In this document: positions 1-64,000 of the stretch, one piece after another
Numbering within the stretch: position 1 is the stretch's first letter
Layout of the letters: every line of letters starts with the position of its first letter
Virus record (IMG/VR): IMGVR_UViG_3300046703_000247
Location: 19,234 to 83,233 of that record
Reading direction: 5' to 3' (one strand)
Source of the DNA: a virus
DNA length: 64,000 nucleotides
Translations under genes and position numbers: made by a program
The notes under the pieces: generated by a model
Told to the model about the DNA's origin: nothing
What the model saw: only the letters and a program-made list of their open reading frames with translations
Database searches by the model: none

Positions 1-1
1 G

Positions 2-229
2 AAGTGGCAGGATAACGCGAATCCGTCCGGAACGACGTACCTGTTGTATCGAGCCGTGGGTGCTTGCAGCGCGACTTCGCAATTCTCGCAAATTGCGGCG
101 ACAACTAAAAAGAGCTATACGGATTTGCTCAAGCCCGGAGACTACTGCTTCCGCTGCACGGCGATAGCGAAGGGGCTTCCCGAATCCGCGCCCTCGAATC
201 TGGTCACCGTCAGAAAGGCGGACTTCTAG
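2..229 (+). CDS. Fn3-like virion protein, C-terminal fragment
   Basis: Partial gene: the frame is open from base 2 and continues off the left edge, so the TTG at 44 is not taken as the start. The visible part is one beta-sandwich unit of fibronectin type III style. It has YRAVGAC near the start, then YTDL, a YCFRCTA strand and a final SNLVTV strand. The same unit recurs twice in the next gene, where an aromatic residue and a cysteine fall at the same places. The last base of its stop codon is the first base of the next GTG start, so the two are probably co-translated. It is probably a tail or adhesion protein; the family is inferred from pattern only. Confidence 0.6.
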   Translation, partial: KWQDNANPSGTTYLLYRAVGACSATSQFSQIAATTKKSYTDLLKPGDYCFRCTAIAKGLPESAPSNLVTVRKADF

Positions 230-822
230 TGAAATCCTTACTGCTATTCTTTGTTGCGATCCCCGCGTTCGCACAGGTTCACAGCGCCACACTCTCCTGG
301 AATCACGCAGACCCAGCGGCGACGTTCTCGATTTATAAGGCATCTGGACCGTGTTCGAGCAGTCCGGCGTTCGCAAAAATTGCCAGTGGCATCACCGTCA
401 AAACGTATCAGGATTTGGCCGTGGCGACCGGAGCCTACGCCTACGTCGCCACCGCAACGGTCGCGGGCGCGGAGAGCGTCTATTCCAATTGCGCGGATGC
501 CCTTGTCCCGGCGTTTGCGCCGACTGGGCTCTCTGCCGGACCTGTTGCCAATGGGGCCGTGCCGCTGACGTGGGCGGATCCGCAGGTTGGCGCGACGTGG
601 AGCGTCTATCGTTCCCCCAGCGCCTGCAACCAGACGCCGACGTGGGCCAAGCTCGTTGGCGGCCTGACGACGCGAGCATACAGCGATTCTACCGTTCCGA
701 TGGGCAGTTCCTGCTATGGGGTCACCGCCACATTGAACGGAGTAGAGTCTCCCATATCCAGCAGCGTGACCGTAACCCGGTCCGCTGCGGCCCCTACCGG
801 GTTGACGGTGCAGGTACAGTGA
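229..822 (+). CDS. Secreted or virion protein with two Fn3-like domains
   Basis: A 197-residue protein. Residues 1-16 look like a Sec signal peptide (MKSLLLFFVAIPAFAQ). Two Fn3-like repeats follow, at about 18-92 and 96-190. Both carry the W-x-x-DP or W-x-HADP strand, a Y[KR]-x6-C turn and a late VTATL/YVATA strand. GTG 229 overlaps the upstream stop by one base and leaves no room for another start. Fn3-like modules are common in phage tail proteins, where they bind carbohydrate or cell surface. A cleavable signal peptide is unexpected in a protein assembled in the cytoplasm, so this could instead be a secreted host-interaction protein. Confidence 0.65.
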   Translation: MKSLLLFFVAIPAFAQVHSATLSWNHADPAATFSIYKASGPCSSSPAFAKIASGITVKTYQDLAVATGAYAYVATATVAGAESVYSNCADALVPAFAPTGLSAGPVANGAVPLTWADPQVGATWSVYRSPSACNQTPTWAKLVGGLTTRAYSDSTVPMGSSCYGVTATLNGVESPISSSVTVTRSAAAPTGLTVQVQ

Positions 823-834
823 TTTCCCACCACC

Positions 835-1215
835 ATGTCTAGAGCCATGGAATACGCGGGCTTGGGGACGATGCAATTGCGGCCCTTTAAGCCCGGCCAG
901 TTGCTTCACCGTCGCGTTCAGCAGCCGCCGCGCGAACTCCCACTGCTGACCACGCGGCAGGCGCAGGTTGTCGCGCTGGTGCGGGAGGGTATCCACTCCA
1001 CAAAGGAGATTGCGTTTCGCATGGGGTGGACGCCTCAAAGCGCGAAAGTGATGCTGGTGCTGCTCTATCGGAGACTGCAAGCGAATGGCTACGGCGTGGA
1101 CAACTTGACCTCGCTAGCCATCTGGGCCTTCGCTCCAGAGGTTCTCCGCAGGGAAGAAAAGGGTTCTAGGAAAAAGGAACCGTCCGGTTCCGTTTCCCTG
1201 GAGCTTCAACCGTAA
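835..1215 (+). CDS. LuxR/GerE-type HTH protein
   Basis: A 126-residue protein. Residues about 38-85 form a LuxR-family DNA-binding helix-turn-helix: LTTRQAQVVALVREG, then TKEIAFRMG and a recognition helix with QSAKVMLVLLYRRL. There is no receiver or ligand-binding domain, so it is a stand-alone HTH. It sits among tail genes and may regulate late genes or bind DNA in the particle. The last 20 or so residues (RREEKGSRKKEPSG and onward) are encoded by an interspersed palindromic element, so the C-terminus has been rewritten by that insertion. The function is inferred from the HTH only. Confidence 0.7.
   Translation: MSRAMEYAGLGTMQLRPFKPGQLLHRRVQQPPRELPLLTTRQAQVVALVREGIHSTKEIAFRMGWTPQSAKVMLVLLYRRLQANGYGVDNLTSLAIWAFAPEVLRREEKGSRKKEPSGSVSLELQP
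1151..1207 (+). repeat. Palindromic interspersed element, copy 1
   Basis: Forward copy: leader GGGAAGAAAAGGG, then a hairpin with upper stem GGAACCG/CGGTTCC, a lower stem closing as GGAAA/TTTCC, and a tail ending GGAGCTTC. It forms the 3' end of the HTH gene and is translated in frame. Confidence 0.85.
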
Positions 1216-1239
1216 AGCAATTCTCGACAGTTTAGGCCC

Positions 1240-2691
1240 ATGCCCGCACCTGGCGCAGTCACTTTCACTCCCTTCGTGGACATCTACGGGATGCTCTCGC
1301 TCAAGGACATCCGGGTCTCCTCGTGGGAGGACGACAGCGGTTCGAACGGAGACGTAGCCCCTTACGTTCCGCTGAGAACCCCGCTCTTCAAGAGCCGCAT
1401 CGACCCAACTTCGGGCGCTCCCGCCCAAGATCAACGCAATGTGTTTGGAGCATCGCAGGATGCCCGCATAGAGGCCGGCGCAAACCTGACGCGCACCTGG
1501 GTACTGTTCTTCGAGAAAATCGCCGAGTTGCTCAAGCGAGTGGTCAGCCGTTCCCGGCGCCTGCATGCGCTGGTTTGCTACATCGATGAGACCGAGACGG
1601 ATCAGGTGTGGGCCGAGATTCAAGCGGTGGACGCTTCGACCGACCCCATTGTTGTGGGCAATCTGATACCGCCGCCGCTGCTCCGCTCCTTGCCCCAGAC
1701 GGACGCCTCTCCCTACCCACGTGACTGGGTGGTAGGCGATTACGTGGTCTGGAACGATCCCGAGAGATCCGCGGTGGACCTGACCCGCCGGCGTTATGAG
1801 TGCGGTCAGATCACGGCCATCTCCGACACGGGAGACTGGACAATTCGGCGCCACTGGCCCGAATCGACTCCCGGGAACCGCGCCACCTTCGGCAGCTACA
1901 TGGAAGCGCATCCGGCGGTACGCCTCTACCGGATTGAGGTTGCCCACTTCACCTATGAGATTGTCGAAAACGCCTTCATGGTGGACAGCGATGGGAACCG
2001 CTCGGGAGTTCCAAAGCGCTGGGACATTGTACTGCCGCATGCCGCAGTCGTGGCCGTGTACATGGCGGCCGAAAACAGCACCGGGATGGGCCCGGCCACC
2101 GAAGTGAATTGCAGCTACCCGTACACGAGCATCAACCCCGCCTTGCTCCCTCCCGCTCCCGGGCTCCGGACTCACGTGGGGGCCGCGTACTGGTTTGAAG
2201 AGCCGGGAACCATTGCGCTGCGCACCCGGCCGGAAGGCTTGACGTTCAATTTCTACCCGACACTGCCCATCCGGATTCAAGACTGGGCCACCATCCGGAC
2301 CATGTACGGGTTTCTGGGGACTCCCTCCGGCGACCTCACCGTCCGAGTGAAGATACTCCGTGCCTCCGAGCGGCTTCCAGACGTTCAGCTTTACGATCCC
2401 AGCCAGCCCTGGCGGGACCTCGAGGACCTGGTCTGGGCCAGCGGGGAGATTTCGAGCGCAGACAAGGGGCCCGGCTGGACAGCCCCTGGAACCAGCAACC
2501 CGCCCCGGGAGCGCCGGATGCCGTACTGCGAAAACGACCTGTTCTATTGGGACCCCGAGGACGTGGGCGATCCAGACTACGTCAAGAAAGCTTGGCCGGT
2601 ACCGGTGATGGAAGCCGACGCCTGGCTGACCTTTGACATTGTCTCGATGGCCGGGGCTCCGGCGGACATCAGTGTGGTGGTGCAGACATGA
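1240..2691 (+). CDS. Large virion protein, probably tail-associated
   Basis: A 483-residue protein of a family I do not recognise. It is rich in aromatic residues and proline and predicted mostly beta, with no signal peptide or membrane span. It lies between Fn3-like and propeller-like proteins and overlaps the next start by the ATGA junction at 2688, so it belongs to the virion operon. Sections such as DWVVGDYVVWND and RYECGQITAISDTGDW look like a small SH3-like beta barrel. A tail, baseplate or fibre-adaptor role is inferred from position alone. Confidence 0.6.
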   Translation: MPAPGAVTFTPFVDIYGMLSLKDIRVSSWEDDSGSNGDVAPYVPLRTPLFKSRIDPTSGAPAQDQRNVFGASQDARIEAGANLTRTWVLFFEKIAELLKRVVSRSRRLHALVCYIDETETDQVWAEIQAVDASTDPIVVGNLIPPPLLRSLPQTDASPYPRDWVVGDYVVWNDPERSAVDLTRRRYECGQITAISDTGDWTIRRHWPESTPGNRATFGSYMEAHPAVRLYRIEVAHFTYEIVENAFMVDSDGNRSGVPKRWDIVLPHAAVVAVYMAAENSTGMGPATEVNCSYPYTSINPALLPPAPGLRTHVGAAYWFEEPGTIALRTRPEGLTFNFYPTLPIRIQDWATIRTMYGFLGTPSGDLTVRVKILRASERLPDVQLYDPSQPWRDLEDLVWASGEISSADKGPGWTAPGTSNPPRERRMPYCENDLFYWDPEDVGDPDYVKKAWPVPVMEADAWLTFDIVSMAGAPADISVVVQT

Positions 2692-3110
2692 GCAAGACCG
2701 TCTTTAATGTGTCCGCCCTAACCAGACCCGATCCCACGGCCAGCGATGCGGAGAAAGCTACACACTTTCTCGCGCAACTGCGCGTCCGAACTTTGGAAAG
2801 CCTGCAAACCCTCCACGTCGTTGCAATACCCGATGCCGCCTACTGCCTGGATCTATCCCTACAGCGGCTGGACCTCGATGCGTTAAACCGCGCGTGCATC
2901 GACAAGCTGCTGTCCATGCCGCGCGACGAGGTGCTTCCCGCCGCCGCCGATTCCTTCTGGTCGCAGACCTACCCGCACGCCCACATCCGATGTCTCAAGC
3001 GCTACGTGATTCGGGTGCAGGGCAGGGGGGGGACTTGGGTAGGGGTGATGGTCATGGACGGCGCAGCGATGGGCTTTGACGGGAAAGGATTTCCCCATGG
3101 CCTGGATTAA
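2688..3110 (+). CDS. Small phage protein of unknown function
   Basis: A 140-residue protein translationally coupled (ATGA) to the upstream virion gene. The N-terminal half is helical (about 20-90), with repeated leucines and a short DLDALNRACIDKLL helix. The C-terminal third has a beta segment, RYVIRVQGRGGTWVGVMVMDG. It overlaps the next gene by 14 bases. It could be a tail assembly or chaperone-like protein; no motif supports a specific job. Confidence 0.55.
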   Translation: MSKTVFNVSALTRPDPTASDAEKATHFLAQLRVRTLESLQTLHVVAIPDAAYCLDLSLQRLDLDALNRACIDKLLSMPRDEVLPAAADSFWSQTYPHAHIRCLKRYVIRVQGRGGTWVGVMVMDGAAMGFDGKGFPHGLD

Positions 3111-4347
3111 CGGACCAGCCCTGCTTTTGCAGGCACCCACTTGGCCGATGCTGCTGGGGTCAACCGATTCCGGCCCCTGGCAGAACGTCTCCACGGGAAA
3201 ATTCTACTGCGCGCTGACCTATTACGATCCCGTTGCGGGTGACCGGTACTTTCGAATCTACCGTGCGGATGACAGCGCAACCAGCCCGTGGGTGTCGGTT
3301 CTCGATCTGCCGAACTACCGCAATGGCGGCACCCCTACGTTCGGATTCGACCCCTCCACCGGAATCATCACCGCGTACTACCCGATCACCCCGAGCGGGT
3401 ATCGGTTGGGAGAATTCGACACCAACACGGAATCTTGGACAACCTTAGCAAGTTCTGGTGGCCCGACCGCGTTTTCGTACCTGCAGGTTCAGAGATGCGC
3501 AGACGGTTCCACCCTGTTGGCCTATAACGGTGGCTCGCCAGCGCACACGTTGGGCCAACGCTACGCATCTGGATGGGGCGCCGTCTTCGACATTGCATCA
3601 GTGAGCGCCCCCCCTTTGGGCACGGCCGCGGACGGGAGCATCGTATATGTGCTCTACCGGGAAGCGGCCAGCACGACGGCCAAAATCGCCAGGGTGCTGG
3701 CGGACAACACGATTGATTGGACGGTGACCGTCGCAAACTGGCCCTCCCTCCCTTCTTACCTCAATAACCTGTTCTTACAGCTTCACGACGGCCCGCCACA
3801 GGAGTTTGTGGTGGGTAGTGCCGACAAGACGTGGACGGGTCCAGTTGCGGCCGACGCGACGTTTACCGAGGCTCCCGTACTAGGTGTTCCGGCTGGCGGG
3901 ACCTCTTTAGATTATTCAAGGAGCATCGTCCGCCGCCCCGATGGGGTTGTATGGCAAATCTGGAATGTTCAAGTTGTCACGTGGGTAGGAGAGGTTGCCA
4001 CCCTAACCTTCGACGGCATGTACGCCCGGCAGTACCTGGGCGGGAACGCGTGGGGAGCCGATCAAGTCGGAATTGATTTCGTCGAGCATCCGCCGGACAT
4101 GCCCCCCGCGTTCACTCCACCTGGCTTTCCGGACGGCCCATATCTGTATCAGTACAGCCACGCCCAATGGACGACGCGAGGATCGAACGCCGGCTTCGGG
4201 ATCATTTGTGACTTTCTCGTCAACGACACCAACCTGACCTGTACTATTTTCTTCAGCGAATTCGACGCTATCCCCGAAGTTCCGCCGGTTGTGACGGCCC
4301 TGCGCTCCCGCACCTGCTACTACAAGCCCTTTTTTCCACCGCGATGA
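3097..4347 (+). CDS. Beta-propeller-like tail/fibre protein
   Basis: A 416-residue protein. ATG 3097 is preferred to an in-frame TTG at 3076 because GGAAAGGA lies 8 bases upstream of it. Repeating blade-like units (YYDPVAGDRYFRIYRADD, GFDPSTGIITAYYP, TAADGSIVYVLYRE and so on) suggest a six- or seven-bladed propeller of sialidase/WD type. The C-terminal part contains YQYSHAQW and an exposed NDTNLTCTIFF strand. It is probably a receptor-binding or fibre component. The propeller call rests on strand periodicity. Confidence 0.6.
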   Translation: MAWINGPALLLQAPTWPMLLGSTDSGPWQNVSTGKFYCALTYYDPVAGDRYFRIYRADDSATSPWVSVLDLPNYRNGGTPTFGFDPSTGIITAYYPITPSGYRLGEFDTNTESWTTLASSGGPTAFSYLQVQRCADGSTLLAYNGGSPAHTLGQRYASGWGAVFDIASVSAPPLGTAADGSIVYVLYREAASTTAKIARVLADNTIDWTVTVANWPSLPSYLNNLFLQLHDGPPQEFVVGSADKTWTGPVAADATFTEAPVLGVPAGGTSLDYSRSIVRRPDGVVWQIWNVQVVTWVGEVATLTFDGMYARQYLGGNAWGADQVGIDFVEHPPDMPPAFTPPGFPDGPYLYQYSHAQWTTRGSNAGFGIICDFLVNDTNLTCTIFFSEFDAIPEVPPVVTALRSRTCYYKPFFPPR

Positions 4348-4363
4348 TCCGAACGGCGCTGCC

Positions 4364-4831
4364 GTGACCCAATTCGAGCGCACCAACGACATGGAACTCG
4401 TTAGGAAGATTCTCGCGCATCCCAGGCTGTGGGATCACATGACGGACGACTTCTGTCCGACCCGCGAAGAGTTCACGCCCGTCAATGACCCGCTGGTCTG
4501 GTACGTTCTCGCGACGGATGGCCCTGACGTGCTGGGCTTGTTTCTGTTCAGCCCCCAGAACGGAATTTGCTGGGACGCACACGTCTGCATACTGCCGCAC
4601 GCATGGGGAGCCCGAGCGCAACAGGCGGTCCGGGGCGTGATTCAGTGGGTCTTCGACACGACGCCCTGCCGCCGGATCGTAGCCTCGATCCCCGAGTACA
4701 ACCGCCTGGTGCTGCGCTTCGCGGAGCGCGCCGGGTTTGAGGTGTTCGGGGTGAATCGGAGAAGTTTCCAGAAAAACGGCAGGTTGCAGGACCAGATCAT
4801 GTTAGGAATTTCCAAATCGGAGGTGGTGTGA
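4364..4831 (+). CDS. GNAT-family N-acetyltransferase
   Basis: A 155-residue protein with the size and order of a GNAT domain. The N-terminal substrate half holds LVRKILAHPRLWDHM, and a central strand reads GICWDAHVCILPHAWG. Then comes the acetyl-CoA loop region (RAQQAVRGVIQWVFD), the RRIVASIPEYNRLVLRFAERAGF strand-helix and a final strand. The N-R-L-V-L-R-F-A-x-x-A-G-F signature is typical of this fold. Such enzymes are often found in podovirus tail/ejection clusters, possibly to modify a virion or host protein. Start is GTG 4364; ATG 4391 is an alternative. Confidence 0.75.
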   Translation: MTQFERTNDMELVRKILAHPRLWDHMTDDFCPTREEFTPVNDPLVWYVLATDGPDVLGLFLFSPQNGICWDAHVCILPHAWGARAQQAVRGVIQWVFDTTPCRRIVASIPEYNRLVLRFAERAGFEVFGVNRRSFQKNGRLQDQIMLGISKSEVV

Positions 4832-4832
4832 C

Positions 4833-5693
4833 ATGCCGCCAATCGTAATTGCAGGAGCGATTTCAGCCGGAGCTTCTATCGGTGGGGCTCTCATTAACAA
4901 GAGTTCCGCCAATAAGGCGGCCGAGATTCAGGCCGAAGCCGCACGCAAGGCAGACGAGGTCGCCAACAAGCAGGCGGGCTACGTGGCCGACACGGGTTAC
5001 GGCCTGGCCACCAACCTGCGCGACGCGGGCACCGCCAACGAGCAGACGCTGCAGCAGGTATCGGGAACCGGCGAGAAAGCGCTGTCCCCGTACCTCGAGG
5101 CGGGCACGTATGGGGTGACGGCGCTCAAGGACCTCGGTCAGAACTTGAACAAGCCGGTCACAATGGCCGATTTACAACTCGACCCCGGCTTCCAGTTTCG
5201 GATGGAGGAAGGGCAGAAGGCGCTGGAGCGCTCGGCCTCAGCTCGAGGAGGTCTGCTCGGCGGCGGAACCCTGAAATCCCTGGCGCGCTATTCGCAAGGC
5301 GTAGCTTCGGACGAATACCAGAAGGCCTTCGACCGGTACCAGACCGACAATGCCGCGCGCTTCTCAAGGCTGTCCACGCTCACAGGTGTCGGGCAGAACG
5401 CCACCGGCAGCCTGCTGGATCTGAGCAAGTGGTACGGGACCAGTTCCACCGGCAACCGCACGGATACCGAATCGAGAGCTGCCAGCCTGGCCATGGGCGG
5501 AGTGACCGGGGCGGCCGATCTGCGCATGAAGGGGGCTGAGGCCGGCCTACAAGGAGCGAACGCATCGGCAGCCGGCACCGTGGCATCGGGCAACGCCTGG
5601 GCGCAAGGATTGAGCGGGGCGGGCTCGAGCATCTCGAACGCCATCCTGCTCTCTCAGATGCTGAAGCCGCAGACGCAGCCAATCAATATCTAA
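4833..5693 (+). CDS. DNA-transfer (ejection) protein, P22 gp7-like
   Basis: A 286-residue protein. The N-terminal glycine/alanine-rich amphipathic segment (residues 1-20) is followed by an alanine-rich coiled coil. A conserved block at about 110-190 reads LDPGFQFRMEEGQKALER, then SARGGLLGGGTLKSLARYSQG and an EYQKAFDRYQTDN helix. That block marks phage DNA-transfer/ejection proteins in P22-like and many other phages. Proteins of this class leave the capsid with the DNA and help it cross the envelope. Two bases separate it from the GNAT gene, so they are co-expressed. Confidence 0.75.
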   Translation: MPPIVIAGAISAGASIGGALINKSSANKAAEIQAEAARKADEVANKQAGYVADTGYGLATNLRDAGTANEQTLQQVSGTGEKALSPYLEAGTYGVTALKDLGQNLNKPVTMADLQLDPGFQFRMEEGQKALERSASARGGLLGGGTLKSLARYSQGVASDEYQKAFDRYQTDNAARFSRLSTLTGVGQNATGSLLDLSKWYGTSSTGNRTDTESRAASLAMGGVTGAADLRMKGAEAGLQGANASAAGTVASGNAWAQGLSGAGSSISNAILLSQMLKPQTQPINI

Positions 5694-5695
5694 TT

Positions 5696-5755
5696 GAAGC
5701 CACCAGGGGCGAGACCCGGCGGTCTCTCCCCCGGTACCCCCTCGTCCCTGATCTG
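5696..5755 (-). repeat. Palindromic interspersed element, copy 2a
   Basis: Reverse-oriented copy that starts 3 bases after the stop of the DNA-transfer gene. Core stem arms on the plus strand are GGGGCGAGACC and GGTCTCTCCCC, so both stems changed together compared with other copies. It faces copy 2b. Confidence 0.85.
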
Positions 5756-5761
5756 CTCCGT

Positions 5762-5820
5762 CCGAAGGGAGAAAAAGGGTTTGGGAAAAGGAACCATAGG
5801 TTCCGTTTCCCGAGGCCCCA
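5762..5820 (+). repeat. Palindromic interspersed element, copy 2b
   Basis: Forward copy just after reverse copy 2a: leader GAAGGGAGAAAAAGGG, core arms GGGAAAAGGAACC and GGTTCCGTTTCCC, tail GAGGCCCC. It ends 20 bases before the next start. The same reverse-then-forward pair occurs at 60267-60395. Confidence 0.85.
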
Positions 5821-5839
5821 CTTGAAAGAGGCAATCTTT

Positions 5840-7144
5840 ATGGAACACAAACGCAGTTTCCCACGGGCCATTCTTGGCCTGATCGCGGTTATGGTCCTGT
5901 CGGTAGTCGCACTGAACTGGCAGACCCTGGCCCAGAGCACCGGGCAGTCGGCCATGTACGCGCAGATCTTCAAGACCCAGACGTCGACGGGCCGCAGCCT
6001 GATCTTTGTAGATGCCCGGGGAGTCGGCGCGACCAACCACGTCTTCACCTGGACTACGGCTGGAGTTCCCAGCGGCTGCACCCTGCTCATCGAATCGAGT
6101 CTGGATGCCGTCACCTGGACCACGGCGAGCACCCAGACCTGCACCTCGAGCGGGAGTGTGACCCTCGCAGATGCCAGTTATTCCTTCCTGACCGCGAATC
6201 TGAGCGTGCTGACGGGCGGCTCTACGCCGTCGATCGACGTGGCCTATCGCGGGTACCTGCCGGGGCAGGGCGTCCCCGTGCGCCCGGCGGAAGGCGGGAC
6301 CGGCAGCACAACCGCCTTCACGGCGGGCTCGGTGCTCTTCAGCGGAGCCTTGGGTGTCTACACCCAGGACAATGCCAACTTCTTCTGGGACAACTCAAAT
6401 AAGCGCCTGTGCCTGCTGGCGGCCGCCTGTTCGAACACTCTCGACGTTGGCAACGGCAAGTTCTCGGTGACTTCGAACGGGCTGCTCACGAGCTACGACG
6501 CCACCCTGCGTGCGCGCGTGGCCGGGAGCGTGGCCAGCACGGTAACAGGGGCAGCCTCCCAGACCGCCGCTCTCAGCGAGTGGAAGAACAGCGCGGGAAG
6601 CGTGCTGGCGAGTGTCACGGCAGCCGGGGTGATCACCCCGACCTCGGGTATCGCGGGGACCGGGAAGTCCCGGTTCTCGACCGTGCCGATTGGCTTCACC
6701 GCCTACGGCTCCTTTGGAACCAACACAACTCTGGTTGCCGGAACGATCTATTGGGCCGAGGTCTTCATCCCGCGCAACGTCACCCTCACGGGGATCGGCG
6801 TCTTGAACGGCGCGACCGTGGGCACCGACAAGTGGATTGTGGGGCTGTACGGATCTGCGGGTGGCGCCGTGTTGGCCAACAGCGCCCTGGCCGGAGCGAC
6901 TGCGAGCGGCGCGGACGCCTTCCAGGAGCTGGCTTTCACGGCGACCTATGCGGCGGTCGGACCGGCGCGGTACTGGATCGCATTTCAATCCAACGGAACC
7001 ACCGCCAAGATCCGCACGATTGCGGTGAACACGTTTGTGGATGTGCTGACCGATAGCGATACAGGATCGTTTGGGATACTGACGGCTTTGACGGCGCCGA
7101 CCACGTTCACAGCGGATTTGGGACCCATAGCCTACGTGTACTGA
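5840..7144 (+). CDS. Fibre-like virion protein with N-terminal signal/anchor
   Basis: A 434-residue protein. ATG 5840 is preferred to TTG 5822 because an AGAGG ribosome site lies about 8 bases upstream. Residues 13-32 are a hydrophobic signal or anchor segment ending near TLAQ. After that it is Gly/Ser/Thr/Ala-rich beta sequence. It contains RPAEGGTGSTTAFTAGSVLF, the GGTG(S)T motif usual in phage fibres, and a C-terminal jelly-roll-like part with NTTLVAGTIYWAEVFIP. It is likely a tail fibre or surface protein; the N-terminal signal is atypical for one. Confidence 0.65.
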   Translation: MEHKRSFPRAILGLIAVMVLSVVALNWQTLAQSTGQSAMYAQIFKTQTSTGRSLIFVDARGVGATNHVFTWTTAGVPSGCTLLIESSLDAVTWTTASTQTCTSSGSVTLADASYSFLTANLSVLTGGSTPSIDVAYRGYLPGQGVPVRPAEGGTGSTTAFTAGSVLFSGALGVYTQDNANFFWDNSNKRLCLLAAACSNTLDVGNGKFSVTSNGLLTSYDATLRARVAGSVASTVTGAASQTAALSEWKNSAGSVLASVTAAGVITPTSGIAGTGKSRFSTVPIGFTAYGSFGTNTTLVAGTIYWAEVFIPRNVTLTGIGVLNGATVGTDKWIVGLYGSAGGAVLANSALAGATASGADAFQELAFTATYAAVGPARYWIAFQSNGTTAKIRTIAVNTFVDVLTDSDTGSFGILTALTAPTTFTADLGPIAYVY

Positions 7145-7156
7145 GCGATTAGAGGC

Positions 7157-7213
7157 CGAAGCCTCGGGGACGAAACCCGGCGGTTTCTTCCCCAAACCCC
7201 TTCATCCCTGATC
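7157..7213 (-). repeat. Palindromic interspersed element, copy 3
   Basis: Reverse copy between the fibre-like gene and the next small gene. Plus-strand arms are GGGGACGAAACC and GGTTTCTTCCCC, flanked by CGAAGCCTC and CTTCATCCCTGATC. It ends 4 bases before the next ATG, so it holds that gene's ribosome-binding region, and no good Shine-Dalgarno site is visible there. Confidence 0.85.
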
Positions 7214-7216
7214 GCA

Positions 7217-7525
7217 ATGCCCAAGCTCAAAGGCGTCAGCAACTCCGAGGGCCAGCGTCTGGGCTACATGATGGAGTGCCCCGGCTGCGGCCAGTGGCAC
7301 GTCATCTACACCGAACAAGCCAACGACCTCAAGGCCCGCTGGACCTTCGACGGAAACATGGAGAAGCCCACCTTCCACCCTTCCATTCTGTGCCGCTGGA
7401 CCGAAGGCAAGGAGCAGGTGAAGAAGGTCTGTCACTTCTTTGTGCGCGCGGGCAAGATCGAGTTCTGCGGCGACTCGACACACGCGCTGGCGGGTAAGAC
7501 CGTAGATCTACCGGACTGGAGTTAA
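7217..7525 (+). CDS. DUF6527-like small phage protein
   Basis: A 102-residue protein. It has a CPGCGQWH knuckle at about 20-27, then PTFHPSILC and CHFFVRAGKIEFCGDSTHAL at about 55-95. The last motif, ending in a Gly-Lys-Thr-Val-Asp-Leu-Pro-Asp-Trp tail, typifies a small conserved phage family (DUF6527-like) with a likely metal site of Cys and His. Its function is not established. It is paired with the DUF3307-like membrane gene. Confidence 0.65.
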   Translation: MPKLKGVSNSEGQRLGYMMECPGCGQWHVIYTEQANDLKARWTFDGNMEKPTFHPSILCRWTEGKEQVKKVCHFFVRAGKIEFCGDSTHALAGKTVDLPDWS

Positions 7526-7531
7526 CTGCTA

Positions 7532-7855
7532 ATGCCAATCCCAGAAATGCTTTGGTGGCTGATCGTCGCGCACGCCCTCTGCGACTTCCCGTTGCAGGGC
7601 GACTTCCTGGCGCGCGGGAAGAACCACCGCGCTCCGATTGCCGGGGTGCCCTGGATTATCTGTCTCTTCTCCCACGCGCTGATTCACGGCGGAGCGGTGG
7701 CGCTCGTGACCGGCAGCGTCTTACTCGGAGCGGCCGAGACTGCCGCACACGCCTGGATTGACTGGGCCAAGTGCGACGGCCGCTACGGGTTCGCGGTGGA
7801 CCAAGGGCTGCATCTGCTGGTCAAGGTCGGGTGGGTGATTTGGCTGACGCGCTAG
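7532..7855 (+). CDS. DUF3307-like membrane protein
   Basis: A 107-residue protein with three or four membrane helices. The first helix carries AHALCDFPLQGDFLARGK. The family signature is H-x3-D-F-x-x-Q...K followed by SHALIHGGAVAL and AETAAHAWIDWAKC. DUF3307 proteins are small integral membrane proteins common in phages and prophages; their role is not settled. The gene is six bases after the previous stop, so they form one transcription unit. Confidence 0.65.
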   Translation: MPIPEMLWWLIVAHALCDFPLQGDFLARGKNHRAPIAGVPWIICLFSHALIHGGAVALVTGSVLLGAAETAAHAWIDWAKCDGRYGFAVDQGLHLLVKVGWVIWLTR

Positions 7856-7858
7856 AAC

Positions 7859-8173
7859 TCAGCCGTGCCGGTGCCGGCGAGCGCGGCGAGGAATCCATGG
7901 CGGTTCAGGGCTTCTTTTCATGGACACTTTCTTTCCCAATACAGGCTGGAAGCAGAAGGACGATTCAACCACTTCCGTGATTCGGAACTGTGTCGGGTCC
8001 TCAAAGAACGTAACAATGTCCCCAACATTGAGAAATGCCAGACCATTGACCTGGCAAGCAGTTCCCGGCGGAATACATCCGAGAGACGGGATGCCGGCTG
8101 CCGGTGCGGGCTGCGGCAGCAGTGGCGCGGCAATCGCGCCCGCCAGCGCTCCGATGAACCCGCGTCGATTCAT
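7859..8173 (-). CDS. Small Tat-signal protein
   Basis: A 104-residue protein on the minus strand, against its neighbours. The N-terminus is a twin-arginine-like signal: MNRRGFIGALAGAIAAP, then a proline/alanine stretch and a likely cleavage after PAPAA. The mature part has a small beta domain with GDIVTFFEDPTQFRITEVVE and a basic tail. The Shine-Dalgarno region is weak. The signal matches those of two genes near 29.0-29.8 kb, which supports it as a real gene. Its role is unknown. A palindromic element lies just upstream. Confidence 0.5.
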   Translation of the reverse strand: MNRRGFIGALAGAIAAPLLPQPAPAAGIPSLGCIPPGTACQVNGLAFLNVGDIVTFFEDPTQFRITEVVESSFCFQPVLGKKVSMKRSPEPPWIPRRARRHRHG

Positions 8174-8189
8174 AAACCCATTCTGCCAC

Positions 8190-8247
8190 CGAAGGGAAAA
8201 GAAAGGTTCGGAAAGAGAAACCTCGGTTTCGTTTTCCGAGGCCCCCA
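8190..8247 (+). repeat. Palindromic interspersed element, copy 4
   Basis: Forward copy in the divergent gap between the minus-strand Tat gene and the next virion gene. Core arms are CGGAAAGAGAAACC and GGTTTCGTTTTCCG with a short loop, and the tail is AGGCCCCC. Lower-stem pairs are altered at both arms compared with copy 2b. Confidence 0.8.
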
Positions 8248-8263
8248 GTAAAGGAACCGTGCC

Positions 8264-9820
8264 ATGCCGATAGATCCATCCATCCCTTTGCAAGTGAAAT
8301 CCTACCAGCCCCCGGACTTCATGGAGCAGTACGGCCAGGTGCTGAGCCTGCGCAACCTCCAGGAGCGCGGCAAGATGAGCGCCATCCAACTGCGCCAGGC
8401 GCAAGCCGAGGAGCAGCAACGCCAGCGTGACTTGAGGGATCAGCAGGGGATCGAGGCCTCCTACGTCAAAGCCGAGGGCGACCCCGACAAGTTCGAGGCT
8501 TTCGCTAGAGAGAGTGGAGTGTCCCCCAACGGCCTGTTGAAGGTTCGTGGCCTGGTGCTCGACCAGAAGACCAAAATGGAGACGCTCGATGAGAAACAGC
8601 GCGCCAACGCCCGGCAGCAGGCTGAACTTCGCGCCGGCTATATGGCACCGCTCTCTGCAGCCCCCCCCGAGCAGCGGCCAGCGCTGTGGGGAGTCACCCG
8701 GTCACAGGTGATTGCGGCGGGGCATGCCAAGGAAGATCAGATCCCCGTCGATTACCCCGGCGATCAGGTTTTCGAAATCGAATATGCCGGAGCCCTGGGA
8801 ACGAAGAACTACCTAGAGCAACTGGACAAGAGGGCGCAGGAACAGCGCAACCAGGCCGAGGAGACCCGCAAGGCAGCCGAAGAGGGGCGCAAAGCGGAAG
8901 AGTACGGGGTGAAACTCCCCGGCACGCGCGCGGACGCAACCGGGAAGGTTCGCCAGGACGCCGCCGCACGGTTGGCCGCGGCGGGCTCAGCCGAGGCTTA
9001 CCGCACGATCTGGGAACAGTTGCCGGCGGGAGTAGCGCGGGACTTCGACCCGCCCGAGACGTGGGACGCGAAAAAGACCCCGGAGCGGTCTCGCCAGTTT
9101 GGTATGACGCCCACCGAGCAGGCTACCTCGCTGCGTGGGAACCGGCCCGAAGTGCTGCGCACCCCCGAGGGGACGTATCTGACCGATGTCGGTACGGGAG
9201 AATCCATCGAAGCCAAGACTCCCGCCGGAGGCCCAATCAAAGCAATCACTGGGGTTCCGCGCACCGCCGAAGGGTTTACACCAGGCGAAGCGGCCCGCCG
9301 GCTCGATCAAGGCATGGCTGAAGCCGACAGGGCGCAGGTGGAGGAGCAGGAGCAACACCAACTCCGCATCCGCGCCGGGAACGTCATCAAACTGATTCGA
9401 GACGCGCAGAAGGCCGGCAAGCCCACCTACACTGCCGCCGATGGTAGGGAGTATCCCGCGACCAATGAGCAAGCCAAGTTGCTCCAAACCGAGTTCGATG
9501 CGGCAACCCAGAGAGTCACCGCCCTACAGCGCAAGCAACGGGATCTTCGCCAGAAGTTCAAGGTGGGAGAATTCTCCGAGCAACCCTCGGCCAGGGTCCC
9601 GCTCTCCCAAACCGGCACACCTCCGCCGGTTGCGGCACCTCCCCCGGCGGCGCCCGGACGTGGCGGGGTCCCTGCGCAGACCCCGCCCGCCCCGGGCCGG
9701 GGAACCCCGGCACCGGCCGCGCCCGCAAGACCCGGCAAAATCCACGTGCGCCTGAAGGACGGGCGCCCCGGCTGGATCATCCCTGCCGAGTTTGACGACA
9801 AGACCATGACCAAGCTCTAG
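8264..9820 (+). CDS. Internal virion / ejection-type coiled-coil protein
   Basis: A 518-residue protein. Residues 35-75 and 175-225 are charged coiled coil (EEQQRQRDLRDQQ; QRNQAEETRKAAEEGRK). A Pro/Ala/Gly linker at about 435-485 leads to a short C-terminal unit, KIHVRLKDGRPGWIIPAEF, often seen at the C-terminus of phage internal proteins. It is followed after one base by the giant transglycosylase-bearing gene, so the two are probably packaged and ejected together. No enzyme motif is visible. Confidence 0.6.
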   Translation: MPIDPSIPLQVKSYQPPDFMEQYGQVLSLRNLQERGKMSAIQLRQAQAEEQQRQRDLRDQQGIEASYVKAEGDPDKFEAFARESGVSPNGLLKVRGLVLDQKTKMETLDEKQRANARQQAELRAGYMAPLSAAPPEQRPALWGVTRSQVIAAGHAKEDQIPVDYPGDQVFEIEYAGALGTKNYLEQLDKRAQEQRNQAEETRKAAEEGRKAEEYGVKLPGTRADATGKVRQDAAARLAAAGSAEAYRTIWEQLPAGVARDFDPPETWDAKKTPERSRQFGMTPTEQATSLRGNRPEVLRTPEGTYLTDVGTGESIEAKTPAGGPIKAITGVPRTAEGFTPGEAARRLDQGMAEADRAQVEEQEQHQLRIRAGNVIKLIRDAQKAGKPTYTAADGREYPATNEQAKLLQTEFDAATQRVTALQRKQRDLRQKFKVGEFSEQPSARVPLSQTGTPPPVAAPPPAAPGRGGVPAQTPPAPGRGTPAPAAPARPGKIHVRLKDGRPGWIIPAEFDDKTMTKL

Positions 9821-9821
9821 C

Positions 9822-12800
9822 ATGCCCCTTACCGATACCCCCGACAGCTTCGTGCCCGACGTTCCGACCCCGGAAGAGGTCGAAGCCGAGTTGCGCGCGG
9901 CTGCCAAAGCCCACGGCCTCGACGAGGACCTGGCGCTACGTGTGGCCAACCGGGAAAGCCGGCTCACGCAGTCCGCCACCTCCCCTAAAAAGGCGCGCGG
10001 AGTCATGCAACTGATGCCCGAGACAGCCAAAACCCTGGGCGTCGATCCAGAGGACTGGCAGCAGAACATCCAGGGTGGGGTGAAGCTCCTCAAGAGTAAT
10101 CTTGACTACTACAAGGGCGACACCAGGAAAGCGCTCGCGGCTTACAACGCCGGACGCGGACCCGTCGACAAGTACAACGGCGTTCCCCCCTACAAGGAAA
10201 CCCAGGAGTATGTGGATAACATCCTCGGCAAGCCCGTAGCCCCGCCGCCGAGTTTCGAGCCGGATCCGCCCAGCTTCGAAGCGGACCAGCCGGTCACCAT
10301 CCCCGGCCTACTTAAACCGGGCAATATCGACCTCACCGCCAGGCCCGTTCATAAGAACCCTGATGGCACAACCTCAACAGTGCTTTCCATGAGGTTTGGC
10401 GAGGATGGCAAGGAAATACTGGTTCCCAAGGTCAGTGAGGATGGGACCTGGATACTGTCCGACGAAGAGGCGGTCGACACCTACCACAAAACGGGGAAGC
10501 ACCTCGGGATCTTCAAGGATGTGCCCAGTGCGAACGCCTATGCGCAGCAACTCCACGAAGATTACGCCTCCGGAAGAATCAAGTTAAAGACCCCGGGGGC
10601 CGCTGACCCGCCCAGCTTCGAAGCGGACCAGCCGACTGCACTCCAGGTTCCCGCCCAGATCCCCAGCCGAGCCGAACTGGCCACGATGGGCGAGCGCTTG
10701 GGCGTCCTACGCATGACGCTCGATACTCAGGCCGAGCAGATGGCCCGCAACCGGGCCGCGCTCGAGGCCGAGGCCCAGCAGTTCACCCCCAAGACCCCTC
10801 CCGAGCAACTGGCGGCCTTCGACCAGAAGGTGAAGTTGCACAACCTGGACCTGGCCGAGTTCCAGAACGCGGTCGCCGGGCACGCCAAAGACATCGAGGC
10901 GTACAACGCCGGGACGGCGGCGTTCAACGAGAACCTTGGGCGCTATGACCAGGCAATGAAGGTGCCGCCGGGCACCCAACGGACAGGACTCCCAGGAATG
11001 CCGCTCACCCGCATGCCGGTGCAGGTGCAGCCGAGCGGGGTGTTAGGCCTGGCTAAAGAGTCGCTGCCTTGGAAGATTGCCAACACCCAGGCATTCAAGG
11101 CGCTGGGATTGCCCACCACCGCCGACGCCTACGACTATTCGGTGGAGGCTGCGAAGAAACTTGTAGCGAAGGTGCTGGGTGAACCGAGCGAAACCACCGC
11201 CAGGAAGCACCCAGGCGTGGCAGCAACCCTCACATTCGGCGCGCGCGTTGCCCGCCTGTTCCCTGAAGTGGCCGACTTCATCCTGACGCCGGCGGGGACG
11301 GCTACGGCCATCGCGACCGCGGTCGCCCCTCCGGCGGTAGTCGCAGGTGTGGGCGCCGCCTTCAGCACAGACATCGCCCTGAAGGCGAATGACGCCATCG
11401 AAGTAGCCCGGACCAACCCGACTCCCGAGAATATCGGGGAGGCCGTCAAGCTGTCGGCTATGGCTCTCTTGCCCTTCCTGCGGCCGGCGGCCGAGTTGGG
11501 CCGGAAGGTCGAACGCGGGATCGAACAGCACAACGTCCAGGCGGCCCAACTGGTGGAGCGGGAGCGCACCCAGGGGTTAGGAAAAGAATGGGGGCAGGCC
11601 ATCCTTGGGGAAGAGCCGGTCCGCGTCGAGATTGCGGGGAAGTCCCACACTATTCAGGCGCTGGGCGGGAATCCTGTTGCCGGTAGTGTCAGACCGCGTC
11701 CCACCTACCAAGTGGTGGATGATGCCACCGGCAAAGCCGTCTACTCGGGAGAAGCTCCGGCGGTCCAAGGTTATCTCGAACAGCAGCAGGCAGTTCGAGT
11801 CGGCGGGCTCGTAACATCTGTCGACCAGATCTCAGCGCAACTCGATACTGAGTATTCCAAAGCCGTGGCCGACCGCGCGGTGGCCCAATCGGTTCGGGAC
11901 CAGATCAGACAACTTCAGAAATTCTCGCCCGAGCAACTGAAGGCCGAGCAAGCCAAGGGCAAGGTCATCCTGGACCACGAGGCCGAACTCAACCAAAAAG
12001 GCGTAGCGGGGCTCTCGGAAACAGACCTGGTGGAGGTCCAACAGCACCTCCAGATGGTCGATGATCTACTCGCCGGGAAGCCCATCAGCGACAACTTTGC
12101 CGAACAGGCCGTCAAGGAAGCCGACGCACATATCTCCGAAATTCAGAAGAAACGGGCACAACTCGGAGCCGAAGGCACGAAGCTCCCACAAGCGCAGCGG
12201 CCCGCCGCCCCCGGGCCCGCCGCTCCCGCCGTGATCGCCAAAGGCACCACCGTCGCCGGCGGGAAGATCACGGTCACCGAGGTCAAAGGCGGCAAGGTCG
12301 GCTTCGAAAAGACCATGCCCGGCGGCCAGAAGATCCGCGGAACCATGCCGATCGAAGCCTTCCGGTCCCAGTTTCTTGCGACGTCGCAGCCTGTTCAGCC
12401 GCAGCCTACTGCTCAGCCGAAGCCTCGGGAGACGGAACCTACGGTTCCTTCTCCCAAACCCACTTTTTCCCTTTCGGAAGCCGAGCAGGCGCAGTACGAC
12501 CAGGTCGCGGAGTTCGCCCGCACCGCCGGAAAGCCGCTCACCGACAAGTTGCTTTGGGAGAAGTTGAAGATTCCGCGCCACGAGGGCGCAAAGATCCTCG
12601 CGGTGATGAAGCAGCAGGGAGCGCTGGACCAGCAGGGGCAGCCGCAAGCTCTTTCGCCGCAGCCTGTTGTTCAACCGCAGCCTCCAGGGGCGAAACCTGC
12701 GGTTTCTCCCCTAGCAACCCCTCTTCCCTTGAACGCCGCCCCGGTCGGCCAAGCCTACCAGGGCGAGCTGGCGGGCGACTGGTCGCCCTACTACCGGACC

Positions 12801-15800
12801 ATGGCCGAGGCGCAGGCCGCCGGCGCGAAGAACGTGCAACTCGGGGCGGCTCCGGAGGTATGGAACGGGCAGAAGTGGGCGGGGGCGGTATCAAATGATG
12901 CCAAGCAGCAGGCTCAGCCGCAGCCTCCAGGGGCGAAACCTGCGGTTTCTCCCCTAGCAACCCCTCTTCCCTCCGAACCCCAAACGCCCGCCCTTGAGGC
13001 GCTGAAGCGCCAAATGTCGGACTTCTACAGACGGCGCGTGCGCGTGAACGACCGCACCTTCGTGGGGGGCGTCTACAATCCCAATCGCTCCGAAGAGGAA
13101 CGCCAAAGCATTGACGCCCAACTAGAAGAGATTGATTCCGAGGCGCGCAGTGTTCTGTCGAAGGTCCCACAGAACGACTTGCCCGAGCTAATGAGCGCGG
13201 ACAACCGGATGCGGGTCCTTGAAGGGGACAATCCCCTAACCCGAAATGACAGAGGAGGCCCTGACTGGGCAGCGCAGGAATGGCTGAACCGGATTGTCGA
13301 GGTGACGCCGGAGCGCGCCGCATTGTCTGCGCCGACAAGCACCCCAGCCCCAGCAGGTAAGCAGATTGCCGCGCCCCAGCCCCCCGCTGTGCGCGCGCCG
13401 GCCCCCGCCGAGACTCCAGCATCCTTCGAGCCGGACACACTGCCCAGGAGCCTGGAACTGGAGCAGAAGCACGGTCTCTCACCCGCCGAGGCAGCCGTCA
13501 TCAACCATGCGCTCGACCGCCTGCCCCAGGTTCGCAAGGACTACTCCAGCGCAGCGGAGGCACTTCAGAAGGAAGCCCTGCGGCTGGCGGCGCCGGCGAA
13601 CGTCCCGCTCGACAAGATCGCCAACATCAAGTTGCTCAAGCGCATCCTGGCGGACTACCTCGACCCCGAGCAGTTTAGAGCCGCAGAGGCGCAGAACAAG
13701 GAACCCTGGCAGATGACGCGGGAGGAGTTCACCGCCCCGGTGCGTGAGGATCTGGCTCGTTGGAATTCGTCCTTCGATGAGTTGCGCGCCAAGAGAGGCG
13801 GGACTCGCGGACAGACCCCAGCACAGGCTCTCTTTGATGCGAAGCAGAAGCACGAAGAGGGAAGAAAGCCCTACCTCGAACGTATCGCGGAGACAGAGCA
13901 ACTTCATGAGCGGAACATTCGCCGTGCGGTTGCAGACGGTAAACCCGTTCCGGCCGCAGTCCTAGCCGAGTACCCCGATCTGAAGCCCGCGCAAGCACTC
14001 GACCCCGACCAAGTCTACCGACGCGCACAGGCCGAGATGGAGCGGCGCCATCTGAAGCAGGGGCTGGAGCAGTTAATCGCCCTCGACCCCGACAACCCGC
14101 GTGAAGACGATCTTGGAGTTGGCAACGATCTTGAGGACGTAACAGGAAACCTGCAAAGCATCGGCTTCTCCAGACCGGAGATCCAGGCCGTACTGGAAGG
14201 CCGCCGCCAGCGGCTCCAGGCGCACCGTGAGCAATCCGCGCGCGCGGCTGAAGCCATCAAGCCGGCGATGCCTGGGGGCGTGGTCTATGAAGCGGTGGGC
14301 AAGGCTGTGGGCGCTTCGCGCGATAAGAAGGACTCCCAGATGTTCGTGTGGCGCACGGACAGCGAGAAGCAGGGCTACGAGTTCCTGAACGCGCTGGGCA
14401 ACAACCTCCAATATGGCCACAAGGATCTGCCGGCCGCCATTCGCGCGGTAGCCGAGCAGAACCCAGATTGGACGGATCTATCAAAGACGGCTCTCACTGC
14501 GCTCGGAAGGGAAGAAGTGGTCTCGGAGAAGAAACCGCAGGTTGCGTCTCCGGAGTCTCAGCCGAAAGAAAAGCCCACCGAGTACGACTTCGCCTCCACC
14601 CAGGTGAACCTCCCGCCGGAGATCGCCCAGGCCATGCAGGAGTTCAACGCCCAGATCCCAGATGAAGACCTGGCGGTAGAGGCGGGAGCCAAATACGGCG
14701 GGGAGACAGCCGCCAAGGGCCGCGAAGAACAGTCGCACGTCACCCTGCTCTACGGAATCAAATCCGAGAACCCGGACGCTGTGCGCAAGTTGCTGGAGAA
14801 CCAGCCGCCCATCACCCTGAAGCTGGGCAAGACCTCGGTGTTCGCAGGAACCGACAACGGCGATGTGCTCAAAATCGACGTGGAATCAGAGGATCTGGAG
14901 CGGCTCAACAAGCTGTTGAAAGACAACCTGGAGTTCACCGAGACCCACCCAGGCTACAAGCCCCACGCCACGCTGGCCTACCTCAAGGTGGGGAAGGGCA
15001 AGGAGTGGAGCGGCAAGGACGTGCCGGGAGTCACCGGGAAGACTGTAACCCTGGACCGGATTGCATTCTCGGACAAGAGCGGGGAGCAGACATCTATCCA
15101 ATTGAAAGGTGAGAAGCCGCAGACTACTCCTAAGCCGCAGCCTCGGGAGACGGAACCAACGGTTCCTTCTCCCAAGCCCGCTTCTTCCCTTTCGGAAATC
15201 CCGAAGCCGAAGGCCTACACCTTTGCCAATCACAAGTTCATGTCGGCGAAGGACAAGCAACTCACCTTCAAGGCGTGGATCACCTTCCTCCGCAACGGGC
15301 TACAACAGAAGGACTTCACCAAGCGGCTGTACGAGCAACTCCACCAGCACATGGGCTTCATCGCCCACTACAACATCAACGGGTTCTACGAGGAGTACTT
15401 CCTGCACGGCGAGGACACCGAGCGGTTCATTCAGCACTTTGACCTGGCCGACCACCGCTACGGTCCGGACTCCACCAACGGATTCTGGATGAATAGTGAC
15501 ACCGCCAAGGATTTGAACCGCGCCATGGTGGATGAGGCGGCGCCGTATCTGCCCGGCCTGTTGGAGAAGGCGGCGGCGGGCCAGAAGGCCGAAGACCTGG
15601 CGGAAGCGCAACGGCTCCAGGCGAAGCACGGCGCGCCGGCGCCGGCGCCGGTTGTCACCCATAAACTTCAGGGCGGAGGGATCGTACAGGAGTTGAAGTC
15701 TCCGGAATTGCGTTTTCAGAAGAACGACCACGTTCGCTGGACCGACAAAGACGGAAATGCCAAAGAGGGATACGTCAGCCGCGTCGAGGGTCACCTGGTT

Positions 15801-18800
15801 TTCATCGGGACAGAGTCAGATCAGAAGTTCGGGATGTTCCGCCCGGTGATGGCGAGCAAGGTCGAACTGATCGAGGATGAGGGCGACACCCCCACTCCGA
15901 AAAGGGATGAAGGGGTCGAGGGGAAGCAACCGCAGGTGGCGTCCCCTCGGGCTCCAGCCAAGACAGAAGCGCCCGCCAAGACCGGAGATATCGAGCGCCA
16001 GATCACCGAAGCTGAATCCGACTTGGCCGCCGCCCGTAAGCTCTACGAGGGCACCGAAGACGGAACACTCGACCAGGAAGAAGCCATCCGGGAGATGCAC
16101 CAGGCGCTGGCCGAGGTGAACCGCCTCCAGGCCGAAGCCGCCAAAGAGAACCCGCTCCTCACCGAACAGGCCGAAGGCCGCCGTCAGACCATGCCCCCGA
16201 TGCCCAAGGGCAAGGAGAGCCACTGGCAGCAGTTGATGGACGACTCCTCCGACCTGGGGGCCACCGCCGGCGAGGAGTACGTCGTTGACTACGGCCTATG
16301 GGTCGAGCGCGGCAAACCGGCAGGCAAGGAACCCGAGAAGCCCAACGCCGAGCGTGAGACCTCCATCGACCGCGGCGAATACCCCAAGGGTTGGCTGCGC
16401 CAGGCGGCCGCCGAGTTCCAGACCAGCTTTGATAAGGAAGTTGCCAAGGGGCTGAAGGAGATTGAGCAGGAGACCGCCAGAAACGCGGCGGGAGCGGCGG
16501 CCGACGCGGCGCGCGAGCTCGAGATCCGCAAGGCTGAGATTCAGGACCTGGCCGCCAAGTTGCGCGAGCACGCGAGCGGCGATCGCACCGACCTGGCGGA
16601 GCGCAAGCGGCTCGTCACCGCCGCCCTAGACCTGAAGACCGGCAAGAAGCTCAACGAGGACACCGATGCGCTCTGGGAGCAAGCAATCCGCCCGGCCATC
16701 GAGGCGATCCGTCGCGCCGCGGTGGACAAGATTGAGGGCAAACAGATCACCCCTGACACCCCTGTCTGGGAGATGCGACCAGCGCAATACCTGGAGCACC
16801 GGCGCGAACAGGCGTTGCAGATTCCAAAGGGCAGCTTCCTCGAGCGCGAGCCCGGGGAGTGGCGCACCGAGTTTCTGGTAACGCTGTCCAAGGAGGAACT
16901 TGGGGTATTGCTCCGCCTCAACGGTCTCCCCATAAACGGCACCAAAGCCATGATGGTGCAGCGCTTCCAGGATGCCCGCGCGTTGCGCAACCAGTTCGAG
17001 GGCAAGACGGCGGAGCAGATCGAAGAGGAGATGACTGGCGCGGAGATCGACCGCGCGCTGGAACAACTCGGGGCGGGGAAGTACGGCAACAAGCTGACGC
17101 GGGCCGGGACAATCCTCGGCACCATTCAAAGCCAGCGTAAGAAGGGCGAGAGCGTCCTGGCTGAATTCAACTATCAGCGCGCCATCTATCGGGCAGTGGG
17201 GAAAGGCCAGCCGGTCCCCGAGGAGATCCAGAAGAAGTACGGCGCCTTCCAGACAATCGAGGATGTTGCCGCCGCAATTCCAGAAGAGGGGACCGCGGAA
17301 CCAGACAAGAAAATCAGGATTGGCGACCGGGTCACATGGAAGGGATTCGACAAGGTTGTACGGGTCGGCACGGTCAGCCACATTCGCCACCACATAGAGA
17401 ACGGCCGGGAGCGCAATACGCTGGAGATTGACGGCGACGACCATGGCCGCTACTTCCCTGACGACGTCGACGTCACGAAAGTAGCCGCCGAAACCAGGGA
17501 TGAAGGGGGCGCGGGGGAAGCAACCGCAGGGTTGCGTCCCCAGCAGGCTCCGGCAGAAACACCCGCCGAACCGACGGAATACGCCTTGTCGGGCGACACC
17601 TACCGCTTCAAGAACATCATCCGGGCCCAACTGCAAGGCAAGTGGAACGGCAAAGAAAAGGTGTGGATTATCCCCGCCAGCCAGGTGGAGGCAGCCCGGA
17701 AACTCTCAAAGAAGATCGAGGTGAAGCCCTTCGGGCAGGTGAAGACAGCCCCCGCCCAGCCGCCCATGGACGAGCAGACCGCCTCGGCCGTCATCCAGGA
17801 TCTGGTCAAGACCATCTCCGAAGCCCAGGAAGAGGTGCACTTCGCGCAGAACGACAAGGACACCGACAAAGGCGCAAGCACTCAGGCAAACGAGGCCAAA
17901 CTGGCTACGGCCGTCAAGGATCTGCGGAGCGTGGTAACGGAAGCCAAGAAGTACTTGGACTTTCCAAACGCACCGGAGAGCGATAGGGAAGCTTTGCGGA
18001 CTCAACTCTACCGCGCCGAGCAAAACCTCAGAGGATATGAGCGCCCCGGCCCCTCCATCAACCAGACCATCGAAGCCGAGAAGTACGTTGAGAAACTGAC
18101 GGGTCCCGAGCAGACCTACGCGGCGAAGTACAAGGACTACTGGCTGGGAAAGATCGCCGAAGAGCCTCCCTACGTCGGCGTCCACATCAACCCGCTGCGC
18201 GCTGAAGGCATCCGGACACATCTAAAACACGTCCTCGGAAAACGGGTAGAGGTTACCGGCGGGCCGGAAGCTACGAAGCCCGCGACCGAGACGCGCGTCC
18301 CCAAGTGGGGCAACCTCACAGAATTGGAAGCTGAGCTGCTCCGCGGCCTCAATAGACCACAGCCTATTGGTGATCTCTTTGATTCGATCGGTCAGCATTG
18401 GCCTGATTCCGAGAAAATCAAGGTGCTTCATGCACTCGACAGCCACGGTCTGGTAAAAGCCATCCACGGCGGCGGGTACGAGCGCACCGAGGCGGGCACC
18501 GTCGCAATCGGCAAAGGACCGGCGGAAGCGTATCTTCCGAAGGGGACCGCGCCGGCGCCTGCACCGAAGGGCAGCTTCAAATACGAGTTCCAGGTGCACG
18601 GCGAAGGCGGCAAGTGGAGCGACAACGCCCTGCGCTTTGCCACCGAGAAGGAAGCCCAAGCAGCCGGAGATGAGCACCTTACGCGCTGGACCATGGCCGA
18701 TGCGGTCCGGGTGGTGCCGTCCGAGGATGCGCCTAACTACCGCTGGGACGACGACCAGTACAAATCCGTCCGGCTGTCCGGGAAGGAAGAGGGGGTGCAG

Positions 18801-21800
18801 GGGGAGAAACCGGAGGTTTCGCCTCCTGAAGCGCCGGCCCCAACAGTTGAGGAAGCCCTGGCTATCATCGAGAGAAAAGGCTCAGCCCATTGGGAAGACA
18901 CTACCATCAAGGTGGTTCCACACCCATCGGTTACCGGGATGGTCGACACCGATGGAACCAGCTTCTCAGTAGAAGTGACCCGGAATGGGGAGCGCAACAT
19001 CATCGAAGCCGCCCCTCTGTCCCTGGAAGATGCCCAGAAAAAAGCTGCCCGGATGCTGGTGGAACGCGCAAAACTTCCGCCACTCGGCAAAAAACAGAGC
19101 ATAATGGAGGCGGAGCAACCCAATGCCCCAGGTGGAATACAGCAGCCCGTTCGTTCAACTGGTGCTCGACCAGTGGAAGAACAACTTCCCGAAGGAAGCC
19201 GAGCGCCTGGAGAAGCAGGGAACGCTCCTCAAGTGGGCCGAGTACGCGACCAAGCGGGCGGGCGCGGTACACGAGCAGGCGCTGGCAAACGGAGCGAGCT
19301 ACACCCAGGCGGAGGATCTGTCCCTACCCGAGTGGGGCCAGCCACCGACGTTGAACGATCCCTCCCTCCCCGTTCCCGAGACGTAGCCAACAACCGCCAC
19401 GAGCACGACTTCCGCATTCCGGACCGGCGTGTCATTTCCGGATCCCCTGAAACCCGGGCGAAAGCCAACCTCGCAGCCATCCGCCTGTTGCGCGAAATCC
19501 AGCAAGACAACCGCGCCGCCACGGTCGAGGAGCAGGAGACCCTGGCGCGGTACGTCGGATGGGGCGCCGTTCCGCAGTTGTTCGCCGGCAACACCTCAGA
19601 GTGGAAGGCGCTCCAGAACGACCTGCGCAAGTCGTTGAGCGAAGAGGAGTACTCTCTCGCCCAGAATTCCACCAAGAACGCCCACTACACGGGAGATGAG
19701 GTGGTGGATGCCATGTGGGCCACGCTCGAGCGGATGGGCGCCACGCCGGGCATGAACTGGCTGGAGCCCGCGGTGGGAGTCGGGAACTTCTTCGGCCGGC
19801 AGCCGGAGGCCTTGCTCGCGGGTTCGCGACGAATCGGAATCGACAAGGATTCGCTTTCCGCACAGATTGCCACGCTGCTCTACCCGGACTCGGGCATCCA
19901 GAACCAGCCCTTCGAGGAAGCCGAACTCCCCAAGGACTACTTCGACGCCGCCATCTCAAACGTGCCCTTCGCCGATGTTAAGGTGCACGACCCTGAATTC
20001 CGCAACAAAATATACCTGAGATCGAGCGTTCACAACTACTTCTTTGCAAAGACTTTGGGCAATGTGAAGCCGGGCGGCATCGTGGCCTTCATCACTTCTC
20101 ACTACACCATGGACGCCTACGGCCAAGAGGCCAGGGCTTTCCGGAAGTGGATCGCTTCACAGGCCGATTTCCTCGGCGCCGTGCGGCTGCCCTCGAACGC
20201 CTTCATGCAGAGTTCGGGCACCCACGTCATCACCGACATCGTCTTCCTACAGAAGCGACTGCCCAACGCTGCGCCCGCCGGCGAGGATTGGGTGGAGACG
20301 GTGAACAAGACGCTCTCCGGGCAGTGGGGCGTGTATCCCGTAACCACCAACGCCTACTACAAGCGGCATCCCGAACACCTTCTGGGAGAGGAGAAGCTGA
20401 AACGCGGCCAGTTCTCAGACCATGATTACTTTGTGGAAGGGGAACTGACGCCGGCCGCCCTGAAGAAAGCCCTCTCCAAGATCCCCGGCCAGTTCCAGCA
20501 ATGGCAGACAGGGGCGACGGCCCCCCGGCGGATCGCCCTGCGGGAGATTCGCGCAGAATCCGACAAGGCCAAGCTCGGAGCCCTCTTCTTTGATGACAAG
20601 GGCGACCTGTTCCGCAAGACCAGCAAGGGATCCGCTGAGCCGATTCCCGTGAGTGCGGATGCCAAGCAGAAGATCAAGGGTCAGTTGGAATTGCGCAACG
20701 CCTACGCGGAGCTGCTCGAGCTCGAGCGCAAGGATGCCCCCGAGGCGGCGCTCGATAGCGCCCGCAAGCGGCTCAACCGGATGTACGACAAGTACGTCGC
20801 CGAGCACGGCCCCTTATCGAGCCGAAGCAACACGGAGCTGCTCAAGGGAGATCCGGACGCCCCGCACGTCGTCAGCCTGGAGCGCAAGTGGGACCCCAAG
20901 ACGAAGACCGCCGAGAAGTCCCCGATTTTCAAGCGCCGCATGCTCCAGCCGCCCAAGGCCCTGGAACACACCGCCGACGCCAAAGATGCTCTTTACGTCT
21001 CCCTGAATCAGACCGGGCGGATTGACTTCGAGCGCATGGAGAAGTTAACCGGCAAGGGAAGCACCCAACTCCAGAGCGAGTTGAAGGGCATCATCTACCA
21101 GGACCCGACCAGCCGCGAGTGGGAGATGGCCGACGAGTATCTCTCCGGAGCGGTGCGCACGAAGTTGCGCCAAGCCCAGGCCGTGGCCAAATTGGAGCCC
21201 GAGTTTGAGGAGAACGTCAAGGCGCTCGAACAGGTGCAGCCCGACGACATTCCGCCGGCACAGATCAGGGTCGCACTGGGCGCAACCTGGGTTCCGATCG
21301 ATATCTACACCGAGTTTGCAACGCACATTCTGAACAGCTCGACCGACACCCCGGTCCGCTACGTGGCGAACCACTGGCACGTGGATGAGCCCTACTACAG
21401 TTCCGCCCGGTCCAAGAGCCAGTGGGACACCGGCCGCATGAATGCCCACCAGATCCTGGAAGGCTCCCTCAACATGACGCGCCTCAAGGTCCACGACTGG
21501 GACAGCGATAAGAAGCGGGATGTTATCAACCAGCCGGAAACGGCCGCGGCGCAGGCCAAGCAGCAGGAGTTGCAGACCTACTTCGAAAGATGGCTTCTAT
21601 CTACCGAGGCCGCGCGCACGGACCAGATGGTGCGCCTCTACAACGATGCGAAAAACGACCTCCGCCTCCCGACCTTTGACGGCTCCCACCTGACCCTTCC
21701 GGAAATCGTTCGGGATCCGCAGATTGTGACGGGCGGCGATCTGGCACCCCACCAGAAGAATGCCGTTTGGCGCGGCATCAAGCAGCGCAATGTGCTCCTG

Positions 21801-24800
21801 GCCCACTGGGTAGGAACCGGCAAAACCTTCGAAGGCATCACCATCGGCATGGAGCTGAAGCGGCTGGGTCTCATCCAGCGGCCGATGTACGTGGTTCCGA
21901 ACGCCACCCTGGGCGGTTGGCAGTTGCAGTTCAACCAACTCTACCCGCAGAAGCGCGTCATTGTTTTCAGCGAGAAGGACCTGGAGAAGGAAAACCGGCG
22001 GGCCACTATCGCGCGCATCGCGGGCGGCGAGTGGGACGCGGTTGTCATGCCCGAGTCCAGTTTCCGGTTCATCCGCACCGGCGACGAGATCTTCAACCAG
22101 CATTTTCAGCGTCTCCAGGAAGAATTGGACACCTCCATCCAAGAGGCTGAGGGCGCCGGGATGGACACCCGGATGATTAAGCGCATGGAAAAGATGCGCG
22201 ACAAGCTGCTCACGGCCCTGCAGGATAAGCGCAACGCGGAGCGGCAGGATCAGACCATCATCTGGGAGCAGTTGGGGATCGATTGGCTGTTCGTGGACGA
22301 ATCCCACCACTACCGCAAGTTGGGGTTCTCAACCAAACAGCAGAACATCGCCGGCATCGATGTGAACGGCAACCAGATGACGTTCGACCTGCTCATGAAG
22401 ATGCGGCACGTCCAGACGACCGGGCGCGGAGTGGTCTTCGCCACGGGTACACCGATTGTCAACACCATTGGGGAAATGTACTCTCTGATGCGCTACCTGA
22501 TTGAGCCGGAAATGCAGGCGCGCGGCATCGGCCGCTTCGATGAATGGTCGGCCGACTACGCCCGGACGGTCCCCGTGTTCGAACCGAAGGTGGAGGGTGG
22601 CGGCTACCGGATGAAGGACCGCTTCGCCCGCATCGTCAACATCCCCGAGTTGGCGAACCTGTTCCGCTCCTTCGCCGATGTGGTCACCAATGACATGGTA
22701 GACCTAAAGATCCCGGGTTTGGCGGGAGGGGAACGCAAGAGCATCCTGACGGACTTGAGCGACGAGCAGACTCAATATCTGGAAGAAGATCTGCGACCCC
22801 GCGGGGCCGCTATTCGCCACAACCCCCGGGATGCCATGCCGGACAACATGCTGGCTGTCTATACCGACGCCGGCAAGATGGCATTGGACATCCGGACGGT
22901 AATGCCGCACGCCAAAGAGGACCCCGGCAGCCGGCTGAACAAAGCCGCCGAAATCATCTTCCGCGACTGGCAGGACAGCGCGAAGACGAAGGGCGTACAG
23001 GCCATATTCTGCGACTGGGGCAAGCCCAACAGCGCGCGCCCCCTTGCGGATCGCGGGCAGTTCTCGGTGTACGACGAGCTGATTCGAAAGCTGATTAAAA
23101 AAGGCATCCCGCGCGAGCAGATTGCCACTATCTATCAGGCGAAAGGGAAGGACCAGCGGGCCCGGCTCTTCCAGCAGGTGAACGAGGGGACCATCCGGAT
23201 CATCCTCGGTTCCACGAAGAAGCTCGGTGAAGGCGTAAACATTCAGGAGCGCCTATATTCCCTTCATCACCTGGACCTGCCGCACACGCCCTCGGAACTA
23301 GACCAGCGCGAAGGCCGCGCCCTGCGCCAAGGGAACACCAACCCCGACGTGCGGGTGTACTACTACATGACCCGGGGCTCACTCGACGAAATGAAGTTCG
23401 CCAACGTCCTGCGTAAGGCGAAGTTCATCCTGGCCATGATGCAGGGCAAGGCCACGGTACGCGAGGCCGACGACGTGGGCGGTATGATCCCCTCTCTTGA
23501 GATGTTCCAGGCGGCCACCTCGGGGGATCCGCGCGTGCTGAGGAAGATGGAGGTTGACGCCGAAGTAGCGCGCCTCGAGGCCATTCACTACGCCTGGCGG
23601 AATCAGCAATGGGACGAGCGGCGCCAGTTGGCGGACCTGCCTGGCAGAATCAGTCGCTTTGAAACTACCATCTCCAATTCCCGAAGTGACATCGCCCTGC
23701 GGGACGCGCACCTGCCGGGGGTGTGGTCGGTCCGCGGGCAGACCTATGAAGGCAAAACTCCGGAAGCGGCGAAGGCACTTGCCGAGTACTCCAACAGCAG
23801 GCGAAGGGAGCATGACGCGGATCTGAAAACGGAGATGGCCAAGGCTATAGCGGAAGGCGGTGAAGACGCCAAGAAGGTCCGCGCGCTACAGAATCGAGCC
23901 TTTACAGAAGCGGGGAAGCGCTTTCCTCCCGAGATCATCGCTGAATACGCCGGTTTCAAGATCCGGTTTGATCCCATTGATGGGGCAATGACCATCGTTG
24001 GCGAAGGGTCCGCATACGGGATGGAGCGGCAGGACACCGCGACAGGCACGCTCGCGAGCGCAGCCTACTTCATTCACCACCATTTTGAAAAGGCCATCAC
24101 CAGTGCCGAAGAGGACATTGCCCGCGCCAGGCGCGACGAGGAACAGTTGCAGATCTCTGTCGGAAAGTCCTGGCCCTATCAGAAGCAGTTCGACAACCTG
24201 GTTGCCGAGCAGGAGACCCTGACTCACGATTTGGGCGGCGATCACGGAGACCCCGGCGCCGCTCTGCTCGAGGATGGGGAGGAAATAGAAGACAAGCGGG
24301 TGGAAGCCGAGGAGACGGCAGAGTCTGGAGACGAGGCCCAGCCGGAGCAGCCGCACCCAACCACACCCAATCCACCTACGCCGGGCCGGCGGCCGGGAGC
24401 AGCTACGCAATCCCGCCGCTCCAGCCAGGCCGGCGCGGCCAGCCTCGATCTGCTCACCCTGGGAGCGCCCAAGTTCATCCAAGAGGATGTCGCCCCAGCC
24501 CTCGGCAGGGTCGCCCAGAACTTTGTGGCGGTCAAAAACGAGATCTTCACGATTATCGCCCCGGCCGCTCGCGGGCCCGCCGCCAAACAAACTGCCCTCT
24601 CCGTGCGCTACCGGGCGGCCGAGTTGGCCCAGAAGACGGACCGTGCCCTGGCCGCCCTCAAGGAAACCCGCCGCTACTTCGACTCGCTGCCCGAGTGGAA
24701 CCGGTTGGAGTTCATGGACCGCATCGAAAACGGCCAGCAGCAGATCTATCCACAGGAGGACGCGATTGCTGAGGTCTTTCGCGAGATGCTCGACGGCCGC

Positions 24801-27182
24801 CGGCAGGATGTGCAGGATTTGGGAACCGGAAAACTTGAGAACTGGATCGAGAACTACTTCCCACACATCTGGGAGGACCCCGAAAAGGCCACCAAGTTCG
24901 CCGCCGACTGGCTCGCAAAGCGCCCGTTCGAAGGAAAGAAAGCGTTTCTCAAGAAGCGCAAGATCCCTACTATTCAAGAGGGCATGAACGCCGGGCTCGT
25001 GCCGGTCTCAACCAACCCCGTCGACCTGGTCCTCATGAAGGTCCGGGAGATGGACAAGTACATCATGGCCCACAAGGCCCTCGGCGATCTGAAGGACATG
25101 GGCTTTCTGCCATTCGTTTCCTCTTTCGACAAACTCCCGGAGGGTCACAAGTGGATCGATGACCGGGTCGCCACGGTCTTCGGGCCACCCACCGTCACAG
25201 TGAAAGAGGCCTTCGATCAGCAGTTGAGCGACCGGCTGAACCAGTTGGCCGACGCCCTCGGCATCAAACACGAGCGCAAGGTCCAAATCGGCGGTCAGCG
25301 AAGCGGGTATGCCGAAAAAGCCAGCGGCAAAGTGGTGACGCGCTTCGCCTCCCCCGAGAGCGTGCTGATCCACGAGATCGGCCACCAGTTGGAGTGGAAG
25401 TACAACCTGCTCTCCCTGCTGAAAGACCGCGACTTCCCGGAGCGCACCAAGGAACTGCGCGCGCTGGCGGACCTCCGCTATGAGGGGGACCCCGACGTCG
25501 CCGAATCCTTCAAGAAGTACGTGCGCCGGAAGGACGAGAAGATCGCCAACGCGGTGATGGCGGTGCTGTACGCGCCGGAGAAAGTCAAAGCCGTGGCGCC
25601 CAACACCTGGGATTTTCTACGCGATGAGCTGTGGCATATCCCCGCGTTGCGGCCACTGTTTGACATCAAACCTTCCCTGGTGCTCGGAGCCCGCACAGCG
25701 GAAGTGCCGGTTGGTGGGCTGGTGATTATTGGGAGGTACGCGGCGCCTGAGCCTGCCGCGCGCGTGCTCAACAACTACCTCTCTCCGGGCCTGCGGGACA
25801 GGAGCATGCTATTCCGGTCCTACCTGGGGGCGGCCAACGTGCTGAACCAGTTCCAATTGGGTTGGAGCGCGTTCCACTTGGGGTTCACCAGCATGGATGC
25901 GGCGGTTTCGAAGTTCGGCCTGGGGATCTACCAACTGGCCCACGGTCATCCGCTCGAGGCCTTGGGTTCCATGGCGCTCACTCCCGTGGCTCCCTTCACC
26001 AACATCCTGCACGGGGACAAAATCCTGAAGGAATGGGATCATCCGGGAACCCAGAGCGCACAGATTGCTGAACTGGTCGACGCCATGGTCCAGGCCGGCG
26101 GCCGGGCCCACATGGACAAGTTCTATGAGACCCAGATCAGCAAGCGGATGACAAACACCATGCGCGGTGCCCTTCAGGCGTGGCAGGGCGGCAACTGGGT
26201 GGGCGCTGGGGCACGAATCGTGGGAGCTGGGCTGCAACTGCCCTTCGCCCTCACCGAGCAGGCTTCTCGCCCCATCATGGAATGGCTGGTTCCACGTCAG
26301 AAGATGGGCGTCTTCGCGGACATGGCGCGATTTGAACTGGATCGCCTTGGAAATAATGCAACCGAGCAGGACAAGCGGGCAGCCCTCGCCAAGGCCTGGG
26401 ATTCGGTTGACAACCGCATGGGCCAACTCGTCTACGACAACCTCTTCTGGAACAAGGTCACCAAGGACCTGGCCATGGGTTCGATCCGGTCGGTAGGTTG
26501 GAACGTCGGAACAATCCGGGAACTGGTGGGAGGCGCCGGAGATACCGTGGTTGCTCTCGGGGGCGCCCTCGGCGGGAAGAAGCCCGAGATGACCTGGCGC
26601 ATGTCCTACCTGATTGCCCTGCCGATCGTCGTCGGGATTCTGGGGGCCATCCTTTATTACCTGTTCAACGGCAAGGCACCCGAGAACCTGCGCGACGTAT
26701 ATGCCCCGCGGACCGGTCTCAAGGACAAGTCTGGGATGCCCGAGCGGCTGATGCTGCCGAGCTACATGAAGGACGTGATCCACTACACCAAGGAACCCGT
26801 CCGGACGGCCACCAATAAAATCCATCCGCTGCTCACGCTGATCGCCGACACGCTCACCAACGAAGACTTCGCGCACCGAAAGATTCGTGATCCCAAGGAC
26901 CCGCTCGAGAAGCAGCTCGTTGAATTGGCGGACCACGTTGCCACGCAATTCGTCCCAATGGCCTGGCGGGGCTGGGTGGACCCCGGCAAGCGGCGCCCGC
27001 AGGCCAACTGGACCGAGGAATATCTGCCGTTCGTCGGCATCACCCCAGCACCGAAGGCCATCAAGGAAGGCGGAAACCAGCCGGCCACCGCCGCCCCGAA
27101 CCTCCGCCGCATGTTGAGCGCCCCGGCCTCGGGCTACCGTGGCGGCTCACTCAAGCAACTCGGCCGCCCCGCCGGCTACTGA
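9822..27182 (+). CDS. Giant polyvalent protein: transglycosylase, 2H phosphoesterase, MTase/helicase, zincin
   Basis: One frame of 5786 residues. In order: a lytic transglycosylase at 18-140 (catalytic Glu45 in ANRES, GVMQLMPETA, AAYNAG) and a phage TARP-type domain at 168-250. A hydrophobic segment lies near 488-520. A 2H phosphoesterase has HVT at 1639 and HAT at 1715. A conserved FIAHYNINGFYEEYF unit lies near 1845 and a SAP-like motif near 2356-2390. A DarB-type adenine methyltransferase spans 3190-3480 (LEPAVGVGNFF; SNVPF near 3379). An SF2 helicase spans 3965-4560 (Walker A VGTGKT near 3997, VDESHH near 4158, QREGRALRQ near 4494). A zincin HEIGH sits at 5184, with C-terminal membrane segments near 5597-5616. 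This fits the class of phage polyvalent proteins injected with DNA to breach the wall and block host defence. Eight palindromic elements lie in its linkers. Confidence 0.85.
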   Translation: MPLTDTPDSFVPDVPTPEEVEAELRAAAKAHGLDEDLALRVANRESRLTQSATSPKKARGVMQLMPETAKTLGVDPEDWQQNIQGGVKLLKSNLDYYKGDTRKALAAYNAGRGPVDKYNGVPPYKETQEYVDNILGKPVAPPPSFEPDPPSFEADQPVTIPGLLKPGNIDLTARPVHKNPDGTTSTVLSMRFGEDGKEILVPKVSEDGTWILSDEEAVDTYHKTGKHLGIFKDVPSANAYAQQLHEDYASGRIKLKTPGAADPPSFEADQPTALQVPAQIPSRAELATMGERLGVLRMTLDTQAEQMARNRAALEAEAQQFTPKTPPEQLAAFDQKVKLHNLDLAEFQNAVAGHAKDIEAYNAGTAAFNENLGRYDQAMKVPPGTQRTGLPGMPLTRMPVQVQPSGVLGLAKESLPWKIANTQAFKALGLPTTADAYDYSVEAAKKLVAKVLGEPSETTARKHPGVAATLTFGARVARLFPEVADFILTPAGTATAIATAVAPPAVVAGVGAAFSTDIALKANDAIEVARTNPTPENIGEAVKLSAMALLPFLRPAAELGRKVERGIEQHNVQAAQLVERERTQGLGKEWGQAILGEEPVRVEIAGKSHTIQALGGNPVAGSVRPRPTYQVVDDATGKAVYSGEAPAVQGYLEQQQAVRVGGLVTSVDQISAQLDTEYSKAVADRAVAQSVRDQIRQLQKFSPEQLKAEQAKGKVILDHEAELNQKGVAGLSETDLVEVQQHLQMVDDLLAGKPISDNFAEQAVKEADAHISEIQKKRAQLGAEGTKLPQAQRPAAPGPAAPAVIAKGTTVAGGKITVTEVKGGKVGFEKTMPGGQKIRGTMPIEAFRSQFLATSQPVQPQPTAQPKPRETEPTVPSPKPTFSLSEAEQAQYDQVAEFARTAGKPLTDKLLWEKLKIPRHEGAKILAVMKQQGALDQQGQPQALSPQPVVQPQPPGAKPAVSPLATPLPLNAAPVGQAYQGELAGDWSPYYRTMAEAQAAGAKNVQLGAAPEVWNGQKWAGAVSNDAKQQAQPQPPGAKPAVSPLATPLPSEPQTPALEALKRQMSDFYRRRVRVNDRTFVGGVYNPNRSEEERQSIDAQLEEIDSEARSVLSKVPQNDLPELMSADNRMRVLEGDNPLTRNDRGGPDWAAQEWLNRIVEVTPERAALSAPTSTPAPAGKQIAAPQPPAVRAPAPAETPASFEPDTLPRSLELEQKHGLSPAEAAVINHALDRLPQVRKDYSSAAEALQKEALRLAAPANVPLDKIANIKLLKRILADYLDPEQFRAAEAQNKEPWQMTREEFTAPVREDLARWNSSFDELRAKRGGTRGQTPAQALFDAKQKHEEGRKPYLERIAETEQLHERNIRRAVADGKPVPAAVLAEYPDLKPAQALDPDQVYRRAQAEMERRHLKQGLEQLIALDPDNPREDDLGVGNDLEDVTGNLQSIGFSRPEIQAVLEGRRQRLQAHREQSARAAEAIKPAMPGGVVYEAVGKAVGASRDKKDSQMFVWRTDSEKQGYEFLNALGNNLQYGHKDLPAAIRAVAEQNPDWTDLSKTALTALGREEVVSEKKPQVASPESQPKEKPTEYDFASTQVNLPPEIAQAMQEFNAQIPDEDLAVEAGAKYGGETAAKGREEQSHVTLLYGIKSENPDAVRKLLENQPPITLKLGKTSVFAGTDNGDVLKIDVESEDLERLNKLLKDNLEFTETHPGYKPHATLAYLKVGKGKEWSGKDVPGVTGKTVTLDRIAFSDKSGEQTSIQLKGEKPQTTPKPQPRETEPTVPSPKPASSLSEIPKPKAYTFANHKFMSAKDKQLTFKAWITFLRNGLQQKDFTKRLYEQLHQHMGFIAHYNINGFYEEYFLHGEDTERFIQHFDLADHRYGPDSTNGFWMNSDTAKDLNRAMVDEAAPYLPGLLEKAAAGQKAEDLAEAQRLQAKHGAPAPAPVVTHKLQGGGIVQELKSPELRFQKNDHVRWTDKDGNAKEGYVSRVEGHLVFIGTESDQKFGMFRPVMASKVELIEDEGDTPTPKRDEGVEGKQPQVASPRAPAKTEAPAKTGDIERQITEAESDLAAARKLYEGTEDGTLDQEEAIREMHQALAEVNRLQAEAAKENPLLTEQAEGRRQTMPPMPKGKESHWQQLMDDSSDLGATAGEEYVVDYGLWVERGKPAGKEPEKPNAERETSIDRGEYPKGWLRQAAAEFQTSFDKEVAKGLKEIEQETARNAAGAAADAARELEIRKAEIQDLAAKLREHASGDRTDLAERKRLVTAALDLKTGKKLNEDTDALWEQAIRPAIEAIRRAAVDKIEGKQITPDTPVWEMRPAQYLEHRREQALQIPKGSFLEREPGEWRTEFLVTLSKEELGVLLRLNGLPINGTKAMMVQRFQDARALRNQFEGKTAEQIEEEMTGAEIDRALEQLGAGKYGNKLTRAGTILGTIQSQRKKGESVLAEFNYQRAIYRAVGKGQPVPEEIQKKYGAFQTIEDVAAAIPEEGTAEPDKKIRIGDRVTWKGFDKVVRVGTVSHIRHHIENGRERNTLEIDGDDHGRYFPDDVDVTKVAAETRDEGGAGEATAGLRPQQAPAETPAEPTEYALSGDTYRFKNIIRAQLQGKWNGKEKVWIIPASQVEAARKLSKKIEVKPFGQVKTAPAQPPMDEQTASAVIQDLVKTISEAQEEVHFAQNDKDTDKGASTQANEAKLATAVKDLRSVVTEAKKYLDFPNAPESDREALRTQLYRAEQNLRGYERPGPSINQTIEAEKYVEKLTGPEQTYAAKYKDYWLGKIAEEPPYVGVHINPLRAEGIRTHLKHVLGKRVEVTGGPEATKPATETRVPKWGNLTELEAELLRGLNRPQPIGDLFDSIGQHWPDSEKIKVLHALDSHGLVKAIHGGGYERTEAGTVAIGKGPAEAYLPKGTAPAPAPKGSFKYEFQVHGEGGKWSDNALRFATEKEAQAAGDEHLTRWTMADAVRVVPSEDAPNYRWDDDQYKSVRLSGKEEGVQGEKPEVSPPEAPAPTVEEALAIIERKGSAHWEDTTIKVVPHPSVTGMVDTDGTSFSVEVTRNGERNIIEAAPLSLEDAQKKAARMLVERAKLPPLGKKQSIMEAEQPNAPGGIQQPVRSTGARPVEEQLPEGSRAPGEAGNAPQVGRVRDQAGGRGTRAGAGKRSELHPGGGSVPTRVGPATDVERSLPPRSRDVANNRHEHDFRIPDRRVISGSPETRAKANLAAIRLLREIQQDNRAATVEEQETLARYVGWGAVPQLFAGNTSEWKALQNDLRKSLSEEEYSLAQNSTKNAHYTGDEVVDAMWATLERMGATPGMNWLEPAVGVGNFFGRQPEALLAGSRRIGIDKDSLSAQIATLLYPDSGIQNQPFEEAELPKDYFDAAISNVPFADVKVHDPEFRNKIYLRSSVHNYFFAKTLGNVKPGGIVAFITSHYTMDAYGQEARAFRKWIASQADFLGAVRLPSNAFMQSSGTHVITDIVFLQKRLPNAAPAGEDWVETVNKTLSGQWGVYPVTTNAYYKRHPEHLLGEEKLKRGQFSDHDYFVEGELTPAALKKALSKIPGQFQQWQTGATAPRRIALREIRAESDKAKLGALFFDDKGDLFRKTSKGSAEPIPVSADAKQKIKGQLELRNAYAELLELERKDAPEAALDSARKRLNRMYDKYVAEHGPLSSRSNTELLKGDPDAPHVVSLERKWDPKTKTAEKSPIFKRRMLQPPKALEHTADAKDALYVSLNQTGRIDFERMEKLTGKGSTQLQSELKGIIYQDPTSREWEMADEYLSGAVRTKLRQAQAVAKLEPEFEENVKALEQVQPDDIPPAQIRVALGATWVPIDIYTEFATHILNSSTDTPVRYVANHWHVDEPYYSSARSKSQWDTGRMNAHQILEGSLNMTRLKVHDWDSDKKRDVINQPETAAAQAKQQELQTYFERWLLSTEAARTDQMVRLYNDAKNDLRLPTFDGSHLTLPEIVRDPQIVTGGDLAPHQKNAVWRGIKQRNVLLAHWVGTGKTFEGITIGMELKRLGLIQRPMYVVPNATLGGWQLQFNQLYPQKRVIVFSEKDLEKENRRATIARIAGGEWDAVVMPESSFRFIRTGDEIFNQHFQRLQEELDTSIQEAEGAGMDTRMIKRMEKMRDKLLTALQDKRNAERQDQTIIWEQLGIDWLFVDESHHYRKLGFSTKQQNIAGIDVNGNQMTFDLLMKMRHVQTTGRGVVFATGTPIVNTIGEMYSLMRYLIEPEMQARGIGRFDEWSADYARTVPVFEPKVEGGGYRMKDRFARIVNIPELANLFRSFADVVTNDMVDLKIPGLAGGERKSILTDLSDEQTQYLEEDLRPRGAAIRHNPRDAMPDNMLAVYTDAGKMALDIRTVMPHAKEDPGSRLNKAAEIIFRDWQDSAKTKGVQAIFCDWGKPNSARPLADRGQFSVYDELIRKLIKKGIPREQIATIYQAKGKDQRARLFQQVNEGTIRIILGSTKKLGEGVNIQERLYSLHHLDLPHTPSELDQREGRALRQGNTNPDVRVYYYMTRGSLDEMKFANVLRKAKFILAMMQGKATVREADDVGGMIPSLEMFQAATSGDPRVLRKMEVDAEVARLEAIHYAWRNQQWDERRQLADLPGRISRFETTISNSRSDIALRDAHLPGVWSVRGQTYEGKTPEAAKALAEYSNSRRREHDADLKTEMAKAIAEGGEDAKKVRALQNRAFTEAGKRFPPEIIAEYAGFKIRFDPIDGAMTIVGEGSAYGMERQDTATGTLASAAYFIHHHFEKAITSAEEDIARARRDEEQLQISVGKSWPYQKQFDNLVAEQETLTHDLGGDHGDPGAALLEDGEEIEDKRVEAEETAESGDEAQPEQPHPTTPNPPTPGRRPGAATQSRRSSQAGAASLDLLTLGAPKFIQEDVAPALGRVAQNFVAVKNEIFTIIAPAARGPAAKQTALSVRYRAAELAQKTDRALAALKETRRYFDSLPEWNRLEFMDRIENGQQQIYPQEDAIAEVFREMLDGRRQDVQDLGTGKLENWIENYFPHIWEDPEKATKFAADWLAKRPFEGKKAFLKKRKIPTIQEGMNAGLVPVSTNPVDLVLMKVREMDKYIMAHKALGDLKDMGFLPFVSSFDKLPEGHKWIDDRVATVFGPPTVTVKEAFDQQLSDRLNQLADALGIKHERKVQIGGQRSGYAEKASGKVVTRFASPESVLIHEIGHQLEWKYNLLSLLKDRDFPERTKELRALADLRYEGDPDVAESFKKYVRRKDEKIANAVMAVLYAPEKVKAVAPNTWDFLRDELWHIPALRPLFDIKPSLVLGARTAEVPVGGLVIIGRYAAPEPAARVLNNYLSPGLRDRSMLFRSYLGAANVLNQFQLGWSAFHLGFTSMDAAVSKFGLGIYQLAHGHPLEALGSMALTPVAPFTNILHGDKILKEWDHPGTQSAQIAELVDAMVQAGGRAHMDKFYETQISKRMTNTMRGALQAWQGGNWVGAGARIVGAGLQLPFALTEQASRPIMEWLVPRQKMGVFADMARFELDRLGNNATEQDKRAALAKAWDSVDNRMGQLVYDNLFWNKVTKDLAMGSIRSVGWNVGTIRELVGGAGDTVVALGGALGGKKPEMTWRMSYLIALPIVVGILGAILYYLFNGKAPENLRDVYAPRTGLKDKSGMPERLMLPSYMKDVIHYTKEPVRTATNKIHPLLTLIADTLTNEDFAHRKIRDPKDPLEKQLVELADHVATQFVPMAWRGWVDPGKRRPQANWTEEYLPFVGITPAPKAIKEGGNQPATAAPNLRRMLSAPASGYRGGSLKQLGRPAGY
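12417..12478 (-). repeat. Palindromic interspersed element, copy 5 (inside giant ORF)
   Basis: Reverse copy, in frame, at residues 866-886. Plus-strand arms are GGGAGACGGAACC and GGTTCCTTCTCCC; it encodes RETEPTVPSPKPTFSLSE. It lies in a Pro/Gln-rich linker. It is nearly the same as copy 9. Confidence 0.9.
12677..12732 (-). repeat. Palindromic interspersed element, copy 6 (inside giant ORF)
   Basis: Reverse copy, in frame, at residues 952-971. Arms are GGGGCGAAACC and GGTTTCTCCCC; it encodes PPGAKPAVSPLATPLP. It is identical to copy 7 over the whole element and part of the flank. Confidence 0.9.
12920..12974 (-). repeat. Palindromic interspersed element, copy 7 (inside giant ORF)
   Basis: Reverse copy, in frame, at residues 1034-1052. 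It is identical to copy 6, 243 bases upstream, including the shared flank CAGCCGCAGCCTCC. This points to a recent local duplication or gene conversion. Confidence 0.9.
14506..14565 (+). repeat. Palindromic interspersed element, copy 8 (inside giant ORF)
   Basis: Forward copy, in frame, at residues 1562-1582, just before the 2H phosphoesterase. Arms are CGGAGAAGAAACC and GGTTGCGTCTCCG; it encodes SEKKPQVASPESQPK. The upper stem contains one non-compensated pair. Confidence 0.9.
15134..15196 (-). repeat. Palindromic interspersed element, copy 9 (inside giant ORF)
   Basis: Reverse copy, in frame, at residues 1771-1792, just after the 2H phosphoesterase. It encodes RETEPTVPSPKPASSLSE, almost the same as copy 5. 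Copies 8 and 9 bracket this domain in opposite orientations. Confidence 0.9.
15899..15956 (+). repeat. Palindromic interspersed element, copy 10 (inside giant ORF)
   Basis: Forward copy, in frame, at residues 2026-2046. Leader AAAGGGATGAAGGGG, arms GGGGAAGCAACC and GGTGGCGTCCCC; it encodes GKQPQVASPRAPA. Confidence 0.9.
17494..17553 (+). repeat. Palindromic interspersed element, copy 11 (inside giant ORF)
   Basis: Forward copy at residues 2558-2578, read in a different phase from the other forward copies; it encodes GEATAGLRPQQAP. Arms are GGGGGAAGCAACC and GGTTGCGTCCCC. Confidence 0.9.
18779..18836 (+). repeat. Palindromic interspersed element, copy 12 (inside giant ORF)
   Basis: Forward copy, in frame, at residues 2986-3006. 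The core has GGAGAAACC and GGTTTCGCCTCC arms; it encodes GEKPEVSPPEAPA. This is the last copy before the methyltransferase/helicase half. Confidence 0.9.
19123..19386 (+). CDS. Nested out-of-frame gene in the giant ORF (candidate)
   Basis: An 87-residue protein in the +1 frame relative to the giant ORF. ATG 19123 is preceded by GGAGGCGGAG with about 7 bases of spacing, the best ribosome site for kilobases around. The product looks like a normal folded helical protein: SPFVQLVLDQW, then FPKEAERLEKQGTLLKWAEY and an acidic tail with LSLPEWGQ. Over the same bases the giant ORF reads as Gly/Arg/Pro/Ala-rich low-complexity sequence, which is what an out-of-frame reading of a real gene looks like. 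Either both frames are used, or this gene once separated two genes that are now fused. The family is not recognised with certainty. Confidence 0.55.
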   Translation: MPQVEYSSPFVQLVLDQWKNNFPKEAERLEKQGTLLKWAEYATKRAGAVHEQALANGASYTQAEDLSLPEWGQPPTLNDPSLPVPET

Positions 27183-27218
27183 AACATCCTGCAACCCACT
27201 GAAACGCTCTGCAACACC

Positions 27219-27635
27219 ATGCTCCCCAGCCGAAAGCTGATCGCCTTCTTATCGCTCTACGAGACCCTGGACCCCCAGAAGTTGTTGCAGGTCACCGCCG
27301 GCCTGAATCACCTGGTCACAGCCCCCTTATCGCGCCACCAGTTCGACGCCTTAGTCTCATTGACGTGCAGCATCGGGGTCTCGGACCTGCGCACTTCGAA
27401 CCTGCTTTACCAGATTAATCTGTCGAATTGGGAAGCCGCAGCAAAGGAGTGGAAGCGCTGGCACTGGTGGCAAGGGGTACCCCACCTAGCCGACGACCGG
27501 CGCGCGGCGGAACTGAAGATCTGGGAGCAAGGCTGGCCCGTCAGTAAATCGAAACGAAAGGAACGACCATGCCAAAAGACCCGACCTACCACAAGGCCGC
27601 AAGCGAAACGCGGTTGCGGATCCGCCACGCAATAA
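27219..27635 (+). CDS. GH24 lysozyme-like protein, catalytic site degenerate
   Basis: A 138-residue protein. The C-terminal two thirds follow the phage lysozyme (GH24) pattern: VTAGLNHLVTAPLSRHQFDAL, a SLTCSIGVSDLRTSNLL helix-turn with a variant of the STLL motif, WEAAAKEWKRW, and DDRRAAELKIWE at the end. The usual N-terminal FEG with the catalytic Glu is replaced by FLSLYE, and TIGYGH by VTAGLNH. Activity is therefore uncertain. It stands first in the lysis region. The last 67 bases overlap the next gene, so the C-terminal tail may not be conserved. No strong ribosome site precedes ATG 27219. Confidence 0.6.
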   Translation: MLPSRKLIAFLSLYETLDPQKLLQVTAGLNHLVTAPLSRHQFDALVSLTCSIGVSDLRTSNLLYQINLSNWEAAAKEWKRWHWWQGVPHLADDRRAAELKIWEQGWPVSKSKRKERPCQKTRPTTRPQAKRGCGSATQ

Positions 27636-27754
27636 AGTGCATTTTCAAGGCCGCCCCGCATTCCTGTTGGGTGGTTGTGGACATCGAGAAAAAGATCAAC
27701 CAGTTCATCCTGGGGATGGACGAGCGGCAGGACAAGCGGAAGGGTGGATTGTGA
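27569..27754 (+). CDS. Small protein of unknown function
   Basis: A 61-residue protein. The start is supported by AAAGGAAC just upstream of ATG 27569. It is mixed helical, with HAIKCIFKAAPHSCWVVVDIEKKINQFILG. Its stop overlaps the next start (TGATG). It lies between the lysozyme-like gene and a holin-like gene, so a lysis accessory role is possible but unsupported by any motif. Confidence 0.5.
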   Translation: MPKDPTYHKAASETRLRIRHAIKCIFKAAPHSCWVVVDIEKKINQFILGMDERQDKRKGGL

Positions 27755-27969
27755 TGGCACTGATCGACGTTTTGGAAGCGAAGGACATCGACCAACTCGG
27801 CCAAGTGCTCCTGGGCGCGCTCGACCGCGGCAAGGAAATCGTTCAGGAACTCCGCGACGAATCCGAAATCGTAATCGAGATCCCCGGCCCCATCCGAATT
27901 CACTTCAAACGTAAGGAGAAATTTCAATGTCCCTTAAAGCCTGGCTCTTTGGACTCCTCTCCGGTGTGA
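27754..27969 (+). CDS. Small acidic helical protein
   Basis: A 71-residue protein coupled to the upstream gene through TGATG. The N-terminus is MALIDVLEAKDIDQLGQVLL, followed by a charged helix and a beta strand IEIPGPIRIHFKRK. It overlaps the holin-like gene by 43 bases. No family is recognised. Confidence 0.5.
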   Translation: MALIDVLEAKDIDQLGQVLLGALDRGKEIVQELRDESEIVIEIPGPIRIHFKRKEKFQCPLKPGSLDSSPV

Positions 27970-28214
27970 TTGCCTCGGCCGCAAACGCTGGATCGGGGCT
28001 GCTCGGAGCGATGGTCCTGGGTCCCGAGTTGCTGCATGATCGAAACTTCTGGAAGGTGATGTGTGCGACTGCGCTATTCGCCGGCCTGAAGACCGCCCTG
28101 GCGTGGCTGAAACAGAGCCCTCTGCCGGCCGTTTTACTCACTACGGAGACGGTCACCACCGTCAAGACCACCAGCACGGACCCGGCGCCAGCCGTGCCAG
28201 ATCCCAAGCAGTAA
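27927..28214 (+). CDS. Holin-like membrane protein
   Basis: A 95-residue protein with TAAGGAG well placed before ATG 27927. Two hydrophobic segments are visible, at about 5-33 (FGLLSGVIASAANAGSGLLG) and 45-60 (MCATALFAGLKTALAWL). A short Thr/Pro-rich hydrophilic tail follows. Size, topology and position between the lysozyme-like and cysteine-peptidase-like genes fit a class II phage holin. Holins of this kind share little sequence, so the family is not named. Confidence 0.6.
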   Translation: MSLKAWLFGLLSGVIASAANAGSGLLGAMVLGPELLHDRNFWKVMCATALFAGLKTALAWLKQSPLPAVLLTTETVTTVKTTSTDPAPAVPDPKQ

Positions 28215-28273
28215 ACGCCCGACGCCCGCGGACTCCGCGCGGCCCAGACCGAATCTTTTGAAAGGCACTTCCT

Positions 28274-28525
28274 ATGTCCATCGCCAATTGCAACTTCACC
28301 CCTCAGAGCTGTAAAGAACTCATCAACGTGCGGATCGCACAGGAAGGCTCATTCGAGCGGCTCGATAGCCTCGAACGCTGGCAGGAAAATCAGAACGGCC
28401 ACATCAGCCGGATTGACAACAAGCTCGATAAATTCTTCTGGTTCTGGTTGAGTTTACTGGCAACCTCGGCCGGCACCCTGCTGGTCCTGATCCTCACCCA
28501 GACTGGTGTGCTTGGCCATCGTTAG
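28274..28525 (+). CDS. XhlA-like lysis-associated membrane protein
   Basis: An 83-residue protein with a soluble helical N-terminal part (ERLDSLERWQENQNGHISRI, then DNKLDKF) and one C-terminal membrane helix (FWFWLSLLATSAGTLLVLIL). This layout is that of haemolysin XhlA-type proteins, which act with holins in some phages. It follows the holin-like gene and precedes a cysteine-peptidase-like gene. Confidence 0.6.
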   Translation: MSIANCNFTPQSCKELINVRIAQEGSFERLDSLERWQENQNGHISRIDNKLDKFFWFWLSLLATSAGTLLVLILTQTGVLGHR

Positions 28526-28533
28526 CCCTCCCA

Positions 28534-28902
28534 ATGGCTCTCCGCCTGGTCCGTCAACCGCCCGGGACTTCGCTGTGTGGCCAGTGCTGTGTGGCCATGG
28601 CAGCCGAAGTGTGCCTCGACAGGGCCATTGCGGTTGTCAATCATCGCGGGCCCGCTGGAACCACCACGCGGGAAGTGATTGCGGCCCTTCGGAAGTTGGG
28701 GTTGAAGTGCGCCGATCGCTGCCGGCCGCTCTCCCGAATCAGACCGAGCTACCCGAGGCGGGCCATCCTCGCACTGCGACAGAACGGGCGAGCGCGCTAC
28801 CACTGGGTGTATTACGAGGATGGAGTCTTCTACGATCCGGAAGATGAATGGCCGCGCTATGACGGGTGGCGAATTACAAGTTACCTAGAAGTCTTCGGTT
28901 GA
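28534..28902 (+). CDS. C39/papain-like cysteine peptidase-like protein
   Basis: A 122-residue protein. A Q8-x6-C15-G motif followed by QCCVAMAAE, then the late YHWVYYEDGVFYDPE motif with His and Asp, fit the Gln-Cys-His-Asp arrangement of C39-like and related papain-fold peptidases. There is no signal peptide. In a lysis region it could cleave peptidoglycan peptides after holin triggering, or process a phage protein. The family call is from motif spacing only. Confidence 0.6.
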   Translation: MALRLVRQPPGTSLCGQCCVAMAAEVCLDRAIAVVNHRGPAGTTTREVIAALRKLGLKCADRCRPLSRIRPSYPRRAILALRQNGRARYHWVYYEDGVFYDPEDEWPRYDGWRITSYLEVFG

Positions 28903-28930
28903 ATCTGCATCATCCTGCCTTTTTGCTGCT

Positions 28931-28989
28931 ACTCCAGGGGAACGAAACCTCACGGTTTCTTTCCCCTCGCCCCCTTTCATCCCTTCGGC
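28931..28989 (-). repeat. Palindromic interspersed element, copy 13
   Basis: Reverse copy in the gap before the first Tat-signal gene; it fills most of that gap. Plus-strand arms are GGGGAACGAAACC and GGTTTCTTTCCCC, and it is followed by CTTTCATCCCTTCGG. Confidence 0.85.
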
Positions 28990-29001
28990 TAGAATCGAAG
29001 C

Positions 29002-29427
29002 ATGAACCGCCGAGGGTTCCTCTTCACAGCCTTGGGAGCACCCGCTGTTGTTGTTGGCGCGACCGCGCCCACCACGCGCTTACAACCTCCCGGCCTGCCT
29101 GTAGATCCTCAGTTTGATTTTGTCGACGGGGCACATTACTGTGCTGGGCTGTACTACGGCCGCCGGGTTGCCTTCGCTTCGCCAAATTATCCCAACCGCC
29201 TCTGGTTTTCCCGTGCCGATCCCCCGCGCCGCTTTCACGACCCCTACGGTATTGGCGACTGGGTCGACGTCGGCGATTCATGGGACCGGATCGTTTCAGT
29301 CTATGTTTGGCACGCGGACCTGATTATTCGCAAGCTCAACAGTGAATGGCAGTTCTGCGGCGACCTAGACTGGGGCATTTTCTATTTTCTGGGTGATCCC
29401 CAACGGAGAGGAGTTCTGAGAGTATGA
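29002..29427 (+). CDS. Tat-signal protein, unknown function
   Basis: A 141-residue protein. The N-terminus MNRRGFLFTALGAPAVVV is a twin-arginine-like export signal. The mature part is beta-rich with many aromatics (FASPNYPNRLWFSRADPPRR; GDWVDVGDSWDRIVSVYVW) and resembles a small SH3-like or OB-like fold. It is coupled by ATGA to another Tat-signal gene. The function is unknown; such pairs are known from phage genomes without an assigned role. Confidence 0.6.
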   Translation: MNRRGFLFTALGAPAVVVGATAPTTRLQPPGLPVDPQFDFVDGAHYCAGLYYGRRVAFASPNYPNRLWFSRADPPRRFHDPYGIGDWVDVGDSWDRIVSVYVWHADLIIRKLNSEWQFCGDLDWGIFYFLGDPQRRGVLRV

Positions 29428-29774
29428 ACCGCCGCGGCTTCCTGGCTATGCTGGCTGGCGCGGTGCTCGACCCCGAGCGCTTGCTCTGGGTGCCGGGGAA
29501 GAAGCTCATCTCTATTCCGGCAGAATCCGCGCCCTGGCCTTGGCGGCACGGACCGTTTCTCGTAACCGCGCACATGGAAGGTTCCAGCGACGTGGCCGCC
29601 ATTATGGAACGCCTACTCAATCACCGTTGGACGATGGACCCCGTGTGGCGACAGCACGCGCAAGACATGATTGACCGCGACATGCAACGGATTCTTCTGG
29701 GCGAGGTGCAGCAGACCATCGGGTTCTTCCGCACTTCCGAGAAACCTACTCCTTCGCTGCAGATGTCGGCCTGA
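29424..29774 (+). CDS. Tat-signal protein with LLWVPGKKLISIP motif
   Basis: A 116-residue protein: MNRRGFLAMLAGAVLDPERL, then LLWVPGKKLISIP. This signal-plus-motif combination recurs in phage proteins I have seen described only as Tat-signal or hypothetical. The helical C-terminal part includes WRQHAQDMIDRDMQRILLG. ATGA overlap shows coupling with the upstream gene. Its last 29 bases overlap the convergent minus-strand gene. Confidence 0.6.
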   Translation: MNRRGFLAMLAGAVLDPERLLWVPGKKLISIPAESAPWPWRHGPFLVTAHMEGSSDVAAIMERLLNHRWTMDPVWRQHAQDMIDRDMQRILLGEVQQTIGFFRTSEKPTPSLQMSA

Positions 29775-30105
29775 CAATAATAGGCGGTGTCACCTGCTGC
29801 ATGACTCGTTCCATCGCCAACTCGTCGTAGGCGCTGAGCCGCTCCTGCAAGTGTTCAAAGGCGTTTTCACAGCAGCGCAGCACGTCCTCACACCAGCGGA
29901 TCTTTTCTCTCTCCATCTCAGCCTTGCTCCAGAAATCCAGTTGACGAGGGACCAGAAACATCCGCTCCTGCGTCAACGCTAGGATTTGCCGCGCCAGTTG
30001 GTGCGCCACTGTTGGAGGGGGCGGCAGACGCATGCGCGGCTGAAGGGATGAAGGGGCTTCCGGGGAAGCAACCGCAGGTGGCGTCCCCGGAGGCTGCGAT
30101 TTCAC
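29746..30105 (-). CDS. Helical protein of unknown function, N-terminus rewritten by an element
   Basis: A 119-residue protein. The GTG start overlaps the upstream stop (GTGA at 30102-30105), which fixes the start. Residues about 3-21 (SQPPGTPPAVASPEAPSSLQ) come from a palindromic element. The rest is helical, with a central REKIRWCEDVLRCCENAFEH. It is the last of three leftward genes. Confidence 0.55.
   Translation of the reverse strand: MKSQPPGTPPAVASPEAPSSLQPRMRLPPPPTVAHQLARQILALTQERMFLVPRQLDFWSKAEMEREKIRWCEDVLRCCENAFEHLQERLSAYDELAMERVMQQVTPPIIVRPTSAAKE
30040..30098 (+). repeat. Palindromic interspersed element, copy 14
   Basis: Forward copy read on its reverse strand by the minus-strand gene 29746-30105, where it supplies the N-terminal residues. 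Leader AAGGGATGAAGGGG, arms GGGGAAGCAACC and GGTGGCGTCCCC; it is very close to copy 10. Confidence 0.9.
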
Positions 30106-30284
30106 TTGGAATCCTTTACCAGACGATCCACCAGCTTGCTGAAGTTCAGATCCCCGTCTACCTGCACGGTACGCTCCTCCCCGCGTTCAAAGTGATCCAG
30201 GTCCAGCTCCTGGACATAGACGAAGTCCGCAATCTGACCATGCAGCCATTCACAGACGATCTTCCGGGCAAGCGCCTCTTTCAT
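30102..30284 (-). CDS. Small acidic protein
   Basis: A 60-residue protein with GAGGAG about 8 bases before ATG 30284. It has a helix, MKEALARKIVCEWLHGQ, then a beta strand with FVYVQELDLDHFERGEE. It is the middle gene of the leftward trio. The function is unknown. Confidence 0.5.
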   Translation of the reverse strand: MKEALARKIVCEWLHGQIADFVYVQELDLDHFERGEERTVQVDGDLNFSKLVDRLVKDSK

Positions 30285-30296
30285 CAGAACAACTCC

Positions 30297-30509
30297 TCAC
30301 TTCTCCCACCTGGCCAGAGCGGCCACCCTGGCAATCTCAGATCGTCGCTTTGCCGACAACTTCTTTGCCCTGGCTCTGCCGCCGGCCGCGCCGCCTTGCC
30401 GCCCAATCTCACTGAGTTGCTCAGGAGATAAGGATGCTGCGCGGGCCTTGCCTCCCTTGGAAGCTCCGAGCTTTCCCAGAGCAACCGCGTGCGGGTTTTT
30501 GTAGACCAT
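30297..30509 (-). CDS. KGG/SPEQ-type small basic protein
   Basis: A 70-residue protein. It contains two units of the small basic repeat found in many plasmid and phage proteins: LGASKGGKARAASLSPEQLS and a second with GGRARAKKLSAKRRSEIA, ending ALARWEK. ATG 30509 is chosen because a -10 box ends exactly 7 bases upstream; ATG 30521 is in frame but overlaps that box. It opens a three-gene leftward unit. It may be a DNA-binding or regulatory protein; related genes open the other two leftward units here. Confidence 0.6.
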   Translation of the reverse strand: MVYKNPHAVALGKLGASKGGKARAASLSPEQLSEIGRQGGAAGGRARAKKLSAKRRSEIARVAALARWEK

Positions 30510-30516
30510 CACGTCA

Positions 30517-30545
30517 AGCATACCGGACCCGCCCAAGACAAGCAA
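30517..30545 (-). promoter_or_regulatory. Predicted sigma70-type promoter, leftward, near-leaderless
   Basis: On the minus strand: -35 TTGCTT (30545-30540), 17-base spacer, -10 TATGCT (30522-30517), then 7 bases to ATG 30509. The -35 is weak (3 of 6) and the -10 moderate (4 of 6). Spacing matches the promoters at 33282 and 51448. Confidence 0.45.
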
Positions 30546-30568
30546 GAGGCTTGGCCCTGTTTTTATGC

Positions 30569-30597
30569 GTGACATACGCGGCTAGATCAGGCATACT
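30569..30597 (+). promoter_or_regulatory. Predicted sigma70-type promoter, rightward
   Basis: GTGACA (30569-30574), 17-base spacer, CATACT (30592-30597). The transcript would begin near 30604 and carry palindromic element copy 15 as its leader before the gene at 30688. It overlaps the leftward promoter region, so the two could compete. Confidence 0.45.
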
Positions 30598-30611
30598 CAA
30601 GCCGTGATACG

Positions 30612-30671
30612 AGGAAGGGAAGAAAAGGTTCAAGGAAAAGAAACCGCAGGTTTCGTGTCCTTGGGCTCCAG
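30612..30671 (+). repeat. Palindromic interspersed element, copy 15
   Basis: Forward copy in the predicted 5' leader of the zinc-ribbon gene. Leader GGAAGGGAAGAAAAGG, arms AAGGAAAAGAAACC and GGTTTCGTGTCCTT, tail GGGCTCCAG. It ends 17 bases before the ATG, and the gene's AAGGAG site follows it directly. Confidence 0.85.
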
Positions 30672-30687
30672 CGAAAAGGAGTTCGCC

Positions 30688-30987
30688 ATGTGGATCAACG
30701 ATAAGAAACTCGAAACCGCCCAGGAACTACTGATGCTGGTCGGCCAGGCACTGGACTTGACCCCGGAAGCGATCGAACGGCTCTCGGAGGTAGACCCCCA
30801 CTATCTGACGGAAGCCCGCACGGAGTTGCACAACGCCCTCGAGCGGTGGAACGACGACCACACCGTGCCGGCCTGCCTCGCCTGCGGCAGCCAGCGGGTG
30901 GACTTCGCGGGCGACGTCGGGATGTTCCGCTGCCAGGATTGCGGCGCCGAAGAGGACCGCACGGGAAAGGTGCGGAAGGCCGCCTGA
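30688..30987 (+). CDS. Small zinc-ribbon protein
   Basis: A 99-residue protein. AAGGAG 7 bases upstream fixes ATG 30688. The N-terminal helical half (MWINDKKLETAQELLMLVGQ) is followed by a CLAC...CQDC zinc ribbon at about 65-90. No enzyme motif is seen; it may bind nucleic acid. It is followed directly by an HNH-type protein. Confidence 0.6.
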   Translation: MWINDKKLETAQELLMLVGQALDLTPEAIERLSEVDPHYLTEARTELHNALERWNDDHTVPACLACGSQRVDFAGDVGMFRCQDCGAEEDRTGKVRKAA

Positions 30988-30989
30988 CT

Positions 30990-31337
30990 GTGCTCCGCCG
31001 CTACACCCGCCTGCGTTGCTACACCCGGCTGCGGCCGGTCCGCCTGAAGCCCCGGCGCGGACGGATCGAAGACCCGGCCTACCTGCGCTGGATCCGGTCG
31101 CAGCCCTGCATGATTCAAAACCGCGAGTGCCGCGGCGCGACCGATCCGCACCACGTCGGCCACTGCGGCCAGGCCCGGTCGAACGACCGGAACGCCGTCC
31201 CGCTCTGTAGGCTGCACCACGACGAAGCGCAAGACATTCATAACCGGCCGTTTGAAGAGCGCTACGGCGTCTCGTTTGCGGCCGCTATCCAGGAGTTGAA
31301 CGACGAGTACGATGCAACCAGGAGGAAGATCGCATGA
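30990..31337 (+). CDS. HNH-type nuclease-like protein (DUF968/Ref-like)
   Basis: A 115-residue protein. A basic Arg-rich N-terminus is followed by RSQPCMIQNRECRG, DPHHVGHCGQARSND and VPLCRLHHDEAQ. The pairing of a DxHH motif with PLCxxHH and zinc-ligand cysteines fits the DUF968/Ref-like branch of HNH folds, which are phage-encoded nucleases acting in recombination or DNA degradation. GTG 30990 begins just after the preceding stop. Coupled by ATGA to the next gene. Confidence 0.65.
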   Translation: MLRRYTRLRCYTRLRPVRLKPRRGRIEDPAYLRWIRSQPCMIQNRECRGATDPHHVGHCGQARSNDRNAVPLCRLHHDEAQDIHNRPFEERYGVSFAAAIQELNDEYDATRRKIA

Positions 31338-31558
31338 GGGACCTCGACATCCGCGTGGAGCGCAACTTCCCGCCGATCCGGGATCGGAGTTGCGACTGGT
31401 CCGCCTGGGTCAACGGCCAGGAGGAGACGACCACCTGCACGGCGGCCACTGCACCTGAAGCCCTGTTTGCCCTCGCCGAACGCATCGAAGAAACCGTTAT
31501 CATTCCTCCCATATCCTTACTACCCTTCGAGTGTTCCCGTACTGACCAGCACTTATAG
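31334..31558 (+). CDS. Small phage protein, unknown function
   Basis: A 74-residue protein coupled by ATGA to the HNH gene. It is a beta-alpha protein: DIRVERNFPPI, WSAWVNGQEETTTC, then an EALFALAERIEE helix. The pattern is that of small HicB-like or dsRBD-like folds, but no hallmark residue is present. Confidence 0.5.
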   Translation: MRDLDIRVERNFPPIRDRSCDWSAWVNGQEETTTCTAATAPEALFALAERIEETVIIPPISLLPFECSRTDQHL

Positions 31559-31611
31559 GCCGTTGTTTTTTCCGGTCCGACCGTTTAGATTTGCCACAGT
31601 GAATCTGACTG

Positions 31612-32142
31612 ATGAACGCAATAGTGGCGGCGGAAGTCGCTGGTGCGGAGCGGCTCATCCGGTTGCCCCATACCTCTGGACGGCGTAACCAAATCACCTA
31701 CCTTCAGTTGCTGGAGCGCGTGACCCCGGACACGGTCTGGGGCGGCTGGCGCTTCGAAGGGCGATTACTGCGGCATGGCGCCACGGTGCCCGCGGATACC
31801 CTCCCAAAGAAAGCACTCCTACTCGAGTGTGTCGGCAACCAGCCCGGCGGATCCGGGCACCGGCGGGCGCCCACGGTCTACATCTTATGGAGATTGCAGG
31901 GCGATGCCTGGCGGGAGGTCGCTCGGGCGGCGAGCGTTGGCCGGGACTGGACGCTCGACCTGGGGCCGATCGCCCGGCGGGAGCTCGAGCCGGCCCGTCC
32001 GGTGCTGGTCGATCCGGAGGGCGCGGCGGGGCGGGTGATGATTGCGCTCGACCGGGAACTCGAGCCGCTCAACGCCGAGGCGCGGTGTCTGGTGGCGCGG
32101 GCGGTGTACGATCGGTTCGCGTCGCGGGTGGTGGCGGGGTAG
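31612..32142 (+). CDS. Phage protein of unknown function
   Basis: A 176-residue protein after a 53-base gap. It is mixed alpha/beta with basic N-terminal sequence (RLIRLPHTSGRRNQITY) and a helical C-terminus (LNAEARCLVARAVYDRFASR). The conserved-looking YILWRLQGDAWREVARA strand-turn may be part of a small beta sheet. No family is recognised. It ends 7 bases from the convergent gene. Confidence 0.5.
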   Translation: MNAIVAAEVAGAERLIRLPHTSGRRNQITYLQLLERVTPDTVWGGWRFEGRLLRHGATVPADTLPKKALLLECVGNQPGGSGHRRAPTVYILWRLQGDAWREVARAASVGRDWTLDLGPIARRELEPARPVLVDPEGAAGRVMIALDRELEPLNAEARCLVARAVYDRFASRVVAG

Positions 32143-32149
32143 TCCCGGT

Positions 32150-32569
32150 TCAGCGCGGGCCGACGGGTGGTGGCTGGGTGACGGGTGCATCTGTCCTAAC
32201 GGTCATCCCAACCAGGCCGAACTTGTGTTTCTTCTTCTTCGAGTCCAGAACAATGAACCAGTCTTTGTCGCGGTAAAACTGGATGACACCGTTTACCGGC
32301 AGAATCACACTCGGTGAAGTAGCCTCGCTCCATTCGAGACGATGCGTTTCGGTTTCGACGACGACGCGGTTGGATGTTCGATAGATGGGAACCCCAACCA
32401 CCGCGGTCCCGATGGGAGCGGCATAGACGCCCGCCTGTGAGGAATTCAGACTCTGGGAGAGCACTTTCGCTTTCTCCCAATTTTGCTTCTTCTCGGCCAG
32501 TGTGGCGGGAACGTATAAAAGAAGAGCGAGCGCGATGCAGGAGGTTGTTCGGAGGGTAGGGCACTTCAT
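32150..32569 (-). CDS. Secreted protein of unknown function (possible moron)
   Basis: A 139-residue protein with a Sec signal peptide (SCIALALLLYVPATLAEKK). The mature domain is beta-rich: VVGVPIYRTSNRVVVET, RLEWSEA, VNGVIQFYRDKDWFIVLDSK and HKFGLVGMTV. The look is that of bacterial periplasmic proteins, not virion proteins. As the last gene of a separate leftward unit it may be expressed from a prophage. This is inference from composition and context. Confidence 0.6.
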   Translation of the reverse strand: MKCPTLRTTSCIALALLLYVPATLAEKKQNWEKAKVLSQSLNSSQAGVYAAPIGTAVVGVPIYRTSNRVVVETETHRLEWSEATSPSVILPVNGVIQFYRDKDWFIVLDSKKKKHKFGLVGMTVRTDAPVTQPPPVGPR

Positions 32570-32581
32570 ATTGGTCCACCT

Positions 32582-32758
32582 CTACGCGGATATTTTCGCC
32601 TTGAGTTCGGCGATGATCTCGCGCATTCGTTTTGGCGCGGCCTCATCGTTGTTGGCGGATGGATTCTCTTCGCCCGTCTCGATGCAACCGAAGTACTCAA
32701 CGTTTTCCAGTAGGGCTTCAGCTTCCTGGAGGAGCAGCAACTGCTTTTCTTGGTGCAT
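32582..32758 (-). CDS. Small helical protein
   Basis: A 58-residue protein, mostly one long charged helix with a NPSANND break and a C-terminal KRMREIIAELKAKI. An in-frame TTG at 32770 is an alternative start. It overlaps the 3' end of the membrane gene by 41 bases. The function is unknown. Confidence 0.45.
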   Translation of the reverse strand: MHQEKQLLLLQEAEALLENVEYFGCIETGEENPSANNDEAAPKRMREIIAELKAKISA

Positions 32759-33101
32759 TATGTTGGCCAACCTCTCTGGACGAACGGTTCTTCTTTCCCC
32801 ACCTCTTCAACGCCTCCATGGAATTTGCGGCCACTACAATCACCAGGACTGCAGCCGCCAATATCCACAGCCACCAGAACGCGAGGGCGACCAGCCAATT
32901 GAGAGCTACAAAAGCGAGAATTAAACACGTGGCGCCAAACACCCCGAAGACAACCTCTTGCTGGTAGGCTTTACCGCGCTGCCGGATCATCCCTTCTACA
33001 ACTAGGCCCGCCCCAATCAGAAACATACCAGCGATGATGCTGAGTACGAGGATCACGGTTGGCTCGTTTCTCCCGTCTTCCGTTTCCTGGTCGTTCCCCA
33101 C
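32718..33101 (-). CDS. Membrane protein, three or four helices
   Basis: A 127-residue protein. The acidic N-terminus is followed by hydrophobic segments TVILVLSIIAGMFLIGAGLV, VFGVFGATCLILAFVA and LWILAAAVLVIVVAA. The C-terminal basic tail has RWGKKNRSSR. The GTG start 33101 lies inside the preceding basic-protein gene, with GAAGAGG just upstream. It may be a superinfection-exclusion or lysogeny-stage membrane protein, judged from position only. Confidence 0.5.
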   Translation of the reverse strand: MGNDQETEDGRNEPTVILVLSIIAGMFLIGAGLVVEGMIRQRGKAYQQEVVFGVFGATCLILAFVALNWLVALAFWWLWILAAAVLVIVVAANSMEALKRWGKKNRSSREVGQHNAPRKAVAAPPGS

Positions 33102-33274
33102 CTCTTCAACGCCCCAGCCTTTCCGGCCTTGCTCGCGATCGCGCTGCGCCGCTCCGGTGTGAGCTTCTCGTTCCGTGCTTGGTTGGCACCTTGAGCAATT
33201 TCACTTCGGCGAGCGGGAGACAGCTTTCGCGCTCGTTCCCGCGCCATCTCCGCTGCCGCCGTCGAAACAGACAT
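33053..33274 (-). CDS. SPARR/TPERR-type small basic protein
   Basis: A 73-residue protein with two copies of a short basic helix unit: ARKLSPARRSEIAQGANQAR and NEKLTPERRSAIASKAG, ending KRWG and a Lys/Arg tail. Same family type as the genes at 30509 and 51440. ATG 33274 lies 7 bases after a TATACT box. It opens the four-gene leftward unit. Confidence 0.6.
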   Translation of the reverse strand: MSVSTAAAEMARERARKLSPARRSEIAQGANQARNEKLTPERRSAIASKAGKAGALKRWGTTRKRKTGETSQP

Positions 33275-33281
33275 CAAGAAG

Positions 33282-33310
33282 AGTATAGTCTCACATCCGC
33301 AAGAAAGTAA
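33282..33310 (-). promoter_or_regulatory. Predicted leftward promoter, near-leaderless
   Basis: Minus strand: -10 TATACT (33287-33282); -35 TTACTT with 17-base spacing, or TTTACT with 18. Seven bases separate the -10 from ATG 33274, so the mRNA would begin at or one base before the start codon. It is back to back with the rightward promoter at 33325. Confidence 0.55.
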
Positions 33311-33324
33311 AGTGAATTCTCCTA

Positions 33325-33353
33325 TTGACTCGCCTACGCAAGAGAGCTATACT
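33325..33353 (+). promoter_or_regulatory. Strong sigma70-type promoter, rightward
   Basis: TTGACT (33325-33330), 17-base spacer, TATACT (33348-33353): five of six matches in each box at ideal spacing. The expected start is near 33360, leaving a leader of about 32 bases with AAGGAG before GTG 33392. It drives the recombination module. Confidence 0.75.
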
Positions 33354-33391
33354 AGGGCTGCAATCGATCTTCCGAAAGGAGAAAACACACT

Positions 33392-34099
33392 GTGGCAACA
33401 ACGGAAGGAGCAAGCACCCAAGCGGGGGGATACCTTCGCTTCCAAACCAACATCCCCGAAGAGGTGGCCCTGCGCTACGCCGAGGGGAAACAGGTCAAAT
33501 CGCAGAACAAGGCCCCCGACGGGACACCCTGGCCCGACCAGTTGATGTTCTCGTTGGTAGACGGCCGCGTGATGTACGTTCCCCTGCACGTGGGGGAGAT
33601 CATCCGCGAATTGGGCATCGGCCCCGGAGAGCGGATCAGCATCGGGAAGTTCGAAGTCAAACAGGGGAACCGGCGCGGAACCCAAATCCAAATAAAGCGG
33701 GTGGACCCGCCCGCTGAGAAGCCGGCGGCGCCGGCTGCCCCCCAGGCGGCGAAGCTAGAAGGGGCAGCGGCACGGCCAGGAACTCCAGTGCGAACCGGAA
33801 CTCCAACCCAGTCTACCGCGAACGGTAATGGGAACGGAACGGCTCCGGTGAACGGCAAACCGCCGGTGAACGGCAACGGAAACGCAGCCGCAATCCCCAC
33901 TAAGGTGCAGTTCGGCGACGCCATGCAGGAGTTCCTGGTGCTGGCCGGCCGCGCCACCAAGGGAGCGGAAGTCACGCTCGGCGCCGAGGGCGGCAGCGTC
34001 CGGTTCGACAGCCGGGACATCGCCGCAACCGCAACCACCATGTTCATCGAGGCGGCCCGCAACGGCTGGCTGACCTGGAGACCGGGGGGTGTGCGATGA
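33392..34099 (+). CDS. Possible OB-fold / ssDNA-binding-like protein
   Basis: A 235-residue protein. The N-terminal domain (about 14-105) is beta-rich: LRFQTNIPEEVALRY, DQLMFSLVDGRVMYVPLHV, ISIGKFEVKQ and TQIQIKRV. Then come a Pro/Ala/Gly/Asn-rich linker (TANGNGNGTAPVNGKPPVNG) and a small C-terminal helical domain. The shape, a beta-barrel plus flexible linker, next to a Cas4-like nuclease suggests a single-strand-binding or recombination accessory protein. No conserved residue proves this. GTG start, with AAGGAG 11 bases upstream. Confidence 0.5.
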   Translation: MATTEGASTQAGGYLRFQTNIPEEVALRYAEGKQVKSQNKAPDGTPWPDQLMFSLVDGRVMYVPLHVGEIIRELGIGPGERISIGKFEVKQGNRRGTQIQIKRVDPPAEKPAAPAAPQAAKLEGAAARPGTPVRTGTPTQSTANGNGNGTAPVNGKPPVNGNGNAAAIPTKVQFGDAMQEFLVLAGRATKGAEVTLGAEGGSVRFDSRDIAATATTMFIEAARNGWLTWRPGGVR

Positions 34100-35082
34100 C
34101 GCCCACCAACGGCCACTCGACACAATTCAGCTTTATCGACCGGATCGCCCTGCTGTTCGGCGGCTCGTTCGAGGAGCGCATGGCCCGGCTCGAAAAGACC
34201 GTGGCCGAAGGGACGGATAGGGTCCAGGGGAAGGAAACCGTAGGTGTCCTTCCCTTGGAGTCTCAGCCCCAAATACTGCCAGTCCTAGCAGTATCCCCGC
34301 AGCCCGACCTCGGTCTGAACATGGAAGTAGCCGAGATCCTGAGTCCCTCGCAGGTGAACAACTACCTGAACTGCTCAGCCTCGTGGTACTTCAAGTATTT
34401 CCGCAACCTACCCGACAAGACCGACGCCAAGCGCGCGCTAGGTAAAGCAGTCCACTCAGCCCTGGAGGGCAACTTCCGCCAGAAGATCGAGACGAAGAAG
34501 GATCTGGGCAGGGAAGAGTTGCTCGAGGCTTTCGCCTTGGCTTGGAAGAAGGAAGCCGAACTGGCGCAGTTCTCGGAAGGCGACGACCAGGCCGAACTGG
34601 AGCGGACCGGCACGGTGCTGGTTCAGAAGTACCTCATCGAAGCGGCGCCGGAGATCACGCCGATCGCCGTCGAGCACCCGGTCTCGGGAGTAATCGCCGG
34701 CGTGAAGGTCCGAGGGTACGTCGACCTGATGGACTCGAACGGCAGAATCGTAGACCTGAAGACCTCCTCGAAGAAGCCGAGCGAGATCACCCCTGGCTAC
34801 AAGCGCCAGTGCACCACCTACACGCGCATCATGCCCGGCGCCTCGGGCAAGGTGACGGTCCAGACCCTGGTCCGCACCAAGACCCCGCAACTGGCCGAGC
34901 AGCACCTGACGGTCGGCCCGGAAGACGTCCGCCACATCGAAGTGATGTTCCCTCTCGTGCAAGAGGCCATGAGATCCGGCTTGTACACACCCAACCGCGA
35001 GAATATGTTCTGCTCCAAGAAGTCGTGTGCCTTCTGGAAATCCTGTCAGGACGAGTACGGTGGAGAGGTGCCGGAGTCATGA
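34096..35082 (+). CDS. Cas4/RecB-like PD-(D/E)XK nuclease with Fe-S cysteines
   Basis: A 328-residue protein. The nuclease core spans about 78-320: LSPSQVNNYLNCSASWYFKY, VEHPVSG, GYVDLMD, then IVDLKTS (the D-x-K of the active site) and YKRQCTTYTR (the QxxxY motif). One early cysteine (YLNCS) and three late ones (FCSKKSCAFWKSC) would hold a 4Fe-4S cluster as in Cas4 and AddB. It probably resects DNA ends for phage recombination together with the upstream protein (ATGA overlap). Residues about 38-58 come from a palindromic element. Confidence 0.8.
   Translation: MTPTNGHSTQFSFIDRIALLFGGSFEERMARLEKTVAEGTDRVQGKETVGVLPLESQPQILPVLAVSPQPDLGLNMEVAEILSPSQVNNYLNCSASWYFKYFRNLPDKTDAKRALGKAVHSALEGNFRQKIETKKDLGREELLEAFALAWKKEAELAQFSEGDDQAELERTGTVLVQKYLIEAAPEITPIAVEHPVSGVIAGVKVRGYVDLMDSNGRIVDLKTSSKKPSEITPGYKRQCTTYTRIMPGASGKVTVQTLVRTKTPQLAEQHLTVGPEDVRHIEVMFPLVQEAMRSGLYTPNRENMFCSKKSCAFWKSCQDEYGGEVPES
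34206..34268 (+). repeat. Palindromic interspersed element, copy 16
   Basis: Forward copy inside the Cas4-like gene, in frame; it encodes VQGKETVGVLPLESQ. Arms are GGGGAAGGAAACC and GGTGTCCTTCCC. The encoded peptide is nearly the same as that from copy 18 in the methyltransferase. Confidence 0.9.
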
Positions 35083-35381
35083 GCGACGAATTCAGACCGC
35101 CCGCGCGCGGGCTCACAGATCAGGAGTTCATCCGGCGCGATGAGGAAGCCGACCGCCGCGCTCATCCTCCACTGGCACCCGGACTCGACACCCACCCGGC
35201 GCCCGGCTGCATCCAGGAGATGGTGGTGAAGCTGGCCGCCATCAAGACCGCCGCATTGAACGGCGACTCGAAGGAGACCATCATCCGCCTGACGGCCGAG
35301 GCCGAGGTCTCCATACTGAGGATCTGGCGGGAGATCAACCTACTGTCCGCACTGGCGGCGCGGCCGAGGAGGTCGGCATGA
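35079..35381 (+). CDS. Small helical phage protein
   Basis: A 100-residue protein coupled by ATGA to the nuclease gene. The polar N-terminus (RGLTDQEFIRRDEEADRR) is followed by helices EMVVKLAAIKTAALNG and AEVSILRIWREINLLSAL. No motif is visible; it may be a small subunit or structural helix protein. Confidence 0.5.
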   Translation: MSDEFRPPARGLTDQEFIRRDEEADRRAHPPLAPGLDTHPAPGCIQEMVVKLAAIKTAALNGDSKETIIRLTAEAEVSILRIWREINLLSALAARPRRSA

Positions 35382-35515
35382 AGACCGGACGCGAGCAATT
35401 CTGGCTCTACATGGTGCTGATTCTGGCCCTGGCTGCCAGCGCCTACATCCTGGGCAGCGAGATCACGGCCGCCTGGCACTCGACCGCGCAGCACATCGAG
35501 GAGGCGATCAAGTGA
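35378..35515 (+). CDS. 45-residue single-span membrane protein
   Basis: Short gene between two four-base overlaps (ATGA at 35378 and GTGA at 35512). MKTGREQFWLYMVLILALAA, then SAYILG gives one membrane helix; the C-terminal part is a short amphipathic helix. The coupling on both sides is strong evidence that it is translated. The role is unknown. Confidence 0.55.
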   Translation: MKTGREQFWLYMVLILALAASAYILGSEITAAWHSTAQHIEEAIK

Positions 35516-35739
35516 CCCGCCTCGATAAGCCCGTGACGCGCGAAGCCAAGCAGTTTCACCGCGGCCGGCCCTTGGTGGTGAAATTGGATCCGGCCGGATA
35601 CGTCGAGATCCACCCGAAAGGGAAGCGGACAGAGGTCTACCGTCTGACCTTCGACCAGATTATGCAGAGGGCCGCCTGGTTTGACGGCGCGCCACAGCGG
35701 GCGGATCGTGCCCGGGAAAGGAGGCAGGCCACCAGGTAA
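35512..35739 (+). CDS. Small phage protein, unknown function
   Basis: A 75-residue protein. GTG 35512 overlaps the upstream stop. The middle part (RPLVVKLDPAGYVEIHPKGK, then YRLTFDQIMQRAAW) is a beta hairpin plus helix seen in many short phage proteins. It is the last gene before the terminator at 35764. Confidence 0.55.
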   Translation: MTRLDKPVTREAKQFHRGRPLVVKLDPAGYVEIHPKGKRTEVYRLTFDQIMQRAAWFDGAPQRADRARERRQATR

Positions 35740-35763
35740 GACTCCAGAGTCCGAAAACAACAG

Positions 35764-35797
35764 ACGCCGCGGTTTCCACAGGGCCGCGGCGTTTTTC
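35764..35797 (+). terminator. Rho-independent terminator
   Basis: Stem ACGCCGCGG/CCGCGGCGT with an 11-base loop, followed by TTTTTCTATT. It lies 25 bases after the last gene of the rightward recombination module and ends the unit started at 33325. Confidence 0.85.
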
Positions 35798-36011
35798 TAT
35801 TGAGGGAAGCGGCAGGATGCACTGAATTTCGCGCACGGCCTGCGTAGGAAAGGTTCTCGCGACCAGGGTAATGGTTCTATACCCCCGAAATCGTTGTAGG
35901 GGCTCTGGCGCGACCAGGGAAGAGGGGTTCCAGGGGAGAAACCGTAGGGTTTCGCCCCTTGGGGCTCCGACCTCCCTGGCAGATTCTCCCGCGAACTGGC
36001 GACTATAAGGT
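35798..36011. other. Non-coding region before the recombinase
   Basis: No gene seen. It contains palindromic element copy 17 and two direct copies of GCGACCAGGG 51 bases apart (35859-35868 and 35910-35919). Between them is the short inverted pair CCCC/GGGG around GAAATCGTTGTA. The direct repeats are candidate recombinase sites or operators. Confidence 0.5.
35912..35971 (+). repeat. Palindromic interspersed element, copy 17
   Basis: Forward copy upstream of the recombinase. Leader CCAGGGAAGAGGGG, arms AGGGGAGAAACC and GGTTTCGCCCCT, tail GGGGCTCCG. Confidence 0.85.
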
Positions 36012-36674
36012 ATGCGAGCTGCGATCTACGCCCGAGTGAGCACCCTCGATCAGAACTGCCAGATGCAACTGAAGGAACTCCGTGAGTACTGCGAGCGCCG
36101 AGCGTGGACCATCTCAGGCGAGTACGTCGACACCGGCTGGTCTGGCGCCAAGGCCTCGAGGCCGGAACTGGACCGGATCATGCACGACGCCGGCCAGCAT
36201 CGGTTCGACGCCATCCTGGTCTGGAAGCTGGACCGCTTCGGCCGCTCGGTGTTGAACCTCTCCGAGCAGCTCGCCCGGCTGAGCTCCTGGGGGATCCGCT
36301 TCCTGGCAACCACGCAGGCCCTAGACACAGATGCCTCGAACCCGACGAGCCGCCTGATGCTGCACATCCTGGCCTCGGTGGCGGAGTTCGAGCGTGAGAT
36401 GATCCGGGAGCGCGTAAGCGCCGGCCTGAAGAACTACCGCGAGGCGTTCAAGCAGAAGCGGATTGGCCGCGATCGCCACAGCCACAGCGGCATGAACTTG
36501 GCAGTCGGCAGGCCGAAGAAGATATTCGATCGTGAGCGAGTGCTGGAGATGCGAGACGGAGGATTCTCGGTCCGCGCGATCGCGCACAAGTTCAAGATTG
36601 GCGTTGCAACCGTACAACGGCTGGTTTCGGCGCATAAAAAGGCTAAAAAGGGGCGTTCCAAAACCCCACGTTGA
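36012..36674 (+). CDS. Serine recombinase (resolvase/invertase type)
   Basis: A 220-residue protein. The catalytic domain spans 1-140, with YARVST carrying the nucleophilic serine (about Ser10), FDAILVWKLDRFGRSV and the AEFEREMIRERV helix. The C-terminal HTH (about 180-205) reads EMRDGGFSVRAIAHKFKIGV. Size and layout match small resolvases and DNA invertases, not large serine integrases. It could resolve multimers, invert a segment or act in replicon maintenance. No invertible segment was found in the window. It is the only site-specific recombinase visible. Confidence 0.85.
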   Translation: MRAAIYARVSTLDQNCQMQLKELREYCERRAWTISGEYVDTGWSGAKASRPELDRIMHDAGQHRFDAILVWKLDRFGRSVLNLSEQLARLSSWGIRFLATTQALDTDASNPTSRLMLHILASVAEFEREMIRERVSAGLKNYREAFKQKRIGRDRHSHSGMNLAVGRPKKIFDRERVLEMRDGGFSVRAIAHKFKIGVATVQRLVSAHKKAKKGRSKTPR

Positions 36675-36943
36675 CCCCCCACCGCCTGCAAGCGATTCTA
36701 AAGGACCTCCGCGCGCAGGTATCGGCGTTCCAAAACCTTCAGTTTTCCGAACACCCAGGTTGCGCGGAAGGGCCGTGGATATTGGAGTTGGATGATGTAA
36801 TCGAGGAATCGAGGATTCGAACTTCGCGCAAAAGTTGCGAAAGAGTGCGCGGAAAAGGCTCAAATTTGGCGCCCTCCGTCCGACAAAGTTGTACACCGGA
36901 TCGGGGGTCCAGAGTTTCGTTGACGCTTCAGTGGGTATTGCTT
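36675..36943. other. Non-coding region after the recombinase
   Basis: No convincing gene on either strand. It holds short runs of C and G, a tandem GAGGAATCGAGGATTCG, and no clear terminator. It separates the rightward recombinase from the end of the leftward genes. Confidence 0.4.
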
Positions 36944-37108
36944 TTACGATTCTTCTGCCGCTCGAATCGCGGCCTCAACCTCGGCGTTGAACTTCGCTAC
37001 TTGTTCGAGGTCGTAACGCCAATCAGTCTTGTTGCCATCCTCGTCAAAGTCCAGCGGTGCAAGCCTTGCTGCTATTTCACCCTTTTCTTCGGGAGACAAT
37101 TTCTTCAT
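36944..37108 (-). CDS. 54-residue acidic protein
   Basis: ATG 37108 to TAA 36944. The product MKKLSPEEKGEIAARLAPLD is followed by DEDGNKTDWRYDLEQVAKFN and an acidic helix. Composition and helix periodicity look real, but no ribosome site is visible. It lies just downstream of the tRNA-like element and outside the hairpin that ends the main leftward array. Confidence 0.45.
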   Translation of the reverse strand: MKKLSPEEKGEIAARLAPLDFDEDGNKTDWRYDLEQVAKFNAEVEAAIRAAEES

Positions 37109-37120
37109 ATAGCAACGGGA

Positions 37121-37199
37121 CGCCAGCGGCCCGGAGTCGAACCGGGTGTCTCGTTGCGATAACGCCCGTGCGGGTCACCGAGTCCGCTCCCTGCTGGCA
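37121..37199 (-). ncRNA. tRNA-like element, anticodon arm not canonical
   Basis: On the minus strand a perfect T-arm is present: stem CCCGG/CCGGG with loop TTCGACT, the exact TTCRANN pattern. A possible D-arm is GCGG/CCGC with GG in the loop, and ends GCCAGC/GCTGGC pair over about 78 bases. Between the arms, CGTT/AACG closes a 5-base loop and no normal 7-base anticodon loop with U33 can be drawn. An outer inverted repeat (GCAACG-GAC at 37112-37121 and 37148-37157) overlaps it. It may be a decayed tRNA, a tRNA mimic or an attachment-site remnant. Confidence 0.35.
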
Positions 37200-37209
37200 C
37201 AATCAGTGT

Positions 37210-37246
37210 ACCGCGGGCAGCGCCTCGAGAATCAGCAGCCCGCGGT
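37210..37246 (-). terminator. Strong hairpin at the end of the leftward array
   Basis: Perfect 9-bp inverted repeat ACCGCGGGC/GCCCGCGGT with a 19-base loop, starting 7 bases after the stop of the last leftward gene (37253). It lacks a T-run, so it would be a Rho-assisted or processing hairpin and not a classic intrinsic terminator. Confidence 0.5.
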
Positions 37247-37252
37247 CCTTCG

Positions 37253-37543
37253 TCACCCCGCCGCGGCGACCACTTTCAGCCGCGGTTTGGCCGCGCGCTT
37301 GGGCTTCTCGCCTGCCTTCTGTTCCGCGTGCACCTTCGCCCACCGGGCCTTCTGCGCGGCGACGATCCGCGCCCGACCGGCGGCGGACATCGTGCGCTTG
37401 GGGGCCGCGGTTCGGCTGCCGCCCTGGATGTGGGTGTGGGTTCTGCCGGTTAGGAGTCGGTGCACTTGCTCGATCTGAGCATCGATGCGAATGCGCTGCG
37501 CCTCAAGGCCTTCGAGCGCGGCTTCCAGAATGTAGTGTTCCAT
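37253..37543 (-). CDS. Small protein with basic C-terminus
   Basis: A 96-residue protein with AAAGGCA about 8 bases before ATG 37543. The N-terminal helix (MEHYILEAALEGLEAQRIRI) is likely a coiled coil. The C-terminal half is basic: SAAGRARIVAAQKARWAK, then KPKRAAKPRLK. The RARIxxAQKARW unit recalls small DNA-binding tails. It is the last gene of the leftward array. Confidence 0.55.
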   Translation of the reverse strand: MEHYILEAALEGLEAQRIRIDAQIEQVHRLLTGRTHTHIQGGSRTAAPKRTMSAAGRARIVAAQKARWAKVHAEQKAGEKPKRAAKPRLKVVAAAG

Positions 37544-37580
37544 GTTGTACTGCCTTTCTGGCGGCCAGTGTGCCGCCCTT

Positions 37581-37751
37581 TCACGCCAAATCCCCCATGG
37601 TTTCATCGACACAGCGCCGGTAGCCTGCCAACCAGGCGGCCTCCAGGAGCTTCCGAACGTCTTCCCGATCACAGACGTTGCACAGAAGCAGGTTGTCAAC
37701 CTCGTCCGCGTGCTCCTCCGCATATTCTCGGGCCAACTTCTCAGCGTCCAT
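37581..37751 (-). CDS. 56-residue acidic protein
   Basis: ATG 37751 to TGA 37581; the product begins MDAEKLAREYAEEHADEVDN and has a CNVCDREDV knuckle. A final amphipathic helix reads KLLEAAWLAGYRRCVDE. The spacing of the cysteines could hold a metal only if paired with another protein. The pattern of a conserved small phage gene is plausible. Confidence 0.5.
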   Translation of the reverse strand: MDAEKLAREYAEEHADEVDNLLLCNVCDREDVRKLLEAAWLAGYRRCVDETMGDLA

Positions 37752-37754
37752 GGT

Positions 37755-37967
37755 TCACGGCTTCCTCAGTCTCGCCGCCACTCGTTCAGCACAGGTGGCA
37801 CACAACTGTTTGCCCTTGTATAGCCGCCAGCCCGCCCGGTAGAGTTCGAAGTTGCACTCCTCCCGCGTCTTGCGGGCGACGTGAATCGACACCGGGCAGC
37901 GGGAGCGTGGCGACTTCCCATCGCAGGAAATCTCCATGTGGTGCATCGGCTCGTCAATCGTAATCAT
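37755..37967 (-). CDS. Small protein with cysteine knuckles
   Basis: A 70-residue protein, MITIDEPMHHMEISCDGKSP first and CATCAERVAARL last. Cysteines in the first and last thirds may form one zinc site. The longer upstream reading is rejected because ATG 37967 overlaps the stop of the upstream Tat gene (ATGA). Confidence 0.5.
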   Translation of the reverse strand: MITIDEPMHHMEISCDGKSPRSRCPVSIHVARKTREECNFELYRAGWRLYKGKQLCATCAERVAARLRKP

Positions 37968-38356
37968 GGCTTGGTTCCCCCGGTCCGCGGCGGATCCTGC
38001 CAGAACGCATTCGAGCAACGTGCACAGCGCTCAAGGTTCTGCGTTGGGAGCAGGGATGGGTCGCAACCACTCTTTGTGGTTTGAGGTCCCACAGAAAGCG
38101 ACCCGTCCTCGTTCAGCACGAGTGATCCGCCTGAAACTACCTGCACATCCCCGCAGCCCACCTGAGCTTGCGGAACAAACGGCGGCGCTTGTACCCCACA
38201 CACCGGGCACTGGCCGTTGCGGGGTTTCCGTTGGCTCCAGGCGGTCCCCCAGTCTGGCGCGCCGGTAGCCATCTCAGACGACTGGGGCACTTGCGCTTTC
38301 AGCCCCACCGCCCCCAACAGAGCGGCCCATAAGGTACGTCGGGTCACGTTCACCAC
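37964..38356 (-). CDS. Tat-signal-like protein with C-terminal cysteine motif
   Basis: A 130-residue protein starting with two GTG codons. N-terminal VTRRTLWAALLGAVGLKAQ resembles a twin-arginine signal with cleavage after LKAQ. The mature part has CPVCG near residue 50 and ERCARCSNAFWQDPP near the end, possibly a zinc or redox site. Coupled by ATGA to the next gene. It is the fourth Tat-like protein in the window. Confidence 0.5.
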   Translation of the reverse strand: MVNVTRRTLWAALLGAVGLKAQVPQSSEMATGAPDWGTAWSQRKPRNGQCPVCGVQAPPFVPQAQVGCGDVQVVSGGSLVLNEDGSLSVGPQTTKSGCDPSLLPTQNLERCARCSNAFWQDPPRTGGTKP

Positions 38357-38529
38357 GTTCTCCCTGCCAGTAAGGAGTTAAATAAAACCACCAAAGAGAA
38401 GCCCAGCGCCGCCCACGGTGGGCCGCCGCAGATCATCACCGAACCGGACGTAATAAGTGCCAGGGCAAGCGAGGCCAAGAACCTCCTGGTGGGCTCATCA
38501 AGTTGGGGCTCTACGGGTTTGTCAGCCAC
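38350..38529 (-). CDS. 59-residue membrane protein
   Basis: GTG 38529 with GAGGAG about 8 bases upstream; ends at 38350 and overlaps the Tat gene start by seven bases. It has two hydrophobic stretches, RFLASLALALITSGSVMI and WAALGFSLVVLFNSLLAG. It may be a small holin-like or accessory membrane protein. Confidence 0.5.
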   Translation of the reverse strand: MADKPVEPQLDEPTRRFLASLALALITSGSVMICGGPPWAALGFSLVVLFNSLLAGRTW

Positions 38530-38541
38530 AGCGTCTCTCCT

Positions 38542-39762
38542 CTACCCCACCGGGTTATCGCCCTTCGGCCGCGGAGGATCCGGCGGGCCGGGCGGCCGCG
38601 CGGGCTTTGTCATCTCCTCAAACTCCCGCTCCAGAGCACCCGCGACGCTCGACCCGTAGGGAATGTGCTCATGGGCCACCGCTACGCAGTGCCGCAGCAT
38701 ATCCAGGGCGGCCGCTTTGCGCTCGCGGGCGATGACAACCTCGGGGGCCTCGGGCTTCGGCGCCGGCTTCTCGTCGGCGAACGCATCCGGGTAGGCGGTG
38801 CGCAGATCGGCTGCATCGCAGTGCACCGCCTCGCCGGCGACCTCGTGATATATAAACGGAGCGCAGTCAAGGTGGCGGGACGGCAGTATCGGCTTATGCT
38901 CAGCGCACATCGAGCAGAGCCTGGCCGCGCAGTCCCGGTAGGCTTGGTTGACGGCGGCTTCCATCAGATCCGCGGAGTGATGTACAAACTCCCAGTAGAT
39001 TTCATGGAGGCGTAGCACCTTGCCACGCGCCTCCTCGAGCTCGCGCTTCTGCCGCTCGATCTCCCGGTCCCGGAAGCGGAGGCCGGCGAGTGCAAGGTCA
39101 GTTAGCTTCTGAAGTATCGTCACCTCACTGAATGTCGAAGGCTGCCGCCAATTGATCCTCTTTAGTTCCTCAATCTGGGCCGGGCTGATCGGGTCGACGT
39201 CGGGGGCGGCGGCTGCCGTTTCGTTGGCTGGGGCGTCAGCGCCGATCGGCGCGGGGTCGGACGCCAGGCGTAACGCCGTCCCCTCCCACTCCGAGCGCAA
39301 CTTGTCCACCTGACGGTTGGCATCCTGGAGACTGCAGACCTCGGCGGCGTGCTCATCAGCCTCCTTCCACCGGATCCGCACCTCGGCCGCCAATGTTCCC
39401 AGGAGTTCGGCGGCCCTCAGTGCAGAACTGGTCGTGGTCCAGTGCCTATCGGACGCCAGTTTCTCAGCTTCCTCCAGCTCGGCCAGGCTGGGGCTCATGG
39501 GTTTGGTCGCTGGCGGATTCTTGGGTTGCGGGGGTGCGCGGCGAACGCCTGCTCCGTCGAGCCAATCAGGTCCAATCCCGCCCGTGGCCACAGTAATCTC
39601 CTGCTCGAGCGGCTGGAGCTGCCGGCGGATCAACTGGGCCAGAGCGCGGCACTCGGGGCAGGGCCGGTCAGGAAGGCAGGGTATATCGCCGAGCCTCTCC
39701 TCGGCGTGAGCGTTGAACGCGCGCGCGGCCTCTATGGCGGCCTTCCATTTCTCATTGGGCAT
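38542..39762 (-). CDS. Long helical protein of unknown function
   Basis: A 406-residue protein. ATG 39762 is favoured by AGGAGG upstream. A CLPDRPCPECRAL metal-like knuckle lies near residue 30. A coiled-coil region follows at about 195-260 (REIERQKRELEEARGKVL), and a DCAARLCSMCAEHKPILPSR segment lies near 280. The C-terminus is Pro-rich. No enzymatic motif is visible; the several Cys pairs may bind zinc. Confidence 0.5.
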   Translation of the reverse strand: MPNEKWKAAIEAARAFNAHAEERLGDIPCLPDRPCPECRALAQLIRRQLQPLEQEITVATGGIGPDWLDGAGVRRAPPQPKNPPATKPMSPSLAELEEAEKLASDRHWTTTSSALRAAELLGTLAAEVRIRWKEADEHAAEVCSLQDANRQVDKLRSEWEGTALRLASDPAPIGADAPANETAAAAPDVDPISPAQIEELKRINWRQPSTFSEVTILQKLTDLALAGLRFRDREIERQKRELEEARGKVLRLHEIYWEFVHHSADLMEAAVNQAYRDCAARLCSMCAEHKPILPSRHLDCAPFIYHEVAGEAVHCDAADLRTAYPDAFADEKPAPKPEAPEVVIARERKAAALDMLRHCVAVAHEHIPYGSSVAGALEREFEEMTKPARPPGPPDPPRPKGDNPVG

Positions 39763-39913
39763 CAACACGGGGCTCCTCCTTCGGCTGCTCGTGCAGCGGC
39801 TTGGTCGCGGGGTTGCGCACCTCGTGGCAGCGCTTGCACTCTTCCCGGACTCCAATCGTGCGCCACTGGTGGCGGCGCCAGATGCCTTGGCACTTCGGGC
39901 CTTTACTGCTCAT
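39752..39913 (-). CDS. 53-residue CxxC protein
   Basis: ATG 39913 to TGA 39752, coupled to the upstream gene by ATGA. Basic N-terminal part MSSKGPKCQGIWRRHQWRTI, then ECKRCHEV. One CxxC pair plus an upstream Cys and His could form a small zinc site. It overlaps the next gene by 11 bases. Confidence 0.45.
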   Translation of the reverse strand: MSSKGPKCQGIWRRHQWRTIGVREECKRCHEVRNPATKPLHEQPKEEPRVDAQ

Positions 39914-40143
39914 GCGGATCTTCCTCCTGCTAGGTGATTGATGGATTCAAGGCGCTTCTGCAACTGGGCGATGTCCTCCCGCGCGCGGGCACGCACGTCC
40001 GAGAGTTCGCGCTGGAGTTGGGAAACTTTGTGCGAAACGATGGGCTGTTGGGTTTTCAGGCGCTCATGCTCCAGGCGGAGCTTCTCGAGCTCCGAGGCGC
40101 GGACCAGGCCCAGGAAACCCAAGAGGTTATCGAGTGTGGTCAT
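39910..40143 (-). CDS. Coiled-coil protein
   Basis: A 77-residue protein. After a hydrophobic start (MTTLDNLLGFLGLV) almost the whole protein is a heptad coiled coil (ELEKLRLEHERLKTQQ; QLQRELSDVRARAREDIAQL). It may be a spanin-like or scaffold helix. No lipobox is visible. Confidence 0.5.
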   Translation of the reverse strand: MTTLDNLLGFLGLVRASELEKLRLEHERLKTQQPIVSHKVSQLQRELSDVRARAREDIAQLQKRLESINHLAGGRSA

Positions 40144-40178
40144 TGCAAGGGGGGGCAGCCGGGCCGCCCCCCTTCCCC

Positions 40179-40775
40179 CTACGGCTGATCGACGGGCACT
40201 CCCGCCACAACCGAGAGTCCCACTGCTTCGCTCGGCACCACTTCGATGTCGAGGGTTCCGCTGATGGGTTTGATGCCCTCGCCCAGGTCAGCGTCGGCTT
40301 CTACCAGGATCTGAGCGACCCCCAGCGGCCCAACCGCTACCGCTTTGGCGCTCAATCCGTCCTCGGCAACCGTGAGTGAGACCACATCCGGCATGGAGCT
40401 ACTCCACGCCGGCGCCCCTTCCACCGGAGCCGCGTTGCCTTTCTTGTCCACCGGCTGGATGGACAAGTCTACTTCCTGCACATCGGTCAATCGCATATTT
40501 GTAACGTCCTCCAAAACATGGCCTTCGAGTGTTGCCGTGAACACGAGCCTGAGAGCCTCGGAAGGAATCAAGGCCTCCAGGATCTGGCGCAGTAGGAGTC
40601 GCTGCCCCAGGATCTCGGTCTCCACTGCTTGTAAGCGCTGCTCAACAGCTTGAACAGATTGGTTGAGGTCTTCGAGTTGGTCCGAGAGATGCCCCAGCAT
40701 CCGGAGAATGCTTGCGATGCCGGTAACCAGTTCCAGGATCTTTGCCATGGCCTTCTGTAACAGCGAAAGAATCAT
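40179..40775 (-). CDS. Helix plus Ig-like domain protein
   Basis: A 198-residue protein. ATG 40775 is preferred over the upstream GTG because GGAGAG lies 5 bases before it. The N-terminal amphipathic helix/coiled coil (about 1-75) includes DQLEDLNQSVQAVEQRLQAV. The C-terminal domain (about 95-195) has the pattern of a bacterial Ig-like (Big) sandwich: LRLTDVQEVDLSIQ, VVSLTVAEDGLSAKAVAVG and GTLDIEVV. Such domains decorate phage virions. It lies away from other structural genes. Confidence 0.55.
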   Translation of the reverse strand: MILSLLQKAMAKILELVTGIASILRMLGHLSDQLEDLNQSVQAVEQRLQAVETEILGQRLLLRQILEALIPSEALRLVFTATLEGHVLEDVTNMRLTDVQEVDLSIQPVDKKGNAAPVEGAPAWSSSMPDVVSLTVAEDGLSAKAVAVGPLGVAQILVEADADLGEGIKPISGTLDIEVVPSEAVGLSVVAGVPVDQP

Positions 40776-40799
40776 AGGTCTCTCCACGGATTGCGGGTT

Positions 40800-42614
40800 C
40801 TACACGAGAGCAGCAGCTTCTTCCACATCGCTGTCCTCATTCTGCTGAGACTCCAAGGGAGCGCAACCTGCGGTTTCTCTCCCTTGGAAACCCACTTTTC
40901 CCTTCAGTTTCGCGGCCTGCCAGTTCGCCATCAGCACGTACTTGGGATTCACTTCAATCCCCACGAAGTTGCGCCCCAGCTTCACCGCGGCCAGGCCGGT
41001 GCGGCCGGATCCGGCGAAGGGATCGAGCACTGTACAGGGTTCCACTTCCGCCGGCATCAGTGGATGGGGACACGTCGGCCGCCAGCCGAGGGTTTCCGGC
41101 GCGGGGAAGGGGTTGTCGTGCTGGCCAGTTGATATGCGCGCACCCTCGGTATTCAGCGTCATCCTTAACTGTGAGAACTGCGACCCTTCCGGAGCCGCCT
41201 TCGACTCCAGCCGCGATTCGCGCTCGAGGTGCGCCATCCGATGAACACCCTGCGCCTTCAGATCCTGCCGAGGATGCAGGTCCCCATTGCCGGGCTTCAC
41301 TGTGATCCGCTCCCACGGCGCGCCGCACACCGAGCAGCAGCCGTGCGCGCTCGTGGCGGCTAGGATGCAGGGCGAGACCAGGCGCTCTGGGAACGTGGCA
41401 AAGTGACTCAGCCAGGTCGAGGCGCCGCACAGGCAGACCCTGACGTGCTGAATCTTCTTCGATTCGCAGGCGGGACATTGGCGGGACAGTTTCGACCCGC
41501 GTTCACTCCAAGAGTGCTGGCATTCCGTGCAGGTCATTGCCGCTTCGAGTTTCCGGTAGGTGGATTGCTCGTAGCAGGTGTCACACGCCGGGCACATCTC
41601 GACCGCGAAGGGCTGCGGGTTGACCAACATCGCGAGGGGCTCTCCGTCATCGTCCACCAGCAGGCCCTGAAAGTCGGGTGAGTAGGTTGCAAGCGAGGCG
41701 AAGAACCAGTCGGAGTTGCGGCGGACGCGGGAGGGGACCAGTGCGTGCACGGCGGCCGAGAAGCTCCGGTTCTGTTTGGCGCGAATGCGCCGGTCGGTCT
41801 GGTGGGCCGGGTCTTGGTCCAAAAGCATCCGGCTGTTCGGCCCCATGGCTTTCGGGTTGACGCCGTTGCCGCGCGCGGGGGAATTGGCGCTCGATGCGAT
41901 CCGCACCGCCTCCTGGTCGTAGAAGGTGGTCTCGCTATTGGCGAGCATGAAGATGTACTCGACCATCGAGGTCGGACGATCCCTCACCGACTCGGGCATG
42001 CCGTTTTGCTTCACCCAGGGGTTTGCTGAGCGCAGATACCAGCCGTCCGCCTGCAGCGCCAGGGCGACGCGGGCGGGGAGCATGGCGAGGTCCTTGGGTT
42101 TCAGACCAGGTATCGGCATGCGATTTGGCTGAGACGTCGGTCCTTTCCAGCGCTCGCCTTGTGAACCACCGCCCGGGCAGTTTCCAACCTTGCCGCCGCC
42201 GGTCGCGTAGCAGTCCCCGAGGTTCAGCCAGCAACTTCCCTCTGGTCTGAGCACCCGCCGAACCTCGCGGAATACCGCGGTCATGTGCTCGACATAGAGC
42301 TGCGGTGTGGGTTCCAGGCCCAGGGCGCCGCGCCAGGCGGAGCAGCCGGAGCAGAACTGGCCGGTAGAACCGTGCTCATCCCTGCCAACCGGAGAGGTTC
42401 CGAGTGTGGGGTCCCAGGCGCGCCCGTTTCGTCGCGTCGGCTCTTGCTCACCCCATCTGTGCGCGCACATCGGATCGCCGCCCCACACGCTGGGGGCGAT
42501 GCCGTAGTCTCGGAGGCCCCAGTAGGGCGGGGAAGTCACAACGCAGTGCACCGAGTTCTCCGGCATCCCCGCGAGCACCTGCAGCACGTCGCCCTGCAAG
42601 ATTTCAAAGCTCAT
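40800..42614 (-). CDS. DNA methyltransferase with zinc-ribbon insertion
   Basis: A 604-residue amino-methyltransferase of the beta type: catalytic TSPPYWGLRDYG at about 28-39 and the AdoMet motif LDPFAGSGRTGLAA near 535. SPPY fits an N4-cytosine or N6-adenine target. Between these motifs lies a long insertion with several Cys pairs (CPACDTCY, CTECQ, CPACES, CLCG, CSVCG), probably zinc ribbons and perhaps target recognition. No restriction enzyme partner was recognised, so protection of phage DNA is likely. The C-terminal QGRETAGCAPLESQ comes from a palindromic element. Confidence 0.85.
   Translation of the reverse strand: MSFEILQGDVLQVLAGMPENSVHCVVTSPPYWGLRDYGIAPSVWGGDPMCAHRWGEQEPTRRNGRAWDPTLGTSPVGRDEHGSTGQFCSGCSAWRGALGLEPTPQLYVEHMTAVFREVRRVLRPEGSCWLNLGDCYATGGGKVGNCPGGGSQGERWKGPTSQPNRMPIPGLKPKDLAMLPARVALALQADGWYLRSANPWVKQNGMPESVRDRPTSMVEYIFMLANSETTFYDQEAVRIASSANSPARGNGVNPKAMGPNSRMLLDQDPAHQTDRRIRAKQNRSFSAAVHALVPSRVRRNSDWFFASLATYSPDFQGLLVDDDGEPLAMLVNPQPFAVEMCPACDTCYEQSTYRKLEAAMTCTECQHSWSERGSKLSRQCPACESKKIQHVRVCLCGASTWLSHFATFPERLVSPCILAATSAHGCCSVCGAPWERITVKPGNGDLHPRQDLKAQGVHRMAHLERESRLESKAAPEGSQFSQLRMTLNTEGARISTGQHDNPFPAPETLGWRPTCPHPLMPAEVEPCTVLDPFAGSGRTGLAAVKLGRNFVGIEVNPKYVLMANWQAAKLKGKVGFQGRETAGCAPLESQQNEDSDVEEAAALV
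40845..40914 (-). repeat. Palindromic interspersed element, copy 18
   Basis: Reverse copy, so it is read in its forward sense by the minus-strand methyltransferase gene, of which it forms the C-terminal codons. Plus-strand arms are CAAGGGAGCGCAACC and GGTTTCTCTCCCTTG. Confidence 0.9.
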
Positions 42615-42787
42615 CTGATCTCAGGCTTCGCTTTCGTCTCGGGCCGCGCCGGCGGATCGTGCTTCCCCTCGCGTCCTTCGCCGGGGTGCAGCCGCCATTC
42701 CTCTTCGGTGTGGGGCCGTTTGTCGCGGCAGGCGGGGCAGGCAACCGCTTCCTTGGCTACGGCTATGTCGTGTTCGGTCAGCGACAT
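42611..42787 (-). CDS. 58-residue protein with CxxC
   Basis: AAGGA just before ATG 42787, and ATGA coupling to the methyltransferase. Helical start (MSLTEHDIAVAKEAVACPAC), then a polar tail (GREGKHDPPARPETKAKPE). A single CPAC pair is visible. The function is unknown. Confidence 0.5.
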   Translation of the reverse strand: MSLTEHDIAVAKEAVACPACRDKRPHTEEEWRLHPGEGREGKHDPPARPETKAKPEIR

Positions 42788-42813
42788 GATTCCTTCCGGG
42801 TCGACGTCCCGCA

Positions 42814-43788
42814 TCACTTGAGCATCTCCGGCAACTCCAGCCACTCGCGCCCGTCGAACAGGCGGCCGGCGGAAGACTTGCCGACGCGGAGCATCAGCGT
42901 CGCGTCTCCGTCATCAAGGCGGCGCCCGTTGAACGGTCCCAAGAAACCAGCAGAGAAACCGTCTCGCCACACATAGCGCCCGCGATCCAGGAGGACGTTC
43001 AAATCCAGCCGCTCGTGTTTGGCCACTGGCCGAAACTCACCGTGCTGCTTGAAGTAGAACGGCACGCCTGCCGCCTGACACTGGTCACGCACGCTCCGAA
43101 CCCAGTCGGGGTGGCACGGCCGCGCGCCGGGGCCGCTCTCGCCGCCGACGATTACCCAGTCGAGGGCGTTTAGGTCAGGTAGTCTTTCCAGAGCGGCTGC
43201 AAGGGGCGCTGGCAAACCAGACCCACGACCTGACCATCGCCTGAGCCATGGCGAGATGTCCACCGCCCCGAGTAGCGGCTCCAGACTTAGAAACCGCATC
43301 GCCGCCAGCTTCTCCAGTAGATCCACCGCGCGCGCTTCCCACTCCGCCTGGTTCGACGCGGAGATGCCCAGACCGACGTTGGGCAGAAACCCCTTCATCC
43401 CGAACTTCTGTCGGTACGCGGCCAGCCGCTTCGAGCGCTTGGTGAGTATCAGGAAGCGGTGCTGCGGGCTCGCCGCGCATGTGTGAAACACCCGATCAAT
43501 CCAGATGTCGGGCACCGACTCATGGAACAGATCCCCCATGAACCCGATGCCAACCGTGGCCGGCTTGCGCCTCCGGAGCAACTCCCGGAGCGCCTCCTCG
43601 CAGAACGCCGTCTTCCCGGTCCAGTTGCCCTGCGCGTCCACAACATTCTGGTACTGCGGCAGCCCAGCCGCGCGCAGCCGCCGGGCCATCCGCCGCGCCC
43701 AGCAGTGCTCGGCACACGGCAGGCTCATGTCGCAGCCCACCACGGGGTTTGCGGTGAAGTCGAGGTACTCGATGCCGGTGCGGTTCAC
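42814..43788 (-). CDS. DUF5131 (phage Gp37/Gp68-like) protein
   Basis: A 324-residue protein: DFTANPVVGCDMSLPCAEHC at about 10-29, GFMGDLFHE near 84, RFLILTKRSKRL near 112, SLEPLLG near 164 and DWVIVGGESGPGARP near 209. These are the landmarks of the DUF5131 family, which has radical-SAM-like clustered cysteines, here as C-x5-C-x3-C. Its biochemical role is not established. It is common in phages beside DNA-modification genes, as here, so a nucleic-acid or nucleotide modification role is a fair guess. Confidence 0.75.
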   Translation of the reverse strand: MNRTGIEYLDFTANPVVGCDMSLPCAEHCWARRMARRLRAAGLPQYQNVVDAQGNWTGKTAFCEEALRELLRRRKPATVGIGFMGDLFHESVPDIWIDRVFHTCAASPQHRFLILTKRSKRLAAYRQKFGMKGFLPNVGLGISASNQAEWEARAVDLLEKLAAMRFLSLEPLLGAVDISPWLRRWSGRGSGLPAPLAAALERLPDLNALDWVIVGGESGPGARPCHPDWVRSVRDQCQAAGVPFYFKQHGEFRPVAKHERLDLNVLLDRGRYVWRDGFSAGFLGPFNGRRLDDGDATLMLRVGKSSAGRLFDGREWLELPEMLK

Positions 43789-43970
43789 CTGACCTCCACA
43801 AACAGGTGCGGCGCAAACTCAGCGCCCCAGCCTTCGAGCACCACCATGCCGTCCGAGGTGACCTCCACCACTTTCGCGGGCCGTATGCCCTGTGGCTTGT
43901 GGACGAAGAGCACCAACTTGCCGAGTAGCGCCTGAGCTTGGATCTTGCGATCGACGATTTCCTGTTCCAT
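43785..43970 (-). CDS. Small SH3-like protein
   Basis: A 61-residue protein with helix then beta barrel: KLVLFVHKPQGIRPAKVVEV, DGMVVLEGWGAEFAP and HLFVEV. Coupled by ATGA to the DUF5131 gene. It could be a small nucleic-acid-binding or adaptor protein. Confidence 0.5.
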   Translation of the reverse strand: MEQEIVDRKIQAQALLGKLVLFVHKPQGIRPAKVVEVTSDGMVVLEGWGAEFAPHLFVEVR

Positions 43971-43973
43971 GGG

Positions 43974-44132
43974 TTATGAGTGCTGGCCTGTCACTTTCGC
44001 CAGGTGCAGCTCCGCCTCGTGGTTCTCCGCCTGCTGCTGCCGCTCCGCAACCTTCTCCGCAATCCACCGGGCTACCTGGAGCACCAGCACGCTCCCGATA
44101 AGAGCCAAGAGCACAACGTCGTGCAGTTCCAT
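43974..44132 (-). CDS. 52-residue single-span membrane protein
   Basis: GGAGGTG 5 bases before ATG 44132. One N-terminal membrane helix (DVVLLALIGSVLVLQVA) and a charged helical tail (EKVAERQQQAENHEAELH). The topology resembles phage Rz/spanin-like or small anchor proteins. Confidence 0.55.
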   Translation of the reverse strand: MELHDVVLLALIGSVLVLQVARWIAEKVAERQQQAENHEAELHLAKVTGQHS

Positions 44133-44211
44133 ACAGCACCTCCGGTCTGACGCGCGGGCCGGCGCACCTCCCCGAGATGCTACCGGCCCGCGCGTTGCCA
44201 ACTACACCCGG

Positions 44212-44349
44212 CTAGGTACAGCCAGCCGGTCGCTTCGCGGTGGTGCGCTTGGTGGTCCGCATGTTCCGCGTTGCTGGAGCCGCGTTCTTACGCGGCGCGG
44301 TCTTGCCGCCTTTCTTGGTGCCTGACGGTTTGGTGATTGGTCTCGCCAT
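44212..44349 (-). CDS. 45-residue very basic protein
   Basis: GGAAGGAGG well placed before ATG 44349. The product is Lys/Arg/Thr-rich (TKPSGTKKGGKTAPRKN; MRTTKRTTAKRPAG), like a histone tail or an RNA/DNA-coating peptide. It is likely a nucleic-acid-binding accessory; no domain is visible. Confidence 0.55.
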   Translation of the reverse strand: MARPITKPSGTKKGGKTAPRKNAAPATRNMRTTKRTTAKRPAGCT

Positions 44350-44468
44350 ATCCCTCCTTCCTTTCGGTATGATTCTCCCCTCGTTCCCTACGTCCGGCTG
44401 TAAGACCGCGGCTCCCGGCTCAGTGGGTGCCGCGGCCCCAGCAGGCTCGCGGGTAGAGCTTGGTCGGC

Positions 44469-44726
44469 CTACTGATGAATGGCCTGAAGACGTTTGGGAA
44501 GCTCCCTGTCCTCTTCCGGCAAGTTAAAAAAGGCCGTGCTGCCGGGGACTCTGGCACTGACGGCCTTCACCATGTCTACTTCAGCCTTGGCGGTGTTGAT
44601 GATGGTCTGTGCCACCAGACTGATAGTGCGAGCGCGATCGAGATCCATGGGTTTGTCCGGATCTTTAAGCGCTTCCAGCGTCTCGAACAGGTGATCCCGG
44701 AGATCGGTTATCTTGTTCTTCGCCAC
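44469..44726 (-). CDS. Conserved-type small helical phage protein
   Basis: An 85-residue protein: ITDLRDHLFETLEALKDPDK, then PMDLDRARTISLVAQTIINT, AKAEVDMVKAV and a polar tail. This arrangement (LRDHLF...PMDxxRAxxIxxVAQxIIxxAKxEV) recurs in many phages, without a known role. It overlaps the 3' end of the HNH gene by 62 bases; GTG start with GAGGAAA upstream. Confidence 0.65.
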   Translation of the reverse strand: MAKNKITDLRDHLFETLEALKDPDKPMDLDRARTISLVAQTIINTAKAEVDMVKAVSARVPGSTAFFNLPEEDRELPKRLQAIHQ

Positions 44727-45447
44727 CTAGTTTCCTCAACTTTCTCTTCAAGGCGCCCTGCGCCTGGATTGCTTCAGCCAGCTCGCGGGGCAGGTTGTTC
44801 CACATCACGTTGCGCCGCGCGTTATCCGTCATGGAGCGCAGTTCGAGATTCTCAATCACGCAGTTCGCGCGCTTGCCGTCTTTGAACGCCACCAGGTGCT
44901 TCGGCGGAATCGGGCCGTGAGTTTGCTCCCACAGGTAGCGGTTGTACAACGGCCACACTTTCGGGTTTCCGAAGCCGGTAGCCTCCTCGCCGTACACTGC
45001 CTCCCGGACCTTGATCCGCAGATAGCCTTCTGAATCCGGCATGATGGTGCCCACAGGCTTCCAGTTCCGCGCAGCGACTCCGGAGCGCTCGCCCTTCTTG
45101 AACTGCGTCTCCTTCATTCGGCCTGGAGCATAGCCAGGCCGCCTCAACCCCAGGTTCGCCGGAACATGACCTTTGGGAAACTGCGTTGACTGGCCGTACT
45201 TGTGACCCCTGAACAGCCGACAACGATTCTTCGGATCCTGAATGTACCCGGCCGTTTTTTTCAGCCCGAGTGCATTGGCCTTGGCATACACCTTCCAAAG
45301 GGAACGGTTCAAACGCTCCGCAATCTCTTTGGTCGAGCGGTGCGGATACAGCTTCACTAAAAGACGCAGCTCTCCTTTCGCCCACACCTGACGATGAAAC
45401 GTTCGCGCGGCGGGAGCCGGGCGTGCTCCAGTCCCTACGATCAGCAC
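44665..45447 (-). CDS. HNH endonuclease with N-terminal HTH
   Basis: A 260-residue protein. GTG 45447 overlaps the stop of the upstream gene, so longer upstream readings are rejected. The N-terminal HTH (about 15-55) reads LLVKLYPHRSTKEIAERLNR, SLWKVYAKANALGL. Then comes a KGHVPANLG/FKKGERS basic stretch, and the HNH core at about 175-230: YNRYLWEQTHGPIPPKHLVA, FKDGKRANCVIENLEL. This is a typical phage HNH nuclease of homing style, though no split gene is nearby. Confidence 0.8.
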   Translation of the reverse strand: MLIVGTGARPAPAARTFHRQVWAKGELRLLVKLYPHRSTKEIAERLNRSLWKVYAKANALGLKKTAGYIQDPKNRCRLFRGHKYGQSTQFPKGHVPANLGLRRPGYAPGRMKETQFKKGERSGVAARNWKPVGTIMPDSEGYLRIKVREAVYGEEATGFGNPKVWPLYNRYLWEQTHGPIPPKHLVAFKDGKRANCVIENLELRSMTDNARRNVMWNNLPRELAEAIQAQGALKRKLRKLGGEEQDNRSPGSPVRDAGSA

Positions 45448-45878
45448 GCCCGCGCAGCCCCCGCCGCGATCGCGCGTCCGCCGGTCGCAAGGACCCTGGC
45501 GGGAGGTTTGCGCGCGAGCTTCTGGAGATCCGCGAAGCGGACCCCGCATTCCACAAGAACTCTGCAAGTCTCCGGATGAATAATCACAGCCCATGACCGC
45601 GGACCATCGAACTGCGCGGCGAATTTGACCGCACGGTCGAGACCCCTGACCCGGCCCTGGCCGCATTCGCCCCATTCGTCGCGCCAGGCAACGAGAAAGT
45701 AGGGCCCTGGCGCCCGCTTTGGTTTCACGACGACGGCAGCAGTTCGCCGGCGGGGACGCGGCGCCGCAGGTTTCGGCAGGTCCTCGACGCGCGCGACGAT
45801 GCGGGTCAGCACAAGAGGCTCGGGAGTTTCCAGCACATCCTCGTCCGCCCTCCAACGCCGGCGTTCCCCTCTGCTCAT
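45441..45878 (-). CDS. Phage protein of unknown function
   Basis: 145 residues from ATG 45878. A GTG near 45957 with AGAGAGGG upstream is a possible longer start. Lys/Arg-rich N-terminal half, then YFLVAWRDEWGECGQGRVRG and AVIIHPETCRVLVECG, a small beta-alpha domain. Palindromic element copy 19 lies upstream; a longer reading would include it. The function is unknown. Confidence 0.5.
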   Translation of the reverse strand: MSRGERRRWRADEDVLETPEPLVLTRIVARVEDLPKPAAPRPRRRTAAVVVKPKRAPGPYFLVAWRDEWGECGQGRVRGLDRAVKFAAQFDGPRSWAVIIHPETCRVLVECGVRFADLQKLARKPPARVLATGGRAIAAGAARAC

Positions 45879-45972
45879 ATACCGGGGAGGTATAGTCCGC
45901 CGGGCGCGCCTGGTTGTCGGCACGTCAACAGGCTGGGAGTTCAGGCTAAACGGCACGGTCCCTCTCTTTGCG

Positions 45973-46031
45973 ATCAGGGATGAAGAGGGTTTGGGGGAAG
46001 CAACCGCCGGGTTGCGTCCCCCGAGGCTTCG
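45973..46031 (+). repeat. Palindromic interspersed element, copy 19
   Basis: Forward copy in the gap between two leftward genes, antisense to them. Leader ATCAGGGATGAAGAGGG, arms GGGGGAAGCAACC and GGTTGCGTCCCCC, tail GAGGCTTCG. Confidence 0.9.
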
Positions 46032-46051
46032 AAACCCCAAGGTGAGGGTGA

Positions 46052-46198
46052 CTAGGACAGGGCATCGAAGAACCTCTCTGCTATGTGCCCGATTGCCCAG
46101 AACACACCAATCCAGAAAAGGACCACCACCACAGCCATCAACAGCCAGCCGCGGATGAGCGGCCAGTTCCACCCCGTGTGTGTCAGGTTGCGGAGCAT
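46052..46198 (-). CDS. 48-residue single-span membrane protein
   Basis: ATG 46198 to TAG 46052. LIRGWLLMAVVVVLFWIGVF, then WAIGHIAERFF gives one strong membrane helix and a short amphipathic tail. It sits six bases after the upstream gene's stop. No ribosome site is obvious. Confidence 0.5.
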   Translation of the reverse strand: MLRNLTHTGWNWPLIRGWLLMAVVVVLFWIGVFWAIGHIAERFFDALS

Positions 46199-46204
46199 CA
46201 CGCG

Positions 46205-46774
46205 CTATTTCGGCTGGTTGGACAGCCAGATCAGATCGGAGATCATTTCGTCTCGCACAGCCGGGGGCTGTATCTGGGCCACCAACCTGCCCTGTAGATA
46301 CGCCGAGAATGCCTGGCGCTCACTGGCGATGCCCATCGCGGTGGTAATCTCCACTGTGGGTGGCGGTTTAACCGCGGCGACAGGAGCAGCGACGCGGCAC
46401 TTCAGGGGAGCGATGCCAGGCCCCATCCACGGGTGGTACTCATACCAGACGCCGTCCGTTGGGTCTTGAAAGGGCGTGAAGAGCAGGTAGACCGGTTCGG
46501 GTTGGGGCGCAGGTGCCGGTTGTGGAGGAGCCGGAAGACCCGCGCGAAGAAAGTCCAGAATCGGCCTGCCTTTCTGGTAGTCGGTATACCCCATTTGGTT
46601 CAAGAGGATGCGGTTGTCACCGACAACCAGTTCGGGAACTACGACTGAGCGGGCCCAGTCAAGCCCTTCAACGATGGCACCCCACACTGCGATGGCGGCA
46701 GCCAGAACTTCCAGACACCACTTTGCAAAGCCTGGGTCTTCGGGACCGAGGCTTGGATTTCTTGGAGTAAGCAT
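46205..46774 (-). CDS. Membrane-associated protein of unknown function
   Basis: A 189-residue protein with AAAGGAAG before ATG 46774. A hydrophobic helix near 20-40 (AKWCLEVLAAAIAVWGAIVE) is followed by a globular part with DWARSVVVPELVVGDNRILL. A Pro-rich linker follows (APPQPAPAPQPEPVYL), and then a C-terminal helix with QAFSAYLQGRLVAQIQPP. The function is unknown. Confidence 0.55.
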   Translation of the reverse strand: MLTPRNPSLGPEDPGFAKWCLEVLAAAIAVWGAIVEGLDWARSVVVPELVVGDNRILLNQMGYTDYQKGRPILDFLRAGLPAPPQPAPAPQPEPVYLLFTPFQDPTDGVWYEYHPWMGPGIAPLKCRVAAPVAAVKPPPTVEITTAMGIASERQAFSAYLQGRLVAQIQPPAVRDEMISDLIWLSNQPK

Positions 46775-46788
46775 TTGTTTCTTCCTTT

Positions 46789-47004
46789 CTATGTTCGAAT
46801 TGAAATTGACTCTGACGAGAGCGTTGTTGCGGCGCTTCCATACCTTCCCCGCTGCACCCGCTCCCGGTTCCGCCGCCTCTGTTGGAGAATTGCCCAGGCC
46901 GGCCCGTGCGCATCGCACACCCGCTGATTCCCCCGGCCGGGGAACCACTTCTCGCACCGGGGATACTCACAGGGACGCTTGGCTGCGCGTGGCGCGAAAT
47001 TCAT
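46789..47004 (-). CDS. Small basic zinc-finger-like protein
   Basis: A 71-residue protein. ATG 47004 has AGAGAGGA upstream. CEYPRCEKWFPGRGNQRVCD, with a His two residues later, gives a C-x4-C...C-x2-H type zinc site. An Arg-rich helix follows (QQRRRNRERVQRGR). It may bind nucleic acid. Confidence 0.55.
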   Translation of the reverse strand: MNFAPRAAKRPCEYPRCEKWFPGRGNQRVCDAHGPAWAILQQRRRNRERVQRGRYGSAATTLSSESISIRT

Positions 47005-47254
47005 CCGTGTCCTCTCTGATCTGCGGTACCCACTCGTCGCGCTTCTCGGCGTTGTAGGTGCGGTAGTAAGCCTCGAGTCCCAGCGCGTGGGCCGTGCAGC
47101 GCACACCGATGCGGTGCCAGATGATGCACAACCATTCGCTCGGGCGCCGGCGCGGGGTGAACGTCTCGATGCGTTCGGGCCGCTTGTGCTCTCCGAAGAC
47201 CCAGTCGCGGAGGCGCTCGATGGTGCTCGCAGTTTGAAACTCGTCAGTAATCAT
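46967..47254 (-). CDS. Small phage protein, unknown function
   Basis: A 95-residue protein coupled by ATGA to the upstream gene. It contains STIERLRDWVFGEHKRPERI, SEWLCIIWHRIGVRCTAHAL and a polar tail (EKRDEWVPQIREDTDEFR). No motif is recognised. It overlaps the zinc-finger-like gene by 38 bases. Confidence 0.5.
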   Translation of the reverse strand: MITDEFQTASTIERLRDWVFGEHKRPERIETFTPRRRPSEWLCIIWHRIGVRCTAHALGLEAYYRTYNAEKRDEWVPQIREDTDEFRATRSQASL

Positions 47255-47535
47255 GTTTTCGCCGCCTGTTTTTTGGATTTGGCGCGGGGGCCCCGCCGCT
47301 CGGGTGCCCCCCGCTGTACGCTCAAGCCGGCATTTACTCCGATGGAGGTTGGCGGCGCTACGCTTGGCCCTGTCACGCGCCCGGCTTTCCCGCAGCTCTC
47401 CGGGCTGGCACACACTGCCGCTCCTCGCCCACCGGCCAGTGCTTTCGCTTGGGTGTATCTCGTGATGATCTTGTCTACTTCCTCCTGGGCCACGCGGCCG
47501 CGGGTGGGGAAGTTCTGGATGTCTTCGATGCTCAT
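47251..47535 (-). CDS. Small helical protein with basic tail
   Basis: A 94-residue protein coupled on both sides by ATGA. N-terminal MSIEDIQNFPTRGRVAQEEV, then DKIITRYTQAKAL. The second half is low complexity and basic (RRGPRAKSKKQAAK). No known family. Confidence 0.45.
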   Translation of the reverse strand: MSIEDIQNFPTRGRVAQEEVDKIITRYTQAKALAGGRGAAVCASPESCGKAGRVTGPSVAPPTSIGVNAGLSVQRGAPERRGPRAKSKKQAAKT

Positions 47536-47720
47536 GGCGCCGCTCTCTGCGCTTTTTCTCCGACGACGCGCAGCTCATGGTATTGGTAGGTCCGCGTCCA
47601 ACCATCCGGGAAACGCACGATTATGCGGCCGTAGTCCCAGCCAATCACTGTGCCGACGTCGAGGTCGGTTACCGTCACCTCGGCTTTCACTTCGACCTGG
47701 TCGCCGACCTCGATCTTCAT
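47532..47720 (-). CDS. KOW/SH3-like small protein
   Basis: A 62-residue protein: MKIEVGDQVEVKAEVTVTDL, DVGTVIGWDYGRIIVRF, then TRTYQYHELRVVG. It is a compact SH3-like barrel typical of KOW or hypothetical phage proteins. Coupled by ATGA to both neighbours. Confidence 0.55.
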   Translation of the reverse strand: MKIEVGDQVEVKAEVTVTDLDVGTVIGWDYGRIIVRFPDGWTRTYQYHELRVVGEKAQRAAP

Positions 47721-47965
47721 GCGCTCGCACCTGGCGGGGGCGCAACCTGCGGTTTCTCCCCCACCGGCCCCTTCTTCCCTTCGCGCGGATCGATCTTCTT
47801 GAGCAGGATGTTGTACTCAGTGGCCCTCTCGCGCCAGCCCTGCGCGTGTGGCGGAGGTTTCGTCCCGGGCACCTCACAACTCATCTCGGCCTGGAACATC
47901 ATCTTGCAGTGGGCAATTGCGTCGCGCAGCGCGCGGGAGATCAGGGAGGGGCGGGGAACGCTCAC
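47717..47965 (-). CDS. Small protein with element-derived C-terminus
   Basis: An 82-residue protein. GTG 47965 overlaps the stop of the upstream gene (GTGA). Helical body with ALRDAIAHCKMMFQAEMSC and WRERATEYNILLKKID. The C-terminal GKKGPVGEKPQVAPPPGA is encoded by a palindromic element. Confidence 0.5.
   Translation of the reverse strand: MSVPRPSLISRALRDAIAHCKMMFQAEMSCEVPGTKPPPHAQGWRERATEYNILLKKIDPREGKKGPVGEKPQVAPPPGASA
47731..47782 (-). repeat. Palindromic interspersed element, copy 20
   Basis: Reverse copy, read in its forward sense by the minus-strand gene 47717-47965 as GEKPQVAPP. Plus-strand arms are GGGGGCGCAACC and GGTTTCTCCCCC, followed by CCTTCTTCCCTTCG. Confidence 0.9.
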
Positions 47966-48288
47966 CCCGACGCTCCCTTCGTGAAGGTGACCTTCAGCCC
48001 GTGTCCAAATTCCGACCGACCCGACACGATCCATCGCCTCTTTTCCTCTTCGACCTCGCGTAGCAACGCGGCCCAATACGGGCGGTGTGCACCTTCGAGC
48101 CAGCAAGTCACCACCAACACAGCGGCCTCGCAGTTTGAACACAGGTCCGCTTCGCCCGGTGCCCACGAGCACGGCGGATCGCACGGCTCGCGCTCCGTGC
48201 AGCCGCAGACCCGGCAGCGGATGTAGCCGTCGCGGTCGTGGTGGAGGACGGCCTCGCGCCGCTGCGGCTTCAAACGCACGGTCTTCAT
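47962..48288 (-). CDS. Zinc-binding phage protein
   Basis: A 108-residue protein; ATG 48288 overlaps the upstream stop. At about 24-53 it reads CRVCGCTEREPCDPPCSWAP, then GEADLCSNC, a multi-cysteine cluster found in many phage proteins. A helix (AALLREVEEEKRRWIVS) and a strand (HGLKVTFTKG) follow. It probably holds one or two zinc ions. The function is unknown. Confidence 0.6.
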   Translation of the reverse strand: MKTVRLKPQRREAVLHHDRDGYIRCRVCGCTEREPCDPPCSWAPGEADLCSNCEAAVLVVTCWLEGAHRPYWAALLREVEEEKRRWIVSGRSEFGHGLKVTFTKGASG

Positions 48289-48839
48289 CCCCGCCCCTCC
48301 ACCGCCTCGAAGGCGCTCTCGATGATGAGGTCCTCGGCGCCGAGCTGCTCGAGAAACTCCTGGGACTTCGCATTGGGGAAGCACTCGGCCGGTGGCCGCC
48401 AATGTAGGATGTAGCCCTCCCAGGGCAGGCGTTCGCGCCAGAACTCCATCATCAGATCGAAGCAAGTGACCCCGCGGTCATCCCGCTTTCGCCAGGTCTC
48501 TGGGAACTGAAAGCCATCGCGCCAGGCCAGCGAGATCTTCTCGTCCTGGTCCAGTTCCAGAAACCCACCGGGCACGCCGGCGCCGCCGATGTCGTCCGGA
48601 TTGTAGCCGTCGATCCGGCCACCGATCCGCACGCGCCCATCGACTTCGAAGCGGACGAATTCATATTTGACGCACGGCACGCGCATCAGCAGCCGGGCTC
48701 CCTTGTGCCTCAGCCCGGTGTAAAGGTGCATCGTCTTGCCGGGCATGTCCATGTGCCGCCGCTCGGCCCGGATGGTGTGGGTCTTGGTGCCATCCAGGAT
48801 GTAGGGGACGAACCGCGGCTGAAAGTTATAGAGACCCAT
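48285..48839 (-). CDS. ASCH-domain protein
   Basis: A 184-residue protein. MGLYNFQPRFVPYILDGTKT, HTIRAERRHMDMPGKTMHLY and RLLMRVPCVKYEFVRFEVDG form the PUA-like ASCH beta-barrel with its conserved G-x-K-T-x-T-I-R signature. ASCH proteins bind RNA or modified nucleosides. The C-terminal half (WRDGFQFPETW, FWRERLPWEGYILHW) is consistent. ATG 48839 overlaps the HNH-like gene by 14 bases. Confidence 0.7.
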   Translation of the reverse strand: MGLYNFQPRFVPYILDGTKTHTIRAERRHMDMPGKTMHLYTGLRHKGARLLMRVPCVKYEFVRFEVDGRVRIGGRIDGYNPDDIGGAGVPGGFLELDQDEKISLAWRDGFQFPETWRKRDDRGVTCFDLMMEFWRERLPWEGYILHWRPPAECFPNAKSQEFLEQLGAEDLIIESAFEAVEGRG

Positions 48840-49356
48840 GTAAAGCTCCTTGCGCCGCCGCTTCGAACTGCTCGCCGAACCGCCGCACGATCTCACTGAG
48901 GCTCACCGAGTCCATAGCCACCAGCAGCGGCCGGCGCTCGTCCTTGTGGATTTCGCGGGTTTCCTTGTGCTGCGGCAGGTCGTAGTTGAGATGACAGTAC
49001 TGGCAAAAGATGGCCAGGTCGGCATCGTCGTTGCGTAGTGAGTCGTGGGTCAGATGTGTCATGGCCAGCGAAATGGTCACAGATCGCACGTTCTCCCACT
49101 TCCAGCGCGGCGTGCCATCGGGAGACCACCAGAAGCCGCCCACAGCCCAGGAGTTGAGGTGTGCTCGGAGCACGGTCGTCTTGTCCGGGACCCGGCACCG
49201 CTCGCACTTGTGACCGCAGCGCTCGAGCAGCCGCGCGCGGCGGGCCGCGTAGGACGGGCCGCGATAGACGAGCTCGCCTTCGGGATGCACTGGGTAGCCG
49301 GGAAGCGGCGGGATGTTCGGATCCCGGAGGTTGCGCATCTCACGCGAGAGGGGCAC
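48826..49356 (-). CDS. HNH/treble-clef nuclease-like protein
   Basis: A 176-residue protein. RARLLERCGHKCERCRVPDK at about 39-58 and FCQYCHLNYD at about 118-127 make a zinc-bound treble clef, with AHLNS and MTHLTHDSLRNDDADLA in between. This is the arrangement of phage HNH proteins, although the central His/Asn are less clear. GTG start, one base upstream of the preceding stop codon. Confidence 0.6.
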   Translation of the reverse strand: MPLSREMRNLRDPNIPPLPGYPVHPEGELVYRGPSYAARRARLLERCGHKCERCRVPDKTTVLRAHLNSWAVGGFWWSPDGTPRWKWENVRSVTISLAMTHLTHDSLRNDDADLAIFCQYCHLNYDLPQHKETREIHKDERRPLLVAMDSVSLSEIVRRFGEQFEAAAQGALHGSL

Positions 49357-49587
49357 TTACATCACCTTCTCGGTGGCCGCCGGCGCGTCGATCGCGGCGG
49401 GCTTTGGTAGCGGTAACTCCATTAACAAGCACATGGCGGCTCTCCATATTTCGAAGCCGAAGTTGCGGGCCGACCTTGGGAGTAGATGCAACTGACGCCC
49501 CTCGATCTCCACAACCACCGTGCCCGTCGTAGGGTCGGTATACACCACTGCAGCAATCTCCCGCATCCTAGAGGAATCGGGTTCCAT
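49357..49587 (-). CDS. Small phage protein, unknown function
   Basis: A 76-residue protein: AAVVYTDPTTGTVVVEIEGR, LHLLPRSARNFGFEIWRA, then an Ala/Pro tail. Beta hairpin plus helix. ATG 49587 overlaps the upstream stop (TGATG). Confidence 0.5.
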   Translation of the reverse strand: MEPDSSRMREIAAVVYTDPTTGTVVVEIEGRQLHLLPRSARNFGFEIWRAAMCLLMELPLPKPAAIDAPAATEKVM

Positions 49588-49823
49588 CACCGCAGCCCCC
49601 ACAGGACGATCTCGCGCACCGCCAGAACGCTGAGCACGACAACACAGAGCACCAGCGCCTGTACGAGGCTGTGGTTGCGCGTCTCCAGGCTGTTTACCTT
49701 CGCCTGAAGATCCTCACCGGAGCGGACCGATTGCCGCACTCCGACGCCTTCCAGAAAGCCGCAGTCGTACTCGGTGAGTACCGCGGCCACTTCGTTCGGA
49801 TTCTCTGAGCCTTTGTCTTTCAC
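49587..49823 (-). CDS. Small C-terminally anchored protein
   Basis: 78 residues from GTG 49823. The soluble part has a helical EDLQAKVNSLETRNHSLVQ coiled coil and ends with one membrane helix (ALVLCVVVLSVLAVREIVLW). It may be a spanin-like or anchor protein. The start is uncertain. Confidence 0.5.
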   Translation of the reverse strand: MKDKGSENPNEVAAVLTEYDCGFLEGVGVRQSVRSGEDLQAKVNSLETRNHSLVQALVLCVVVLSVLAVREIVLWGLR

Positions 49824-49848
49824 TACTCGCCGCCTGTCCTTTCGGTTT

Positions 49849-51105
49849 CTACCCACTGGCGCCCCGCCGGCGCCGTTTCGCCCACACGTCGGCCGCATCC
49901 TTGGCTAGATTGATCGCAAACCCCCACCGTGTGAATTTTTCTACCCTCGCCAGCACGCAATCGTGTAGGATCGCGAGCGGCGCCCCACCTTTGGCCTCCC
50001 AGATTTTCTTGGCTATCGCCTCGGGCAGGGTACCGCCGACCAACCGCACTGGGACCAGGGCCTCGAGCATCTCGGTCATGGCCTCGATCGTCTCGGCGGC
50101 GGCCGGTTCCGTCTCATTTGACGGCTCAGCCTGGTGAGCTCTCAAAACCACCTGATACGCAACCCGCGAGAAGCCGAGTGGCCGCAGGGCCGCCGCAATC
50201 TGGGAGGCGTACTCGTCTTCGAGCCAACTCCTGGTCGGCTTGTTCGGCACGGCCACCTGGACCAGGCCATTCTCGACCGCGATGAATTCCGTCCGGGCGA
50301 TCCAGTTCTGGTAGCCCTCGGGGCTCAACTTCGCTGCCAGCGCCTCCTTGACGCGCTCCCAGACGTTCAGAGCCCTTCCATCCTTCGAAACAGTGTTTAT
50401 TGCAGCAATTGGGGTTACGGATGAATTACCCGAACTCCTGATGGGGTAATTCGGATCTCCCTCGGCGCTTCCTGGGGGCTTTGAGGGGATTGTCTTCGCC
50501 GGCTTGCGGACCTCTTCGAACTTGACGCTGCCGTTGGCGAGGAGTTTGACATATTTGGCTGGGCACTCTGACCCATCCCCCACGCACTTCTGACCCTTGG
50601 CTATGGGTCGGCGCCGTGAGCCCTCAGCGAGCTCGTCCAGGTGCAGCAGCTCCTCAACCTCATCGCTGTTGTGTGGGTTGGGGTTGCCACTGCGGGTGTT
50701 CGGCAGGTCGGGGAGTTCCCTAAGTCGCTGGGGATTCACCCTGTAGGCCATCGCCGGGCGACCGCGAGAACCTGTGGACGGACTAGGGGCGGCTTCTAAA
50801 ATGCCGAGCTCGACCGCTTGGGTGAAGGCCCTCTCTACAGCCTTCACTGTGGTATCACAGAGTTCAGCGAGCTTGGTGTGGACAGGGACGCAAAACGGAT
50901 CCGTTCGGTTCTTGACGTACCGTGGGTCCCAACACGTCCGGGCGAGAGTCTGACCGACAACCTCGCGTAGCAGACCCCTTCCCAACTTGCGTGGACCTAA
51001 AGTGAAGTACTCCAGGGGGATGGCCGCCCAGACGCCCCAGGAGGCCTCCGTGGGGGCTGGATTGCCGCGGGGTGGTCGGGGCCTCACCTGCGCTGCCGCT
51101 GCCAT
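49849..51105 (-). CDS. Replication-initiator-like protein: winged helix plus DnaA domain I
   Basis: A 418-residue protein. The N-terminal part (about 20-110) looks like a phage replisome-organiser winged helix: AAIPLEYFTLGPRKLGRG, then VHTKLAELCDTTVKAVERAF. Residues about 243-308 match DnaA domain I: VWERVKEALAAKLSPEGYQN, WIARTEFIA, LVQVAVPNKPTRSWLEDEYA. In DnaA this domain recruits helicase (DnaB) and partner proteins. The protein lacks the DnaA AAA+ and DNA-binding domains. It probably binds an origin and borrows the host helicase-loading interaction. Confidence 0.7.
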   Translation of the reverse strand: MAAAAQVRPRPPRGNPAPTEASWGVWAAIPLEYFTLGPRKLGRGLLREVVGQTLARTCWDPRYVKNRTDPFCVPVHTKLAELCDTTVKAVERAFTQAVELGILEAAPSPSTGSRGRPAMAYRVNPQRLRELPDLPNTRSGNPNPHNSDEVEELLHLDELAEGSRRRPIAKGQKCVGDGSECPAKYVKLLANGSVKFEEVRKPAKTIPSKPPGSAEGDPNYPIRSSGNSSVTPIAAINTVSKDGRALNVWERVKEALAAKLSPEGYQNWIARTEFIAVENGLVQVAVPNKPTRSWLEDEYASQIAAALRPLGFSRVAYQVVLRAHQAEPSNETEPAAAETIEAMTEMLEALVPVRLVGGTLPEAIAKKIWEAKGGAPLAILHDCVLARVEKFTRWGFAINLAKDAADVWAKRRRRGASG

Positions 51106-51206
51106 CAGCCGCGCCCCGTGGGGGGCTCGAACTTCCGATAACAGATATTATCGTCGCCCATTTTCAAACACCCGTCGGGCGCGGCTTCCCAGGGCCACAC
51201 CTCACC

Positions 51207-51440
51207 CTACGCTGCTTCGGTTTGCTGCCGCCTGCGCTTCGCCGCCCGCTGCCGGCCCTTCGCGATCGCCACCCCGTGCGCCGCCCGCTGCTCGGGAGTA
51301 GCCTGCGCCCAGCGCTTCGCCGCCCGCTCACGATTTGTGGCGCGGAGTTGCTCCGGCGTCAGGGAATTCACCCAGGCTTTGCCACCCCGAGATGCTACCT
51401 CGGCTATGGTGATGGAACCGCGTTCACGCTTCGCGGACAT
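51207..51440 (-). CDS. TPEQR-type small basic protein
   Basis: A 77-residue protein with repeated LTPEQLRATNRERAAKRWA and ATPEQRAAHGVAIAKGRQ units and a basic tail. It is of the same type as the genes at 30509 and 33274. ATG 51440 is 7 bases after a TACAAT box. It is the first gene of the long leftward array. Confidence 0.6.
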   Translation of the reverse strand: MSAKRERGSITIAEVASRGGKAWVNSLTPEQLRATNRERAAKRWAQATPEQRAAHGVAIAKGRQRAAKRRRQQTEAA

Positions 51441-51447
51441 TAGGAGA

Positions 51448-51476
51448 ATTGTATACGGACTAGTTCTAAAGTGCAA
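51448..51476 (-). promoter_or_regulatory. Predicted leftward promoter of the large array, near-leaderless
   Basis: Minus strand: -35 TTGCAC (51476-51471), 17-base spacer, -10 TACAAT (51453-51448), then 7 bases to ATG 51440. The -10 matches five of six. It would read the array towards 37 kb. Confidence 0.6.
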
Positions 51477-51501
51477 CTCTTTTTTTCAGGAAGCCCCTGT
51501 A

Positions 51502-51517
51502 GTGTATAGGCTTACAC
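51502..51517. promoter_or_regulatory. Operator-like palindrome
   Basis: GTGTA-TAGGCT-TACAC, 16 bases, about 26 bases upstream of the leftward -35. It is a candidate repressor site. Confidence 0.35.
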
Positions 51518-51841
51518 CTAATTTCCCTATCAGCAGTTGGGGTAATCCAGGGGGAGAACAAACAGCGAACGACCCCCAACAGGAGATGGGGTTTCTGGCA
51601 CCGTATCCTTATTGCGTTAAACACTACTTAGAGTACGTCTTTGAGAGTAGGTAGGTAGGTAGAAGAGACCCACCCACCGACTCCCTCGAAGCACTCCCAG
51701 CCGGACACAGCACAGAGAACGAACGGCTGAATTCCGGTCAGGTGCTGCTTGGGTGCTCGCCCCCGGCTCGGGTGCCCTCCCGCCTGCCCTCCGCAGCCCT
51801 GCACCCGGTGTGGAAGTTCTTTCACACTTGGCAGATTTGAA

Positions 51842-51951
51842 ACTCCACGGATTGGGTCGGGTTGTGGGTGAAACTTGCTGCAGATCCAGCCTGTCAGCCG
51901 CTTGCAATCCGAGTAAACGGTTGTAAACTAAAGACCGTGGAGTCTTTTTTT
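51842..51951 (+). promoter_or_regulatory. Attenuator-like alternative hairpins
   Basis: ACTCCACGG (51842-51850) can pair with CCGTGGAGT (51935-51943). The second arm also takes part in a terminator hairpin, AAAGAC/GTCTTT (51930-51935 and 51942-51947), followed by a T-run to 51951. The two pairings exclude each other, as in attenuators. It lies 71 bases before the sigma-like gene. Confidence 0.5.
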
Positions 51952-52022
51952 GGCTCGATAGACCATTCCTGCGGTGAGGTTTAGCTGCAGCGTCTTGCCA
52001 TCGGCTCCCAGGGATCCCAACA

Positions 52023-52673
52023 ATGCCCAGCGGCAACTGGGGGCGGCGGGGATCAGGCGCCAGTAAGAGCGCTACCCTCCTCCGCTCCAAGACTTCGAGC
52101 AGATGGGCTGCCAAACGGTCCATCTTCCTCCGCAACCGCATCATCGAGTCGGAACTGGGACTAGTAGAACCCATAGCCCGGCACATTCTGGGTTCCCTCC
52201 CGCCTTCGTTTGAGCTGGATGATCTAGTCTCAGCCGGGCACCTGGGTCTGATCGAAGCCGCCGGCCGGTTCATCTCGAGCGGCAGCCGGAGCCCACAGGC
52301 ACGCTTCCGCAGTTTCGCCCGCTACCGCATACGCGGAGCTATCCTCGACTCGATCCGCCGCGGGCGTTATCGCGACGCCACCCATGGGCCGATCGAGGAG
52401 GCCGCCGCCAGGCCCGGGGAAGACATGGAGGCAGACCTCGCCCATAAGGAAGCGCTGGAGGCCGTGCAGCAAGCCCTGAAGTCACTCTCGCGAGCAGAGG
52501 CTCGCCTGGTGAGCCTGCACTACGCCCGCGGGCTGCCGCTCTACCGGGTTGGGGAAGCGCTCAACATCCCGCCGGGGGATGCCTCAATTTTGCGACAGCA
52601 AACCCTCAACCACCTGCGCGCCTCCCTCGCTCAAACCCCCGCCCCAGAGCCCGAAGCGGAAGTTCTTCTGTAG
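52023..52673 (+). CDS. Sigma-28 (FliA)-like sigma factor
   Basis: A 216-residue protein. Region 2 at about 45-115: IARHILGSLPPSFELDDLVS, AGHLGLIEAAGRF, ARFRSFARYRIRGAILDSIR. The ELDDLVSAGHLGLIEAAxRF signature is that of FliA-type factors. Region 4 at about 155-200: ALKSLSRAEARLVSLHYARG, then PLYRVGEALNIPPGDASILR. There is no region 1.1. Phage sigma factors redirect host RNA polymerase to middle or late genes; the target promoters were not identified. It is first in the rightward unit. Confidence 0.85.
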   Translation: MPSGNWGRRGSGASKSATLLRSKTSSRWAAKRSIFLRNRIIESELGLVEPIARHILGSLPPSFELDDLVSAGHLGLIEAAGRFISSGSRSPQARFRSFARYRIRGAILDSIRRGRYRDATHGPIEEAAARPGEDMEADLAHKEALEAVQQALKSLSRAEARLVSLHYARGLPLYRVGEALNIPPGDASILRQQTLNHLRASLAQTPAPEPEAEVLL

Positions 52674-52703
52674 ATTTTCCAGGAAGTGGCGACTTGTATA
52701 TGA

Positions 52704-53141
52704 GTGACAAAAGCAGTACCGATAGATCGATCGAAAACTCCGAAACCGGCCGAGCGCGCGAAACTCGTTGATGAGTACGGCGCGCTCCAGGCCTCCCTCG
52801 TGCCGAAGGTAGCCCGCCTGAAGGAACTGATCGAACAGTTCCGCGACTGGGCGGAAGCCGAGAAGAAGGCCTGCGAGGCCGCGCTCTTCGAAGGCCACCG
52901 CTACGCGGTTCCGGTGACCGAGCGGGCCAAGAAGCGCAAGATCAAATCCCTCCAGAAACTCTTCGACCTGCTCGGGCAGCAGGTGTTTCTGGATGCTTGC
53001 AGTATGCGGATCGACACCGCCGAGAAGCACCTGAAGCCCGCGGAGCGGACCCGGATGATCGAGGACCTGGGCAACGTCGGCGTTCGCACGGTGGAAGACG
53101 CCATCCTACGCCCGACGTCGACCAGAAAAGCCGCAGCCTGA
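52704..53141 (+). CDS. Phage protein of unknown function (Gam-like layout)
   Basis: A 145-residue GTG-start protein. Helical N-terminus: LVDEYGALQASLVPKVARLK, ELIEQFRDWAEAEKKAC, then EGHRYAVPVTERAKKRKI and a C-terminal helical part with STAR-type basic tail. The helix, then G-x-x-Y-x-V strand, then helix order recalls Mu Gam-like nuclease inhibitors, but the match is weak. Position between sigma and NusG genes suggests early or middle expression. Confidence 0.5.
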   Translation: MTKAVPIDRSKTPKPAERAKLVDEYGALQASLVPKVARLKELIEQFRDWAEAEKKACEAALFEGHRYAVPVTERAKKRKIKSLQKLFDLLGQQVFLDACSMRIDTAEKHLKPAERTRMIEDLGNVGVRTVEDAILRPTSTRKAAA

Positions 53142-53159
53142 ACCGGAAAGGGTTGAAGT

Positions 53160-53705
53160 GTGGAGAGTGCCTGTGTGGGACAAGGGGGCGAAGCCTGTCG
53201 CTGGTACGCCCTGCAGGTCCGATCACAGTTCGAGAGGAAAGTCCGCGATGCGCTGAACCAGGCTCAGATCGAACCGTACCTGCCCACCTACCAGACCCGG
53301 GCGCGCTGGAGCGACCGAACCAAGACGGTGGAGCGGATTCTGTTCCCCGGCTACGTTTTCGGCCGCTTCGAACTCGGCCGGCGCCGCACGGCGATCGCGC
53401 TTACCGGTGTGGTGAGGATTCTGGGCGTTGGGGCACAGCCAATTGCCATCGAGGATGCCGAGATTGTGAATTTGCAGCGCGTCATCGAAGCCGGTCTCGA
53501 CCCACTTCCGGCGGCCTCCCTGGCCGCGGGGCAGCGGGTCCGGGTAGTGGAAGGTCCGTTGGCCGGGGTGGAGGGCGCCATTGTGCGTCTGAAGGGCGTC
53601 CTGCGCATCGTGGTGGCCATCTCGCTGCTCAACCGGGCGGTGAGCGCCGAGGTGGACGTCGACTCCGTCGAGCCGATCCTTGCCACCCAGCGCGCCGCCG
53701 CGTAG
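53160..53705 (+). CDS. NusG/RfaH-like transcription factor
   Basis: A 181-residue protein. The NGN domain at about 13-100 reads RWYALQVRSQFERKVRDALN, then EPYLPTYQTRARWSDRTK and LFPGYVFGRFE. The KOW domain at about 120-175 contains GQRVRVVEGPLAGVEGAIVR. This is a specialised NusG paralogue that would bind RNA polymerase and influence pausing or termination. AAAGGG lies 7 bases before GTG 53160. It precedes the terminase genes, so it may ensure readthrough of the late operon. Confidence 0.85.
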   Translation: MESACVGQGGEACRWYALQVRSQFERKVRDALNQAQIEPYLPTYQTRARWSDRTKTVERILFPGYVFGRFELGRRRTAIALTGVVRILGVGAQPIAIEDAEIVNLQRVIEAGLDPLPAASLAAGQRVRVVEGPLAGVEGAIVRLKGVLRIVVAISLLNRAVSAEVDVDSVEPILATQRAAA

Positions 53706-53706
53706 T

Positions 53707-54213
53707 ATGGCCAAAGCCCAGAAACCAGTAGCCCGTAGAATACATCGTAAGTTGCAACCCGAGGTGGTCGCCGCCCCGAAAAGCCGGATCCGCCCGGTCA
53801 AGATCCGGCAGGCCGCATTTCTGGCCGCCTATGCGGAGATGGCGAGCGTCAGTTGGGCCGCCAAAGCCTCCCGAATTTCCCGCGACTGCCACTATCAATG
53901 GCTTGCCAACGATCCGGAATACGTCAAGAAATGGGAAGCCGTCCAGCCACGGGCTCTACAGCTACTGTTAGACGAAGTCTGGCGCCGCGCGCGCGTGGGA
54001 GTCGAAGAGCCGGTCTTCTACCAGGGCGAGATCTGCGGCACGGTTCAGAAGTACTCCGATGGCCTAGCACAATCACTATTGCGCGCCTTAGACCCGCGCT
54101 TCCGAGAAAAGACCGAACTCTCCGGGCCGGGCGGCGGGCCTGTGCAGATTGACATCGCCGAACGCCTCAACGCGGCCCGTAAGAGGATAGCCGCAGAACC
54201 CCATGCGGAATGA
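53707..54213 (+). CDS. Terminase small subunit
   Basis: 168 residues from ATG 53707, right after the NusG stop. The HTH part at about 40-75 reads FLAAYAEMASVSWAAKASRI, SRDCHYQWLANDPEYVKKW. A middle helix follows, and then YSDGLAQSLLRALDPRFREK. This order is usual in terminase small subunits, which recognise the packaging site. Coupled by ATGA to the large subunit. Confidence 0.8.
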   Translation: MAKAQKPVARRIHRKLQPEVVAAPKSRIRPVKIRQAAFLAAYAEMASVSWAAKASRISRDCHYQWLANDPEYVKKWEAVQPRALQLLLDEVWRRARVGVEEPVFYQGEICGTVQKYSDGLAQSLLRALDPRFREKTELSGPGGGPVQIDIAERLNAARKRIAAEPHAE

Positions 54214-55700
54214 GCACTGCCACCGAACTCGACAACGAACTGGCCGACGAAGTCGGCAAGTTTTATGCCGACCCCTTCGGCTTTGTACGGTTTGCGTACC
54301 CATGGGGGGAACCGGGCCCGCTCAGCAACTATCAGGGTCCGGACGTCTGGCAGGAGAAATACCTTCGGCAGGTAGGGGAGGAAATACTCAAGCGCAGATT
54401 CGACGGTCTGAACAGCGTCGATCCTCTGCGGGAAGCTACCGCTTCCGGACACGGAATCGGCAAGAGTACGGTGGTCGCATGGCTGGTCAACTGGATCATG
54501 TCCACCCGGCCGAACGCGCAGGGGACCGTCACCGCCAACACCTTCCCCCAGTTGCGGACCAAGACCTGGGCGGCTATTCAAAAATGGAACAGGCTCTCCA
54601 TCACGCAGCGCTGGTTCACGACCAGTGCCAGCCGCATGTACCAGCGGGACCATCCGGCCACCTGGTTCTGTTCGCCTCAGACGTGCCGCGAGGAGAACTC
54701 CGAGGCTTTTGCCGGTCAGCACGCGGCGTCCTCCACCAGCTTCTACATTTTCGACGAGGCCTCGGCGGTTCCGGACATCATCTTCGAGGTGGCCGAGGGG
54801 GGGATGACAGACGGCGAGCCCATGATGTTCGCCTTTGGCAACCCGACCAGGAACACAGGCAAATTCTTCCGCGCCACATTCGGACCGGAGCGGGGCCGCT
54901 GGATACACCGATCCATCGATTCCCGCGAATGCGCCCTTCCCAACAAGTCTCTAATTCAGGAATGGATTGCCGACTACGGCGAGGATTCCGACTTTGTGCG
55001 GGTCCGCGTCCGCGGCCTTCCACCCCGAGCTTCCGAGATTCAGTTCATCGATCTGGACCGGATCTATGCAGCGCAGAAGAAGGAGGCTCAGTCGCTTCCG
55101 GACGACCCCCTCATCGCCGGCGTGGATGTCAGCGGCGGCGGATCTGCCTGGAACGTGGTGCGCTTTCGAAGAGGCAAGGATGCCAGAACCCTTCCGCCGG
55201 TGCGTATTGCCGGATCCCGGGCGGACCGGGAGGCGCTGATTGCCATGCTGGCCGCACTTCTCCAGGACAAGAGCCCAGAGAAGCAAATCCAGGTAATGTT
55301 TATCGACTCCGCCTTCGGCTCCCCGATTGTGGAGCGCCTCCACGTTCTGGGCAACAAAAACGTGGTCGAGGTCAACTTCGGCGGCCGGTCTCCGGACATT
55401 CACCAACTCAACCTGCGGGCCTATATGTGGAACCAGGTGAAAGAATGGCTGCCCAGCGGGTCAATCGATCCCAACGATGAGCAGCTCGAGATAGACCTCA
55501 GTGGGCCCGGATTTCACTTCAACAAGACCAACCAGTTGGTTTTGGAACCCAAAGAACAAATGCTGAAGCGCGGGTTGAGTTCGCCTGACGACGGAGACGC
55601 CTTGGCCCTGACCTTCGCGCAGGCAGTAGCCCCAGCTCCCAAGAAGCCCAAGCCCTCATCCAGTCACGGGTATACCGGCCCCGGCTCCTGGATGACATAG
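54210..55700 (+). CDS. Terminase large subunit
   Basis: A 496-residue packaging ATPase-nuclease. Walker A-like ATASGHGIGKST at about 77-88, Walker B FYIFDEAS near 193, and FGNPTRNTGKF as the coupling motif near 220. The RNase H-like nuclease has GVDVSGGG near 307, MFIDSAFG near 368 and SPDDGDALALTFA near 465. It moves DNA into the procapsid and cuts it. Length and motif order are typical. Confidence 0.9.
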   Translation: MSTATELDNELADEVGKFYADPFGFVRFAYPWGEPGPLSNYQGPDVWQEKYLRQVGEEILKRRFDGLNSVDPLREATASGHGIGKSTVVAWLVNWIMSTRPNAQGTVTANTFPQLRTKTWAAIQKWNRLSITQRWFTTSASRMYQRDHPATWFCSPQTCREENSEAFAGQHAASSTSFYIFDEASAVPDIIFEVAEGGMTDGEPMMFAFGNPTRNTGKFFRATFGPERGRWIHRSIDSRECALPNKSLIQEWIADYGEDSDFVRVRVRGLPPRASEIQFIDLDRIYAAQKKEAQSLPDDPLIAGVDVSGGGSAWNVVRFRRGKDARTLPPVRIAGSRADREALIAMLAALLQDKSPEKQIQVMFIDSAFGSPIVERLHVLGNKNVVEVNFGGRSPDIHQLNLRAYMWNQVKEWLPSGSIDPNDEQLEIDLSGPGFHFNKTNQLVLEPKEQMLKRGLSSPDDGDALALTFAQAVAPAPKKPKPSSSHGYTGPGSWMT

Positions 55701-55722
55701 CGAATTTCAGAAGGAGACTTAC

Positions 55723-55977
55723 ATGGACATGCAACCGACCACAGCGATAGGAACCCGCGGCAGCTCCGTGAAGCCCGGCGAGGTCGACAGCCTTTCGATT
55801 CAGCGCGCCGACAACGGTTTCACGGTCTCGATTCAGACCAAGCAGAAGCCGCTCAAGAAAGGCGAGAACCGCGACTGGGACGCCGGCCGCGAAAATGAGG
55901 TTTACACGAGCGTGGAAAGCCTCTGCGCCCGGATTCGGACAGCCTTCGCCGGGGTGAAGCTCGAGAAATCAGCGTAG
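55723..55977 (+). CDS. Small phage protein, unknown function
   Basis: An 84-residue protein with AAGGAG before ATG 55723. The middle SIQRADNGFTVSIQTKQKPL and NEVYTSVESLCARIRTAF form a beta hairpin and helix. This type is often found between terminase and portal in phages. The function is unknown. Confidence 0.6.
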   Translation: MDMQPTTAIGTRGSSVKPGEVDSLSIQRADNGFTVSIQTKQKPLKKGENRDWDAGRENEVYTSVESLCARIRTAFAGVKLEKSA

Positions 55978-55995
55978 TCCATTTCCGGGTAGCCG

Positions 55996-57021
55996 ATGGT
56001 TGCCAAGAAGCCAAAAGCCGAGTCCGTTTCCACTTGCGGAGCCGCTGCGGCCGCCGCGGTGCGCCAGCTCGACCCCACGGTGCTCGGCAAGCGCTCCACA
56101 GCGCTGGCAGTAGGTCTCGCCGCCTCAGTTATCGGGCAGGCGGGCGCCACCCAGGAGGTCATGAAGGCCTGGGTCAAGGCGAACTCCGGGCTTTCCAATC
56201 CACAGCGGCCCTTGGTCAGCCTGCTCTTCACTGGTCCGTCCGGGGTGGGGAAGACGCTCACAGTGGAGGTTCTCGCTGAACTGATTCACGGCAGCCGGAA
56301 GAATATGCTCAGAATCGACTGCGCCGAATTCCAACTCCAGCACGAGATGGCAAAACTTATCGGCGCGCCTCCGGGCTATCTGGGCCACCGGGAGACCCAG
56401 CCGATGCTGACGCAACAGAAGTTACAGATGGCGACCAGTGAGAAATCCCACATCTGCCTGGTGCTCTTCGACGAGATTGAAAAGGCCAGCGATTCACTCT
56501 GGACCCTGTTGCTTGGGATTCTCGACAAGGCGACGCTGAACCTGGGAGACAACACCCGGGTGGATTTTTCGAACTGCATGATCTTTCTGAGCAGCAATCT
56601 CGGCAGCCGGGCGATTGAATCGCTACTTCGACCGAGCCTCGGATTCGCTCCAGCGACCGGTGATGGCATCGACGGCGCCGGCCGCGCGGCGGTGCGGAAA
56701 CACTTCACCGCCGAATTCCGCAACCGGCTGGACCAGGTTGTCGTGTTCAAGCCCCTCAGTCAGGCCGACATCGGGAGAATTTTCGACATCGAGATTGGCC
56801 GCCTTCCCGAACCCCTGAGTGTGTTGCCGAGCGACGCCGCGCGGGAGCGACTCATCAAGGATGGTTACCAGCCCGAGTTCGGGGCCCGGCACCTGGAGCG
56901 CGCAATAGAAGCCCACGTGATCCTGCCGATTGCGCACCTGATCGACAGCGGGCAACTCGAACCGAATGAACCGGTCCGGATTGACTGGAACGGACATCGT
57001 TTCGATTACTACAGAGTTTAA
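55996..57021 (+). CDS. Clp/Hsp100 D2-type AAA+ ATPase
   Basis: A 341-residue protein with one AAA+ domain of ClpA/ClpB D2 type. VIGQAGATQEVMKAWVK lies near 45 and Walker A GPSGVGKT near 80. The pore loop is GAPPGYLGH, in which the usual Gly-Tyr-Val-Gly has become Gly-Tyr-Leu-Gly. Walker B CLVLFDEIEKA lies near 158 and the Arg finger AEFRNRLDQ near 245. The D2-small domain has YQPEFGARHLERAIE. The N-domain and D1 are absent. It is unusual beside the terminase; it could unfold or remodel capsid proteins or host targets. Confidence 0.85.
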   Translation: MVAKKPKAESVSTCGAAAAAAVRQLDPTVLGKRSTALAVGLAASVIGQAGATQEVMKAWVKANSGLSNPQRPLVSLLFTGPSGVGKTLTVEVLAELIHGSRKNMLRIDCAEFQLQHEMAKLIGAPPGYLGHRETQPMLTQQKLQMATSEKSHICLVLFDEIEKASDSLWTLLLGILDKATLNLGDNTRVDFSNCMIFLSSNLGSRAIESLLRPSLGFAPATGDGIDGAGRAAVRKHFTAEFRNRLDQVVVFKPLSQADIGRIFDIEIGRLPEPLSVLPSDAARERLIKDGYQPEFGARHLERAIEAHVILPIAHLIDSGQLEPNEPVRIDWNGHRFDYYRV

Positions 57022-57025
57022 TTCG

Positions 57026-57078
57026 TAGCCCCCAGGGGCGAAACCCTGCGGTTTCTCCCCCGGTACCCCTTCTTCCCT
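57026..57078 (-). repeat. Palindromic interspersed element, copy 21
   Basis: Reverse copy in the gap after the Clp gene. Plus-strand arms are GGGGCGAAACCC and GGTTTCTCCCC, followed by CCTTCTTCCCTGC. Confidence 0.9.
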
Positions 57079-57110
57079 GCTTTTTAGAACCAACACAGGA
57101 GACACACACC

Positions 57111-57341
57111 ATGAACGCATACGAAATTCGTCTGGAAGTTCTCAGGATTGCAAAGGCTGTTGTGCAGGAAAACGCCGTCGAATGGGTCACTACAGACAAT
57201 GGGGTACCTTGCGCCAAGCAAAAGCCCTATCAGGTCGGTGAGGTGCTTCAAACAGCAAAGACGATGTACGGGTTCGTCGAAGGAGAGCCCGATGCCTTAC
57301 AACTGGGCGCGGCTGCCCGGAGGGCCAAGATCGTCGCATAG
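57111..57341 (+). CDS. Small phage protein, unknown function
   Basis: A 76-residue protein with AGGAG 10 bases before ATG 57111. MNAYEIRLEVLRIAKAVVQE, then YQVGEVLQTAKTMYGFVEGE; two helices with a short loop. The start and layout resemble small proteins of known phage head clusters, without an assigned function. Confidence 0.55.
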   Translation: MNAYEIRLEVLRIAKAVVQENAVEWVTTDNGVPCAKQKPYQVGEVLQTAKTMYGFVEGEPDALQLGAAARRAKIVA

Positions 57342-57349
57342 ATGTCACG

Positions 57350-57407
57350 AGGGAAAAAGTGGGGCTGGGAGAAGAAACCGTCGGTTTCGTCTCCCAGAGT
57401 CCCAGCC
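57350..57407 (+). repeat. Palindromic interspersed element, copy 22
   Basis: Forward copy between two small genes. Leader GAGGGAAAAAGTGGGG, arms TGGGAGAAGAAACC and GGTTTCGTCTCCCA, tail GAGTCCCAGCC. Both stems are fully paired except the central A-G. Confidence 0.9.
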
Positions 57408-57441
57408 AACAAGCACCTCCGACCGAAACAAGGAACCAGCC

Positions 57442-57642
57442 ATGCCCGCTAAGTCGATTGCCATGCAGCAGGCCGCCGCGATCGCGCTGCACCATCCCTC
57501 AAAGCTCAGTAAGAAGAACCGCTCGCTCAAGCGCATGAGCCCCGAGCAGCTTCGGGAATTCGCTTCTACTCCCCATGCAGGGTTGCCCCAACACAGTGTT
57601 CCCCTCACCCAAATCGGACATCGCGCCGCCAAGCGCAAGTAA
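57442..57642 (+). CDS. DUF3008-like small protein
   Basis: A 66-residue protein. MPAKSIAMQQAAAIALHHPS, then LKRMSPEQLREFASTPHAGL. The MPAKS...QQxAAxxAL start and the MSxxxLxEFA...GLP end are the marks of DUF3008, common in bacteria and phages, with no known function. AAGGAA precedes ATG 57442. Confidence 0.6.
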   Translation: MPAKSIAMQQAAAIALHHPSKLSKKNRSLKRMSPEQLREFASTPHAGLPQHSVPLTQIGHRAAKRK

Positions 57643-58135
57643 CCCGCCGGCCAACTTTGCAGATCAGTTGGCGCAGTTGTTCGCGACACACGGCGCGATC
57701 TACCGGCGCCTGGCCTATCGGTATCTCGACTCGAACGACGATGCCGAGGATGCCGTGCAGAACGCTTTTCTGCGGGCCATCGAGCGCCACCACCAGTTCC
57801 GCGGGCAGTCGCTGCTCTCGGGATGGGTCATGCGCATCCTTCAGCGCGAGTGTCTGGATCAGCTTCGGCTGCGCGCCCGGCGGCCCGCGGAGGAGTTGGA
57901 TGAGCGCCACGCCGGCGCGGAAGAGTTTCCCATGGGCGACTTACTTCTCAATCACTGGCGCTCGGCCGTCCTGCAGCACCTGTTCCGGCTGACCGCCGGC
58001 GAGCGGCGGTTTCTCGGAAGAGTACTTGACGACGAGGACCTCAATATGAGCCTCCCTGGCAACAAGAGCCTGCGCCACCGGGTGCTTACGAAGCTACGGT
58101 TCGCCGTGCAGCGCAAGACCCAATGCCGCAATTGA
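57575..58135 (+). CDS. ECF-sigma-like protein
   Basis: A 186-residue protein. Region 2 at about 38-95: YRRLAYRYLDSNDDAEDAVQ, NAFLRAIERHHQFRGQSL, WVMRILQRECLDQLR. The DAEDAVQxxFLRA pattern is that of ECF sigma factors. Region 4 is weak (about 125-175; LTAGERRFLGRVLDDEDLN) and may not bind a -35. The first 20 or so residues overlap the upstream gene and have no ribosome site, so the true start may be later. It is a second sigma-type gene in the genome. Confidence 0.65.
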   Translation: MQGCPNTVFPSPKSDIAPPSASNPPANFADQLAQLFATHGAIYRRLAYRYLDSNDDAEDAVQNAFLRAIERHHQFRGQSLLSGWVMRILQRECLDQLRLRARRPAEELDERHAGAEEFPMGDLLLNHWRSAVLQHLFRLTAGERRFLGRVLDDEDLNMSLPGNKSLRHRVLTKLRFAVQRKTQCRN

Positions 58136-58153
58136 TTACCTCCGGATTCGACC

Positions 58154-60337
58154 ATGGTCACCGTAACTAGCGTCTCGAAAGAACCCGAAACTCCCGACTG
58201 GGGCCAGCGCGACGAGTTTATCCGCACTGCCCTGCGGCGTTTTCATCTGGCTCGCGACGCGGAGCGCGACATCCGGGACAAGGCGCTCGATGATCTGCGC
58301 TTCTTCCAGGGGGATCAGTGGCCGGCAAGCATCGTCGCCGAGCGCAATGCGGATGGGCGCCCGTGTTTGACCATCAACCGGCTGCCGGAGTTGGCGAGCC
58401 AGCCCCTCAACCAGCAACGGCAAGGGAGACCGCAGATTCAGGTCAACCCGCGCGGCGGCGGCGCCACGCTCGACACCGCTCACATCATCCAGGGGCTGAC
58501 GCGCCACATCGAGGTGGCGAGCCAGGCTGAGGCGGCCTACGATTGGGCGTTTCAGTACGCGGTGATCTGTGGCTTTGGCTACTTCCAGTACGCCACCGAG
58601 TGGGCCGACGAAGCCGACGAACAAAGCTGGGACCTCGAAATCCGCGTCAAGCCGGTTTTGAATCCCTTCGCGGTCTACTTCGATCCCTCCTGCCAGGACC
58701 GGCTGTATCGCGACGCGAAGTGGGCCTTTGTGGTGGAGGATCTCCTCCCGGAGGACTACAAAGCCAAGTACAAGGGCTCCCAAATGGCCAGCCTCTCCGA
58801 GTTCCGCTCCATCGGGGACGGGGAGAAGGAGTGGTTTCGGGACGGCATGATCCGCGTCGCCCAGTACTGGACCGTGGAATTTGACACACACACACTGGTA
58901 CAACTCGCCGACGGAAGAACCATCCCCGAAAACGACCTGGACAAGTATCCCGACGCCACCATTGCCCAACGCAACGGCGAACCCCTGCTCCGCGAAGTCA
59001 GAATTCCCAAAGTGCGCTCCGCGGTAATCAACGCGCGCGAGATTCTGACCGGGAGCAAAGAGCAAGCACCCTTCGGAAAGCTGTTTCCAGGGAAACGAAT
59101 CCCTATCATCCCCGTGCTCGGCGAAGAGTTAATCGTAGACGGCAAGCGGACGTTGAGCGGCATCGTGCGCTATGCCCAAGACGCGCAACGCCAGTACAAC
59201 TACATGCGCACGGCGCTCACTGAGCAGATCGGCCTGTCTCCCAAGGCGCCCTACATCGCCGCCATCGGCCAAATCGAAGGCTTTGAGGAAATCTGGAACA
59301 ACGCGAACCGGAAGAATTACTCCGTCCTCCCCTACAACGCCAAGGACGTCAACGGAACCCTACTGCCAGCTCCCCAGCGGAACTTCGGAGAGCCGCCGAT
59401 CGCTGCCATCGCCGCCGCCGTGGCGCAGGCCGACCAGGATCTGAAGTCGACCACCAGAATTCACGAGCCGATGATCGGCACCATGGGTCCGGAACAGTCC
59501 GGAAGGGCGATTATCGCCCGGCAAAACCAAGGAAATCTGGCAACATTCGCCTATGTCGACAACTTGAGCCAGTCCATTATGCGCCTCGGCGAGGACCTGG
59601 TCGCCATCATGCCCGCGGTGTACGACCGCCCGGGCCGGGTGGTGCGCATCGTCAAGCCGGATCAGACGCACGAAACGGTCACCCTGAACCAGCCTTTCGA
59701 GAAAAACCCCGAGAAGCAGCCCGGAGTGATGGAGTTCTACGACCTCACGACCGGCACCTACGACATCACCATCAGCGTCGGGCCGGGGTACGAAAGCAAG
59801 CGCCAGGAGTTTGTGGCCTCCGTGCTCGACCTGGTCCGCGCGGCGCCCCAGATCGCGCAACTCGTGATGGATCTGGTGGTGCGGCACATGGACTGGCCGG
59901 GAGCGACCGAGATCGCCGACCGGCTGAAGAAGGCCCTGCCGCCTGGCTTACAGGAAGAGGGTGACGCTGCCGGTCCCGGGCAGGTTCCACCGGCCTTCGC
60001 CGCCCAGATGGAGCAGTTGATGGAGCAGCACGCCGCGTTGGTCAAGCAGTTGAACGAGGCGACCAGTGTGATTGAGAGCCGGCGCATGGAGATGGAAAGC
60101 CGGGAGCGCATCGCGGAAGTGCAGGCCCGGACCCAACTTCTGGTAGCCGAGCTGAAGAACCAGAGTGCGGAAAGCCAAACGCTGTTGCGCGAGAGCCTGG
60201 CGCGGATCGACCAGAGGCTGGACCAGTTGAGCGGCAATCAGCCGATTCAAGGTTCGAATTCTCAGCAGCCGCAGCCTGCTGGGGCGCCACCTACGGTTGC
60301 TCCCCCACAAGCCCCCTCATCCCTTCAAGGCGGTTGA
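58154..60337 (+). CDS. Portal protein, P22-type
   Basis: A 727-residue protein. Features of the P22-type portal family: FFQGDQWP near 50, RPCLTINRLPELASQPLNQQ near 70, FQYAVICGFGYFQYATEW near 132, NPFAVYFDPSCQD near 168, and a long C-terminal helix/coiled-coil barrel (about 600-690). It forms the 12-subunit channel for DNA packaging and ejection. The C-terminal residues after about 700 (QPQPAGAPPTVAPPQAPSSL) come from a palindromic element. Confidence 0.85.
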   Translation: MVTVTSVSKEPETPDWGQRDEFIRTALRRFHLARDAERDIRDKALDDLRFFQGDQWPASIVAERNADGRPCLTINRLPELASQPLNQQRQGRPQIQVNPRGGGATLDTAHIIQGLTRHIEVASQAEAAYDWAFQYAVICGFGYFQYATEWADEADEQSWDLEIRVKPVLNPFAVYFDPSCQDRLYRDAKWAFVVEDLLPEDYKAKYKGSQMASLSEFRSIGDGEKEWFRDGMIRVAQYWTVEFDTHTLVQLADGRTIPENDLDKYPDATIAQRNGEPLLREVRIPKVRSAVINAREILTGSKEQAPFGKLFPGKRIPIIPVLGEELIVDGKRTLSGIVRYAQDAQRQYNYMRTALTEQIGLSPKAPYIAAIGQIEGFEEIWNNANRKNYSVLPYNAKDVNGTLLPAPQRNFGEPPIAAIAAAVAQADQDLKSTTRIHEPMIGTMGPEQSGRAIIARQNQGNLATFAYVDNLSQSIMRLGEDLVAIMPAVYDRPGRVVRIVKPDQTHETVTLNQPFEKNPEKQPGVMEFYDLTTGTYDITISVGPGYESKRQEFVASVLDLVRAAPQIAQLVMDLVVRHMDWPGATEIADRLKKALPPGLQEEGDAAGPGQVPPAFAAQMEQLMEQHAALVKQLNEATSVIESRRMEMESRERIAEVQARTQLLVAELKNQSAESQTLLRESLARIDQRLDQLSGNQPIQGSNSQQPQPAGAPPTVAPPQAPSSLQGG
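60267..60327 (-). repeat. Palindromic interspersed element, copy 23
   Basis: Reverse copy that encodes the last residues of the portal protein. Plus-strand arms are TGGGGCGCCACC and GGTTGCTCCCCCA. It faces forward copy 24. Confidence 0.9.
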
Positions 60338-60395
60338 GGGAAGAAAAAGGTCTTAGGGAAAAGAAACCGTCCGGTTTCGTTTCCCTGAAGCAGCA
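60336..60395 (+). repeat. Palindromic interspersed element, copy 24
   Basis: Forward copy that begins with the portal stop codon (TGA within TTGAGGGAAG). Core arms are GGGAAAAGAAACCG and CGGTTTCGTTTCCC. Together with copy 23 it forms a reverse-forward pair like that at 5696-5820. Confidence 0.9.
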
Positions 60396-60472
60396 GTAAA
60401 ACCAACAAGTTCTGAACGAACGCCCAGCGGTCGGCGTCATGGCCGCGCACCATCCCCCGAACAAGGAGCAAC

Positions 60473-61630
60473 ATGATCACCCTAACGTCAGCTTCGGACA
60501 CCCCCGAACAGGTAAAGGAAGCACTGGAAAGCCGCGGCTACTCGACCGAGATCGTCGAGGCGAACCAGATTCCGCAAGCCCCGGAGGAAACCGACAAGAA
60601 GACCCCGCCGGAAACCCCGGTCGAAGACAAGGAAGACAAGAAATCCCCCGCGCCCGCGGAGCCGCCGGCTGACAAGCCGGATGAGGCCGCAGGCAAACCC
60701 GCCGATGCCTCGGGAGCAACGGACGAAAAACAGGAAGCAGGGAAACCCAAACCGAAAAAGGGTATTGAAGAGCGCTTCTCCAAACTGACTCTCGCGCGCA
60801 AGGAAGCCGAACGCGAAACAGCCAAGGTCACACGTCAACGGGACGAGCTGGAACTAAAGCTCGCGGAACTGGAAGCCCAGACCAAACCTCCCGCCGACAA
60901 ACCCGCTGAATCCGCGCCGGCCAAACCCGCCGCAGACGCCAAACCTGACGCCGAACCGGTACTCGCTGACTTCGAAAGTTACGAGCAGTGGACGGTAAAG
61001 CACCAGGAATGGCTCACCGCCCAGAAGCTCTCGCCACTCCAGGCCGAGATCAAGGCCCTCCAGGACAAGATCAAAGCCAAGGAAGACGCCGACGCCCAGC
61101 ACCAGGCCGAGCAAGCCGCCGAAGAAGCGCGCAAGCCGCTGGCCGAGCGCTGGAAAGCCGGCGAGGCGGAGTTGAAGGCGGTCCATGCGGACTACGACGA
61201 AGTCATGGAAGCAAGCGAGGAGGCCGGACTACAGGCGTCTCCCGCCATGCACCAGGAGATCTTCGAAAGCGAGTTCGGGGTCAAGGTCAACTTCTATCTG
61301 GCCACGCATCCGGAGGAGTGCAAACGGATCTTCGAGGCCACCTCGGTGGGTGAAAAGCCCACTGCCGAAGAAGTAGGCCGAGTCACCCGTCTCGCCGCCC
61401 GCGAGATCGGGCGCATCGAAGCCCTGATAACCCAGCAACCCGCTCCGGCCAAAGAGCCGGCGGCCAAGTCCCCAGCTCCTGTAACACCGAAACCCAAGCC
61501 CAGCGCAGCGCCAACGCCCGTTGAAACCGTGGGAACCCGCTCAGTCGTGCCTACCGGCGAAGAATACCGCGACGACATGACCCAAGCGGAATTCCGCGAG
61601 TGGAAAGCCCGCAACGGCGGACGGCGTTAG
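60473..61630 (+). CDS. Scaffolding-like protein
   Basis: A 385-residue protein with AAGGAG before ATG 60473. Highly charged, Ala/Pro/Lys/Glu-rich, with coiled coil at about 95-140 (KEAERETAKVTRQRDELELK) and 190-225. A semi-globular helical unit near 240-310 has EIFESEFGVKVNFYLATHPE. The C-terminal EYRDDMTQAEFREWKARNGG is a short helix typical of scaffold-to-coat interaction. Position between portal and coat matches the P22 order portal-scaffold-coat. Confidence 0.75.
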   Translation: MITLTSASDTPEQVKEALESRGYSTEIVEANQIPQAPEETDKKTPPETPVEDKEDKKSPAPAEPPADKPDEAAGKPADASGATDEKQEAGKPKPKKGIEERFSKLTLARKEAERETAKVTRQRDELELKLAELEAQTKPPADKPAESAPAKPAADAKPDAEPVLADFESYEQWTVKHQEWLTAQKLSPLQAEIKALQDKIKAKEDADAQHQAEQAAEEARKPLAERWKAGEAELKAVHADYDEVMEASEEAGLQASPAMHQEIFESEFGVKVNFYLATHPEECKRIFEATSVGEKPTAEEVGRVTRLAAREIGRIEALITQQPAPAKEPAAKSPAPVTPKPKPSAAPTPVETVGTRSVVPTGEEYRDDMTQAEFREWKARNGGRR

Positions 61631-61692
61631 ACGCGCAGGGCTCCTGAGCCGCCCGCCAAGACGGCGCGGCGCGCACACAGAGAAGGTACCCC

Positions 61693-62907
61693 ATGAATAG
61701 CTATTTGACGATCTCGAAGATCACCCATGAGTGTCTCGAGGTCCTCCGCAACAACCTCGTGATGGCGCGTTACGTCAATCGCGAGTACAACAAGGAGTTT
61801 GCCGTCAAGGGCGCAAAGATTGGCCAGCCGGTCTCCGTCCGCAAACCGCCGCGCTACGTCGTCAAAAACGGCGCCACGATGCTGCCGCAGGATTACGTCG
61901 ACGAGTCCGTGACTGTTTCACTGGACCGCCAGAAGCACGTGGGCCTGGTTTTCACCTCCGCCGACCGGCTGTTGAGCCTGGACGACTTTTCGAAGCGCGT
62001 CATTGAGCCGGCCATCGCGCCGCTCGCCAACCAGATCGACTACGACCTGCTCCAGCTCTACAAGCAGGTTCCCAACTTCGTAGGCACACCGGGAGTTGTG
62101 CCGACCGCTCACCTGACCTATCTGAACGCCGGGGTGGACCTCACCAACGAGGCCACTCCCAAGACCATGCGCTACTGCGTGGTGGGAGCCGAGATGCAGG
62201 CCACCATTGTCAACGCGGGCCTGACCTTCCAAAACCCGACCGGCAACATCTCGAAGCAGTTCGAGGACGGCATCATGGGCCGCGCGCTCGGCTTCGACTG
62301 GGCCGACGATCAGAACGTCGGCGGCCACACAGTTGGCGCCATCGGCGGAACGCCCGCAGTGGACGGCGCGCAGATTGGCGCCTCGATTTTGACGAAGAAC
62401 TGGAGCGCGCTCGCCACACTCAAGGAAGGCGACAAAATCACCATCGCGGGGGTCTACGCGGTCAATCCCCAGTCCCGGCAATCCACCGGGAAACTCCGCA
62501 AATTCACCGTTACCGCCGACGTAGCGGCTACGGGTGGCGGGGCGGCCACAGTCACAATCTCTCCCGCCATCGTCATCTCCGGCTCGCAGCAGAACTGCAC
62601 GGCCGGTGCAGCCGCCAACGCCCTGATCTCCGTTTGGGGCAACGTGGCTGGCGAGTTTGACCACATCGCCAGCGCGGTCGGCCCGGTGGGTCTGGCTTTC
62701 CATCGCAACGCCTTCGCTCTGGTCACCGCCGATCTGCCCCTTCCCGAGAAGAAGGACGCCAGCCGGGTCTCCGATCCGGATCTGGGCATCTCGCTCCGGC
62801 TCTGGAACGACAGCGATATCCGGACCGACGAGTTCATCACCAGAGTCGACGTGCTCTACGGCGTCGCCGCGCTGAGGCCCGAGCTGGCCTGCGTGATTGC
62901 CAGCTAG
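61693..62907 (+). CDS. Major capsid protein, P22 coat-like
   Basis: A 404-residue protein with AAGG about 8 bases before ATG 61693. MNSYLTISKITHECLEVLRN, NLVMARYVNREYNKEFAV, GQPVSVRKPPRYVV and VSLDRQKHVGLVFTSADRL are landmarks of the P22 gp5-type coat protein family. An Ig/I-domain-like insertion at about 225-310 is rich in Gly and Thr. It is the main component of the HK97-fold shell. Confidence 0.85.
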   Translation: MNSYLTISKITHECLEVLRNNLVMARYVNREYNKEFAVKGAKIGQPVSVRKPPRYVVKNGATMLPQDYVDESVTVSLDRQKHVGLVFTSADRLLSLDDFSKRVIEPAIAPLANQIDYDLLQLYKQVPNFVGTPGVVPTAHLTYLNAGVDLTNEATPKTMRYCVVGAEMQATIVNAGLTFQNPTGNISKQFEDGIMGRALGFDWADDQNVGGHTVGAIGGTPAVDGAQIGASILTKNWSALATLKEGDKITIAGVYAVNPQSRQSTGKLRKFTVTADVAATGGGAATVTISPAIVISGSQQNCTAGAAANALISVWGNVAGEFDHIASAVGPVGLAFHRNAFALVTADLPLPEKKDASRVSDPDLGISLRLWNDSDIRTDEFITRVDVLYGVAALRPELACVIAS

Positions 62908-63013
62908 TCAACAGCGGTCAGCAATCAGCGCCCGGTGCTTGGCGCGTCCGCTCGGAACCGAGCGCTGAAGGCTGGCGGTTTGGCGCAACGAATTTCAACA
63001 GGAGAACATTACA

Positions 63014-64000
63014 GTGATAAAAAATCTGATCCGCATTTGCGCACTACTGTGCGCACTCACCGGTCTGGCTTTCGGCCAGGCCACCATGGCAGAGACCACG
63101 CTTTCGGCGGCTGTTGGCCTGAATGACGAGTACGTAAACGTCACCTCGGCCACCGGAATATCCGCGACGGGGACGAACAATCTGGTAAGCACGATACTTT
63201 ACGCGGACAAGGAGGCAATGATCGTCCGCAGCCTCTCGGGAACTCGGGTGCGCGTGTACCGCGGCCAAAGGGCATCACGGCAGTCCGCACACGCCTCGGG
63301 AGTGAAAGTATGGGTCGGCCCGCCCAATTACTTCACCGCCAGCGACCAGGTCGGGTCCTGCACCAGCACGTCCGAACTCGTGCTGCCGCTCATCAATGCC
63401 TCTAACGGCAACATCTTCAACTGCACCAACGGCCTATGGGTTCCCTTACAAATCGTTGGAAACCTAAATTCGACCAGCGACACCAACACGGTTAAGCTCA
63501 ACAGCCGGGACTACGTTCAAGCCACCGGCAGTTCGATTGGCTTTCAAGTCCGGCCGGCGCAGACTGTCGCCTCCAGCGGCAGCGTGATCGGCGGCGAAAT
63601 CAGCCCGCGCGTCAATAGCGGTATCACTATGGGCGGAGATGTGATCGGGCTGCATGTCGATACCTACTTGAAGGGTACGGCAGTTGGCACCATCTCGGGC
63701 AGCGTTCGCGGCCTTCAGATAGAGATGACTACCGACGATGCCGCCACGCGCACCATCACCGGAAACGTCAGCGGCATCCGCATCCGTTCGGCGTTCTCTG
63801 CAACGACCATCGGCGGGAAGTTCGTTCCCATCCGGATTGAGTTCCCGGAGATTCAGACCAACAGCAAGACCTATGATGCTGCGTTTGAATTCACGGGGAA
63901 GGTCGCCGGAGTGTGGAACGACGACCCCGGCACTGAGGTAACCAGCACTACAGCCAAGGGGTACATCAAGGTGCTGGTCAACGGGGCCGCCCGGTACATC
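63014..64000 (+). CDS. Secreted-looking repeat beta protein, 5' part
   Basis: Partial: 329 codons, open to the right edge. GTG 63014 with GGAG 9 bases upstream. Residues 1-22 form a Sec-like signal peptide (LIRICALLCALTGLAFGQ). Then come an EYVNVTSATGISATGTNN beta part and a Gly/Thr-rich beta-helix-like part with repeated VIGGEISPRVNSG, VRGLQIEM, VSGIRIRS units. The end TTAKGYIKVLVNGAARYI is often found in phage head/tail surface proteins. It may be a capsid decoration or a spike; the signal peptide is odd for that. Confidence 0.65.
   Translation, partial: MIKNLIRICALLCALTGLAFGQATMAETTLSAAVGLNDEYVNVTSATGISATGTNNLVSTILYADKEAMIVRSLSGTRVRVYRGQRASRQSAHASGVKVWVGPPNYFTASDQVGSCTSTSELVLPLINASNGNIFNCTNGLWVPLQIVGNLNSTSDTNTVKLNSRDYVQATGSSIGFQVRPAQTVASSGSVIGGEISPRVNSGITMGGDVIGLHVDTYLKGTAVGTISGSVRGLQIEMTTDDAATRTITGNVSGIRIRSAFSATTIGGKFVPIRIEFPEIQTNSKTYDAAFEFTGKVAGVWNDDPGTEVTSTTAKGYIKVLVNGAARYI

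Follow-up and report, generated by a model that had tools for sequence, protein, structure and literature searches.

A FliA-like sigma factor and a specialised NusG paralogue precede the terminase genes of an uncultivated virus and may form a late transcription switch

Among phage late antiterminators, the well-described ones resemble lambda Q or are small phage proteins, Xp10 p7 for example. Of the specialised paralogues of the elongation factor NusG, UpxY exerts its effect in the leader of the operon that encodes it (PMC7819879), and the genes for both UpxY and TaA lie inside the long operons that they activate (PMC7593976, PMC7819879). In RfaH, loss of the Rho-contact loop has been linked to lost Rho binding, and rfaH-like genes have been noted on prophages (PMC7593976). 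Here we describe a phage operon in which a paralogue of this kind lies between a FliA-like sigma factor gene and the terminase genes, and compare it with these systems and with related loci.

The locus is part of a 64,000-nt stretch, hereafter the window, which corresponds to positions 19,234–83,233 of the 83,233-bp uncultivated virus record IMGVR_UViG_3300046703_000247. All genomes compared are uncultivated contigs and fragments, and the start codons of several genes are uncertain. Gene calling gave a rightward run from 52023 to 62907, extending past the portal gene, in which neighbouring genes are separated by −4 to 233 nt once a short, spurious leftward call is disregarded. The order is FliA-like sigma factor, 145-aa protein, NusG paralogue, terminase small and large subunits, 84-aa protein, ClpA/B-like ATPase, small ORFs, ECF-like sigma factor and portal-like protein. 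A first-pass annotation had placed a FliA-type factor, a NusG paralogue and an ECF-like factor together in a rightward late region. All three genes were recovered there with scores far above chance, and they share a single rightward operon with terminase and portal, which we call late on the basis of its terminase and portal content. The opposite block runs leftward and ends in a divergent replication-initiator-like gene that forms the left border of the cassette (49849..51105, minus strand; Pfam DnaA_N, 51.8 bits); a comparable leftward ORF was seen by eye ahead of the sigma gene in the related contig L030.

The packaging genes, all on the plus strand, were assigned by profile searches. The terminase small subunit (53680..54213, start possibly 53707) matches PHROG 4044 (2.3e-29), and the large subunit (54210..55700) matches PHROG 2 (8e-31) and has 13 relatives at 49–54% identity. 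Between terminase and portal sits a single-domain ATPase that resembles the second AAA domain of Clp/HSP100 proteins (ClpA/ClpB D2-like; 55996..57021; PHROG 4871, 8.5e-73; Pfam AAA_2 and ClpB_D2-small above cut-offs). The portal-like protein (58154..60337), the next gene of the operon after the ECF-like factor, was assigned from its location behind terminase rather than from a match to a named portal family; most of the contigs L012–L024, and L025 too, have homologues after terminase, and L030 has a similar ORF there. The 145-aa protein between sigma and NusG (52704..53141, plus strand) was defined by position and weak similarity, its slot being filled by weakly similar proteins (29%) in L025 and L026, while in L002 a Mu Gam-like protein occupies the slot ahead of NusG.

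The first gene of the operon (52023..52673, plus strand) encodes a 216-aa protein in which Pfam, NCBIfam and the predicted structure identify sigma regions 2 and 4, the two regions that define the sigma-70 superfamily, without region 3. Pfam Sigma70_r2 scored 34 bits (cut-off 24) and region 4 scored 23.8 (cut-off 24.1), and the NCBIfam sigma70-ECF superfamily model scored 68.6 (cut-off 42.9). FliA_WhiG (TIGR02479) was the best subfamily, at 86.7 bits, under its cut-off of 189.6. When a profile of the phage copies was compared with E. coli FliA, about 45 FliA residues (about 125–170) had no match, and the predicted structure runs from region 2, which ends at residue 112, through a short linker (113–132) to a complete four-helix region 4 with a pLDDT of about 88–96. 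Foldseek matches were FliA, WhiG and other sigma factors. Homology begins at about residue 37, which leaves the start codon uncertain. The phage protein is thus like FliA/WhiG in that its region 2 best matches FliA and its region 4 is complete, but it differs from that family in lacking region 3, in scoring under the family cut-off and in its length of about 200 aa; the WhiG of 7lq4 (198 aa) can likewise be aligned with no gap at region 3. Given the region-2 likeness and a score below the curated cut-off, we refer to it as FliA-like rather than as a member of FliA/WhiG.

The NusG paralogue (53160..53705, plus strand) has NGN and KOW domains and was classified as UpxY/RfaH type from Pfam, NCBIfam and PHROG matches and from its position in a tree. 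It scored 63.9 bits against Pfam NusG (cut-off 22.2) and matched PHROG 6386, ‘transcription antiterminator’ (5.6e-27). Residues 15–168 scored 110.3 bits with the UpxY model NF033644, above the curated cut-off of 100 by which UpxY is recognised, while scores were below cut-off for RfaH (68.3 vs. 144.5 bits), LoaP (67.7 vs. 125) and housekeeping NusG (56.5 vs. 135.7). The Rho-contact loop I164-F165-G166 is replaced by LLN. In a maximum-likelihood tree, the phage copies grouped with exopolysaccharide-operon paralogues of Acidobacteriota (support 98/91), several of which adjoin wza-like genes, apart from E. coli NusG and RfaH. Acidobacteriota genomes often carry NusG paralogues. End branches in this tree are deep (roughly 0.6–2.5 changes per column), and a topology that unites all sigma-linked phage NusG copies in one clade was not rejected (p-AU 0.47; 0.66 when L002 is included). 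As judged from sequence, the protein is a member of the specialised UpxY-like branch that has lost the Rho-contact residue.

Like UpxY of Bacteroides capsule operons and the Acidobacteriota exopolysaccharide paralogues, the phage protein combines NGN and KOW domains, passes the UpxY cut-off and is encoded in a long operon, on which it presumably acts; in contrast to them, it lies in a terminase/portal operon behind a phage sigma gene, and no upxZ-type partner was identified. RfaH is likewise a specialised paralogue with a replaced Rho contact (LIN in RfaH, LLN in the phage), but the two are 23% identical and no ops site was found. LoaP shares with it the association with long operons, but a LoaP-type leader hairpin was not found in a non-exhaustive search. 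NusG of Sinorhizobium phage phi3LM21 (ATE84713) is also annotated upstream of the terminase small and large subunits; however, it is 29% identical and distant in the tree, and no sigma factor appears among the annotated neighbours shown.

IMG/VR was searched with NusG and sigma alignments, followed by profile searches of the loci and family searches on whole contigs. A FliA-like sigma gene followed by NusG on one strand was found in at least nine further, distantly related contigs (L025, L026, L030, L032, L061, L062, L063, L066 and L067), with terminase downstream on the same strand in 8 of the 9; none was detected in L026. The whole order, from replication gene through sigma, NusG, terminase, small ORF and ECF-like sigma to portal-like gene, is kept in L030, an 87.8-kb contig whose sigma, NusG and ECF-like proteins are 41%, 50% and 34% identical to those of the window. 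More generally, both genes are present in 22 records that include several unrelated NusG lineages, and in 20 of these NusG shares the strand of terminase and lies 1–6 kb upstream of it. Random placement would give 2.8 of 22, and a count of 20 was not reached in any of two million simulations, uniform placement being a crude null because phage regulators cluster. Taking one record per lineage gave 9 of 11 vs. 1.0 expected; lineages were delimited by visual inspection of the tree, in some cases at nodes with weak support, and contigs share ancestry, so the placement p-value is indicative only.

The cassette is not simply inherited along with one terminase. Neither NusG nor sigma was seen in the 13 contigs with a 49–54% identical terminase, few of which have long upstream flanks. 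A search for prophages with this terminase, made in 396 genomes from the phylum to which G017 belongs, gave remote terminases only, and no cassette was seen in the short flanks. NusG genes without a nearby sigma gene occur in L002, L027, L028 and L031. Of four sigma-only contigs with a detected terminase (L060, L070, L078 and L092), three have sigma 2–6 kb upstream of it, which makes such contigs unfit as a negative control. We found no report of the sigma-NusG-terminase order in the literature searched, which takes in few subscription journals; this absence is weak evidence of novelty.

We consider it probable, with some reservation, that these genes constitute a phage-encoded late switch in which sigma initiates transcription and NusG keeps polymerase processive. 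As the product of the first gene of the rightward operon, the FliA-like factor would turn host RNA polymerase towards phage promoters. The NusG paralogue would then load on elongating polymerase in the late leader and, along the whole of the long packaging and structural operon, keep it processive in the face of pauses, Rho and/or terminators, filling the role of lambda Q by a UpxY/RfaH mechanism; the ECF-like factor further down may serve as a second-tier factor. Two-tier control by lambda Q and by Caulobacter GafY/GafZ (PMC11150451) would share this logic of initiation plus antitermination before packaging and structural genes, but no sequence relation is shown and the phage would use a sigma factor for initiation and a NusG paralogue for elongation. 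Because no promoter or loading site was found, we infer the biochemistry of the switch, that is, polymerase binding, antitermination, timing and promoter specificity of the cassette factors. A broader proposal, to which we give about an even chance, is that phages have, on several independent occasions, taken up NusG paralogues as late-operon antiterminators equivalent in function to Q, and that one lineage has fixed them, paired with a region-3-less FliA-like sigma, as a two-factor late switch ahead of terminase.

The late promoter and any loading site would be expected in the noncoding leader or divergent region ahead of the sigma gene (51477..52022, plus strand), recognised as a 582-nt gap in gene calling. 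In relatives, the leaders that precede sigma or NusG had no more k-mers in common than Markov-resampled controls, and no promoter, ops-like site or leader hairpin was found to be shared among them. With at most 5 mismatches, the FliA-type promoter consensus occurred once ahead of the rightward genes vs. 1.3 expected, and in an unbiased dyad search of the same regions the dyads exceeding controls came from a dispersed hairpin element described below. Weak terminator-like hairpins with a T-run are present in the leader of the window, at 51945 and further up, and the L025 leader has a strong one; none was seen in the eight others that were searched. Four CTGAACT-type palindromes surround the divergent replication/sigma region of L030 (7283–8587) and are possible repressor operators.

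The second sigma gene (57575..58135, plus strand) encodes an ECF-like protein with an intact region 2 (Sigma70_r2, 51.7 bits; cut-off 24), as expected of ECF factors, and a region 4 that appears degenerate. Its first 68 nt overlap a conserved 66-aa ORF (57442..57642, plus strand) that resembles a 70-aa ORF at the equivalent place in L030. In keeping with the weak region 4 reported in the first-pass annotation, no Pfam region-4 model matched, and the predicted helices (121–136, 141–151 and 161–184) leave out the first helix of the region-4 HTH in a model of low confidence (mean pLDDT 55). That helix appears to be missing in both homologues, the L030 protein also having a shortened region 4. It is possible, although we hold this somewhat less probable than its opposite, that the protein is no stand-alone promoter factor but an appropriation or anti-host factor, or one dependent on a co-activator. 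Such a role would be compatible with the late switch; the low model confidence counts against it, as do structural matches that, although non-significant, were led by ordinary ECF factors.

Two further accounts of the cassette were weighed against the late switch. NusG might displace host NusG on phage DNA generally and block Rho silencing, with no specific late loading site. Silencing of xenogenes by Rho is countered by RfaH-type paralogues (PMC7819879, PMC7593976), the F165 position is L or M in all aligned phage copies, and the leaders searched yielded no specific loading site. We nevertheless regard this anti-Rho role as unlikely, as the studied specialised paralogues do use a loading site and the gene lies consistently right upstream of terminase, not among early genes, which points to a late, operon-linked role. 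Still less probable is that the two sigma genes and NusG are unrelated cargo or act on host operons such as exopolysaccharide clusters. The nearest cellular NusG relative found (41%) does stand at the head of a wza/wzc-type operon, but the recurrent order in many phages, combined with deep divergence, argues for a maintained phage function.

The dispersed hairpins had been proposed as pausing or antitermination signals read by this NusG, a role that we now consider very improbable. The element is an imperfect palindrome in which an A.G mismatch is conserved and the loop varies, with about 30 copies in the whole record (28 by pattern, 15 plus and 13 minus; 31 profile hits). Rfam gave no match. 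LoaP uses a leader RNA hairpin (PMC12691694), and outside a giant ORF the plus copies lie mostly 40–70 nt ahead of rightward genes, and the element supplies the excess upstream dyads; some minus copies lie just after stop codons. However, no copies were found in the other sigma/NusG loci fetched (flanks of 8–20 kb), nor the exact core in five genomes with related NusG genes, and 16 of 17 other element-bearing virus records, including ones of 45, 55 and 58 kb, show no NusG domain; the elements thus do not track NusG. The loop is not of the UNCG type, and the mixed orientation, which the first-pass annotation had itself held against an exclusive signalling role, was confirmed. Eight copies within a 5786-aa ORF (9822–27182) are translated as proline-rich or charged linkers, which recalls Rickettsia palindromic elements. 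The elements look like mobile palindromic insertions. An inverted pair (57023..57079, minus; 57349..57400, plus; both by pattern extraction) flanks a 76-aa ORF (57111–57341) that was not seen in syntenic L030 in the interval from the ATPase region to the 70-aa ORF, and the ORF with its elements (57040–57395) looks like an inserted cassette. One element also occurs in L148, a 4,987-bp contig with a terminase near that of the window (3e-184). Of the layered takeover of host polymerase proposed with these signals, the hairpin half is not supported; the takeover itself gains indirect support from sigma/NusG linkage upstream of terminase in other phages and from the ECF-like gene in place in L030.

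The recurring sigma-NusG order suggests a widespread, little-noticed means by which phages turn on late gene expression and carry it to completion. If the late switch is real, a sigma factor and a specialised NusG heading a packaging operon would be a new class of phage late control, the evolution of NusG paralogues would be tied to phages, and a NusG gene just upstream of terminase would be a simple genomic marker. The loading of NusG paralogues in phyla such as Acidobacteriota also becomes testable.
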